Part shown: positions 1 to 40,862 of the stretch, one piece after another | How the letters are laid out: every line of letters begins with the position of its first letter | Position numbering within the stretch: position 1 is the first letter of the stretch | Assembly: GCA_031266435.1 (NCBI GenBank) | Contig: JAISAZ010000073.1 | Span: 1 to 40,862, forward strand | Source of the DNA: Accumulibacter sp. | GTDB taxonomy: Bacteria; Pseudomonadota; Gammaproteobacteria; Burkholderiales; Rhodocyclaceae | DNA length: 40,862 bases | Direction: 5' to 3' | Position numbers and translations under genes: made by a program | Notes under the pieces: model-generated | What the model was told of the DNA's origin: nothing | The model's database searches: none | Seen by the model: the letters and a program-made list of their open reading frames with translations, nothing else

Positions 1-1265
1 ATTGTACATTTAATCTGTATTCTTACATATTGTATAGTTCCACTCCCCGTGAAAGTCATCTTTTGAGATATTGATGGATTCAAACTCTTTGTCCGTGACT
101 TCAATGCCCTTTTCGTATATCGCCTCATCAAGGACGCATCGGATTGACAGCCCTTTCTCCGTTCTCGTCGCTCCGATCAGGTTTACTATGACCGAGGCGC
201 TGATGAGCGGCACGCCCTGCCAGTTCTTGCTGATGAACGAAAACATCCGATGCTCGATCTTGTTCCACTTGCTTGTTCCTGGCGGATAGTGCAACACTTG
301 GATGTCCTTTCCTATCTCGTCCGCGAATTTCTGCAATTCTAATTTCCAAAGCCTGTTTCGGCTCCCGTTGCTGCCGCCACCGTCGGCGGTGAGTACGATT
401 TTAGTGGCGCCGTTGTAATCGCAGATACCTTCCGCGTACCACCACTTCCGTAGGGACTCCACTGCGAACACGGCCGTGTCGGCGCTCAGCCCGACATTCA
501 CGAAGCCTTTGTTTTTAAAAATGTTGTATACCCCGAATGGGGTCGCCTTCCCAAGCTCCGGCAGAGGGAAGTCATGATCAAGTACCTCTATCGGCGACTT
601 GTGAGGCCGATACGTTTTGCCTCCGTTCTTGAAGTGGCCCACGTTCTCTTTCTTCTTCGCATCAATAGAAAGCACAGGGCATCTGCAGGCAACCGCTTTC
701 TTCGCTTCCTCGTTTATGTGCTCGAACTGGGCGTCGCGATCTGGATGGGACGGCTTGACCGTCAAGGTTTTTTTGTCCGACTGCAAGCCGTATCCGAGCA
801 TTTTCAGCATACACCCGATGGTGTCTTTGTTGGCGGAGAAGCCTTCTTGTGACAGTGCGGCGGAAAGCTTGCGCAGACTCTTGTTTGTCCAAAGCAACAA
901 CCTCATCGGATCACCCTTCGTGTGCGCTTCCAGCAAGTCCGATAGGGCATCCAATATTTCAGGCTTCTCTTCCCATACGGGTTTCCTCCCACCTCCAGAT
1001 TTTCGACTCCGGCCTTGTTTGGGCAGTTCCGCTACGGGGGAATCAAGCTGCTTTACCCCTTCCGTCAGCGTTTGGCGCGACATGCCGGAAAGCCGACTCA
1101 CAAGCGATATCCCGCCCCTGCCAATCGATTTCGCCTCTACAGACAAAAACCGTCTTCGCTGGAACTCGTTGAGCGACGGGAGCATAATGTCTATGCGCAT
1201 TCTCAATGCGCTTTCGTCTTTATCTGTCATGCTTTACAGTATAACCTATGAACATCTAACTGTAA
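1..1265 (-). mobile_element. ISAzo13-family insertion sequence, left edge uncertain
   Basis: The transposase ORF fills nearly the whole stretch, leaving only about 9 bases downstream of its stop and about 35 upstream of its start, as expected for a single-ORF insertion sequence. The two ends look weakly inverted (TACATTTA near base 5 against TACAGTTA on the opposite strand near base 1265), but the match is imperfect and the left terminus may lie outside the window. I could not identify a target-site duplication. The right end falls within a few bases of the stop codon of the neighbouring DUF805 gene, so the element probably landed at the 3' edge of that gene. Confidence 0.6.
10..1230 (-). CDS. 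ISAzo13-family transposase
   Basis: This 406-aa protein should catalyse cut-and-paste movement of its own element. A helix-turn-helix-like segment lies near residues 44-62. The RNase H-like DDE core is visible: Asp in LSIDAKKK near residue 190, Asp in TADGGGSNGSRN near 283 and Glu in KWNKIEHRMF near 326. The TADGGGSNGSRN and YPPGTSKWNKIEHR motifs are what I recognise as typical of ISAzo13 and related planctomycete transposases. The length fits an intact copy, no frame disruption is seen and all three catalytic acids are present, so it may be active. The start is the first ATG of the frame; the upstream bases are AT-rich with no strong ribosome binding site. The family call is from memory of motifs. 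Confidence 0.85.
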   Translation of the reverse strand: MTDKDESALRMRIDIMLPSLNEFQRRRFLSVEAKSIGRGGISLVSRLSGMSRQTLTEGVKQLDSPVAELPKQGRSRKSGGGRKPVWEEKPEILDALSDLLEAHTKGDPMRLLLWTNKSLRKLSAALSQEGFSANKDTIGCMLKMLGYGLQSDKKTLTVKPSHPDRDAQFEHINEEAKKAVACRCPVLSIDAKKKENVGHFKNGGKTYRPHKSPIEVLDHDFPLPELGKATPFGVYNIFKNKGFVNVGLSADTAVFAVESLRKWWYAEGICDYNGATKIVLTADGGGSNGSRNRLWKLELQKFADEIGKDIQVLHYPPGTSKWNKIEHRMFSFISKNWQGVPLISASVIVNLIGATRTEKGLSIRCVLDEAIYEKGIEVTDKEFESINISKDDFHGEWNYTICKNTD

Positions 1266-1268
1266 ATA

Positions 1269-2075
1269 TTATTCATAGACAATTTCTAAGATCGATTTCC
1301 CGTACCGATTTGAGCCGGGCATTCCGGGCAGGAAGCCAAGTTCAAAAATTGCCCAAAGCTGTCCAATGAAGGGAATTAAAAGCAAAAGATAATATCCGAT
1401 TCCACTTTTTCCCCTATCATGACATCGTTGTGCAATCGTTGCCCAGTGCACCCAAGCAACCGGAATCAAAAGCACAAATAACCCAACGGTAGATTCACCT
1501 CGATTCAAAAGGATTTCCAGATATACTCGACACAGGATAAAAAACACCCATGCAGGAGGAACGACCAGCCAAAACTTCAGTCTGCCCGTGCGCCCCTTGA
1601 ATGTGAATAACTGCCTCCAGAAAGGTAAATCACTGAGAGAAAAATCGGATACGGGTTCTGGCGGGTCTGATGGTTCTGGGGAGTCTGGGTGAAGTTCCCG
1701 GTTTTGCAGTTCTCTTTCAACGATCGGGCGCGCCTCCTCGCGGTAGTAGCCCGACTTCAAGCGTTCGACCAATTCTTCGGTTTCTGTTTCACGAACGCTC
1801 CATTCGATATCTGGGTCAATACCCCTGTTCCGCGAATCATTTTCTGGAATAGAACTCGCCTTTTCCAGTGGTTCAGCGCCTTGACCGGATTCAGGCTTGA
1901 TCTGTTGAACATTGCACGACTCGACCGGCTCATCCGCTGGTATCACTTCTGGCGTTGGTGTTTCCTGCTGCTTTTCTGGAGCAGGTTCGCCCGCCACGCC
2001 CTGAAGCCGATGACCGCATTTATGGCAAAACTTCGCCGTCGCTTGCACGAGTGTTCCGCATTGGTCACAATACAT
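1269..2075 (-). CDS. Zinc-ribbon DUF805 membrane protein
   Basis: This 268-aa protein has three parts. Residues 1-20 form a zinc ribbon with Cys at 3, 6, 17 and 20. A long acidic, Pro/Glu-rich linker follows to about residue 150. The C-terminal part is a DUF805 domain (FTFKGRTGRLKFW, three or four membrane segments, CHDRGKSG). DUF805 proteins are inner-membrane proteins of unknown function. The zinc ribbon and first part of the linker are nearly the same as in the Sel1 paralogue at 2136-3599, and the DNA just upstream of both starts is also duplicated, so one 5' module has been joined to two unrelated C-terminal parts. A Shine-Dalgarno-like AGAAGGGA precedes the ATG. The stop lies next to the insertion sequence. 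Confidence 0.8.
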   Translation of the reverse strand: MYCDQCGTLVQATAKFCHKCGHRLQGVAGEPAPEKQQETPTPEVIPADEPVESCNVQQIKPESGQGAEPLEKASSIPENDSRNRGIDPDIEWSVRETETEELVERLKSGYYREEARPIVERELQNRELHPDSPEPSDPPEPVSDFSLSDLPFWRQLFTFKGRTGRLKFWLVVPPAWVFFILCRVYLEILLNRGESTVGLFVLLIPVAWVHWATIAQRCHDRGKSGIGYYLLLLIPFIGQLWAIFELGFLPGMPGSNRYGKSILEIVYE

Positions 2076-2165
2076 CGCATTTATCCCTTCTCGACGAGGA
2101 AAATATTGTCCTCACTGTGCCAAGTCTATCCTCGTTTACCGCGAACAATATTTATTATAGAATTT
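2076..2165. repeat. Duplicated 5' module, copy 1
   Basis: This stretch upstream of the DUF805 gene is nearly identical to 3600-3690 upstream of the first Sel1 gene. It includes the ribosome binding site and the sequence around TATTGTCCTCA. It shows that the paralogues arose by tandem segmental duplication that carried the upstream region along. Confidence 0.75.
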
Positions 2166-3599
2166 TATGGCACTTTCATGTCTACGATGTGCGGCAGTTT
2201 CCCATAACTGGCAAGCCTTTTTTCGATCTCTTATCACCCCAGCACCCTGCCAATAATTTATACCCAACAGTGATTGCGCATCGGCGTTTCCTTGTTCGGC
2301 GGCTTTCTGAAACCACTCGAACGCCTTGCGATCATTCTTGGCAACACCATGCCCAAGGGAGTAGATCGCGCCCAATTTTGCTTGCGCCTTGGCATTCCCC
2401 TGCTCGGCTGCTTTCTGCCACCACTCGAACGCCTTGCGGTCACTCTTGGCAACACCATGCCCAAGGGAGTACATCGCGCCCAAATTTACTTGCGCCATGG
2501 CATACCCCTGTTCGGCTGCTTTCTGAATCCACTCGAACGCCTTACGGTTATTCTTGGCAACCCCCACGCCAGTCGCATACATCGTACCCAAAGAGAATTG
2601 TGCGGCGGCGTGCCCCTGTTCGGCAGCCCTATTAAGCCATTCCGCCGCTTGTACCACGTCCTCCGGTACGCCTTCTCCGCCTAAGTAATACATGAGACCC
2701 AAGCGGGTTTGCGCAGCAGCATCACCCTGTTCAGCAGCCTTTCTTATTTGTTCAGGATCGAACTGCTCTTTTTCATCACTTTGTTCGGATTTCTCTTGGG
2801 TATCTTTACCAGCGGATTGCGGAGCGGATTCAGCAACACCCGCCCCTTCCCTCCGCGCATGATTTTGGCTTTTTTGATATTGCGGAAGTTTCGGAATCAG
2901 TACGGAGGCCAAGACACCTGCGATAACGGTTACAGAGAAAAGAATGACGACTGTTTTGCTCGTACCGCCTCTCGCGGAAAGTAGAGCAAGTTTTCTTTCC
3001 CGCCCGGAGGAGAGCGCAGCGACTCCCCCAAGCAGTTTTTTACAATGCGTGTAATACAGTGAATTCGCGTACAACGGGGGCCATAAGGCCATACCGATCA
3101 GCAGAAATACACAACTCAAGACGACCATGGGATTTTCCGATATTTCGACAGTCTTTCTGAGGGTAGCTATTATCGGAAAGCCCAATAGAATGTACAGAAT
3201 TCCGCAGGATCGCATTTTTCTGTAGAAGAACCAGAAAAATGGAACAAAAAAGGCTGGCCAGTGCCATGAGAGTGTTTTGCCGTTTTTTTCAAAACGCTGG
3301 AATCGATCCAGATAGTAGCTCTGGTTCTTCGACCCGATGATCGCCTTGAAAAGTTCCTCTTGGGACGGCACGGAAATTGACGCTGCCTCCGATGGTTCAG
3401 AGTGTTGGTCGGACTCCGGCTCGATTTGTTGAACCGGGAACGGCTCGATCGGCTCATCTGCTGGTATCACTTCTGGCGCGGGTGTTTCCTGCTGATTTTC
3501 TGGAGCGAGTTCGTCCGCCACGCTCTGAAGCTGGTGGCCGCATCTATGGCAAAACTTCGCCGCCGCTTGTACGGCGGTTCCGCATTGGTCGCAATACAT
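2136..3599 (-). CDS. Zinc-ribbon / DUF2628-like / Sel1-repeat membrane protein A
   Basis: A 487-aa protein of unknown function. In order it has a zinc ribbon (Cys 3, 6, 17, 20), an acidic Pro/Glu linker, and a DUF2628-like region (SWHWPAFFVPFFWFFYRKM followed by hydrophobic segments). A further transmembrane helix lies near residues 215-235, followed by five full Sel1 repeats of 36 residues (AAEQG-AAQ-LG-MY-G-GV) and a degenerate terminal one ending in YCSR. Sel1 repeats form TPR-like solenoids used for protein-protein contacts. The architecture suggests a membrane-anchored scaffold, but no partner is evident. It is the second of four tandem paralogues. The start is supported by AGAAGGGA about 9 bases upstream and by the conserved MYCDQCG N-terminus. 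Confidence 0.8.
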   Translation of the reverse strand: MYCDQCGTAVQAAAKFCHRCGHQLQSVADELAPENQQETPAPEVIPADEPIEPFPVQQIEPESDQHSEPSEAASISVPSQEELFKAIIGSKNQSYYLDRFQRFEKNGKTLSWHWPAFFVPFFWFFYRKMRSCGILYILLGFPIIATLRKTVEISENPMVVLSCVFLLIGMALWPPLYANSLYYTHCKKLLGGVAALSSGRERKLALLSARGGTSKTVVILFSVTVIAGVLASVLIPKLPQYQKSQNHARREGAGVAESAPQSAGKDTQEKSEQSDEKEQFDPEQIRKAAEQGDAAAQTRLGLMYYLGGEGVPEDVVQAAEWLNRAAEQGHAAAQFSLGTMYATGVGVAKNNRKAFEWIQKAAEQGYAMAQVNLGAMYSLGHGVAKSDRKAFEWWQKAAEQGNAKAQAKLGAIYSLGHGVAKNDRKAFEWFQKAAEQGNADAQSLLGINYWQGAGVIRDRKKACQLWETAAHRRHESAIKFYNKYCSR

Positions 3600-3690
3600 C
3601 GCATTTATCCCTTCTCGACGAAGAAAATATTGTCCTCAATGTGCCAGGCATACCCCACGTTTACTGAGAACAATATGTATTATTTTTTAT
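3600..3690. repeat. Duplicated 5' module, copy 2
   Basis: Nearly identical to 2076-2165. It contains the ribosome binding site of the Sel1 gene at 2136-3599 and the 3' end of the next paralogue, so the repeat spans the junction between tandem copies. Confidence 0.75.
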
Positions 3691-5334
3691 GGCACGTTCA
3701 TTTCCCTGTTGCGCGGCGGTTTTCCATAGCTGGCAGGCCTTTTCCCGATCTTGTATCACCCCAATGCCCTTCCAATACATCGTGCCCAGATGGTTTTGTG
3801 CGGGGGCATGCCCCTGCTCGGCGGCTTTCTGAAACCACTCGAACGCTTGGTGGTCATTTTTGGCAACACCATCCCCCAAAGCGTACATCACACCCAAATG
3901 GCTTTGCGCGGTGGCATGCCCCTGTTCGGCGGCTTTTCGGTACCACTCGAACGCTTTGGCCTCGTCCTTCGGCACACCCTGCCCGGTCTCGTACATCACA
4001 CCCAAACTTAATTGCACCGCAGCGTTCCCCTGCTCGGCGGCTCGTCTGTACCACTCGGCTGCTTTCGCCTCGTCCTTGGGCACACCTTGCCCGTTCGCGT
4101 ACATCACACCCAAACTTAACTGCGCCATAGCGCTCCCCTGCTCGGCGGCTCGTCTGTACCACTCAAACGCCTTGGTGTCGTCTTTCGGCACACCGCGCCC
4201 GTTCGCGTACATCCAAGCCAAATTGTTTTGCGCGGTGGCATGTCCCTGTTCAGCGGCTTTCTGAAACCACTCGAATGCCTTGGCGTCGTCTTTCGGCACA
4301 CCGCGCCCGTCCACGTACATCTGACCCAAATTGCTTTGCGCGGTGGCATGCCCCTGCTCGGCGGCTCGTCTGTACCACTCGACTGCTTTCGCCTCGTCCT
4401 TCGGCACACCGCGCCCGGTCGCGTACGTCCGACCCAAATGGTTTTGCGCGGCGGCATGCCCCTGCTCAGCGGCTCGTCTGTACCACTCGACTGCTTTCGC
4501 CGCGTCCTTCGGCACACCTTGCCCGTTCGCGTACATCCAACCCAAATAGATTTGCGCGTCGACATGCCCCTGCTCGGCAGCTTTTCTCATTCGCTCAGGA
4601 TCGAACTGTTCTTTTTCATCACTTCGCTCGGATTTCCTCCGGGCATCCTTGTCTCCAGGTAGCGGACTGGATTCAGCAACACCGACCCCTTCTTTCCGCA
4701 CATGATTTTGGCTTTGTGATTTTTCGGAATAATTCAGGGTAAGCACGGAGGCCAGGACACCTGCGATAACCAGTGCATAGAAAAGAATATTGACCGTTTT
4801 GCTCGTACCGCCTCTTGTAGAAAGTTGAGCAAGTTGTCTTTCCCGCCCGGAGGATAGCGCTTTAGCTCCCGCAATCAGTTTTTTACAATGCGCGTAATAC
4901 ATCGAATTCGCGCACAACGGGGGCCATAAGGCCATACTGATCAACAGGAATACGCAACTCAGGACGACCATGGGATTTTCTGATGTTTCAGCGGTTTTGC
5001 TCAGGACACCTATTATCGGAAAGCCCAACAGGATGTACAGGATTCCGCAGGATCGCATTTTTCTGTAGAAGAACCAGAAAAAAGGGACAAAAAAGGCTGG
5101 CCAGTGCCATAAGAGCGTTTTACCGTTTTTTTCGAAACGCTGAAAGCGCTCCAGGTAGTAACTCTGGTTCTGCGGCCCGATGACGGCCTTGAAAAGTTCC
5201 TCTTGGGACGGCGCAGACGTTCCTTGCCGGTCTTCCAGAGCGGATTGATCCTCCGCGCTCTGGAGCGGATGACCGCATTCAGGGCAAAACCCGGTCGTCT
5301 CTTGTACGGCTGTTCCGCAATGCTCGCAATACAT
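3661..5334 (-). CDS. Zinc-ribbon / DUF2628-like / Sel1-repeat membrane protein B
   Basis: A 557-aa paralogue of the preceding Sel1 protein with the same order of parts: zinc ribbon (MYCEHCG and CPECG), a shorter linker, a DUF2628-like region (LLWHWPAFFVPFFWFFYRKM), a further membrane helix and then Sel1 repeats. It has eight full repeats plus the degenerate terminal one, three more than the neighbour, which points to repeat expansion by unequal recombination. The frame stays open 11 codons upstream, but I chose the ATG at 5334 because it matches the paralogues' MYC start and follows AAGAGGG at a suitable distance. Function unknown; a membrane-tethered interaction scaffold is an inference. Confidence 0.8.
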   Translation of the reverse strand: MYCEHCGTAVQETTGFCPECGHPLQSAEDQSALEDRQGTSAPSQEELFKAVIGPQNQSYYLERFQRFEKNGKTLLWHWPAFFVPFFWFFYRKMRSCGILYILLGFPIIGVLSKTAETSENPMVVLSCVFLLISMALWPPLCANSMYYAHCKKLIAGAKALSSGRERQLAQLSTRGGTSKTVNILFYALVIAGVLASVLTLNYSEKSQSQNHVRKEGVGVAESSPLPGDKDARRKSERSDEKEQFDPERMRKAAEQGHVDAQIYLGWMYANGQGVPKDAAKAVEWYRRAAEQGHAAAQNHLGRTYATGRGVPKDEAKAVEWYRRAAEQGHATAQSNLGQMYVDGRGVPKDDAKAFEWFQKAAEQGHATAQNNLAWMYANGRGVPKDDTKAFEWYRRAAEQGSAMAQLSLGVMYANGQGVPKDEAKAAEWYRRAAEQGNAAVQLSLGVMYETGQGVPKDEAKAFEWYRKAAEQGHATAQSHLGVMYALGDGVAKNDHQAFEWFQKAAEQGHAPAQNHLGTMYWKGIGVIQDREKACQLWKTAAQQGNERAIKNNTYCSQ

Positions 5335-5434
5335 CGTCACCCTCTTATCGGCTTGCTCAGATTGCACACATTTTATCCTTTGCCAGATCGCCCCGGTCGA
5401 CTTCGCCTTCCAAGATCAAGGACTTGGAAAGGAA

Positions 5435-6322
5435 TCATTTTTCCCGCGAACAATAGGTATTGTGGTTTTCCGTAGCGTCTTCATGCTCCCGATACGCGGC
5501 GGTTTCCCATAATTGGCATGCCTTTTTTCGATCCTGTATCACCCCGTCGCCCTTCCAATACATCTCGCCCAAATTGTTTTGCGCCTTGGCATCGCCCTGT
5601 TCGGCGGATCGTCCGTACCACTCGAAGGCCTTGCGCTTGTTCCTGGCGACACCGGTCCCATATTCATACTGCACGCCCAAATTGTTTTGTGCGGCGGCAA
5701 GCCCTTGTTCGGCGGCTTTTCGGTACCACTCGAACGCCTTGGCGTCGTCCTTCGGTACGCCCTGCCCCTGAGCGTAGATCAAGCCCAAATTGAATTGCGC
5801 AAGCTCATACCCTTGGTCGGCGGCGCGTCTGTACCACTCGACCGCTTTCGCGTCGTCTTTCGGCACACCTTGCCCATGAGCGTAACTCCAGCCCAAACTG
5901 TTTTGCGCGGCGGCGTCGCCCTGTTCGGCGGCTTTTCGGTACCATTCGAACGCCTTGGCGTCGTCCTTCGGAACGCCCTGCCCATGGTCGTAGATCCAGC
6001 CCAAATTGAATTGCGCGTCGGCGTCGCCCTGTTCGGCGGCTTTTCTCAGGGCAGGGTCGATGTTTTCTTCATCGCTCCGTTCAGACCACCCTTGGCTAGC
6101 CTTGTCACCGCATGACGGAGCGGATTCAGCAAGAGCGGCACCTCCCCTCCGCACATGATTTTGGCTTTGTTGCGTTTGTGGAATCAGTACGGCGGACAGG
6201 ATAGCCGCGATAAACACCGAGGAAAAAAGAATAAGACCCGTTCCGCTCGTGCCGCCTCTTGCGTGTCTTTTTTGTCCGGCGGATAGCGTCACGGCTTCCG
6301 TAATCGGCTTTTTACAATGCAT
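5435..6322 (-). CDS. N-terminally deleted Sel1-repeat paralogue
   Basis: This 295-aa ORF matches only the C-terminal half of its two Sel1 neighbours. It starts at MHCKKPITEAVTLSAG, which aligns with the internal segment HCKKLIAGAKALSSG of the paralogues, so the zinc ribbon, linker and DUF2628-like region are missing. One transmembrane helix (about residues 28-45), five Sel1 repeats and the terminal YCSREK remain. The DNA just upstream still carries the motif CGCCCCGGTCGACTTCG found upstream of the neighbouring gene, so an internal deletion fused the old leader to a mid-gene codon. AAAGGAG lies 5-6 bases before the ATG, so a shortened, single-pass product could still be made. It could equally be a decaying fragment. 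Confidence 0.65.
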   Translation of the reverse strand: MHCKKPITEAVTLSAGQKRHARGGTSGTGLILFSSVFIAAILSAVLIPQTQQSQNHVRRGGAALAESAPSCGDKASQGWSERSDEENIDPALRKAAEQGDADAQFNLGWIYDHGQGVPKDDAKAFEWYRKAAEQGDAAAQNSLGWSYAHGQGVPKDDAKAVEWYRRAADQGYELAQFNLGLIYAQGQGVPKDDAKAFEWYRKAAEQGLAAAQNNLGVQYEYGTGVARNKRKAFEWYGRSAEQGDAKAQNNLGEMYWKGDGVIQDRKKACQLWETAAYREHEDATENHNTYCSREK

Positions 6323-6677
6323 GTCACTCCTTTCCAGTTCGCCCCGGTCGACTTCGCTTTGAGAGGCGGAAGACAGTCTATATCAGGAATCAGGGATCAG
6401 GAATCAGATCAATTACCGGCGGCTTCGCCGCCGGAGAAAAAGCAACGAAACACCGATCGGTTTTCATCTGATTCCTGATACCTGACACCTGATTCCTGAT
6501 ACCTGATGCCTGAAGTGATACCATTCCCGTTTTGCGGTTCGATCGCTTATTCGTTTTCGATCATGTTTCCATCCTCGATCGGCGTCCTCCAGCGGAACGC
6601 CACGAAGAAGCGCGCGCTTTTTCCGCTTTTCCCCCTCCCCGTCGAGGTGAGGCTTCAAAAGAGAATCCATACCTACA
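6323..6677. other. Intergenic region with repeat element and MFS leader
   Basis: No gene is supported here. The first half holds the duplicated CGCCCCGGTCGACTTCG leader motif and the heptamer-armed repeat element at 6384-6513. The second half is the leader of the MFS gene; I see no convincing promoter or riboswitch in it. Confidence 0.6.
6384..6513. repeat. Heptamer-armed repeat element, copy 1 (complete)
   Basis: The left arm is built of 7-bp units CAGGAAT or CAGGGAT, three times. The right arm is built of units CTGATTC, CTGATAC and CTGACAC, six times, which are the reverse complement in type. Between them is a core made of the hairpin GGCGGCTTCGCCGCC followed by AAAGCAACGAAACACCGATC. The same core occurs near 8227-8270 and 38178-38213. 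In the copy at 38.1 kb both arms carry different heptamers that still complement one another. Confidence 0.75.
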
Positions 6678-7892
6678 ATGAACTCAAGCACTCCTCTTCC
6701 GGCGCAATCCCCACGCGCTCCCGTTGAAAGCCGCCGTCAGGCCTCGCGCTTCATCATCTGGCTCACCGGATTTTTCGGCTTTCTGAACATTTATTCGGCG
6801 CAGTCGATTCTGCCGCTGATCATCGAGACCTTTCACGCGACGCCGGTACAGGCCGGGATCACCGTCGGCGCGACGATCTTTGCCATCGCGCTCCTTTCGC
6901 CCTTCATCGGGATGCTGTCCGACGCAGTCGGTCGCAAATGGCTCCTCTGCGCGTCGTTTTTCATGCTCGCGGTGCCGACGGCCTTGATTCCCACGGTCTC
7001 CGACCTCCGCACGGTCATCATCCTCCGGTTTTTGCAGGGACTCTTCGTCCCTGGGATCATCGTCGTGATCCTGGCGTACATCGCCGAGGAATTCGACAAG
7101 GACATGGTTCCGCACATGTCGAGCATCTATATGGGCGGCTCGGTCATGGGCGGCTTCAGCGGACGCTTCATCACAGGCCACCTCGCCCACCTCGTCGGCT
7201 GGCAGAACGCGTTCTTCTCGCTCGCCGCGTCGATCCTCGTCGGCGCGCTGCTGATGCTCTTTTTCCTGCCGCCTTCGCGGAACTTTACCCCCAACCGGAA
7301 CTTCATGGGTGCGCTGAAGACTTTCGCCAAGCATATTCGCAACGCGCGCCTGATCGCCGCGTGCTCGGTCGGCTTCTGCGTCCTGTTTTCGCTCGTCGGC
7401 GTCTTCACCTACGTCAATCTGCCGCTCGTCCGACCGCCGTACAATCTTTCCGTCGCCGCGATCGCCAATATTTTCTGCGTCTACCTCGTCGGCGTCGTCA
7501 TCACGCCGATTTCGGGGCGCTTCATCGCGCGTTTCGGCTTTCGGCGCGTCCTGCTCTGCGCGCTCTTCATCTCGATGTCCGGCGCTTTCCTGACGTTGGC
7601 GTCGCCGCTCATTCTCATCATCGGCGGCCTGATCGTCTGCTCCTCCGGTGTTTTCGTCTGCCAATCGACGACGATCAGCTTCATCGCCGACAGCGTCACC
7701 GAAGGTCGCTCGCTCGCTTCGGGCCTCTATTTCATGAGCTATTACGGCGGAGGCGCGGCGGGAAGCTGGGTCGCTGGCGTCGCGTACGAAAACCTGGGAG
7801 GCTGGCCGGGATCGGTCGCCACCGTCGTCGCCGTTCAGTGCATCGCCGCCGCGATCGCGTGGTTTACCTGGGGTCAGAAGACAGAGGACTGA
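6678..7892 (+). CDS. MFS transporter, YnfM-like
   Basis: A 404-aa inner-membrane protein with about 12 hydrophobic segments. Major Facilitator Superfamily signatures are visible: the loop 2-3 motif GMLSDAVGRKWLL near residue 80, LRFLQGLFVPGI in helix 4, and a symmetric second-half motif GRFIARFGFRRVLL near residue 280. Overall resemblance is to the YnfM / drug:H+ antiporter group, so a proton-coupled efflux or export role is likely; the substrate cannot be read from the sequence. The ribosome binding site is weak (AAAAGAGA about 13 bases upstream), but the ATG is the first in frame and precedes the first hydrophobic segment. It stands alone, flanked on both sides by dispersed repeats, so it appears monocistronic. 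Confidence 0.85.
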   Translation: MNSSTPLPAQSPRAPVESRRQASRFIIWLTGFFGFLNIYSAQSILPLIIETFHATPVQAGITVGATIFAIALLSPFIGMLSDAVGRKWLLCASFFMLAVPTALIPTVSDLRTVIILRFLQGLFVPGIIVVILAYIAEEFDKDMVPHMSSIYMGGSVMGGFSGRFITGHLAHLVGWQNAFFSLAASILVGALLMLFFLPPSRNFTPNRNFMGALKTFAKHIRNARLIAACSVGFCVLFSLVGVFTYVNLPLVRPPYNLSVAAIANIFCVYLVGVVITPISGRFIARFGFRRVLLCALFISMSGAFLTLASPLILIIGGLIVCSSGVFVCQSTTISFIADSVTEGRSLASGLYFMSYYGGGAAGSWVAGVAYENLGGWPGSVATVVAVQCIAAAIAWFTWGQKTED

Positions 7893-7909
7893 GCGGCCTT
7901 CGGCCTGTC

Positions 7910-7986
7910 AGGAATCAGGAATCAGATGTCAGGAATCAGATCGATTACCGGCGGCTTCGCCGCCGCAGTGACGAAAAACCACCCGG
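7910..7986. repeat. Heptamer-armed repeat element, copy 2 (left part)
   Basis: CAGGAAT heptamers, the bridge CAGATCGATTACC, then the hairpin GGCGGCTTCGCCGCC and a diverged version of the conserved downstream core. The right arm is absent here, because the 235-bp inverted-repeat element starts directly after it. Confidence 0.65.
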
Positions 7987-8221
7987 GTATAGGTTGGGCT
8001 GAGGAACGAGAGCCGCAACGATTCCGCAGGCGTATGAATGATGGAATTGGGCGGGTTTGGAAGGCTTGAAAACGCGCCAACGCCCACCGAAGCGCCGAAC
8101 CCCCTTCATTTCCCTTGTCAGGGGGAAAGTTGGAAATCCATGCCACATTGCTTTGTTCGGTAGGTTTTCACGCGGTCATTTGCTGTATGTTGGGGTTCGC
8201 GTTGCTCACCCCAACCTATAC
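7987..8221. repeat. 235-bp MITE-like inverted-repeat element
   Basis: The ends are 22-nt inverted repeats with only two mismatches: left GTATAGGTTGGGCTGAGGAA and onward, right its reverse complement ending CCCCAACCTATAC. Neither strand has a convincing gene. The same GTTGGGCTGA end motif recurs three times at 21.1-21.3 kb, so the element belongs to a dispersed family. Confidence 0.55.
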
Positions 8222-8226
8222 TGGCG

Positions 8227-8384
8227 TGCGGCGGCGTTGCCGCCGGGGAAAAGCGACAAAACACCGATCGGGAACCCCTCCCCATCCCTCCCCTTATCAG
8301 GGGAGGGAGTCACGCTTCTCCCCTCACGGACAAGGGAGGGGCCGGGGGTGGGTTCTGATCCCTGATCCCTGACATCTGATCCCT
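8227..8384. repeat. Heptamer-armed repeat element, copy 3 (core plus right arm, interrupted)
   Basis: It has a core hairpin GGCGGCGTTGCCGCC and AAAGCGACAAAACACCGATC, then a GC-rich palindromic insertion (CTCCCCTTATCAGGGGAG and flanks), and finally right-arm heptamers CTGATCC and CTGACAT. The arm heptamer CTGATCC differs from that in copy 1. Confidence 0.6.
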
Positions 8385-8441
8385 GCTGAGCACGGCACGC
8401 CGTGCCCCTACGGGGAAATGACGGGGAACCGAATCCGCAAA

Positions 8442-10688
8442 TCAATAATCCTGAACGAGCCTGAGCATGAAGGAGCGGCCCGGTTCGACCAGCGGATTGC
8501 CGACGAGTTGATTGCTGTAGCGGATATTTTCGGCGACGACCGGGTTTCTGATCGTCTGGTTGAATACGTTCTGGATACCGAAAACGGCTTTCCAGTGTTT
8601 GAAGCTCGCGTCGAGCATCTGGCCGAGGTCGGCGCTCGCGAAGATGTCGAGCGCCAGATGCCCCGGACGTTTGCGCTCGGTCGCCGGGTCGATCCGCGTA
8701 CGCTTCGCCGCGCCGCGTACGACGCCTTCGATATGCCAAGGGGCGCCTTCGACGCCGTAACGCGCCGAAATACGCGCCGTGAGCGGCGCGATCGCTTCGA
8801 GTGGCTCGCCGCTCGTCTTGTCTTTTCCACGCGTAAGGGTGAAGGCGCCGCGCAGTAGCCAGGGCTTGGCAACGCGCCATTGCCCGTCGAATTCGACGCC
8901 GTCGATCCGCGCCGACGCGACGTTTTCGTACTGCGAGAGTTCAAAACCCGCGCCGTTGAATATCCCGGTCTTGCGATACACGATCAAATCCCGGTAACGG
9001 CTGTGGTAGGCCGTCAGGTTGAGGCGGAGGTCTTCCGCGGCGTAGCGCACGCCGACTTCCGCCACCGTACTGCGTTCGGGCTTCAGACCCGGCGCGGGGA
9101 GCGAGGGACTCGACCCGCCGAAGCTACTCGTCGCGCGCATACTGCCCGACGGCGCGAGAAAGCCTTCGCTGACGTTGGCAACCGCGCTCCAGCGCGGCGC
9201 GAACTTCCAGACGCCGCCGAGACTGCCCGTCACCGGGCGGTCGGTGCGCGTCCTGCCCGCTGCGTCGATCGCTTGCGTGACGTTCGGATTTTCGTTCGGA
9301 ATCGGGTTCTTGTCGATCACGGTCTTGATCATGTCAAAACGCAGCGTCCCGGAAAGCAGGAGGTTTTGCGTCGCCTGCCAGTCATCGTTGATGTGGACGC
9401 CGATATTCGTCTGCTCGGTTCCGCGTTCCATCAGACACCACGCGCCGACGGACATCGACGTGCCGCTGACCGGGCACATGCTGGGATTCACGACAACGCC
9501 GGTACTCGTATTGGTGGAATACGCCCGCGCGCGGCGGCTGTTGAAGTTTTCGTTGTAGAAGTCGACGCCGTACGCGAGCAGGTGGTCGCCGATGCCCTTC
9601 GTCGCGTTCACGCGCCCGCCGTAGACGGTCGGCGTATCGGCCTGGATGTGTGGATGCGCTGTATTTGCGGGGAGCGCGCCCGTCGGCGACGTCGCGTTGT
9701 GCTGGTAGATGTCGGTTTCGAGTTTGCGGACGTAAAAGCTCGCGTCGAGCGTGTCTGCCCACGCGCCGACTTCGCGCGATTCGACACCGAGCTTCAGGTA
9801 TTTTTCCTTGATCGGGTCTTCGCTCACCTTCAGATACGGCGACCCCGGCGCGGCGCCCAAACCGCCCGCGCGCCCGGTCGTCACGTCCTGGTAACGCCCC
9901 GCGAGTTCGAAGTGCGTTTTCGCCGTCGGCGAGTAACCGACGCGGAAATCGATCCCCTTCGACTCGTAGCGGCTGTTCTCGGCCATGCCTTTCGGCGTCC
10001 GGTAATCGTCGGCCTTGCGGTAATTGACGCCAATCTGCACGTCGAATCCGTTCCCGCCGCCGATGACCTCGGCGCGCCCCGCGTGCATGTTGTTCACGCT
10101 GTTGTATTCGACACCACGAATCTTCGCATCGAGCGAAAACGGCGCGTCGCGCGAAACGCGCGCGCGTCGGGTAATCACGTTTACGACGCCGTTCATCGCG
10201 TCGGCACCCCAGATCGCCGAAGCCGGTCCACGAATCACTTCGATCCGTTCGACCGAGAAGGGGTCGATCATATTGAGTTCAAGAACGCTCCGACCCCGGA
10301 AGCGGTCGCCGTCGACCGCGAGCATCGAGCGCTGCGTACTCGAACTGAAACCGCGCAGGACGATCTGCCCGCCGAGGCCGCCGGTTCGGGCGAATTCGAC
10401 ACCCGGCAAGGCACCCAGGGCTTCCTGTATCCCGCCGCCGGCGCCCTGCGATTGCAGGTCTTCTTTCGTGATCACGCTGATCGCGCGCGGCGAATCCTCG
10501 TTCTGCAAGGCAGATTTCGTCGTCGAAACAAAGATTTCGCCGAGCCTCACGTCGCGTTTCGCTGTCTGCGCGCCAACGGGAAACGGAAACGCCGAAACGA
10601 GCGCGAGCAGTAGCCCGGACGACTTCAGACCGCCGCTGGATTGCCTCTCAAAGCCGACGTCACGGCAACGCAATTTTCTTTCCTTCAT
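8442..10688 (-). CDS. TonB-dependent outer-membrane receptor
   Basis: A protein of about 748 aa that should import a bulky ligand across the outer membrane using TonB energy. An unusually long N-terminus carries a hydrophobic stretch ending near VGAQT, a plausible signal peptide. It is followed by a plug domain (about residues 45-160: EIFVSTTKSALQNEDSPRAI, LPGVEF, VLRGFSSS, IEVIRGPASAIWGADAMNGV) and a 22-strand beta-barrel ending in an aromatic residue (LVQDY). The C-terminal NPLVEPGRSFMLRL is reminiscent of haem or siderophore receptors; the ligand is not determined. MMKE gives two adjacent starts; I chose the second. The FkbM methyltransferase lies upstream on the same strand but is separated by about 300 bases of hairpins, so co-transcription is unlikely. 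Confidence 0.85.
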   Translation of the reverse strand: MKERKLRCRDVGFERQSSGGLKSSGLLLALVSAFPFPVGAQTAKRDVRLGEIFVSTTKSALQNEDSPRAISVITKEDLQSQGAGGGIQEALGALPGVEFARTGGLGGQIVLRGFSSSTQRSMLAVDGDRFRGRSVLELNMIDPFSVERIEVIRGPASAIWGADAMNGVVNVITRRARVSRDAPFSLDAKIRGVEYNSVNNMHAGRAEVIGGGNGFDVQIGVNYRKADDYRTPKGMAENSRYESKGIDFRVGYSPTAKTHFELAGRYQDVTTGRAGGLGAAPGSPYLKVSEDPIKEKYLKLGVESREVGAWADTLDASFYVRKLETDIYQHNATSPTGALPANTAHPHIQADTPTVYGGRVNATKGIGDHLLAYGVDFYNENFNSRRARAYSTNTSTGVVVNPSMCPVSGTSMSVGAWCLMERGTEQTNIGVHINDDWQATQNLLLSGTLRFDMIKTVIDKNPIPNENPNVTQAIDAAGRTRTDRPVTGSLGGVWKFAPRWSAVANVSEGFLAPSGSMRATSSFGGSSPSLPAPGLKPERSTVAEVGVRYAAEDLRLNLTAYHSRYRDLIVYRKTGIFNGAGFELSQYENVASARIDGVEFDGQWRVAKPWLLRGAFTLTRGKDKTSGEPLEAIAPLTARISARYGVEGAPWHIEGVVRGAAKRTRIDPATERKRPGHLALDIFASADLGQMLDASFKHWKAVFGIQNVFNQTIRNPVVAENIRYSNQLVGNPLVEPGRSFMLRLVQDY

Positions 10689-10759
10689 CAAAAACTTTCT
10701 TTCGCTTGGAAACTTCCCCGCCCTTCTCTTCCTGGAAGGGTCGAGGATAAGTATTCGTC

Positions 10760-10781
10760 AAAAAGTAAAACCCTACTTTTT
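10760..10781. other. AT-rich hairpin
   Basis: AAAAAGTA, loop AAACCC, TACTTTTT: a perfect 8-bp stem in the leader of the TonB receptor gene. Confidence 0.45.
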
Positions 10782-10795
10782 GCCGGGTTAGTTAG

Positions 10796-10828
10796 GGTTT
10801 GAAGGTAGGCAAAGCCCACCTTCAAACC
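10796..10828. other. Strong hairpin in receptor leader
   Basis: GGTTTGAAGGT pairs perfectly with ACCTTCAAACC, and the intervening bases add GGC-AAA-GCC. No U-tract follows on either strand, so it is more likely an RNA structure or repeat unit than a simple terminator. Confidence 0.5.
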
Positions 10829-10945
10829 ATGTAAAAACAACGCCAAACCAGTCCGACCTTGGAGTTCTTTTGCTTCTCTTGCTTTTCCTTCCAAAAAAGG
10901 GGGTATTTTTTGACGATTCCTGATCACGAACGGGAGGATTGTTCT

Positions 10946-10981
10946 CCATTCCCCGTCCGACACCTGCCGGACGGGGAATGG
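10946..10981 (-). terminator. Terminator-like hairpin after FkbM methyltransferase
   Basis: CCATTCCCCGTCCG and CGGACGGGGAATGG form a perfect 14-bp stem with an 8-base loop, beginning 14 bases past the stop of the methyltransferase gene. There is no clear U-tract, so the terminator call rests on position and stem strength. Confidence 0.55.
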
Positions 10982-10994
10982 AATGTACACGAAA

Positions 10995-11927
10995 TCAAAC
11001 CGACGCGTAAAGCACAAACTCCACGGTAGGCGAGTTTTTCCGGCACCAGAAGCGGTATTCGGGAACGAGGCGTTTGAGCAGGGTCGGGATCGTCCACATA
11101 TCCGAAAGACGGTGGTAGAGGCAGATCGCCAACTTGGGCCGGTACGCCGTGATCACTTTGGCAGCACCCCGGATCGCGTCGGGTTCGGCGCCTTCGATGT
11201 CCATCTTGAGAAAGTCGGGCTTGACCGAATTTTCCGCGCACCAATCGTCGAGCGCGACAATAGGCACCGTGTTCGCGCCTTCTTCGGCGGGGACGAGCTG
11301 CGCGCTACCGATATTGTTCGTTTCTTTCCTCATCATCCCCATGCGGGCCGACACCGCGCCGACGCCGAAGGGAACGCGCGTGATGCGCCCCTGCCCGAAT
11401 CGGGCGGCGTTGGCGACGAGAAAGGGCGACGCATCGGGATTCGGCTCAAAAGCGTACGCGCGTCCGGCGCCGCGATAGACGGCCCAGATCGACGTTTCTC
11501 CGCAACACGCGCCGCAGTCCAGAAAAACGTCGCCCTCGCGCAGACACACGTCCCCGTAGGCGTACTGTTCGAGGACGAAAATCGAAGCGTACATCCAGGG
11601 AAGCACCCAGTCCGCCGATTGGGGGTAGGCGAGTTCGGGCAAAACCCCCGACGCGCACAGTTCGGCGACCTTTTGCAGCGCGTCCGCCCACAGTTGCGGC
11701 GGCATATTATTACTCCCGGCGTAGCCTTCGACGAGGTTCCCGTGCCGCAGGAGGTTCCTCAAGACCATGAAAACGAGTTCGCGGCGGTAGCGCTTGCGGC
11801 TCGCTTCGTCCTCGAACCACGATTCGACCGTCTCGATGCTCTCGCACTGCGTGATGAGCGGCCTCACCGCCTCGTTGACGAGGCAGTCTACGAATTGCTT
11901 GATGCGCGATACCGAATAGACGCTCAT
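10995..11927 (-). CDS. FkbM-family methyltransferase
   Basis: A 310-aa SAM-dependent methyltransferase. The SAM-binding motif I is LDCGACCGETS near residues 136-146, followed by AYAFEPNPD (motif II), and the FkbM signature KPDFLKMDIEGAE lies near residue 240. Residues 1-130 form a helical N-terminal extension that I do not recognise. FkbM enzymes usually O-methylate sugars or other small molecules, often in glycan or secondary-metabolite pathways; no such pathway is visible here, so the substrate is open. The start has a strong purine-rich site (GGGGAGGGAAG) just upstream. Part of a 28-bp sequence repeated exactly at 17115-17142 lies immediately 5' of that site. Confidence 0.8.
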   Translation of the reverse strand: MSVYSVSRIKQFVDCLVNEAVRPLITQCESIETVESWFEDEASRKRYRRELVFMVLRNLLRHGNLVEGYAGSNNMPPQLWADALQKVAELCASGVLPELAYPQSADWVLPWMYASIFVLEQYAYGDVCLREGDVFLDCGACCGETSIWAVYRGAGRAYAFEPNPDASPFLVANAARFGQGRITRVPFGVGAVSARMGMMRKETNNIGSAQLVPAEEGANTVPIVALDDWCAENSVKPDFLKMDIEGAEPDAIRGAAKVITAYRPKLAICLYHRLSDMWTIPTLLKRLVPEYRFWCRKNSPTVEFVLYASV

Positions 11928-11938
11928 GCTCTTCCCTC

Positions 11939-11966
11939 CCCTTCCCTGAAATTCTTCGGCTTTCCC
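11939..11966 (+). repeat. 28-bp direct repeat, left copy
   Basis: An exact 28-base match, same orientation, to 17115-17142. Its core is CTGAAATTCTTCGGCTTTCC. The two copies bracket the block of toxin-antitoxin and ATPase genes. Confidence 0.7.
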
Positions 11967-12106
11967 GGTGATTCATCGCGACCATTGCCGCTGTTCAAAA
12001 AAGTATATCGAAGTGTTTCGCGTTTGCGGAGGTTTCCGGGTATTTTTTTGGAGGACGCGGCGCGCTTGAAGGGGGTGGCGACACTATCGACCTCCCGCCC
12101 TTATGC

Positions 12107-12112
12107 TATAGT
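12107..12112 (+). promoter_or_regulatory. Possible -10 box for the TPR gene
   Basis: TATAGT, about 115 bases before the start codon. No good -35 is seen at the right distance, so this is tentative. Confidence 0.25.
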
Positions 12113-12227
12113 GCCGCAGACGGAAACGCCCACGAAGCCGACCCGGAAATTCGGGCGGTGGACTGGCTTCGTTTTCGGACACGGGGTCAAAAATGTCGTC
12201 TCGATATAAACACCAGGCATCCCACCC

Positions 12228-12905
12228 ATGCACAAACTACTTTTCGTCCTTCTCGCCGTACTCGTCACCACCCACGCAAGCGCCAGAGCGTATGGAAACC
12301 ATGATCCCAAACGCTTGCTCACGGTTTCGGAAACGCCTGCGGGGAAAAAATACGGCTTCGACGGCGCGTATCTCGACCAGATGCTGAACGATCTGTCGGC
12401 GCACGCGAAAAGCTACCCGCCGCAATTCGATACGCCGGAAGACAAGCAGCGCGCGATCCGGGATGTGAGGACGTTGTCCGGGATGCTCGACATCCTGATC
12501 AAGGTTCCGGCGCCGGACCCCGAATTCCTCTTCCGCGCCGCCTATGTGAACAGCATGGGGCACAACCTCGACATTCCGGGGGCCGCCGACAAAGCCGACG
12601 CGATCTTCCTCAAGCTACTCGCCGCAAAACCTTCCGACCCGCGAGGCAACTTCGCGTACGGGGCTTTCCTCGCCGGCGCGGGCAAATCCAGAGAAGCCCT
12701 TCCCTACCTCGAAAAGGCGCTTTCCGCAGGCGTCGCCGACGCCGCCTACGCCATCGGAATGACGCATCTTGCGCTTGGCGAAAAAGAGCGGGCACTGAAA
12801 AGCTTTGAAGACTACAAACGCCGCAACCCGAAAGATGCCAAGGTCGACACGCTCATTGAAGGCATTCGCAGCGGAAAGATCGAGGTCAAGAGGGACCCCG
12901 GATAA
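12228..12905 (+). CDS. Secreted TPR-like protein
   Basis: A 225-aa protein with a clear signal peptide (MHKLLFVLLAVLVTTHASARA), so it is probably periplasmic. After about residue 95 the sequence falls into TPR-like helical pairs (LLAAKPSDPRGNFAYGAFLA, EALPYLEKALSAG, AYAIGMTHLALGEKERALKS). These form a solenoid that binds other proteins. No catalytic motif is seen and I cannot name the family. The ribosome binding site is poor (CAGG about 13 bases upstream), yet the signal peptide supports this start. It is the first gene of the block bounded by the 28-bp direct repeats and is not obviously linked to the toxin-antitoxin genes that follow. Confidence 0.7.
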   Translation: MHKLLFVLLAVLVTTHASARAYGNHDPKRLLTVSETPAGKKYGFDGAYLDQMLNDLSAHAKSYPPQFDTPEDKQRAIRDVRTLSGMLDILIKVPAPDPEFLFRAAYVNSMGHNLDIPGAADKADAIFLKLLAAKPSDPRGNFAYGAFLAGAGKSREALPYLEKALSAGVADAAYAIGMTHLALGEKERALKSFEDYKRRNPKDAKVDTLIEGIRSGKIEVKRDPG

Positions 12906-13245
12906 AGCGCGGCGCAAAGTACCGGTTCAGGAGCGATCGCCGGCACGCCGTCCCGCGCCGGCGGCCAACCCAACGAGCATTTTCTGAACATGCTTCGAGC
13001 AAAAATGCCCGAACCTGCGGGGAAATGGATTCACTACGCATCATTCACGGCCTTTCGGACTCCGCGCGGCCTCATGCCGCGTAGTGTCCGGTGATTTCAA
13101 ATCCGTGCCGTGCAAGCGCCGATGCTCACCCCTGCCTTCCTCCCCGACGCGGCGTAGCCCGCATGACTCGGGGTAAGCTATACTCTGCAAAATCTTCATG
13201 CAAAGTGAAGTCAATCAAGGCGGTTTTGAAAAGGAACCAGAACCC
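12906..13245. other. Intergenic region, no gene seen
   Basis: 340 bases with no supported gene. A -10-like TATACT lies at 13179-13184, a reasonable candidate for transcription of the UPF0158-HigA pair, but no consensus -35 precedes it. Small GC-rich inverted repeats occur and I can assign them no role. Confidence 0.4.
13179..13184 (+). promoter_or_regulatory. Possible -10 box for UPF0158-higA
   Basis: TATACT, 62 bases before the UPF0158 ATG; the -35 region is not convincing. Confidence 0.3.
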
Positions 13246-13689
13246 ATGTCCAACGAGTTTTCGCTAACATTCGACGATCTGGAGTCCGCGTTCATGTGGG
13301 TCTCGTCGGGCGCCCCCTTCGAGAGTTGCGCGTTGATCTCCAGAGCGACCGGAGAAATTTTCTACACCTCAGAAATAGACGAGACCGGAGAAGAACTTCC
13401 AGAAGACATAGAAGACCCCACCCTGTATTGCTCCGTTCCCCACAAAAACGATCTCGACCTTGGGCGCGACCTGGTGTTCCAGTTCGTATACGAGTATTGC
13501 CCCGAACAAGAGGACAGAGTTTGGGACTGCTTCCGCCGCCGAGGCGCATACTCGCGGTTCAAGGATTTGCTCGAACGCGCCGATCGTCTTGAACAGTGGT
13601 ATCAGTACGAGGAAAAAGCGACGAAGACCGCGCTACTCGCCTGGGCAGCCGAAGAAGGACTGAAGGTCATCGACAAGGGTGGAAAGTGA
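13246..13689 (+). CDS. UPF0158-family protein
   Basis: A 147-aa cytoplasmic protein recognised as UPF0158 from the pattern of a short N-terminal strand region (SCALISRATGEIFYTSEI), an acidic middle, and the C-terminal RRRGAYSRFKDLLERADRLEQWYQYEE and WAAEEGLKV. Family function is unknown. The frame is open for 16 codons upstream, but the ATG at 13246 has AAAAGGA about 11 bases ahead and gives the N-terminus expected for the family. Its TGA overlaps the ATG of the HigA-like gene (ATGA), so the two are translationally coupled and made together. In HigBA loci a RelE-type toxin usually sits beside HigA; here that place is taken by UPF0158. Confidence 0.8.
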   Translation: MSNEFSLTFDDLESAFMWVSSGAPFESCALISRATGEIFYTSEIDETGEELPEDIEDPTLYCSVPHKNDLDLGRDLVFQFVYEYCPEQEDRVWDCFRRRGAYSRFKDLLERADRLEQWYQYEEKATKTALLAWAAEEGLKVIDKGGK

Positions 13690-13979
13690 TGCCCATGTAC
13701 AACCCTCCCCATCCCGGTGAGTTCATCACCGAGGTCTATCAGCCCAACGGCATCAGCGGACGTGAGCTTGCGGACAAGCTCAATGTAGCGGCTTCCACCT
13801 TGAGCCGCATTCTCAAGGGCGCCAGCCGGGTTACTCCTGAAATGGCGCTCCGTCTTTCCAAGGCGCTTGGACGCTCTCCCGAAAGCTGGCTCGCCATGCA
13901 GGATGCCCATGACTTATGGGTAGCCCGCCAGCAAGTTGATTTGAATTGCGTGGGCAAGCTCGAATTGGCCACGGCCTGA
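13689..13979 (+). CDS. higA: HigA-family antitoxin
   Basis: A 96-aa DNA-binding protein of the HigA / addiction-module XRE type. The signature N-terminus NPPHPGEFITEVY is present, followed by the helix-turn-helix SGRELADKLNVAASTLSRILKGASRVTPEMALRLSKAL and the typical SPESWLAMQDAHDLW. HigA proteins bind their own promoter and neutralise HigB mRNA interferases. No HigB is present on either side; the partner in the operon is the UPF0158 protein, with a one-base overlap between stop and start. The antitoxin may therefore be orphaned, may act only as a regulator, or may work with the UPF0158 protein. The gene ends 15 bases from the convergent ATPase gene. Confidence 0.85.
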   Translation: MPMYNPPHPGEFITEVYQPNGISGRELADKLNVAASTLSRILKGASRVTPEMALRLSKALGRSPESWLAMQDAHDLWVARQQVDLNCVGKLELATA

Positions 13980-13994
13980 TTCTTTTTCCTGCAA

Positions 13995-15194
13995 TCATGA
14001 CGATTTCCTTTCCGGTTCGGAGAACAAGGTTTCGAGCAGGGGCGAAAGGCCATTCCACGGCACGACGCGACCTCGTTCGCGCGATTGCGGTGTGTCGCCG
14101 CCATAGACGAGCCAGGGGTGAAGCGTTTGGCCGGGAAGGTTTTTTCGCCAATAATCCAGCCCCTTGAAAAAATCCGCCGCCACGGTTTCTCCCGCCTTGA
14201 CTTCGATTGCGGCGAAGGTATCCGGCGCCGTTGGCACGAGCGCGTCGATTTCGTGCCCGCTTTTGTCGCGCAGGAAAAAGAGGCGCGGCGGGATTCCGGC
14301 GTTGGCGTGTGCTTTGAGCAACTCCATCATCACCCAGTTTTCAAACAGCGCGCCGCGTTGCGGCAGACCCGCCGCGTAGTCGCGCGTTTTCGCGCCCAAG
14401 AGCCACGCCACGAGGCCGGTATCGCAAAAATAGAGTTTCGGCGTTTTGACGAAACGCTTGCCGATATTGGCAAACCACGGCCGCACAATAACGATGACAT
14501 GACTGGCTTCGAGGACGGAAAGCCAGCCATTGGCGGTCGGGCGCGAAATGCCGGCATCCGAGGCGAGCGCGTCGATGTTGAGTAATTGCCCCGCGCGTCC
14601 GGCGCACAGGACGACGAAACGCTGGAAGAGCGCGAGATTCTGGACCTTGAGAAGTTGGCGTACATCGCGTTCCAGGTAGGTGGCGACGTAGTTGGAAAAC
14701 CACGCGGCGGGGTCGATCTTTCTGCCGTAAAGACGCGGGAAAAGCCCCTTGAAGAGCAAGCTGTCCACGTCGGCGGGCGCGGCATCGACCGCCTGCAATT
14801 CAGCGAGCGAAAACGGCCACAGCCGCAGAAGAGCGATGCGCCCAGCCAGCGATTGGATGATCGATTCCATCATGCCGAATTGTTGCGACCCGGTGAGGAG
14901 GAATAAACCGGCGCGCCCATCCGCATCGACGATGCCCTGCAAATAAGAGAAAAGCGCCGGACAGCGCTGCACCTCATCGAGCGCCGCACCGTCGGGGAAT
15001 TGCGCCAAAAAACCGCGCGGGTCCTCGATCGCATAGGCGCGCTGATCCGGGTCTTCGAGCGAGACGTACGGACGAAAACCGGCGACGCGCTTCATCAGCG
15101 TCGTCTTGCCGGATTGACGCGGGCCGGTGAGCACCACGACGGGGAATTCGGTCAAGCACCGTTCGAGGACGGGGAGGATGCTTCGGGAAAACAT
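13995..15194 (-). CDS. AAA-family ATPase with DUF4143
   Basis: A 399-aa protein. The N-terminal ATPase domain has Walker A GPRQSGKTT (residues 24-32), Walker B-like ALDEVQRCP (near 71-79) and LTGSQQFGMM. The C-terminal DUF4143 domain ends with KSGHEIDALVP and AAIEVKAGE, a D...ExK arrangement like that of PD-(D/E)XK nuclease folds. Family members are common beside mobile and defence genes, but their role is not established. The frame extends 12 codons upstream to a TTG; I chose the ATG at 15194 because a good promoter overlaps that upstream part and would start transcription at or next to this ATG. It is convergent with the HigA gene and divergent from AbiEi. Confidence 0.8.
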   Translation of the reverse strand: MFSRSILPVLERCLTEFPVVVLTGPRQSGKTTLMKRVAGFRPYVSLEDPDQRAYAIEDPRGFLAQFPDGAALDEVQRCPALFSYLQGIVDADGRAGLFLLTGSQQFGMMESIIQSLAGRIALLRLWPFSLAELQAVDAAPADVDSLLFKGLFPRLYGRKIDPAAWFSNYVATYLERDVRQLLKVQNLALFQRFVVLCAGRAGQLLNIDALASDAGISRPTANGWLSVLEASHVIVIVRPWFANIGKRFVKTPKLYFCDTGLVAWLLGAKTRDYAAGLPQRGALFENWVMMELLKAHANAGIPPRLFFLRDKSGHEIDALVPTAPDTFAAIEVKAGETVAADFFKGLDYWRKNLPGQTLHPWLVYGGDTPQSRERGRVVPWNGLSPLLETLFSEPERKSS

Positions 15195-15230
15195 GGACAA
15201 ATTGTAAAGCGCGGTTTTCAATTTGTCCAA
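15195..15230 (-). promoter_or_regulatory. Promoter and inverted-repeat operator of the ATPase gene
   Basis: Read on the minus strand, TTGGAC (-35, 15225-15230), an 18-base spacer and TACAAT (-10, 15201-15206) form a good sigma-70 promoter. A perfect 10-bp inverted repeat, GGACAAATTG at 15195-15204 and CAATTTGTCC at 15219-15228, overlaps both boxes, which suggests a repressor site. The predicted transcript start falls at about the A of the ATG, implying a leaderless mRNA. Confidence 0.55.
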
Positions 15231-15267
15231 TTTTTTGAGCGTTCAAGCGCGTTCCATCGGGCTGTGC

Positions 15268-15293
15268 GCAGGGGCACGGCGTGCCGTGCCCGA
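15268..15293. repeat. GGCACGGCGTGCC palindromic repeat
   Basis: A palindrome around GGGCACGGCGTGCCGTGCCC, the same unit found near 8390, 21190 and 21350. It is a dispersed intergenic repeat. Confidence 0.6.
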
Positions 15294-15324
15294 CAAGCGG
15301 CACCGTTCCGTCCGTGAGTCAAGA

Positions 15325-15342
15325 CGATAGCGCACGCTATCG
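15325..15342. promoter_or_regulatory. 18-bp palindrome upstream of abiEi
   Basis: CGATAGCGCACGCTATCG is a perfect palindrome about 120 bases before the AbiEi start. AbiEi antitoxins are known to repress their own operon by binding inverted repeats, so this is a candidate operator. The distance to the gene is somewhat large, and a -10-like TATTAT lies nearer at 15439-15444. Confidence 0.4.
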
Positions 15343-15464
15343 AAGTCGGGAAAAAAGAGTTTGGCGGGGCATTCCCGATTGTGTGTTGAGTTCCCGAATT
15401 TTTCGCTCCGTGGCTGTCCTTTATGTCAGAAACTCATGTATTATTTCTTACTGGAAAGGCGCCC

Positions 15465-16061
15465 ATGAACACACTACCCGAGACGATTCTTCGACATGCA
15501 CGTTCCCGCTCCGAGGGAGGTGTGTTGTCGCCCAAAGAATTCCTGCACTTGGGGAGCCGGTCAGCGGTAGATCAGGCGTTCTCGCGCTTGGCCAAGGTCG
15601 GCATGCTGTTGCGCGTGGCGCGCGGCGCGTACGCCGCCCCGATTCCCAGCCGTTTCGGTTCGCGCGCTCCCGCTCCCGGGAAGGTCGTCAAGGCGCTGGC
15701 CGAGAGAAGCGGCGAAATCGTCGTGCCGCACGGCGCCAGCGCGGCCAATGTCTTGGGCTTGACGCGGCAAGTACCCGTCCGCGAGGTTTATCTGACTTCC
15801 GGCCCCACCCGGAAGCTGAAGTTCGGAGGCTCGGAAGTGCTGGTGAAGCACGCGCCGCGCTGGATGCTGGCGTTGGGCGCGCGACCGGCTGGCGCGGCTG
15901 TGCGCGCACTGGCCTGGATCGGATCAACACACGCCGGCGAGTCGCTGGCGAACTTGCATCGCTCTCTCCCCCGTTCCGAATGGCAGGCGCTGGTCTCGGC
16001 GCGCGCCATGTTGCCCGCATGGATGGCGCAGGCCATCGGCGAGGAAGCCGCTCGTGACTGA
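15465..16061 (+). CDS. AbiEi-type antitoxin / transcriptional regulator
   Basis: A 198-aa protein of the AbiEi antitoxin group (type IV toxin-antitoxin). The N-terminus has a winged-helix region (ILRHARSRSEGGVLSPKEFLHLGSRSAVDQAFSRLAKVGMLLRVARGAYA), and the C-terminal domain has VVPHGASAANVLGLTRQVP and VYLTSGPTRKLKFGG. Known members bind operator repeats and counter the AbiEii nucleotidyltransferase. The ATG at 15465 was preferred over an in-frame ATG 42 bases upstream because GGAAAGG precedes it directly and the family N-terminus aligns here. Its stop overlaps the GTG start of AbiEii by eight bases. Confidence 0.85.
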   Translation: MNTLPETILRHARSRSEGGVLSPKEFLHLGSRSAVDQAFSRLAKVGMLLRVARGAYAAPIPSRFGSRAPAPGKVVKALAERSGEIVVPHGASAANVLGLTRQVPVREVYLTSGPTRKLKFGGSEVLVKHAPRWMLALGARPAGAAVRALAWIGSTHAGESLANLHRSLPRSEWQALVSARAMLPAWMAQAIGEEAARD

Positions 16062-17076
16062 ATACTTTTTCGATCTGAGCGAGAAGGATCAACGTGAAGT
16101 CCTGGAATACGGGCGTGCGAAAACCGGCCGTCCCGCCCACCTGCTCGAAAAGGACGTGTGGGTAGTATGGGTACTGCGCGCCCTGTTTGAATCGCAACTG
16201 TCGGTCGACCTGAGCTTCAAGGGCGGCACGTCGCTGTCGAAGGTTTACAAGGTCATCGACCGCTTTTCCGAAGATATCGACCTGACTTGCGATATACGCA
16301 AGCTGATACCGGACTTGATCGGCAAGGGAGGAGAATTTCCGGCAAGTCGCAGTCAGGCGAGCAAATGGACCCAAGCGGTACGGCACCGACTGCCGGACTG
16401 GATCGCGCAGAATGTGCAACCGGTGATTCAAGCGGTCTTGGCGCGCGAGCGTTTGAGTGCCCAGCTTGAACTTGGCGGACAAGAGAACGACAAGCTATTC
16501 CTGCACTACTCCGCCCTCACACGGGGCACAGGGTATGTGGCGCCTATCGTCACTCTGGAGTTCGGTGGTCGCGCCACCGGCGAACCGCATCGGGTGTTCC
16601 CGATGGCGTGTGACATCGCCGCACATTTCGTCGACGTGTCCTTCCCCTCCGCCTCACCGGTGGTTACAAGCATCGCGCGCACCTTTTGGGAGAAAGCCAC
16701 CGCTGCGCACGTGTTTTGTGCGCAGGGCCGCATCCACGGCGAACGTTACGCGCGACACTGGCACGATCTGGCCGCGATCGCCCGGAGTCCTAATTTCTCC
16801 GCCGTCATTTCCGACCGCGCAGTGGCAATTGCTGTCGCCCGCCACAAGTCCTGCTTTTTCATCGAAAAGAACGCCGACGGACAAGTCATCGACTACATGG
16901 CCGCGAGCACGGGGCATCTGAAAATCGTCCCTGACGGCGAAGCCAAAGCCACGCTCGCCGAGGACTACGCAGCCATGCTGGCTGACGAAGTCATGGTGGG
17001 CGATGCTTTATCTTTCGACGATCTCCTGGAAGCGTGTGCCGACCTCGAAGCCAAGGCAAACAAGGCGGTCGCGTAA
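16054..17076 (+). CDS. AbiEii/AbiGii-type nucleotidyltransferase toxin
   Basis: A 340-aa protein of the AbiEii/AbiGii family. The nucleotidyltransferase motif is intact: SFKGGTSLSKVYKVIDRFSEDIDLT near residues 53-75, giving GGTSLSK and the two-acid D-x-D. The conserved LLEKDVWVVWVL precedes it, and RTFWEKATAAH and RYARHWHDLAAI follow. Studied members transfer nucleotides to RNA targets, which arrests growth; they act in phage abortive infection or as mycobacterial toxins. It starts with GTG and overlaps the antitoxin gene by eight bases. The last gene of the repeat-bounded block. Confidence 0.88.
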   Translation: MTEYFFDLSEKDQREVLEYGRAKTGRPAHLLEKDVWVVWVLRALFESQLSVDLSFKGGTSLSKVYKVIDRFSEDIDLTCDIRKLIPDLIGKGGEFPASRSQASKWTQAVRHRLPDWIAQNVQPVIQAVLARERLSAQLELGGQENDKLFLHYSALTRGTGYVAPIVTLEFGGRATGEPHRVFPMACDIAAHFVDVSFPSASPVVTSIARTFWEKATAAHVFCAQGRIHGERYARHWHDLAAIARSPNFSAVISDRAVAIAVARHKSCFFIEKNADGQVIDYMAASTGHLKIVPDGEAKATLAEDYAAMLADEVMVGDALSFDDLLEACADLEAKANKAVA

Positions 17077-17114
17077 GGACAGATCAACAAGGCATCTCTG
17101 GGAAAACCGCGCCT

Positions 17115-17142
17115 CCCTTCCCTGAAATTCTTCGGCTTTCCC
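17115..17142 (+). repeat. 28-bp direct repeat, right copy
   Basis: Exact copy of 11939-11966 in the same orientation, 38 bases past the AbiEii stop and about 157 bases before gap. It marks the right edge of the accessory block. Confidence 0.7.
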
Positions 17143-17199
17143 AAAGGCTTCGAGAATACCAGCATGGCGTCTGGAAAAAAACCGTTCTTTGGTGGATAA

Positions 17200-18297
<1,098 letters not shown>

Positions 18298-18305
18298 ACC
18301 CGGCG

Positions 18306-18331
18306 AAAATGCGAGCGCTCGCTCGCATTTT
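18306..18331 (+). terminator. Hairpin after gap
   Basis: AAAATGCGAGC and GCTCGCATTTT form a perfect 11-bp stem with a four-base loop, nine bases past the gap stop, ending in TTTT. It could end or reduce transcription into pgk. Confidence 0.7.
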
Positions 18332-18383
18332 CATTGGAAACTGACCCCGCCGGGAGACACCCGCCGACCGAAAAACGTTTCAC

Positions 18384-18442
18384 GCGCGCAAAGGAGACGA
18401 TGGCTCGTCCTTTGCGCGCCTTGCCGTCCGGTCTTGCCGGAC
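18384..18442 (+). promoter_or_regulatory. Two hairpins in the pgk leader
   Basis: The first pairs GCGCGCAAAGG...GACGA with TCGTC...CTTTGCGCGC around a TGGC loop (18384-18419), a stem of about 15 bp with a small bulge. The second pairs GTCCGG with CCGGAC (18426-18442). Both lie between the gap terminator-like hairpin and the pgk ribosome binding site, suggesting an mRNA processing or stability element. Confidence 0.45.
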
Positions 18443-18468
18443 TTATGTTGGAACATGGAAGGACCGCC

Positions 18469-19638
18469 ATGGCTTTCAAACGACTGACCGACCTCGACGT
18501 TTCGGGGCAGCGCGTTTTCATCCGCGCCGACCTGAACGTTCCTCTCGACGACCAACGCGCGATCACCGACGATACGCGCATCCGCGCCGCGCTTCCGGGC
18601 ATCCGTTATGCGCTCGAAAAAGGCGCCGCCGTGATGGTCACTTCGCACCTGGGACGCCCGACCGAGGGCGAACTCCGACCCGAGGATTCACTCGCGCCCG
18701 TCGCGGCGCGGCTTGCCGGACTGCTCGACCGCAAAATTCGCCTGATCCGCGACTGGGTCGATGGAGACTTTACGGTCGCGTCCGGCGAAGTCGTCGTCCT
18801 CGAAAACACGCGCTGCAACGCGGGCGAAAAAAAATCCGACGACGCGCTTTCCAGAAAGCTCGCCGCGCTGTGCGATGTCTGGGTCATGGACGCTTTCGGG
18901 ACGGCGCACCGCGCGGAAGCGACGACTTACGGGATGGGGAAATACGCGAAAGTCGCGTGCGCAGGACCTTGCGTCACGTCCGAACTCGACGCGCTGACCC
19001 GTGCCCTCGCCTCTCCCGCGCGCCCGATGCTCGCGGTCGTCGGCGGCGCCAAGGTCTCGACGAAACTCTCCGTCCTCGAACGGCTCGCGGCCAAAGTCGA
19101 CGCGCTCGTCGTCGGCGGCGGAATCGCCAACACCTTCCTGCTCGCGGCGGGACACCCGATCGGGAAATCGCTCGCCGAGCGCGACTGCGTCGGCGAGGCC
19201 AAGGCTTTGATGGAAAAAGCCAGCGTCCCGCTTCCGGTTGACGTCGTCTGCGCGAAAGAGATTTCACCGACCGCGACCGCGACGGTCAAATCCGTCGATG
19301 AAGTCGCCGACGACGAGATGATCCTCGACATCGGCCCCGAATCGGCAAAAGCGCTCGCCGGAATCGTCGCCGGCGCGAAAACGCTCGTCTGGAACGGCCC
19401 AGTCGGCGTCTTCGAGATGCCGATTTTCGCCAAGGGGACGAAAGCGCTCGCCGCCGCGATCGCCGCGTCGGACGCTTTCACGCTCGCGGGCGGCGGCGAC
19501 ACGGTCGCCGCGATCAATTCCTTCGGCATCGCCGACAAAGTCGGCTATATCTCGACCGCCGGCGGCGCCTTCCTCGAATTCCTCGAAGGCAAACGCCTCC
19601 CCGCGGTCGAGATTCTCGAATCGCGCTTTGAAAATTGA
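18469..19638 (+). CDS. pgk: Phosphoglycerate kinase
   Basis: A 389-aa enzyme that transfers phosphate from 1,3-bisphosphoglycerate to ADP. Family motifs run the full length: [10 protein letters not shown] near residue 20, TSHLGRP near 60, [13 protein letters not shown] near 108, [40 protein letters not shown] and the nucleotide-binding GGGDTVAAI. The frame is open upstream of 18469, through the leader hairpins, but the ATG at 18469 follows GGAAGGA and begins the conserved FKRLTDLDV sequence. It is preceded by a 171-base structured spacer after gap and followed only 13 bases later by pyk, so pgk and pyk are surely co-transcribed. Confidence 0.96.
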
Positions 19639-19651
19639 TGAAAGGACAGCC

Positions 19652-21085
19652 ATGACCCGTCATACCAAAATCGTCGCCACGATCGGCCCCGCGTCGAGCG
19701 CGCCCGAAGTTCTCGAATCGCTGATCCGCGCCGGCGTCGACGTCGTCCGGCTCAATTTTTCTCATGGCGCGCCTGAAGGACATCGCGCCGTCGCCGAATC
19801 GATCCGTGAGATTTCCGCCCGCACCGGGCGTCCCGTCGGAATCCTCGCCGACCTCCAGGGACCGAAAATCCGCGTCGGGAAATTCGAAAACGGCGGCATC
19901 GACCTGAAGAACGGCGAGCGCTTCATCCTCGACATCCACTGCGAACTCGGCAACTCGGAGCGCGTCGGCGTCGATTATAAAAACCTTCCGGGCGATGTCG
20001 GCGCCGGCGACGTTCTCCTGCTCAATGACGGGAGAATCGTCCTTGACGTCGATAAGGTCGTCGGCGGTGAAATCTTCACGACCGTGCGCGATGGCGGCGA
20101 ACTGCTCGACCACAAAGGAATCAACCGCCAGGGCGGCGGCCTTTCGGCGCCCGCGCTGACCGCGAAGGATATGGAAGACATTCGGACAGCCGCGCAAATC
20201 GGCGCGGATTTTCTCGCGGTCTCGTTCCCGAAAAGTGCTTCCGACATGTATATGGCGCGCCAACTCATGCTCGCAAACGGCGGACACGCGCTGACGATCG
20301 CAAAAATCGAGCGCGTCGAAGCCGTCGCCGCGCTCGGCGAAATCCTCGACGCCTCGGACGGCATCATGGTCGCGCGCGGCGACCTCGCCGTCGAAACGGG
20401 CGACGCGGCGGTTCCCGCGCTCCAAAAGCGCATGATCCGCCTCGCGCGCGAAAAGAACAAAGTCGTCATCACGGCGACGCAGATGATGGAATCGATGGTC
20501 ACGTCGTCGACGCCGACGCGCGCCGAAGTCTCCGATGTCGCCAACGCCGTCCTCGACGGCACCGACGCCGTGATGCTTTCGACCGAAACGGCGCTCGGAA
20601 AATACCCGATCAAAACCGTCGAAGCGATGGCGCGCGTCTGCCTCGAAGCGGAAAAATCGGCGCCGATCACGCTCGACTACGACTTCCTCAACCGCGTCTT
20701 CGACCGGATCGACCAGACGATCGCGATGGCGTCGCTCTTCGCCGCCTACCACCTCAAAGTGAAAGCGATCGCCGCGTTCACGGCGTCGGGTTCGACGGCG
20801 CTCTGGATGAGCCGCCTGAACTGCGGCATCCCGATTTTCGGGCTGACCTACGAACCTGCAACGCACCTCAAGATGACGCTCTACCGCGCGGTCACGCCGA
20901 TCCTCATCAAGGAAGAACGCACCGAAAATTCCGAAGAAATACGCAGGAACGCCGAGCAGAAACTGATCGAAGCGAAAGTCGTCGAAAAAGGCGACCTGAT
21001 CGTCCTCGCGTGCGGAGAACGCAACGGCATCGCGGGCGGAACGAACACGCTGGCGATCGTCCGCGCGGGGGATCATCCGTTGTAA
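19652..21085 (+). CDS. pyk: Pyruvate kinase
   Basis: A 477-aa enzyme converting phosphoenolpyruvate and ADP to pyruvate and ATP, the last step of glycolysis. Key regions are present: TKIVATIGPASS, VVRLNFSHG, DLQGPKIRVG, ITIAKIERVEA with the catalytic lysine, DGIMVARGDLAVE and TQMMESM. The effector and C-terminal domain contains TASGSTALWMSR. Small departures from the commonest motifs (GDLAVE for GDLGVE, STETALGK for GETAAGK) look conservative. AAAGGA lies seven bases before the ATG; eight extra in-frame codons upstream overlap the end of pgk and were left out. Betaproteobacterial pyk is often followed by fba and purC; here accessory DNA follows. Confidence 0.95.
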   Translation: MTRHTKIVATIGPASSAPEVLESLIRAGVDVVRLNFSHGAPEGHRAVAESIREISARTGRPVGILADLQGPKIRVGKFENGGIDLKNGERFILDIHCELGNSERVGVDYKNLPGDVGAGDVLLLNDGRIVLDVDKVVGGEIFTTVRDGGELLDHKGINRQGGGLSAPALTAKDMEDIRTAAQIGADFLAVSFPKSASDMYMARQLMLANGGHALTIAKIERVEAVAALGEILDASDGIMVARGDLAVETGDAAVPALQKRMIRLAREKNKVVITATQMMESMVTSSTPTRAEVSDVANAVLDGTDAVMLSTETALGKYPIKTVEAMARVCLEAEKSAPITLDYDFLNRVFDRIDQTIAMASLFAAYHLKVKAIAAFTASGSTALWMSRLNCGIPIFGLTYEPATHLKMTLYRAVTPILIKEERTENSEEIRRNAEQKLIEAKVVEKGDLIVLACGERNGIAGGTNTLAIVRAGDHPL

Positions 21086-21106
21086 TTCGTTTTCACATTT
21101 GTCATG

Positions 21107-21207
21107 GGTTGGGCTGAGCGTAGCGATGCCCAACGAGAGGAGGAAATCCCCCCTGCGCGGCAATCGGCAATGCGTGATCTTGTAGGGGTACGGCGTGCCG
21201 TGCCCTA
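21107..21207 (+). repeat. 100-bp composite repeat, copy 1
   Basis: Starts with GGTTGGGCTGAGCGTAGCGA and ends in the GGCGTGCCGTGCCC palindrome. Clearly homologous to 21264-21367. Confidence 0.65.
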
Positions 21208-21263
21208 TCGGCGGTATAGGTTGGGCTGAACGGAGAGAAGCCCAACGTTCCGTATGCGTCATA

Positions 21264-21367
21264 TGTTGGGCTGAGCACGGCTACTCCCAACGAGAGGAAG
21301 GAATTTTCCCCCTGCGCGGCAATCGGCGACGCGTGATCTCGTAGGGACACGGCGTGCCGTGCCCCTA
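21264..21367 (+). repeat. 100-bp composite repeat, copy 2
   Basis: Direct copy of 21107-21207 with scattered differences; ends in GGCGTGCCGTGCCCCTAC. Confidence 0.65.
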
Positions 21368-21463
21368 CAGGGATCAGGGTTCATTCCATTTCCAATTCAT
21401 CCTTGGTCGACTGCGCCTTGGGGCACGTAATTCCATATTCAGGAGGTGCGTATTCAGGAAGCA

Positions 21464-22440
21464 ATGCGTTTGAAAGAGCGACTCGCCCTCGCGGCAAGCG
21501 GGGAAACGTCGCCGCTACAATTTGAAAGGCTGGCGCTGGACAAGAACGCGAAAGTGCGCGAGGGCGTGGCGGGGAACCCCAAAGCGCCGCCGGAGATTTT
21601 GGCGGCATTGGCGAGAGACAGAAACGCGGATGTGCGCTGGGGCGTGGCTTGGAACGCGGCTACGCCGCCGGATGTGTTGGCAGTCCTTGCGAAGGACGAG
21701 AGCATGATGGTACGCCAGCGTCTGGCGAGGAGGCCGAATACGCCGCCGAGGATTTTGGCGGCGCTGGCGAAAGACGAGAGCGCGGTGGTACGCCGGGGCG
21801 TGGCGGGGAATTCGAATATGCCGCGACAAGTTCTGGTAGCGCTGGCAGGAGATGAGAACGCGGAAGTGCGTCAGTTTCTGGCAAGAAATCACAAGACGCC
21901 GCGACAAGTTTTGGCGGCACTGGTGAGAGACAGAAACGCAGACGTGCGCCGGGGTCTGGCGAAAAATTCGAATACGCCGCCGAAGATTCTGGCGATACTG
22001 GCGAAGGGGAGAAACGCGGAGGTACGCCTAAGCGTGGCGGGGAATTCGAATACGCCGCCGGAAATTTTGGCGGCACTGGCGGAAGACAGAAACGCGGTTG
22101 TGCGTAGCACGGTGGCGGTGAATTCGACGACGCTGCGAAAGTTTTGGCGTCGCTGGCGGAGGATGAGAACGTGGGTAGACACCTGGATCTGGCGAGTAAC
22201 ACAAATATGCCGCCAGATGTTTTTGCGTCGCTAGCGAAGGACATAAATGCGGATGTATTTGGCGCGTCGAGCGATTTTTATTCAGACAGGCCCAAGGACA
22301 TCGACTTCGAAAAATACGACGACGAGAGGTTCTGTATCGGAGATGGGGAGCGATCCCATTCGAGTTTCCATGCCACCCGCTGGTTCGCCGATATTCCGGG
22401 GGGAAATGAAGCTCCCGGAAGATCAGGAGCAAAACAAATC
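21464..22440 (+). pseudogene. LRV/HEAT-like repeat protein, frameshifted
   Basis: About nine to ten repeats of 24 residues (72 bp) with the pattern LAxDxNAxVRxxVAxNxxTPPxIL, the leucine-rich-repeat-variant type of helical solenoid. The frame breaks near 22141: the current frame runs on as FWRRWRRMRTW to a stop at 22234. One missing G after AAG would restore KVLASLAEDEN and another repeat, TNMPPDVFASLAKDINADV. The restored frame has no stop before the sirtuin start at 22441 and is in phase with it. The start is uncertain: AGGAGG at 21441-21446 precedes GTG (21446), ATT (21452) and ATG (21464) in frame. Function unknown, probably a protein-binding scaffold. The break may be a real mutation or a sequence error. 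Confidence 0.65.
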
Positions 22441-23208
22441 ATGACAGACAAGCAAAAACCCGAAACCCTGCCTCCCGAACTGCAAGCAATCCTCGCGCGG
22501 CCCTTCAAGCGCATCGTCGTATTCAGCGGCGCGGGGATGTCTGCCGACAGCGGCATACCGACCTTCCGTTCCGGTGAAAATGGCCTCTGGAACGCCTACG
22601 ACCCCAGCGAGCTTGCGACGCCGAACGCTTGGCGGCGCGACAAGGAGACCGTCTGGGCTTGGTACGAATGGCGACGCGGCATCGTCATGGCGGCGCAGCC
22701 ACATCCCGGACACTTGGCCGTCGCGGAATTGCAACGCCGCTGCGATGCCAAAATCATCACTCAGAACGTGGACGACCTCCACGAGCGCGCTGGCGCGACG
22801 GATGTATTGCATCTGCACGGCAGCCTCTTCGCCGCGCGCTGTTCCGCCTGCAGCAAGCCCTACGCCCTCGGCGAGCCGCCCCAGGAGCAACAGCGCCAGA
22901 TCACGCCGCCGCGATGCCCGCGATGCCAGGGGTACATTCGACCGGGCGTCGTCTGGTTCGGCGAAAACCTCGACACGACCACCGTAAAGTTGGCGCGACA
23001 AGCGATCGCCAACTGCGATTTTCTGCTGATCGTCGGGACTTCCGGCGTCGTTTATCCGGCGGCCGGGATGGTCAATGGAGCGCCCTCTTCCGCTACGATC
23101 ATCGAAATCAATCCGCAGCCGTACGAAACATCGAGCCGTATCGCGTTTCAGTGGCAGACGACGGCGGCAAGGGGGTTGCCGGAAGTTGTACGAAATATTT
23201 TGATTTAG
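22441..23208 (+). CDS. Sirtuin, NAD-dependent protein deacylase
   Basis: A 255-aa single-domain Sir2 protein that should remove acyl groups from lysines at the expense of NAD. It has GAGMSADSGIPTFR (residues 30-43), TQNVDDLH (107-114), catalytic His in HLHGS (126), a zinc site with Cys 134, 137, 159 and 162, and VGTSGVVYPAAG. WYEWRR (75-78) gives the Tyr-x-x-Arg pair known in CobB and SIRT5 for succinyl and other acidic acyl groups. AGGAG lies about 12 bases before the ATG. It ends 17 bases before the next start, so it probably leads the HKN-PLD/helicase operon, although its base composition is richer in GC. With the upstream frameshift repaired it would be fused to LRV repeats. Confidence 0.9.
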   Translation: MTDKQKPETLPPELQAILARPFKRIVVFSGAGMSADSGIPTFRSGENGLWNAYDPSELATPNAWRRDKETVWAWYEWRRGIVMAAQPHPGHLAVAELQRRCDAKIITQNVDDLHERAGATDVLHLHGSLFAARCSACSKPYALGEPPQEQQRQITPPRCPRCQGYIRPGVVWFGENLDTTTVKLARQAIANCDFLLIVGTSGVVYPAAGMVNGAPSSATIIEINPQPYETSSRIAFQWQTTAARGLPEVVRNILI

Positions 23209-23225
23209 GGAAGGAGGGAGTCATC

Positions 23226-24509
23226 TTGCCGGAAAATTCATGGGGTTTGCTGGGGCCGGAATTTTTGTCTGATTCACGCCGTAACCGCTCGCTTGGGCTG
23301 GCTGCCACGGTACGGGCATTCAATGATCTTGCGGTGCCCGGCCTTGGCGGTGTTTGGTACGGCAAACAATTGTTGTTTGCAATGCTTGGTATTGCTGTCG
23401 CCGAAGAAGCTCGTAAAGGGGTAAAAGTTTGGAATATTGAGGTGGCTAACGCTATTGAAGCACTGTCATGCTGGCGGGCTTTTATAAAGAATAAATGGGA
23501 AAGAGACGCACGTTTACGCGGCAACAACAAGTTGAAAGACAGGAACGAAAGCGACTTCAGTCAATTCGATAAAGTCAAAAAGCCTCGTTTCTATGTCACG
23601 AACCCTATGCGGATGAGAACCGTCCAGGCTTTGCCTGCTCTTGGCTTGGTAACGAAGGATAGTGTACGTTTCAACGCTTTTCGCTGCTCGGATATCGGAC
23701 AAGAATTCATTGAGGCGGCATCTGCATGCAAAGGCGAATCAGTCAAAAACTACTTGGTGGGTTGGGTACGTGGCAAAAAGGTTCTGAAATCCCAACGTCT
23801 TGATGATGTACTCTCGCCGCTCGAACCGCTTTCCCATGAGGCGCAAACACTACTGTGCGGATTAATAGATAGAGACAAGAAACGTGCAAATGCGCGGGCT
23901 TGGGTTGAACAACTCAGCAAAGAAGGCACACGTCGGCAGGATTGGGGAGACAAGCCGCCGAAGCCTATCCAGCCCAGTCACTGGAAGGACATGGAGGCGG
24001 GTGCGCGGTTTTTCATGGCACGTGACGCGGCAATAGCCGTTCTGGACACGCTGGAAAGACATATGGGCAACAAGAGCCAAAGTCCAATGTATTCATTGAT
24101 CACTACGACTCCCAACGAGCTGCTTGATCCGTTGAAAAAACTAAAGGATGCCGCGCAGGACTATCTGTCCCTGAAATACGACAACGATGACACCCGCGAT
24201 GCCAACAAATTTTGCGAAGAGTGTATTCAGAAAATAGATTCTGATGTTCTACGTTCTCTGGTGAAGCGGGATGTGCACGTTCTGTGCCTGGAGAGTGACA
24301 AAGTCAAACCCGGCCCGGCGTTCCGTGGCGACGGCAAAACGCCTGTAAATGACGAAAATGATGAATCCCCCGCCTCCGATTCGGAAATGATCCCGCTTCC
24401 GAAAGGAATTTCCTCTCGTGTGCTCAACCTTTATCGGCTCAATCTCGACTTGAAAGGCAAACTCGATCAATGGTTGAAACTCTCTGCGAAAGAACAAAGC
24501 GATGAATAA
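23226..24509 (+). CDS. Unrecognised 427-aa protein of the HKN-PLD/helicase operon
   Basis: I do not recognise this protein with confidence. It begins at a TTG with an excellent site, AAGGAGG, eight bases upstream. The N-terminal part (LGPEFLSDSRRNRSLGLAAT, VPGLGGVWYGKQLLFAMLG, NIEVANAIEALSCWRAF) is mostly helical. The middle carries a basic, possibly winged-helix stretch (RMRTVQALPALGLVTKDSVR), and the C-terminus is charged. There is no signal peptide and no enzyme motif I can name. It recalls uncharacterised families that accompany PLD and helicase genes (DUF6361 is one to test), but this is an impression. It overlaps the next gene by eight bases, so it is a stable partner of that unit. Base composition is AT-richer than the flanking genes. 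Confidence 0.75.
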   Translation: MPENSWGLLGPEFLSDSRRNRSLGLAATVRAFNDLAVPGLGGVWYGKQLLFAMLGIAVAEEARKGVKVWNIEVANAIEALSCWRAFIKNKWERDARLRGNNKLKDRNESDFSQFDKVKKPRFYVTNPMRMRTVQALPALGLVTKDSVRFNAFRCSDIGQEFIEAASACKGESVKNYLVGWVRGKKVLKSQRLDDVLSPLEPLSHEAQTLLCGLIDRDKKRANARAWVEQLSKEGTRRQDWGDKPPKPIQPSHWKDMEAGARFFMARDAAIAVLDTLERHMGNKSQSPMYSLITTTPNELLDPLKKLKDAAQDYLSLKYDNDDTRDANKFCEECIQKIDSDVLRSLVKRDVHVLCLESDKVKPGPAFRGDGKTPVNDENDESPASDSEMIPLPKGISSRVLNLYRLNLDLKGKLDQWLKLSAKEQSDE

Positions 24510-26514
24510 TGACAACGAGAATTGGCCTTCGCTGGCGCAGCACTTCGATGCGCCAGACGGTTACACAGGACACTTCGGCTGGCTGTGCGGCTATTCAGCG
24601 GATGCCACCTTTCTTGATGATGCTGTCGAGCGTTTCACTGGTTTGACGCAAACATTGCGCGCGAATCAAGGCCGAATTGCTCTGGCGGTTTTGCTTGACC
24701 GAGGTCCGCAGATATCATTGATCGATGCTCCTGGAGTGGCGCATTTTCCGATCAAATATAGGAAGGACAAGCTTTTCCGGCTCCTGCACGCCAAGGTTGC
24801 CTTGCTTGGCTTCAGGCGGATGAATGACGATATTCAGACGGAAAACAATTCATGGCGTCTGAGGCTGATCGTTTCCACCGGCAACTGGACGAGACAGACC
24901 TTGGAAAAGAGTCTGGATTTGGCGTGGTGCGTAGACATATCGAGTGAGGAACTGTCGAGTAAAACGCTTGACGAGAATACGCGGAGTGTCTGTGCCGACA
25001 TCGAGGCGGCGAACGACTTCTTGCAATGGACGGCGAAGTTATTTGATACAAGATTGCTCGATGCCACGGTTAACGGAAAATTCAGTGAGACGAAAAATGC
25101 GAAAGATACCTTCCATGAATGGGTAGCCGCTTGTACCAAGAAGCCAAAAGGCCATGCAAGGTTTTTCGATAACAGGAAAAAATCTTTACTGTCCCAACTG
25201 CCGGCCAAGATAAAAGGCTGTGGACGGGACTACAAGCGAAACTACCTGGCAATGGGGTCCGGCTTTTATGAGTCCAGCAAGGACGGCGAACCCAAAGTAC
25301 CATTGAAAGTCATTGAGGCTTTGAAAAAAGAGGCTCTATTGACTCAAAATCCAGATGTAAACATCTACGTCAACTCAAACGCTTGTCAAGCCATTGCCGG
25401 TTCGGTCGAGTTTTTAAGAAAACAGATGATTAAAGTTCGCCCCGCGAATCAGTCCCAATCCGTTTTCGGGAAAAACGACCAACGCTCGCTTCATGCCAAA
25501 TTTTTGTTCAGTGCTAGAGCCTATAGGAATTCATGCTTATGCAATGGCGCGTGGGTCTATTTGGGTTCAGGCAATCTAACCGCTCCGGGTTTCGTCAACA
25601 AGATGAGTGAAAGCGAGGGAAACCTCGAGGCAGGCGTTGTGTTTGCCCCAGAGGGCTTGCTGTGGGAAGGCGGAAAAAACGACCTGAAAAAGGTAGTGAC
25701 GAACCTGTTGCCGATCCAGTACGATAAAGAAATTGATGACGAAACCTCACTGGAACAGGGTCCCGACATGGAATTGCGTGATGAGGATATCTATGTTGCC
25801 CCACCCATAACATGGCTGATCTGGAATGACAGAGACAAGGAATTGCAGGCGCTGGATGCAGGCGCCGGAAAAAATCCAAACGAAATTCTAAACGATTTTG
25901 CCTTGCTTGACTCCAAAAACCATGAATGCCAAAAAACCAAAACAGGGTTTCAGTGGTTGGAACAGCAGCCACGACTAGCCAAATGTCGCTGGTCGGTGGA
26001 TGGCGTACAGTTCGAGAGCATGTTGCCGGTTATTGATCAATTCGGCCGGATTGCTGCGGCCGAGCTAAAACCCATTAATTTCATCACGGACGCTTTGTTG
26101 CAACTCGAATACTTTCCTCAGCCATCGAATGATGATGATGTTGACGAGTACGGAAACATCGGGAACGGCCAGAGCAAAGATACTGCTTTACGGACAGGCA
26201 GTTATCCGATCCAGCGAATGATGGAACTGATTGAAAGTATTGCTGACAGACAAACGCGAATCGCCAAACAGGACTGGCCGCTGTGGTGCAATCGCCTTGA
26301 ACAGACCATGAGCTTAGCCAAGGACAGCGGTGAAACCAAGATGTTTATCGAAATGAAATTGAATCCGCTCAGTCCATTGTGGTGCACACCGTTTCGCCCG
26401 GATTTTGCCGAAACTTGCGCCTCCAAAGAAGGAGCCATGTACGAAGCCGCGTTGAAGCGCATCGAGGAAGCTTGGCAATGTAATCGATTGCGGAAAATTG
26501 GAGACAAGCAATGA
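24502..26514 (+). CDS. Tdp1-like HKN phospholipase-D superfamily protein
   Basis: A 670-aa protein with two PLD-superfamily half-sites. The first is LLHAKVALLGF near residue 96 followed by IVSTGNW near 121-128. The second is SLHAKFLFSA near residue 329 followed by YLGSGNLTAPGF near 354-365. Both have His-x-Lys followed by a distant Asn but lack the Asp of HKD enzymes; this HKN pattern is that of tyrosyl-DNA phosphodiesterase Tdp1, whose half-sites have the same context (STGNW/TSNL, GSGNL/TSANL). A DNA 3'-adduct or protein-DNA crosslink substrate is therefore a fair inference, not shown. The C-terminal 280 residues are unassigned. It starts within the last codons of the upstream gene and its TGA overlaps the helicase ATG (ATGA), so all three are translationally coupled. 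Confidence 0.8.
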   Translation: MNNDNENWPSLAQHFDAPDGYTGHFGWLCGYSADATFLDDAVERFTGLTQTLRANQGRIALAVLLDRGPQISLIDAPGVAHFPIKYRKDKLFRLLHAKVALLGFRRMNDDIQTENNSWRLRLIVSTGNWTRQTLEKSLDLAWCVDISSEELSSKTLDENTRSVCADIEAANDFLQWTAKLFDTRLLDATVNGKFSETKNAKDTFHEWVAACTKKPKGHARFFDNRKKSLLSQLPAKIKGCGRDYKRNYLAMGSGFYESSKDGEPKVPLKVIEALKKEALLTQNPDVNIYVNSNACQAIAGSVEFLRKQMIKVRPANQSQSVFGKNDQRSLHAKFLFSARAYRNSCLCNGAWVYLGSGNLTAPGFVNKMSESEGNLEAGVVFAPEGLLWEGGKNDLKKVVTNLLPIQYDKEIDDETSLEQGPDMELRDEDIYVAPPITWLIWNDRDKELQALDAGAGKNPNEILNDFALLDSKNHECQKTKTGFQWLEQQPRLAKCRWSVDGVQFESMLPVIDQFGRIAAAELKPINFITDALLQLEYFPQPSNDDDVDEYGNIGNGQSKDTALRTGSYPIQRMMELIESIADRQTRIAKQDWPLWCNRLEQTMSLAKDSGETKMFIEMKLNPLSPLWCTPFRPDFAETCASKEGAMYEAALKRIEEAWQCNRLRKIGDKQ

Positions 26515-29228
26515 AGCGCAAATTTGAAGGTTGGGAGAAAGTGGCCAGTAATTTGTTGGAGCTTGCGCGTGAAAAAACCATAGAACTCAACAAAGGGCAG
26601 CAAGCGAGTATAGAAGCCATCGCCGTAGGTCTACCGAATAACGGCGTGATCATCGCGGACGAAGTCGGCATGGGAAAGACCCGGATCGCGGCTACGACTG
26701 CCAAAGCCGTCCTCAACGCGGGTGGCAGGGTAGCGATACTCGTACCGCCGGGTTTGGGTTATCAATGGGGAGACGAATTACGGCAAATCGGTGTTGACGC
26801 GCCACCAATCCTTCGCAGTCTATGGCAGTATTTTAGCGCATGGGAATCGGACGACAAATCGCAACAATGTCCTTGGTTCAATGAATCCATTATTTTGATC
26901 TCCCATGCTTTTACAAATTGGCGGCTGGGCGAGAAAAGCACCCCATGGCGTTGGACATTGTTGCCGGAACTATACGCAAGACTGCGAAAAGAATTATCCG
27001 GACGACATTTGCCGCGTGGATACCACGACAACGAGAAACTTGGTGACGAGTGGGTTAAAAATACTGCCATTAGCATTACCGAATTCGTTGAAGCATTGCC
27101 GAAACGTCATCCAGCCAGAAAATTGGCTGAGGAATTGACAAAAAAAGAATTGTGGCCTTGGGCATTGAAGGCCGACGAGTACGAACGCAACGCCGAATTG
27201 CGCTCTTGGCTTGAGCAAGCCGTTGGGTTCGGCTTGGGCGTATTTGACTTGGTCATCATTGATGAGGCGCACAAGAGCCGTGGGCAAGATAGCGGCCTGT
27301 ATCGCTTAGTCGAACAAGTTGTTTTGCAGGTTGATACCACGCGCCGCATGGCGGTAACGGCGACTCCCATTGAGCTAGGTGAAAAGCAATGGAAACAGAT
27401 ATTGCAACGTATAAAAGTAAATGAAGATTCTTTATCCGGGAAAATTAAGGCCTATGCCGATGCGGTGCGCAAAGTACGACAAAATCCAAGTAATAAAGAA
27501 TATTTAGAATATTTCAAAATAACGTCAAAGCAATTCGAAGAAGCTTTGTCGCCGTATTTGTTGCGCAGAGATAAGCGTGAAGATGATGCCATAAAGAAAT
27601 TTTGTAAATACACACGCGAACCATATCATGCCTATCGACATGAAGAAGAAATTTCGATTGAAGCGAAAAGTCTTCCGCCGAAATGGAAGCAGGCCATGTG
27701 CGCCGCCGAAGTCCTGTCCTTCGTTACCCGAAAAATCGATGCCTCAGTCCTTAAACGTCTGCGCTTGACGCTCGGCAACGGCCACGGTCTCGCTGCATTA
27801 ATCGATCAAACTCAGCGCGGCGATGAGGACAAAAAACAGGATGAGTATGACGAAAAGCAAAAAGAAGAAAATGATAAACAATCCGAGAAGCAGAAAAATA
27901 CGGACGACACTCTGTCTGAAGTTGGAAAAGAAAAGCGTACACAGCGGGCACAGTGGTGGACAGAAGTGATGACCCAGCCGTTTCCAACAGAACAAGGAGA
28001 CGCGGCATTGTACGACCATCCAGCCATTCTGGCCGCCGTGGAGAAGATCGAAAAAATCTGCCGTAAAGAAAAGGTACTCGTTTTTGGTCGATTTATACGC
28101 CCGCTGAGAGCTTTGGTCGATTTACTCAACGCCAGAGAAATGCTACTGTGCCTCAAATCTGGGCGACCTTGGCCGCAGTCGAAAGTGCATGATAAAAGCG
28201 AGCAGTCAGCCATCAAAGCGGCGCATCACCAGCTATGGTCAAAAGTGGCTACTGTCGACCTAGATAATCTGGATGAGCTACTTGATAAGCAATACAAAAA
28301 ACTTGAACGGAAACGCAGAAAATTCCGAGAAAAACTTCTCCTTAATATTGACAAAGGCTTCCAGTATCTTGGTTCTCAATGCGCAAAAGGCCTATTCGAT
28401 GCCTTCAAGCGCGAAGTCGAAGAAGGAGAGGACAAATCCTTGGTATGGGTCGATCGGGCGATGTGGGAACTGATTGATCCCGAAAAAGCAAAGCCAGAGG
28501 ATTTTGCACGGGCATTCATTGATTTGATCAAAGCCGCGAGCGATCGTCCTGATGATATTGATGCCGATGATGATACCCCGATGGAGAATTTCGATGCTGA
28601 CGCCCGTTGGAACGACCTAGCCGAGATATTTGAAAGAGAATACGGGTCGTCGCGGGAAGGTGGATTTGCTCGCCTGATGAACGGTGATACAAAACACAAT
28701 ACCAGACGATTTTTGCAATTGGCCTTCAATCGCCGACATGGGTATCCAAAAGTTCTGGTCGCACAATCCTTGGTTGGCCGTGAGGGACTCAATCTTCACA
28801 AGGCTTGCCGAACGATTATACTATTGCATCCCGAATGGAATCCAGGCGTTGTAGAACAACAGATTGGCCGAGTGGATCGGCTTGGCAGTTTCTGGGAAGA
28901 CATGCTGGACAAGGCCATTGAACAAAAGTTGGATGTTCCAAAAATAAACATTCACCCGATCGTCTTTAAGGGTACTTACGATGAAGAGAACTGGCGAGTT
29001 CTCCGCGAGCGTTGGGATGATTTGCGCGCTCAGTTACATGGATTGGTCATGTCACCACGAACAGCAGAGAATTGGCCGAAGGATTTGATCGAAGAAATAA
29101 ATTCTTCAGCACCGAATTTCTCGTCTGATACTTCCGCTCGCACGCGACACATCTTGACGCAAAGCTCTGCCATACTACGTCCCATCGAGGCACACCGGAG
29201 GGAAAAATCCTCATCGATTCAAGCGTAA
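26511..29228 (+). CDS. SNF2/RapA-like SF2 helicase
   Basis: A 905-aa ATP-dependent DNA translocase. Motif I is ADEVGMGKT (residues 49-57), motif II IIDEAHKS (near 250), motif III AVTATP (near 279). The second RecA lobe has LVGREGLNLHKACRTIILLHP (near 754) and motif VI QQIGRVDRLG (near 783). GREGLN and the paired WNPGVVEQQIGRVDR are typical of the SNF2/RapA group. Between the lobes is a long charged insertion (near 440-480, rich in Lys, Glu, Asp, Gln). All catalytic motifs are intact. Its ATG overlaps the stop of the Tdp1-like gene, which argues that the two act together, perhaps as translocase and DNA-end processing subunits. Confidence 0.88.
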   Translation: MKRKFEGWEKVASNLLELAREKTIELNKGQQASIEAIAVGLPNNGVIIADEVGMGKTRIAATTAKAVLNAGGRVAILVPPGLGYQWGDELRQIGVDAPPILRSLWQYFSAWESDDKSQQCPWFNESIILISHAFTNWRLGEKSTPWRWTLLPELYARLRKELSGRHLPRGYHDNEKLGDEWVKNTAISITEFVEALPKRHPARKLAEELTKKELWPWALKADEYERNAELRSWLEQAVGFGLGVFDLVIIDEAHKSRGQDSGLYRLVEQVVLQVDTTRRMAVTATPIELGEKQWKQILQRIKVNEDSLSGKIKAYADAVRKVRQNPSNKEYLEYFKITSKQFEEALSPYLLRRDKREDDAIKKFCKYTREPYHAYRHEEEISIEAKSLPPKWKQAMCAAEVLSFVTRKIDASVLKRLRLTLGNGHGLAALIDQTQRGDEDKKQDEYDEKQKEENDKQSEKQKNTDDTLSEVGKEKRTQRAQWWTEVMTQPFPTEQGDAALYDHPAILAAVEKIEKICRKEKVLVFGRFIRPLRALVDLLNAREMLLCLKSGRPWPQSKVHDKSEQSAIKAAHHQLWSKVATVDLDNLDELLDKQYKKLERKRRKFREKLLLNIDKGFQYLGSQCAKGLFDAFKREVEEGEDKSLVWVDRAMWELIDPEKAKPEDFARAFIDLIKAASDRPDDIDADDDTPMENFDADARWNDLAEIFEREYGSSREGGFARLMNGDTKHNTRRFLQLAFNRRHGYPKVLVAQSLVGREGLNLHKACRTIILLHPEWNPGVVEQQIGRVDRLGSFWEDMLDKAIEQKLDVPKINIHPIVFKGTYDEENWRVLRERWDDLRAQLHGLVMSPRTAENWPKDLIEEINSSAPNFSSDTSARTRHILTQSSAILRPIEAHRREKSSSIQA
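29136..29176 (+). repeat. 41-nt boundary repeat, copy 1
   Basis: It begins GCTCGCACGCGACACATCTT and ends GCCATACT. It aligns without gaps to 30633-30673 and 33631-33671. This copy lies inside the last codons of the helicase gene, about 100 bases before the next start. Confidence 0.65.
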
Positions 29229-29274
29229 AGAAGTTTCGCCCCTCTCGTGATGGTCTCGCTTATTGGAGAAAGCT

Positions 29275-29696
29275 ATGCCATTTGTGCTTGAACACATTGA
29301 TGCGATAGCCAGGAAACTCGGACGCGGCGTTTTGTTCGTGGATTTCCCAGCTTGCCACCATGATATTTTCATGCGATCGGAGCGTGTCGATTACGAAAAA
29401 TACAAGCCCCGCAAGACGATCATTCGATGGCTGGACAAAAATGGGATCGGCTGGAGACCTTGTGCCGGATTCGCCGACGAAATTCTATGTCATCGTATGC
29501 CGGAGAAATCTATATCGACGTTCCGTTTGACGAAAACGACCCAACCTACAAAATGGTCGATGGCTTTCTTGCACACGACGACATGACGCCCAAGATCGAA
29601 GGATCTATTTTTTTCCATTTGCCGCTTGAAGTGGCGATGCAAAACAGGCACCACGATGAGCCAGGGTTTTGGGATAAATGGGCGGAAAACTGGTGA
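29275..29696 (+). pseudogene. Small uncharacterised gene with single-base frameshift
   Basis: Two overlapping reading frames together give one protein-like sequence of about 140 aa. The first part (MPFVLEHIDAIARKLGRGVLFVDF ... GIGWRPCAGFADE, summarised here) reads from the ATG at 29275, with GGAGAAAGC as ribosome binding site. The second part (SSYAGEIYIDVPFDEND to FWDKWAENW) lies one frame away. Adding one A to the AAA run at 29480-29482 joins them as FADENSMSSYAG. Without it the first frame ends at 29586 with no similarity to the second. I do not know the family; a mixed strand-helix cytoplasmic protein is likely. It precedes the SLOG-domain gene by about 30 bases. Either a true pseudogene or a homopolymer sequencing error. 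Confidence 0.6.
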
Positions 29697-29727
29697 TCCA
29701 TAAGTTCGCGCCTTGCATGGAAAGAAA

Positions 29728-30654
29728 ATGATGAATCCTCCTGAAAACGCGCCTTTCATCCCCATCCTCACCGTGATGGTCGACTACGGCGACGCCCCCT
29801 TCCTTTGGTTGCTCAATAGTCCCGACGAAATCGGCGTCGGGCTGAATGTCGGTAACAGCGCTTATTTGGATGAGTCGATTCCGATATCCAATGCGCTTCG
29901 GAAAAAAATCACGAAATGGGCGATCGCGTTCGATCGAACGGCGTTTTACTCCGAGAACTTCAACGCCGACAGCTGGGATTGGCTCACCTTCCACGCGCGT
30001 GGCCTGCGCCTCTCGCATCGCTTGAAGAAAGAAGTCGGTGACGCGTACCGCGTCGTGTACGACAAGCCCTGCGAGGATCCCAACCATCGTATCGACGAAC
30101 GCGTGGAAATTCTCGCCACCGGCGCCCTCCTCCCCTTGCCTCCGTTCGACGACCAGCTTCCGGCGGGCTTCTGCCAGCACGTCGTTTCCGGTGGACAGAC
30201 CGGTGCGGATCGCGCCGCACTGGATTTCGCCATGAAGCACGGCTATACGCACGGCGGTTGGGCGCCGCACAAGCGCATAGCAGAAGACGGCGTCATCCCC
30301 CGAAAATACCAATTGACCGAGATGGACGAAGGCGGCTACCGGCAACGCACCCGCCGCAACGTGATAGACAGCGACGCGACCTTGATCGTCAATCTGGGCG
30401 ATCTCGACGGCGGCTCGCTGGCGACCCAAGTCTATGCCGGGAAATCGGGCAAGCCCTGCCTTGTCGTACCGGTCGATTCCGGCGTCTCCGAAGAGACGGT
30501 CGCCCAGATCATCGCATGGCTGCGGCAGCACAAGGTGAAAACGCTGAACATCGCCGGCCCACGCGAAAGCAAGCGACCGGGAATCCACCGTTCGACTTTT
30601 GAACTCTTGAAAGCTGTCGATGCCAGCGTCAAGCTCGCGCGCGACACATCTTGA
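29728..30654 (+). CDS. SLOG/YpsA-like (putative molybdenum-carrier family) protein with N-terminal extension
   Basis: A 308-aa protein in two halves. Residues 1-140 are an unrecognised domain (ILTVMVDYGDAPFLWLLNS, WDWLTFHARGLRLSHRLKKE). Residues about 150-308 match the family annotated as putative molybdenum carriers, a branch of the SLOG/YpsA nucleotide-binding fold: VVSGGQTGADRAALDFA, GGWAPHKRIAEDGVIP, YRQRTRRNVIDSDATLIV and TLNIAGPRES. SLOG domains in defence systems sense or make nucleotide messengers; the carrier name comes from distant similarity, and the ligand here is not known. The start is one of two adjacent ATGs after GGAAAGAAA. The stop TGA lies within the -35 box of the next promoter. 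Confidence 0.75.
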   Translation: MMNPPENAPFIPILTVMVDYGDAPFLWLLNSPDEIGVGLNVGNSAYLDESIPISNALRKKITKWAIAFDRTAFYSENFNADSWDWLTFHARGLRLSHRLKKEVGDAYRVVYDKPCEDPNHRIDERVEILATGALLPLPPFDDQLPAGFCQHVVSGGQTGADRAALDFAMKHGYTHGGWAPHKRIAEDGVIPRKYQLTEMDEGGYRQRTRRNVIDSDATLIVNLGDLDGGSLATQVYAGKSGKPCLVVPVDSGVSEETVAQIIAWLRQHKVKTLNIAGPRESKRPGIHRSTFELLKAVDASVKLARDTS

Positions 30655-30673
30655 CGCTCCGTGCCGCCATACT
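30633..30673 (+). repeat. 41-nt boundary repeat, copy 2
   Basis: Differs from copy 1 at one of the first 25 positions. It overlaps the end of the SLOG gene and includes the promoter boxes of the MoxR gene. Confidence 0.65.
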
Positions 30674-30678
30674 ATGAT
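30651..30678 (+). promoter_or_regulatory. Promoter of the moxR-VWA pair
   Basis: TTGACG (30651-30656), a 16-base spacer and TATGAT (30673-30678), 20 bases before the ATG at 30699. A ribosome binding site GAAAGGA follows. GCGTCAAG / CTTGACGC forms an 8-bp inverted repeat that ends at the -35 box, a possible operator. Confidence 0.6.
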
Positions 30679-30698
30679 GCACGTGAAAGGAAAAAGCA

Positions 30699-31754
30699 AT
30701 GAAAATCCCTGTTACGGTCAATCCGGCACAGTTGCTCGATGTGCTTGTCAATGTCGCCACGATTCGCCCTGTTTTCATCTGGGGTGCGCCGGGGATCGGA
30801 AAATCGTCCATTGTGGAAAAGTTCGCGGCGGAATTCGACCTGCCTTGCGTCTCGCTCCTGGGCAGCCAGCTTGCGCCGGAGGACATCATCGGCGTGCCGC
30901 AGATCGTTGATGGGAAGAGCGTGTTTTGCCCGCCCCGCGCCATCGCGCGGGAAGAAGCGTATTGCCTGTTTCTCGACGAACTGAACGCGTGTTCGCAGGA
31001 AGTGCAAAAAGCATTCTACAGCCTGATTCATGACCGGCGCATCGGAGAGTACCGGCTGCCGGAAGGCTCGATCGTCATCGGCGCGGGCAATCGCGCGCAG
31101 GACAACGCCATTGTCAAGCCAATGTCGTCTGCGCTCATCAACCGCATGTTCCACGTCGAACTCGTCGCCTCGCACCGCGCATGGCTGGAGTGGGCCGGGG
31201 AAAACGACATTCACCCCTGGATTCTCGAATACATCGGCCTGCGCCCCGACCATCTGTGGCGGCAACCGCCCAAGACCGAGGAGCCGTTTTCCACGCCACG
31301 CTCGTGGCATATGCTCTCGGACGCGCTGAAAAGCCACGGCGAGGAAATTTCCGATACGCAACTCGAAATTCTGACCTTCGGCTGCCTTTCGCCGCATCAC
31401 GCCACGCAGTTTCGCGCCTTCGCAAAGCAGATTCGGAACCGCTACGCGCTTTCTGCGATCATCGACGGCGAACAGAAATGGCCGCAGGACCCCAAAGACC
31501 GCGACGCGCTCTATTTCCTTGCGCAGAGCTTTCGTGCACAACTCGTCAAGGAGCTGCCTGCGGACAAGAACCGGCTCTCGCCCAGCACGCTCGCTTTTTC
31601 GCTGCGCGCCAAAACGATGATGAAGGACCTTGCCGGCATCAGCCTGGAAATCGCGCAGATGGCCGTTGCCCCCGACGAGGGCGGCAAGCTGCCGGACTGG
31701 TTTATGGTCGAGATCGTACGCGACTTGCCGCGCCTGGCCGAAAAGAAAAAATGA
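30699..31754 (+). CDS. MoxR-type AAA+ ATPase
   Basis: A 351-aa AAA+ ATPase. Walker A is GAPGIGKSS (near residues 28-36), Walker B CLFLDELNA (near 88-96), and sensor-type GAGNRAQDNA lies near 128. It belongs to the MoxR branch, whose members act as chaperone-like remodelers together with von Willebrand A proteins, often inserting metals or switching a partner complex on. The VWA/metallopeptidase gene begins inside the stop codon (ATGA), the usual MoxR-VWA pairing. The gene has its own promoter overlapping the end of the SLOG gene, so expression may be separate from the helicase operon. Intact. Confidence 0.85.
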   Translation: MKIPVTVNPAQLLDVLVNVATIRPVFIWGAPGIGKSSIVEKFAAEFDLPCVSLLGSQLAPEDIIGVPQIVDGKSVFCPPRAIAREEAYCLFLDELNACSQEVQKAFYSLIHDRRIGEYRLPEGSIVIGAGNRAQDNAIVKPMSSALINRMFHVELVASHRAWLEWAGENDIHPWILEYIGLRPDHLWRQPPKTEEPFSTPRSWHMLSDALKSHGEEISDTQLEILTFGCLSPHHATQFRAFAKQIRNRYALSAIIDGEQKWPQDPKDRDALYFLAQSFRAQLVKELPADKNRLSPSTLAFSLRAKTMMKDLAGISLEIAQMAVAPDEGGKLPDWFMVEIVRDLPRLAEKKK

Positions 31755-33586
31755 GCGGGTCGCAAGGCAGGAAAAAGGAAGACCCGGCGCGGAAAAACTT
31801 TGACGCCGGTGTCGGAATGGTCAAGGATCACCCCGTTTTCGCGCCGCTCCTGCGTGCGGCTTCGCTTTATCGCGGAGACAAACCGTATTTTCGCCCGAAA
31901 CATTACCGGGAATCCGCGCACGGCCTCGTTTATGTGACGGCTGGCGGTCATCTCTACTGCCATTCCACCCGCCGCGCCGAACCCGCCGCTTGGGCGCGCG
32001 CGATCGCGCATTGTCTCCTGCATCTGGGCATGGGGCATTTCGTCGTCCACGAGCACCCCCAGTTGTGGAACCTCGCCTGCGATCTCGTCGTGGAAAAATT
32101 CCTCGGCGATCTGCGCTTCGCCACGCCGATTGCCGACATTCCCCTCCCCGGCGGCATCAACGACGAGGAAAGGCTCTACCGACGGCTTGTCGAACAGGGC
32201 ATCCGGGAAGTGACCGGCACGAGCGCGGCGCTCTTCGGCACTGCCGGAGACAATGAATCCGACATGCTGTTTCCGGCGGAAGGAGAAAAAGGCGGCTACC
32301 ATCCCCACAACTGGGCGCGGCTCTTCGCGGCGGGGGTCGAGCAAGCCGTGCGCAACGCGGTCAACGTGGCGGCGGGCTACACACCCTTGTCTCCATCGGG
32401 CGAAGCTCTCGACTCCGCCGCCGCGCGCGCGAAGGCGTGGTTCATTTCCTCCTACCCTCTTTTGGGCGCGATCGCGGCGAGTTTTCGCCTCATCGAAGAC
32501 CCGCTCGTCTGTCAGCGCATGGAGATTCACGTCGCGGCCGTCTCGGCCATGCTTCAGGAAATCTACATCAATCCGGCGGCAGGCCTTTCTTCAGAAGAAA
32601 TGCGTTTCGTCATGGCGCACGAATTCCTCCACGTCGCGCTCCGGCACGATGTCCGCCACGTCTGGCGCGACGCCTACCTCTGGAATGTCGCCTGCGACTT
32701 CGTCATCAACGGCTGGCTCACCGAGATGCGCGTCGGCGAGCGTCCTGCCAGCGCACTTTATGATCCGCAATTCCAAGGGGCGAGCGCCGAGGCGGTGTAT
32801 GACCGCATCGTCACCGACATGCGCCGCTACCGGAAACTCGCCACGCTGCGCGGCGTGGAACTCGGCGACATTCTGCCCGGTGAAGGCGCCCGCGCGCAGG
32901 ACGGCGTCGACCTCGACGCCTTTTACCGCCGCGCCATCGGGCAGGGTTTGAGCTACCACGAGACGCAGGGACGGGGCTATCTGCCGGAAGGTCTGGTCGA
33001 GGAAATCCGCGCCCTGAGCCATCCGCCGATCCCGTGGGACGTGGAACTCGCGCGATGGTTCGACGAAATGTTCTCGCCGCTGGAAAAACGCCGCTCGTAC
33101 GCGCGCGCCAGCCGACGGCAATCCGCAACGCCGGACATTCCCCGTCCGGCGTGGGTGCTGGATCAGGCGCATCTCGACGGTCGCACCTTCGGCGTGTTGC
33201 TCGACACGTCCGGGTCGATGGAACGCGCGCTCCTCGCCGGCGCCTTGGGCGCCATCGCAAGTTACAGCGCCGCGCGCGACGTTTATGCCGCCCGCGTCGT
33301 TTTCTGCGACGCCGAGGCCTACGACCAAGGCTATATGAAGCCGGAAGACATCGCCGGCACGGTGAAAGTCCGGGGTCGGGGCGGCACGGTCTTGCAAGCG
33401 GGCATCGACTGCCTCGAAAAAGCCACGGATTTCCCGAAGGAAGCGCCGCTGCTCGTCATCACCGACGGCTGGTGCGAAAATCACCTCGTCCTGCATGGCC
33501 GCGAACACGCCTTCCTGATCCCCGAAGGCGCAAGACTCCCCTTTGTGCCGCAGGGAAAGGTATTCAGGATGGCGGCGCCCGACTAA
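31751..33586 (+). CDS. DUF2201-type metallopeptidase-like / VWA protein
   Basis: A 611-aa protein partnered with the MoxR ATPase. The central region carries a zinc-protease-type HExxH motif in FVMAHEFLHVALRHD near residue 289, followed by WNVACDFVINGWL, the layout of the putative metallopeptidase domain of DUF2201. The C-terminal part is VWA-like with a MIDAS motif, LDTSGSM near residue 484, and LLVITDGW near 568. The N-terminal 270 residues contain a second, degenerate copy of the same fold: AIAHCLLHLGMGHFVVHE and WNLACDLVVEKFL, lacking a clean HExxH. It is translated by stop/start overlap from moxR. Cytoplasmic, role unknown; similar pairs are taken to be metal-dependent remodelling machines. 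Confidence 0.82.
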   Translation: MSGSQGRKKEDPARKNFDAGVGMVKDHPVFAPLLRAASLYRGDKPYFRPKHYRESAHGLVYVTAGGHLYCHSTRRAEPAAWARAIAHCLLHLGMGHFVVHEHPQLWNLACDLVVEKFLGDLRFATPIADIPLPGGINDEERLYRRLVEQGIREVTGTSAALFGTAGDNESDMLFPAEGEKGGYHPHNWARLFAAGVEQAVRNAVNVAAGYTPLSPSGEALDSAAARAKAWFISSYPLLGAIAASFRLIEDPLVCQRMEIHVAAVSAMLQEIYINPAAGLSSEEMRFVMAHEFLHVALRHDVRHVWRDAYLWNVACDFVINGWLTEMRVGERPASALYDPQFQGASAEAVYDRIVTDMRRYRKLATLRGVELGDILPGEGARAQDGVDLDAFYRRAIGQGLSYHETQGRGYLPEGLVEEIRALSHPPIPWDVELARWFDEMFSPLEKRRSYARASRRQSATPDIPRPAWVLDQAHLDGRTFGVLLDTSGSMERALLAGALGAIASYSAARDVYAARVVFCDAEAYDQGYMKPEDIAGTVKVRGRGGTVLQAGIDCLEKATDFPKEAPLLVITDGWCENHLVLHGREHAFLIPEGARLPFVPQGKVFRMAAPD

Positions 33587-33630
33587 ATCGAAGTTTTTCC
33601 ATCCGTCGAGGGTAAATACAGCTTATTCCG

Positions 33631-33671
33631 GTTCGCACGCGACGCGTCTTGTCGCAACGCGCCGCAATACT
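33631..33671 (+). repeat. 41-nt boundary repeat, copy 3
   Basis: GTTCGCACGCGACGCGTCTT at its start and GCAATACT at its end, aligned without gaps to copies 1 and 2 (21 of the first 25 positions match copy 1). The -10-like bases of copy 2 are not kept. Confidence 0.6.
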
Positions 33672-33705
33672 GCCGTATCGAACTCTTCGTCAGGAGAAAG
33701 CAGCG

Positions 33706-33861
33706 ATGAAACACCGGATTGCCACGACAGCGCGGGGTAAATCGGAACGACGGGGCGGCGAAATGCCCGCGCCTGTCATTCACCCCCGCGCCTCATTCCT
33801 TTTCCAGTTCATTCATGCAGAGAAGACGAACCGCAGACAGTACTGTAGTACGGCAAGGTGA
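33706..33861 (+). CDS. Possible 51-aa ORF, unrecognised
   Basis: A short basic protein (MKHRIATTARGKSERRGGEM at the N-terminus), 34 bases after the third boundary repeat, with AGGAGA nine bases upstream. Its spacing from the repeat mirrors that of moxR from copy 2. No domain is seen. It may be the remains of a lost module or a chance ORF. Confidence 0.3.
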   Translation: MKHRIATTARGKSERRGGEMPAPVIHPRASFLFQFIHAEKTNRRQYCSTAR

Positions 33862-33889
33862 GTCGACCAGGGATGGACTGGAAATGGAA

Positions 33890-35326
<1,437 letters not shown>

Positions 35327-35345
35327 TTACATAAACTGTTTCAAT

Positions 35346-35370
35346 ATATGGTGTATTGTCCGCACCATAT
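35346..35370. promoter_or_regulatory. Inverted repeat upstream of purB
   Basis: ATATGGTG and CACCATAT, exact 8-bp arms with a nine-base spacer, about 60 bases before the purB start. A possible operator; the regulator is unknown. Confidence 0.35.
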
Positions 35371-35528
35371 CGGCGCCGGGATTTCCCCTTGGGACGATGC
35401 TTCAAGGGTCGCCAAGGGCCGACGCGCGGCTTCGCCGCAATGATACAGTCGGACGCAAAAAAACGGAGGGGTTTTCATGTGGATTTTTTCGATGCGGATT
35501 TTTTCCGGGAGTCGGGGGAGCGATTTGT

Positions 35529-35534
35529 TATAAT
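35529..35534 (+). promoter_or_regulatory. -10 box for the GST gene
   Basis: A consensus TATAAT in TTTGTTATAATC, without a clear -35. If used, the GST mRNA has a leader of about 220 bases. Confidence 0.4.
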
Positions 35535-35762
35535 CAATAGAAACAACTTTCCATCCAATGATTTCGATCCACGCCCTCGATAGGGCGAAAAAACAGCACG
35601 GGAGTGTTTGTTCCGTTCATGAATCGTTCGTGCAAGCTTGACCGAACCGCCGTGTCGGTGGTCGGCAAAGCGGCGTTGGCACGGAATAAAAATGGAATTT
35701 CGCGTCTCTCGTGCTCGATTATCCCCCTGGAGGGGGAGGTTTTCTACCGGAGTTAGTTTTTG

Positions 35763-36380
35763 ATGAAACTTATCGGATCACGGACCAGCCCTTACGTGCG
35801 CAAAGTGTGCATCGTGCTGGCCGAAAAGAAAATCGACTGCGATTTTGAAGTGCAATCCCCTTGGGACGCGGGGACGACGGTTCCAGACTTCAATCCGCTC
35901 GGCAAGGTGCCGGTGCTGATTCTCGACGACTCGACCGTGCTTTTCGATTCGCGCGTGATCGTCGAATACATCGACAGTATCGCGCCGAACAACAAGCTGA
36001 TGCCTGACTCCAACCGGGAACGCGCCGAAACCAAATGCTGGTGCGCGCTCGCCGACGGCATCTGCGACGCGGCGGCGGCCATTTTTGTCGAAAAGAAGCG
36101 TCCGGCGGCGCAACAGAGCGAGGAATGGGTCGCGCGCCAGAAAGAAAAGATCCTGCGCTCGCTCAAATACATGTCCAATCTGCTGGGCGCCGAGAACAAA
36201 TGGTGCAACGGGACGCACTATTCGCTCGCCGACGTTGCGACGGGTTGCGCGCTCGGCTACCTCGTCTTCCGTTTTTCCGAAATCGCCTGGGGCGAAGATT
36301 ACCCCAACCTCGCGCAGCTCTACGACCGCCTGATGAAGCGCGAGGCCTTCGCCGCGACCCTTCCGCCCGCCGACGCGTGA
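35763..36380 (+). CDS. Glutathione S-transferase family protein, YibF-like
   Basis: A 205-aa protein with an N-terminal thioredoxin-like domain (residues 1-80: LIGSRTSPYVRKVCIVLAEK, FNPLGKVPVLILDD with the cis-Pro, DSRVIVEYID) and an all-helical C-terminal domain (ALADGICDAAAAIFVEKKRP). Resemblance is close to E. coli YibF, including RPAAQQSE and an ALADGI segment, which makes it a GST-fold protein with glutathione binding likely and substrate unknown. I preferred the ATG at 35763, with GGAG about 13 bases upstream, over a TTG one codon earlier. It is the only gene of its transcription unit and converges with mnmA. Confidence 0.88.
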   Translation: MKLIGSRTSPYVRKVCIVLAEKKIDCDFEVQSPWDAGTTVPDFNPLGKVPVLILDDSTVLFDSRVIVEYIDSIAPNNKLMPDSNRERAETKCWCALADGICDAAAAIFVEKKRPAAQQSEEWVARQKEKILRSLKYMSNLLGAENKWCNGTHYSLADVATGCALGYLVFRFSEIAWGEDYPNLAQLYDRLMKREAFAATLPPADA

Positions 36381-36401
36381 TTTTGACGCATCGTCGGCGT
36401 C

Positions 36402-37529
36402 TCAGCGGTCGTCCGCGACCTCTGGGCGCCCTCGAATAATCCCTCCCCCCAAACAAACGCGCCCCTCGTAGACGACGACCGACTGACCCGGCGTCACGGC
36501 CCATTGCGGTGACGCGAAGCGCACGTCGATTCGGTCGCCCTCGACACTCTCGACCTCGCAGGGTGCGTCCGCTTGGCGGTAGCGCGTCTTCGCCGAAAAA
36601 ACCCGGTGCGTCGCCGGCGTTTTCCCGGAAACCCAGGAAAGCTCTCCCGCGACGAGGCGCTCGGAAAAGAGCGCGCGGTGTTCGCGCCCCTGAACGACGT
36701 AAAGGATATTCCGCTCGATGTCCTTCTCCGCGACGAACCAGGCTTCGTGGTCGTTCGCCGAGCCATGCTTCGTCTTTCCGCCCTTCACGCCGCCGATCAG
36801 AAGGCCCTTGCGCTGCCCCAGCGTGTGGAACGCCAGACCGTCGTGCTCTCCGAGGACACGCCCGTCGTCGAGCGAACGAATCTCGCCTTTTTTCGGCGGC
36901 AGGTAGCGCATCAGAAATTCCTTGAACGGACGCTCGCCGATGAAGCAGATTCCGGTCGAATCCTTTTTGAGCGCGACGTGCAGACCCTCCGCCTCGGCGA
37001 TCGCGCGCACTTCGCGCTTGTACAGACCGGCGAGAGGGAAAAGCGTCTTCGAGAGTTGGTCCTGATTCAGGCGATGCAGAAAATACGTCTGATCCTTCGT
37101 CCCGTCCTCGGCCTTCAGCAACTGGAACCCCCCGTCGAATTCGCGCACGCCGGCGTAATGGCCGGTGGCGATCTTGTCCGCGCCCATCCGGAGCGCGTGG
37201 TCGAGGAAGGATTTGAACTTGATCTCGGAGTTGCAGAAAACGTCGGGGTTGGGCGTCCCGCCCGCGCGGTATTCCGCGAGGAAACGCGCGAAAACCCGCT
37301 CCTTGTACTCGTGCGCGAAATTCACGGCTTCGATGTCGATTCCGATCCGGTCGGCGACGCTCATCGCGTCGACGAGGTCTTCGCGCGACGAACAATGCTC
37401 ATCATCGTCGTCGTCTTCCCAGTTTTTCATGAAAACGCCGACCACGCGCCAACCCTGCCGCTTCAGCAACAACGCGGCGACGGCCGAATCGACGCCGCCC
37501 GACAGGCCGACGACGACCGTTCGTTTCAT
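36402..37529 (-). CDS. mnmA: tRNA-specific 2-thiouridylase MnmA
   Basis: A 375-aa enzyme that activates uridine 34 of Lys, Glu and Gln tRNAs with ATP and replaces its 2-oxygen with sulfur. The PP-loop motif [12 protein letters not shown] is at residues 8-19. The two catalytic cysteines are visible: Cys 99 in [11 protein letters not shown] and Cys 195 in [10 protein letters not shown]. The tRNA-binding HTLGQRKGL also lies in the expected place. Length and motifs are normal. It lies 39 bases after the nitroreductase gene on the same strand, so they likely share a transcript. Confidence 0.96.
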
Positions 37530-37568
37530 CGGTCGCGCTCCTCGATACCCACCCCCGGCTTCACGTGA

Positions 37569-38072
37569 TCAAGGATAAGTCTCATAATGAACACGCGACT
37601 CGTCGAAGCGTAGCGTCGCCTTTTTTTTCTCGACCGGATAACCGACCGCGATCGCCGCGAACGCTGAGACGTGTTCGGGAAGATTGAAGAGCTTTTTCGC
37701 GGCGGCGATGCGGCTAGGAAAATCCGCGATGGCGAGCCAGACCGCGCCAAGCCCTAGGTGCACGGCTTCGAGCAGAAGGTTCTCCGTACACGCGCTCAAA
37801 TCCTGCCGCCAGCACTCCGGGAAACGTAGCGCATCGCCCTTGAGCAGGACGACGATGCCGAGCGGCGCGCCGACGAGCGGCGTCGCGTAGGGACTGACGC
37901 CGGCGAGCGCCCTCCGATGCTCCGCATCCTCGACGACGATGAATTCCCACGGCTGCTGGTTGCCCGCCGAAGGCGCCTGCATCGCCGCCTCCAAAAGCTT
38001 TCGGACGGCGTCTTTCGGGACAGCCTCGCCGGTAAAACGGCGAACGCTCGTTCTTTCAAAAATCTCTTTCAT
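37569..38072 (-). CDS. Nitroreductase-family FMN protein
   Basis: A 167-aa flavin oxidoreductase of the nitroreductase superfamily. It has the FMN phosphate-binding RTSVRRFTGEAVPKD at the N-terminus, QAPSAGNQQPWEF near residue 35 and NLLLEAVHLGLGAVWLAI near 105, then the C-terminal AIGYP-like sequence AIAVGYPVEKKK. Short family members reduce nitroaromatics, quinones or similar electrophiles with NAD(P)H; the natural substrate is unknown. The ATG at 38072 has AAAGGGGA just upstream; an in-frame TTG five codons earlier was not used. Upstream partner of mnmA. Confidence 0.9.
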   Translation of the reverse strand: MKEIFERTSVRRFTGEAVPKDAVRKLLEAAMQAPSAGNQQPWEFIVVEDAEHRRALAGVSPYATPLVGAPLGIVVLLKGDALRFPECWRQDLSACTENLLLEAVHLGLGAVWLAIADFPSRIAAAKKLFNLPEHVSAFAAIAVGYPVEKKKATLRFDESRVHYETYP

Positions 38073-38139
38073 CGCTTCCCCTTTCAATGAATCGGAAAAT
38101 TTTTCCAGAAGTCCAACAGGATAGCGCTTTTTTTGTCTT

Positions 38140-38263
38140 CAGGAGACAGGAAACATATGTCAGGAGACAGAAAAGTTAGCGGCGGCTTCGCCTCCGAAGA
38201 TAAAGCAACCAAACACCGATCGCTTTTCATCTGTTTCCTGTCTCCTGTTTCCTGTTTCCTGAT
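38140..38263. repeat. Heptamer-armed repeat element, copy 4 (complete)
   Basis: The left arm has heptamers CAGGAGA and CAGGAAA, the right arm CTGTTTC and CTGTCTC, their complements. The core hairpin GGCGGCTTCGCCTCC and AAAGCAACCAAACACCGATC match copies 1 and 3. Compared with copy 1 the arm sequence has changed on both sides in step, while the core has not. It lies directly upstream of ilvE. Confidence 0.75.
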
Positions 38264-38315
38264 GAGAAATCGGCTAAAATTCTGGTTTCACTTCGGGAAA
38301 ATTGGAGAAAAAACC

Positions 38316-39242
38316 ATGTCTATGGCGGACCGTGACGGCTTCATCTGGTACGACGGCAAACTCGTGCCCTGGCGTGAAGCGACAACGCATGTATTGACCC
38401 ACACCCTGCACTACGGGATGGGCGTTTTCGAGGGTATACGCACGTATAAGGCCGACCGGGGCGTCGCCGTTTTCCGTCTGCGCGAGCACATGGATCGCCT
38501 CCTCGATTCCGCGCATATCTTTCAGATGAAAGTCCCGTTCGAACGCGATGTCCTGCTCGAAGCGCACAAGGAAGTCGTTCGCGCCAACAAACTCGAATCG
38601 TGCTACATCCGCCCGATCATCTTCTACGGTTCGGAAGCCCTCGGCATCGCCACGTCCGCGTGTAGCGTCCACGTCGCCATCGCCGCGTGGTTCTGGGGCG
38701 CCTACCTCGGACCCGAAGCCCTCGAAAAAGGCATTCGCGTCAAGACCTCGTCGTTCACGCGCCACCACGTCAACGTCAATATGTGCCGCGCGAAGTCGGT
38801 CAGCACCTACGCCAACTCGATCCTCGCGCACCAGGAGGTCGCGCACGACGGCTACGACGAAGCCCTGCTCCTCGACGTCGACGGCTACGTCGCCGAAGGC
38901 GCCGGCGAAAACGTCTTCATCGTCAAGAAAAACAAACTCTATACGCCCGAATTGACCTCCTGCCTCGAAGGCATCACGCGCAGCTCGGTACTCACGCTCG
39001 CCGCCGAACTCGGCGTTCCCGTGATTCAGAAACGCATCACGCGCGACGAAGTGTATTGCGCCGACGAGGCGTTTTTCACCGGAACCGCAGCCGAAATCAC
39101 GCCGATTTGCGAACTCGACAACCGGCAGATCGGCGAAGGCCGACGCGGCCCGGTCACGACGCGTCTGCAAAACCTCTTCTTCGACTGCGTCAACGGGCGG
39201 CTTCCGGCCTACCAGGACTGGCTCACCTTCGTCGGGGACTAA
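38316..39242 (+). CDS. ilvE: Branched-chain amino acid aminotransferase
   Basis: A 308-aa PLP enzyme that transfers the amino group between glutamate and the 2-keto acids of leucine, isoleucine and valine. It has fold-type IV features: YGMGVFEGIRTY near residue 33, the PLP lysine 160 in MCRAKSVSTYANS, and the phosphate-binding EGAGENVF near 194 and TRSSVLTLA near 225. The ORF continues 61 codons upstream, but that part is translated repeat DNA. The ATG at 38316, with GGAG ten bases upstream, gives the family start. It is followed 31 bases later by waaF. In many betaproteobacteria a small zinc-finger gene sits between these two; none is seen here. Confidence 0.95.
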   Translation: MSMADRDGFIWYDGKLVPWREATTHVLTHTLHYGMGVFEGIRTYKADRGVAVFRLREHMDRLLDSAHIFQMKVPFERDVLLEAHKEVVRANKLESCYIRPIIFYGSEALGIATSACSVHVAIAAWFWGAYLGPEALEKGIRVKTSSFTRHHVNVNMCRAKSVSTYANSILAHQEVAHDGYDEALLLDVDGYVAEGAGENVFIVKKNKLYTPELTSCLEGITRSSVLTLAAELGVPVIQKRITRDEVYCADEAFFTGTAAEITPICELDNRQIGEGRRGPVTTRLQNLFFDCVNGRLPAYQDWLTFVGD

Positions 39243-39273
39243 ACAAAAGCGCGGCGCGCGGCGACGAAGGCGA

Positions 39274-40422
39274 ATGCCTCGCGTGGAAACGCCTCCGGAA
39301 TCCGCCGCCGACGCCCCCCTGACGACGACGGCGGATACGCCGCGTTGCCTCGTCGTCATGCCGTCGTGGATCGGCGACGCGCTGATGGCGCATCCCCTGC
39401 TGATGCGCCTGCACGAGGCCGACTACGCGCTCGACGCCTTCGCGCCGCCGTGGGTCGCGCCCCTCCTCGCGCGCATTCCCGAAGTCGATCGTATCCTCAT
39501 CAATCCCTTCGCGCACGGCAAACTCGCCCTCGCCGCGCGCTGGCGCCTCGCGCGAAGCCTCGTCGACACGCGTACCCGGCGCGCCGTCGTGCTCCCGAAT
39601 TCGCTGAAATCCGCGCTGATCCCGTTTTTCGCGGGAATCCCCGAACGCGTGGGCTTTACGGGCGAAGCGCGCTTTGGACTCATCAACCGCCGTCACGTCC
39701 TCGACGAAGCCACGCACCCGCGAATGGTCGAACGCTTCGCGCAACTCGCCGAGCCACCCGGCGCGCCTTTTCTGCGTCCGCTGCCGGAACCGAAGCTCTC
39801 TTCAACACCCGAAGAACAGGCCGCCGCGCTCGAAGCCTTTGCGCTCCAGGGAAAAAAATACGTCGTATTCTGCCCCGGCGCCGAATACGGTCCGGCGAAA
39901 CGCTGGCCCGCGCGTCATTACGCCGCGCTCGCCTCCGAATTCACGCGCCGAGGCTTTACGGTCTGCCTGCTCGGTTCGGCAAAGGACGCGGCGACAGGCG
40001 ACGAAATCGTCGCGTCGAGCGGGCACCCCCCTCCGCTCAAGCTCTGCGGAAAAACCACGCTGACGCAAGCCATCGACGTGATCGCGGCGTCCACGCTCGT
40101 CGTCTGCAACGACTCCGGGCTGATGCACGTCGCCGCCGCACTCGACCGTCCGCTCGTCGCGCTTTACGGCTCTTCGTCGCCGACGTTTACGCCGCCGCTC
40201 TCGAAAAAGGCGCGCATCCTCAGCCTCGACCTGCCCTGCGCGCCGTGCTTTCGCCGCCAATGCCCACTCGGACATCTCGACTGCCTGAACCTGCTCGAAC
40301 CCGCGCGCGTCCTCGAAGCTTGCCTCGCCTCGATCCAGGAAACGGGTGTGGATTCATCAATTCTCCTCTCCCATCGCGGCAACCCGGAGAGAGGCGGAAT
40401 CCGGCAGAAAGAAAAACCATGA
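39274..40422 (+). CDS. waaF: Lipopolysaccharide heptosyltransferase II
   Basis: A 382-aa glycosyltransferase family 9 enzyme that adds the second heptose of the LPS inner core from ADP-heptose. It has the N-terminal VVMPSWIGDALMAHPLLMRL near residue 27, VLPNSLKSALIPFFAGIPER, CPGAEYGPAKRWPARHYA near 200, and the nucleotide-sugar site VVCNDSGLMHVAAAL near 272. CAPCFRRQCPLGHLDCL near 325 is the usual cysteine-containing segment. The N-terminus (about 25 residues) and C-terminus (about 30 residues) are longer than in E. coli WaaF. The first ATG was kept, though a later start is possible. Its stop overlaps the next short ORF (ATGA), unexpected for a housekeeping gene. Confidence 0.93.
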   Translation: MPRVETPPESAADAPLTTTADTPRCLVVMPSWIGDALMAHPLLMRLHEADYALDAFAPPWVAPLLARIPEVDRILINPFAHGKLALAARWRLARSLVDTRTRRAVVLPNSLKSALIPFFAGIPERVGFTGEARFGLINRRHVLDEATHPRMVERFAQLAEPPGAPFLRPLPEPKLSSTPEEQAAALEAFALQGKKYVVFCPGAEYGPAKRWPARHYAALASEFTRRGFTVCLLGSAKDAATGDEIVASSGHPPPLKLCGKTTLTQAIDVIAASTLVVCNDSGLMHVAAALDRPLVALYGSSSPTFTPPLSKKARILSLDLPCAPCFRRQCPLGHLDCLNLLEPARVLEACLASIQETGVDSSILLSHRGNPERGGIRQKEKP

Positions 40423-40478
40423 AAAATACACGAACGCCCGACCTGTTTGGTAATGTTGCCGAGGAAGATGCGTCATGA
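40419..40478 (+). CDS. 19-codon ORF linking waaF to the DUF1016 gene
   Basis: A tiny ORF (MKNTRTPDLFGNVAEEDAS) whose ATG overlaps the waaF stop and whose stop overlaps the start of the DUF1016 gene, both as ATGA. It may be a translation-coupling leader or the remnant of a longer protein. PDLFG is a sequence I associate with the ends or starts of some restriction-modification proteins, but that is an impression. Confidence 0.4.
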   Translation: MKNTRTPDLFGNVAEEDAS

Positions 40479-40862
40479 ACGAGAAACCTGTCGTTCATGG
40501 CATGATTCTTGGCGATTACGCCCCGTGGCTGGCGGATATCAAGCGCCGCATCACCGCCGCCCGCCAACGCGCGGCACTGGCGGTCAATGCCGAACTGATC
40601 CATATCTACTGGCAGATAGGCCGCGACATCCTCCAACGCCAGTCCGAGCAAGGCTGGGGCAGCAAGGTGATCGAACGTCTGGCGCGCGACTTGCGCGAAG
40701 CATTCCCGGACATGAAAGGGTTTTCCGCGCGTAATCTCAAATACATGCGGGCTTTTGCCGAAGCGTGGCCGGAGGCGGAATTTGTGCAGCAAGCTGCTGC
40801 ACAATTGCCGTGGTTTCATTTTTGTACCCTGCTCGACAAACTCAAAACCCGCGAGGAACGGG
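40475..40862 (+). CDS. DUF1016 (YhcG-like) PDDEXK nuclease-family protein, partial
   Basis: 129 codons are present; the gene runs off the window. The sequence matches the DUF1016 N-terminal domain: DIKRRITAARQRAALAVNAE, LIHIYWQIGRDIL, EQGWGSKVIERLARDLREAF and KGFSARNLKYMRAFAEAW. Full-length members carry a C-terminal PD-(D/E)XK nuclease domain that would lie beyond the edge. They are frequent next to type I restriction genes and on accessory DNA; the exact role is unknown. The start overlaps the stop of the preceding 19-codon ORF, so it may be transcribed from the ilvE-waaF unit. Confidence 0.85.
   Translation, partial: MNEKPVVHGMILGDYAPWLADIKRRITAARQRAALAVNAELIHIYWQIGRDILQRQSEQGWGSKVIERLARDLREAFPDMKGFSARNLKYMRAFAEAWPEAEFVQQAAAQLPWFHFCTLLDKLKTREER

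Follow-up and report, generated by a model that had tools for sequence, protein, structure and literature searches.

A horizontally transferred gene trio for an unassigned protein, an HKN-type PLD protein and an SNF2-type motor: a candidate mobile defence complex of the Azaca kind

The window, by which we mean the whole 40,862-nucleotide stretch of Accumulibacter sp. DNA analysed here (contig JAISAZ010000073.1), contains three consecutive genes on one strand, which are referred to below as the trio.

23226..24509, + strand: gene for protein A (P0001), 427 aa, family not recognised (open reading frame and translation)
24502..26514, + strand: gene for protein B (P0002), 670 aa, PLD-type with two HxK...N half-sites
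26511..29228, + strand: gene for protein C (P0003), 905 aa, SNF2-type SF2 ATPase

The frames for proteins A and B overlap by 8 bases (24502-24509) and those for proteins B and C by 4 bases (26511-26514), and both the coordinates and the overlaps given in an earlier sequence-only reading of this DNA are exact. The gene for protein A begins with a TTG codon and has a GGAGGG-type ribosome site ahead of it. The GC content of the trio (0.47-0.52 at 23-29 kb) is lower than that at 7-23 kb (0.56-0.65) or 30-40 kb (0.54-0.66), and its GC3 is 0.49-0.56, as compared to 0.68-0.79 in eight neighbouring genes. The earlier description of the unit as AT-richer than its neighbours is correct for the immediate ones; however, the window's initial 4 kb is equally AT-rich (GC 0.50-0.52).

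Protein A was examined by structure prediction and profile searches. Its AlphaFold2 model (pLDDT 90.2) is mostly helical with two beta hairpins and has no convincing structural match. PADLOC and Pfam contain no family that it matches at E up to 1, its single NCBIfam row (E 0.15) is at chance level, and no sequence relative was found in the PDB. A FokI-like protein A is a lead at most, since the three weak VIA matches to a FokI-type DNA-recognition fold come without Foldseek support or a PDB sequence relative. The sequence-only reading had pointed to DUF6361 as a family to check. This hint was apt in that DUF6361 is ZacA of the Azaca system. P0001 nevertheless bears no resemblance to it: neither Pfam nor PADLOC gives a match at E up to 1, and hhalign against 12 ZacA proteins gives a probability of 0.3.

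Protein B carries two half-sites, each followed by an acidic residue, and none of the positions below varies among the 42 aligned relatives.

24787..24795, + strand: H96-x-K98, first half-site
24883..24885, + strand: N128, first half-site
24916..24918, + strand: D139, acidic residue after the first half-site
25492..25500, + strand: H331-x-K333, second half-site
25573..25575, + strand: N358 of GSGN, second half-site
25627..25629, + strand: E376, acidic residue after the second half-site

The two H-x-K...N half-sites had been recognised from the letters alone, at positions that were off by up to two. HKD enzymes have an Asp at K+5, which is absent from both half-sites in all 42 relatives; the assignment as HKN, rather than HKD with a shifted Asp, is therefore upheld. 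P0002 scores 24.3 bits against Pfam PLDc_2, slightly below the cut-off of 27, and its model has a pLDDT of 88.8. No PLD-type sequence match to it was found in the PDB.

Protein C has the complete set of SF2 motifs previously ascribed to the third gene, and the motif residues are invariant or nearly so among aligned relatives.

26655..26681, + strand: Walker A region ADEVGMGKT, residues 49-57
27261..27272, + strand: Walker B DEAH, residues 251-254
28857..28880, + strand: motif VI QQIGRVDR, residues 783-790

The distribution of the trio was examined with a helicase profile search of genome contigs, which gave 146 confirmed loci, the best 80 of which were used. Among these 80, the PLD and A genes are both present in all 65 loci that have at least 4 kb of sequence ahead of the helicase frame, so the genes are not rarely found together and the trio is one unit, as had been proposed. 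The frames mostly touch or overlap; with starts chosen by script and one fused frame (L006) among the 66 rows, both junctions overlap by 4 bases in 19, and the window's 8 + 4 arrangement is seen in 5. Proteins A, B, and C are conserved jointly among relatives at about 30-59% identity. Protein scans seeded with P0002 alone gave no match in viral contigs or genome contigs.

Comparison with a relative, G434, which has 34 bp in place of the trio (L150), delimits a moved segment.

23203..29132, no strand assigned: horizontally moved block of 5.93 kb, comprising the trio minus the last 31 helicase codons and the stop

The flanks align with L150 on both sides, positions 22418-23202 with 9139-8360 (89% identity) and positions 29133-33581 with 8325-3872 (95%). 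From 29133 on, protein C (31 residues and the stop) is read from DNA also present in G434. No target-site duplication is apparent by eye in the printed junctions. The trio has no match in the other 27 genus genomes searched and thus occurs in 1 of 28, its own included. The empty site, the GC3 shift, and the absence from these genomes fit the horizontal transfer suggested earlier, and the trio moved as one block.

A second module, of the helicase-nuclease or AAA-nuclease type, is found close to the trio in 22 of 51 loci. A PD-(D/E)XK+UvrD module is present in 13 of the 51, a count of loci and not of independent events because its carriers are mostly close Rhodobacterales-type relatives; AAA with WYL or DUF2779 is present in 9. 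Some plasmid copies adjoin defence-type genes, either brxL or an ADP-ribosylglycohydrolase or HEPN gene, which we note as individual cases.

These data lead us to favour, with somewhat better than even confidence, a reading of the trio as a mobile, Azaca-like defence complex of three subunits that degrades DNA. As judged from the sequence features, the SNF2 ATPase, protein C, would move along DNA, and the HKN-type protein B would cut phosphodiester bonds via a covalent histidine intermediate. Protein A may be the recogniser or adaptor that brings proteins B and C to foreign or abnormal DNA. We thus infer complex formation, nuclease activity, an anti-phage function, and this role for protein A. 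Because the core has no methyltransferase, self and non-self are probably told apart by the structure, ends, or replication state of the DNA. This absence may be locus-dependent, since one Azaca locus adjoins a methyltransferase gene.

Instead of protecting the cell from phages, the trio could benefit the plasmid or island that carries it, for instance by destroying competitor DNA. It occurs on 7 plasmid records, 4 of which are typed conjugative, and its UvrD and PD-(D/E)XK partners recall AddAB. However, other copies are found on contigs as long as several megabases, and the window copy stands alone between genes common to G434, making this explanation rather unlikely. The sequence-only reading had proposed a mobile adduct-repair or anti-phage system, with HKN as the mark of Tdp1-like repair. 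Mobility is borne out and an anti-phage role is plausible; the repair assignment fares worse. In a repair system, protein B would be a Tdp1-like phosphodiesterase for 3' adducts, and protein C would strip or deliver the blocked end. Tdp1 has two HxK...N half-sites without the HKD Asp, a pattern common to protein B in 42 of 42 relatives; protein C is an SNF2/RapA-type motor; and the PLD protein of a similar trio, L114, matches Pfam Tyr-DNA_phospho below threshold (E 0.0087; 15.4 bits, with a cut-off of 22). The step from HKN to Tdp1-like repair is not supported, however, because ZacB, from the anti-phage system Azaca, shares the pattern and P0002 has no match to the Tdp1 family PF06087 at E up to 1, to which may be added its lack of a PLD-type sequence match in the PDB. 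The patchy, mobile distribution also fits defence better, and we regard adduct repair as unlikely. That three functionally unconnected genes lie together by chance is scarcely credible given co-occurrence in 65 of 65 loci, transfer as one block, and joint conservation.

No named system in PADLOC 2023, Pfam, or NCBIfam corresponds exactly to the trio, a match that would have counted against the earlier reading; the trio may be named elsewhere. A literature search, mainly PMC-based, found no mention of DUF6361 and no occurrence of PDC-M27 in the papers listed. In the portions of the sources considered, Azaca is named in passing (PMC12278908) and appears as a table row with a PLD-like domain (PMC10952713). 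The corresponding portions of PMC12458937 and PMC12839542 describe related helicase systems, with the trio not among them, and those of all four give no mechanism for Azaca.

Azaca has the trio's gene order (unknown, PLD, helicase) on one strand and the same protein classes, with sizes of 391-602-1044 aa (L111) as compared to 427-670-905. ZacB has an HKN pattern like that of protein B, with the Asp missing from the first site in all 12 cases and from the second in 11 of the 12. The ZacB and trio PLD profiles are distantly related, aligning with an E of 3.3e-7 (prob 93), whereas the control, one cardiolipin synthase, gives 0.048 (prob 1.1). The Azaca UvrD is about 29% identical to the trio-associated UvrD over 555 residues. 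Family membership is another matter: the gene order is shared, but none of the three proteins qualifies as ZacA, ZacB, or ZacC. P0002 scores 29.8 bits against the ZacB model, on which full-length matches score 390-556, and P0003 scores 29.9 bits against the ZacC model, as compared to 1135.8 for the ZacC of L111. The PADLOC ZacB match of P0002 (E 6.8e-8) was rejected as evidence of membership because that model has hits at E up to 0.001 in 43 genomes out of 299 but near full length in only 3, with other PLD proteins reaching 54.6 bits. The window's genome is absent from the ZacB model results at E 0.001. Searched with hmmsearch at E up to 10 against 21 loci, including Azaca and PDC-M27, the trio's A and PLD profiles matched only the family's own L116. 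The likeness between the trio and Azaca may reflect convergent assembly.

The PADLOC candidate PDC-M27 also has the order unknown protein, PLD, SNF2 helicase (474-674-887 aa in L122). Its helicase matches the trio helicase profile with an E of 1.7e-11, its PLD protein matches the trio PLD less well (E 1e-3, prob 21), and its A protein is unrelated to protein A (hhalign prob 0.1). The trio does not belong to it, as proteins A and B have no PADLOC match to its families at E up to 1 and protein C matches in pieces with 54.2 bits. The L114 trio (434-686-943 aa), near a DrmD-like helicase in genome G224, again has the same order and classes. Its PLD protein matches the trio PLD with an E of 8.4e-7 over 46 columns; its A protein has no PADLOC or Pfam match, and neither the A nor the PLD profile of the trio matches this locus. 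Its helicase gives the best score outside the family among the 21 loci searched with the trio helicase profile (128 bits), as compared to 70-80 for PDC-M27C, 62 for a DrmD, and 24-38 for ZacC. RapA and ZacC match this profile equally well (E 7.8e-9 and 1.9e-7, respectively). DrmD of DISARM and RapA share the SNF2-type motor of protein C, but the NCBIfam DrmD score of 81.2 bits is far below the equivalog cut-off of 610, and Drm genes, DrmA and DrmB included, are absent among the ten neighbouring window ORFs scanned, so the exclusion of DISARM stands. Two groupings emerge from a helicase tree, that of ZacC with DrmD and RapA (61%) and that of the L114 helicase with PDC-M27C (75%); the tree does not resolve the deep branching or establish a common origin of the trios.

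The accessory modules recur in the catalogued systems. Of 13 Azaca loci, four (L131-L134; L132 judged from ZacB) carry PD-(D/E)XK+UvrD upstream of ZacB, and AAA+DUF2779+WYL is found in 1 of 3 PDC-M27 loci, its WYL and AAA proteins being 60% and 43% identical, respectively, to trio neighbours in Pantoea. The sharing of these modules connects two systems that are listed apart and suggests that the UvrD/PD-(D/E)XK or Cas4-like enzymes are part of the defence, so that a joint mechanism can be tested. It is conceivable, at slightly less than an even chance, that Azaca, PDC-M27, the L114 trio, and the window trio form one superfamily of modular defence systems. Its members would combine a core of HKN-type PLD nuclease and SNF2 motor with a rapidly evolving recognition protein in the first position, and exchangeable PD-(D/E)XK+UvrD or AAA+Cas4-like DUF2779+WYL modules would feed it DNA ends. 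The window unit would then be an unnamed branch that moved as a bare core; with its 5.93-kb block and three genes only, it offers a minimal case for core sufficiency. On the favoured reading, the trio adds an unnamed, widespread, mobile branch to the PLD-plus-SNF2 anti-phage systems.

The trio consists of three open frames:

23226-24509, protein A (P0001, 427 aa), of a family without a match
24502-26514, PLD-type protein B (P0002, 670 aa)
26511-29228, SNF2-type SF2 ATPase/helicase C (P0003, 905 aa)

These frames match the positions given by the sequence-only reading and overlap by 8 and 4 bases, and a good ribosome site precedes the trio. That reading had also described complete SF2 motifs in the helicase and a PLD protein with HKN half-sites, in which the aspartate of the usual HKD motif is missing and an asparagine is present. 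Both descriptions hold. P0003 has intact SNF2 motifs, and P0002 contains H96-x-K98...N128 followed by D139 in its first half-site and H331-x-K333...N358 followed by E376 in its second. When P0002 is aligned with 41 relatives, taken from 60 complete loci and thinned at 72% identity, none of these eight residues varies, and in all 42 sequences both sites lack the HKD aspartate.

A helicase profile scan of the genome collection gave 146 confirmed loci, of which the best 80 were fetched. In all 65 testable loci among these, defined by 4 kb or more of locus sequence before the helicase frame begins, the PLD and A genes precede the helicase gene on the same strand; the A gene is split in a few. The other 15 loci start near a contig end, and the trio is visible in several of them. 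All seven plasmids recovered by tblastn with P0002 match all three proteins; in L006 and L008 a frame is fused or split. The nearest relative is that of Ferrovum myxofaciens (identity of 53% for A, 57% for B, and 59% for C). The trio is a real and widespread unit. Because the A gene is broken across several reading frames in L043, L068, L073, and L088 (all three genes in L068), these copies may reflect decay or misassembly.

The PLD gene occurs in 1 of 28 genus genomes (some incomplete), the window's own. Among 398 genomes of the phylum, two were positive in a profile search, one of them again the window's own. The relative genome G434 has flanks 89-95% identical on both sides and 34 bp where the window has 23203-29132. 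The left junction lies immediately ahead of the stop codon of a SIR2 gene. The right junction lies within the helicase gene, beyond the family's last invariant helicase residues, and the last 31 residues are encoded by DNA also present in G434. The composition shift noted earlier was confirmed, with GC3 of 0.49-0.56 in the three genes versus 0.68-0.79 in eight neighbours. Loss of the trio from G434, rather than gain by the window, retains a small probability; insertion is likelier because of this composition. The trio is a mobile unit.

Short window stretches match G434 repeatedly (its locus L150, about 9130-9511 and 17839-17940, 80-90%) and are probably a dispersed intergenic repeat family. 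The positions of these stretches and of two other features of the window are as follows:

6397-6500, 8368-8413, 21172-21377, 33795-33890, and 38176-38264, the short stretches that match G434 (38-104 bases)
15423-17076, AbiE toxin-antitoxin pair (PADLOC; AbiEi 208 bits, AbiEii 310 bits), in a stretch common to G434
29713-33586, cpYpsA SLOG-domain protein (matches in 3 of 40 relatives searched, its own included), then an AAA_5 ATPase, then a DUF2201 metallopeptidase/VWA protein

Accessory modules were surveyed in 51 of the 80 loci, those with complete calls for both the A and the helicase gene and 5.4 kb or more of sequence ahead of the A gene. PD-(D/E)XK and UvrD genes are found in 13, directly upstream in 12, although many of the 13 are close kin and the count does not equal independent gains. 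AAA with WYL or DUF2779 is found in 9 (one member directly upstream in 7), other partial module matches in 6, and none in 23. Neither accessory module is present in the window's moved block. The AAA (IetA/TRIP13-like), DUF2779 (Cas4-like), and WYL set recurs beside different trios (L137, 1-4575; L012, 1177-5664) and may be a separate defence module.

PLD enzymes need no metal and cleave phosphodiesters via a phospho-histidine; SNF2 proteins are translocases on double-stranded DNA. Any mechanism proposed from the sequences is an inference: in the simplest joint role, DNA would be cut where A marks it or C encounters it. A core without a methyltransferase, with optional UvrD/PD-(D/E)XK or Cas4-like partners, suggests recognition of ends or structures.

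The same gene order is found in the anti-phage system Azaca (ZacA/DUF6361, ZacB/PLD, ZacC/helicase), in the PADLOC candidate system PDC-M27, and in a trio of genome G224 that is in no filed system (L114, 3267-9470; 434, 686, and 943 aa). A full-length DrmD-like helicase (928 bits; 10951-14052) lies two genes upstream of the latter. Near-full-length matches to the ZacB model identified Azaca loci in 3 of 299 genomes, and others are on plasmids; an AbiE pair directly adjoins one in Mesorhizobium (L126). Of 13 Azaca loci, four (L131-L134) have PD-(D/E)XK and UvrD upstream of ZacB, and a fifth (L130) has them in divergent orientation, the UvrD being ~29% identical to that of the trio loci. The AAA/DUF2779/WYL set is upstream in one of three PDC-M27 loci (WYL 60% and AAA 43% identical to the trio-locus genes).

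In PADLOC, P0002 matches ZacB (E 6.8e-8) and one chance-level model, and P0003 matches many SNF2 families, DrmD at the top and ZacC included. The trio belongs to none of the filed systems tested. In profile comparison its PLD protein is linked to ZacB with E 3.3e-7 and, over 46 columns, to the G224 PLD protein with E 8.4e-7. The link to PDC-M27B is weak (E 1e-3), and one cardiolipin synthase, used as control, gave E 0.048; plain hmmsearch detected none of the three links. The helicase is related to PDC-M27C (E 1.7e-11) and ZacC (E 1.9e-7), but this likeness is generic, as RapA reaches 7.8e-9. A helicase tree did not unite the three, and no relation was detectable between A and its positional counterparts. 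ZacB, too, is missing the aspartate at the first site in 12 of 12 sequences and at the second in 11 of 12. The trio is constructed like Azaca and PDC-M27, and there is a fair chance that all of these form one superfamily.
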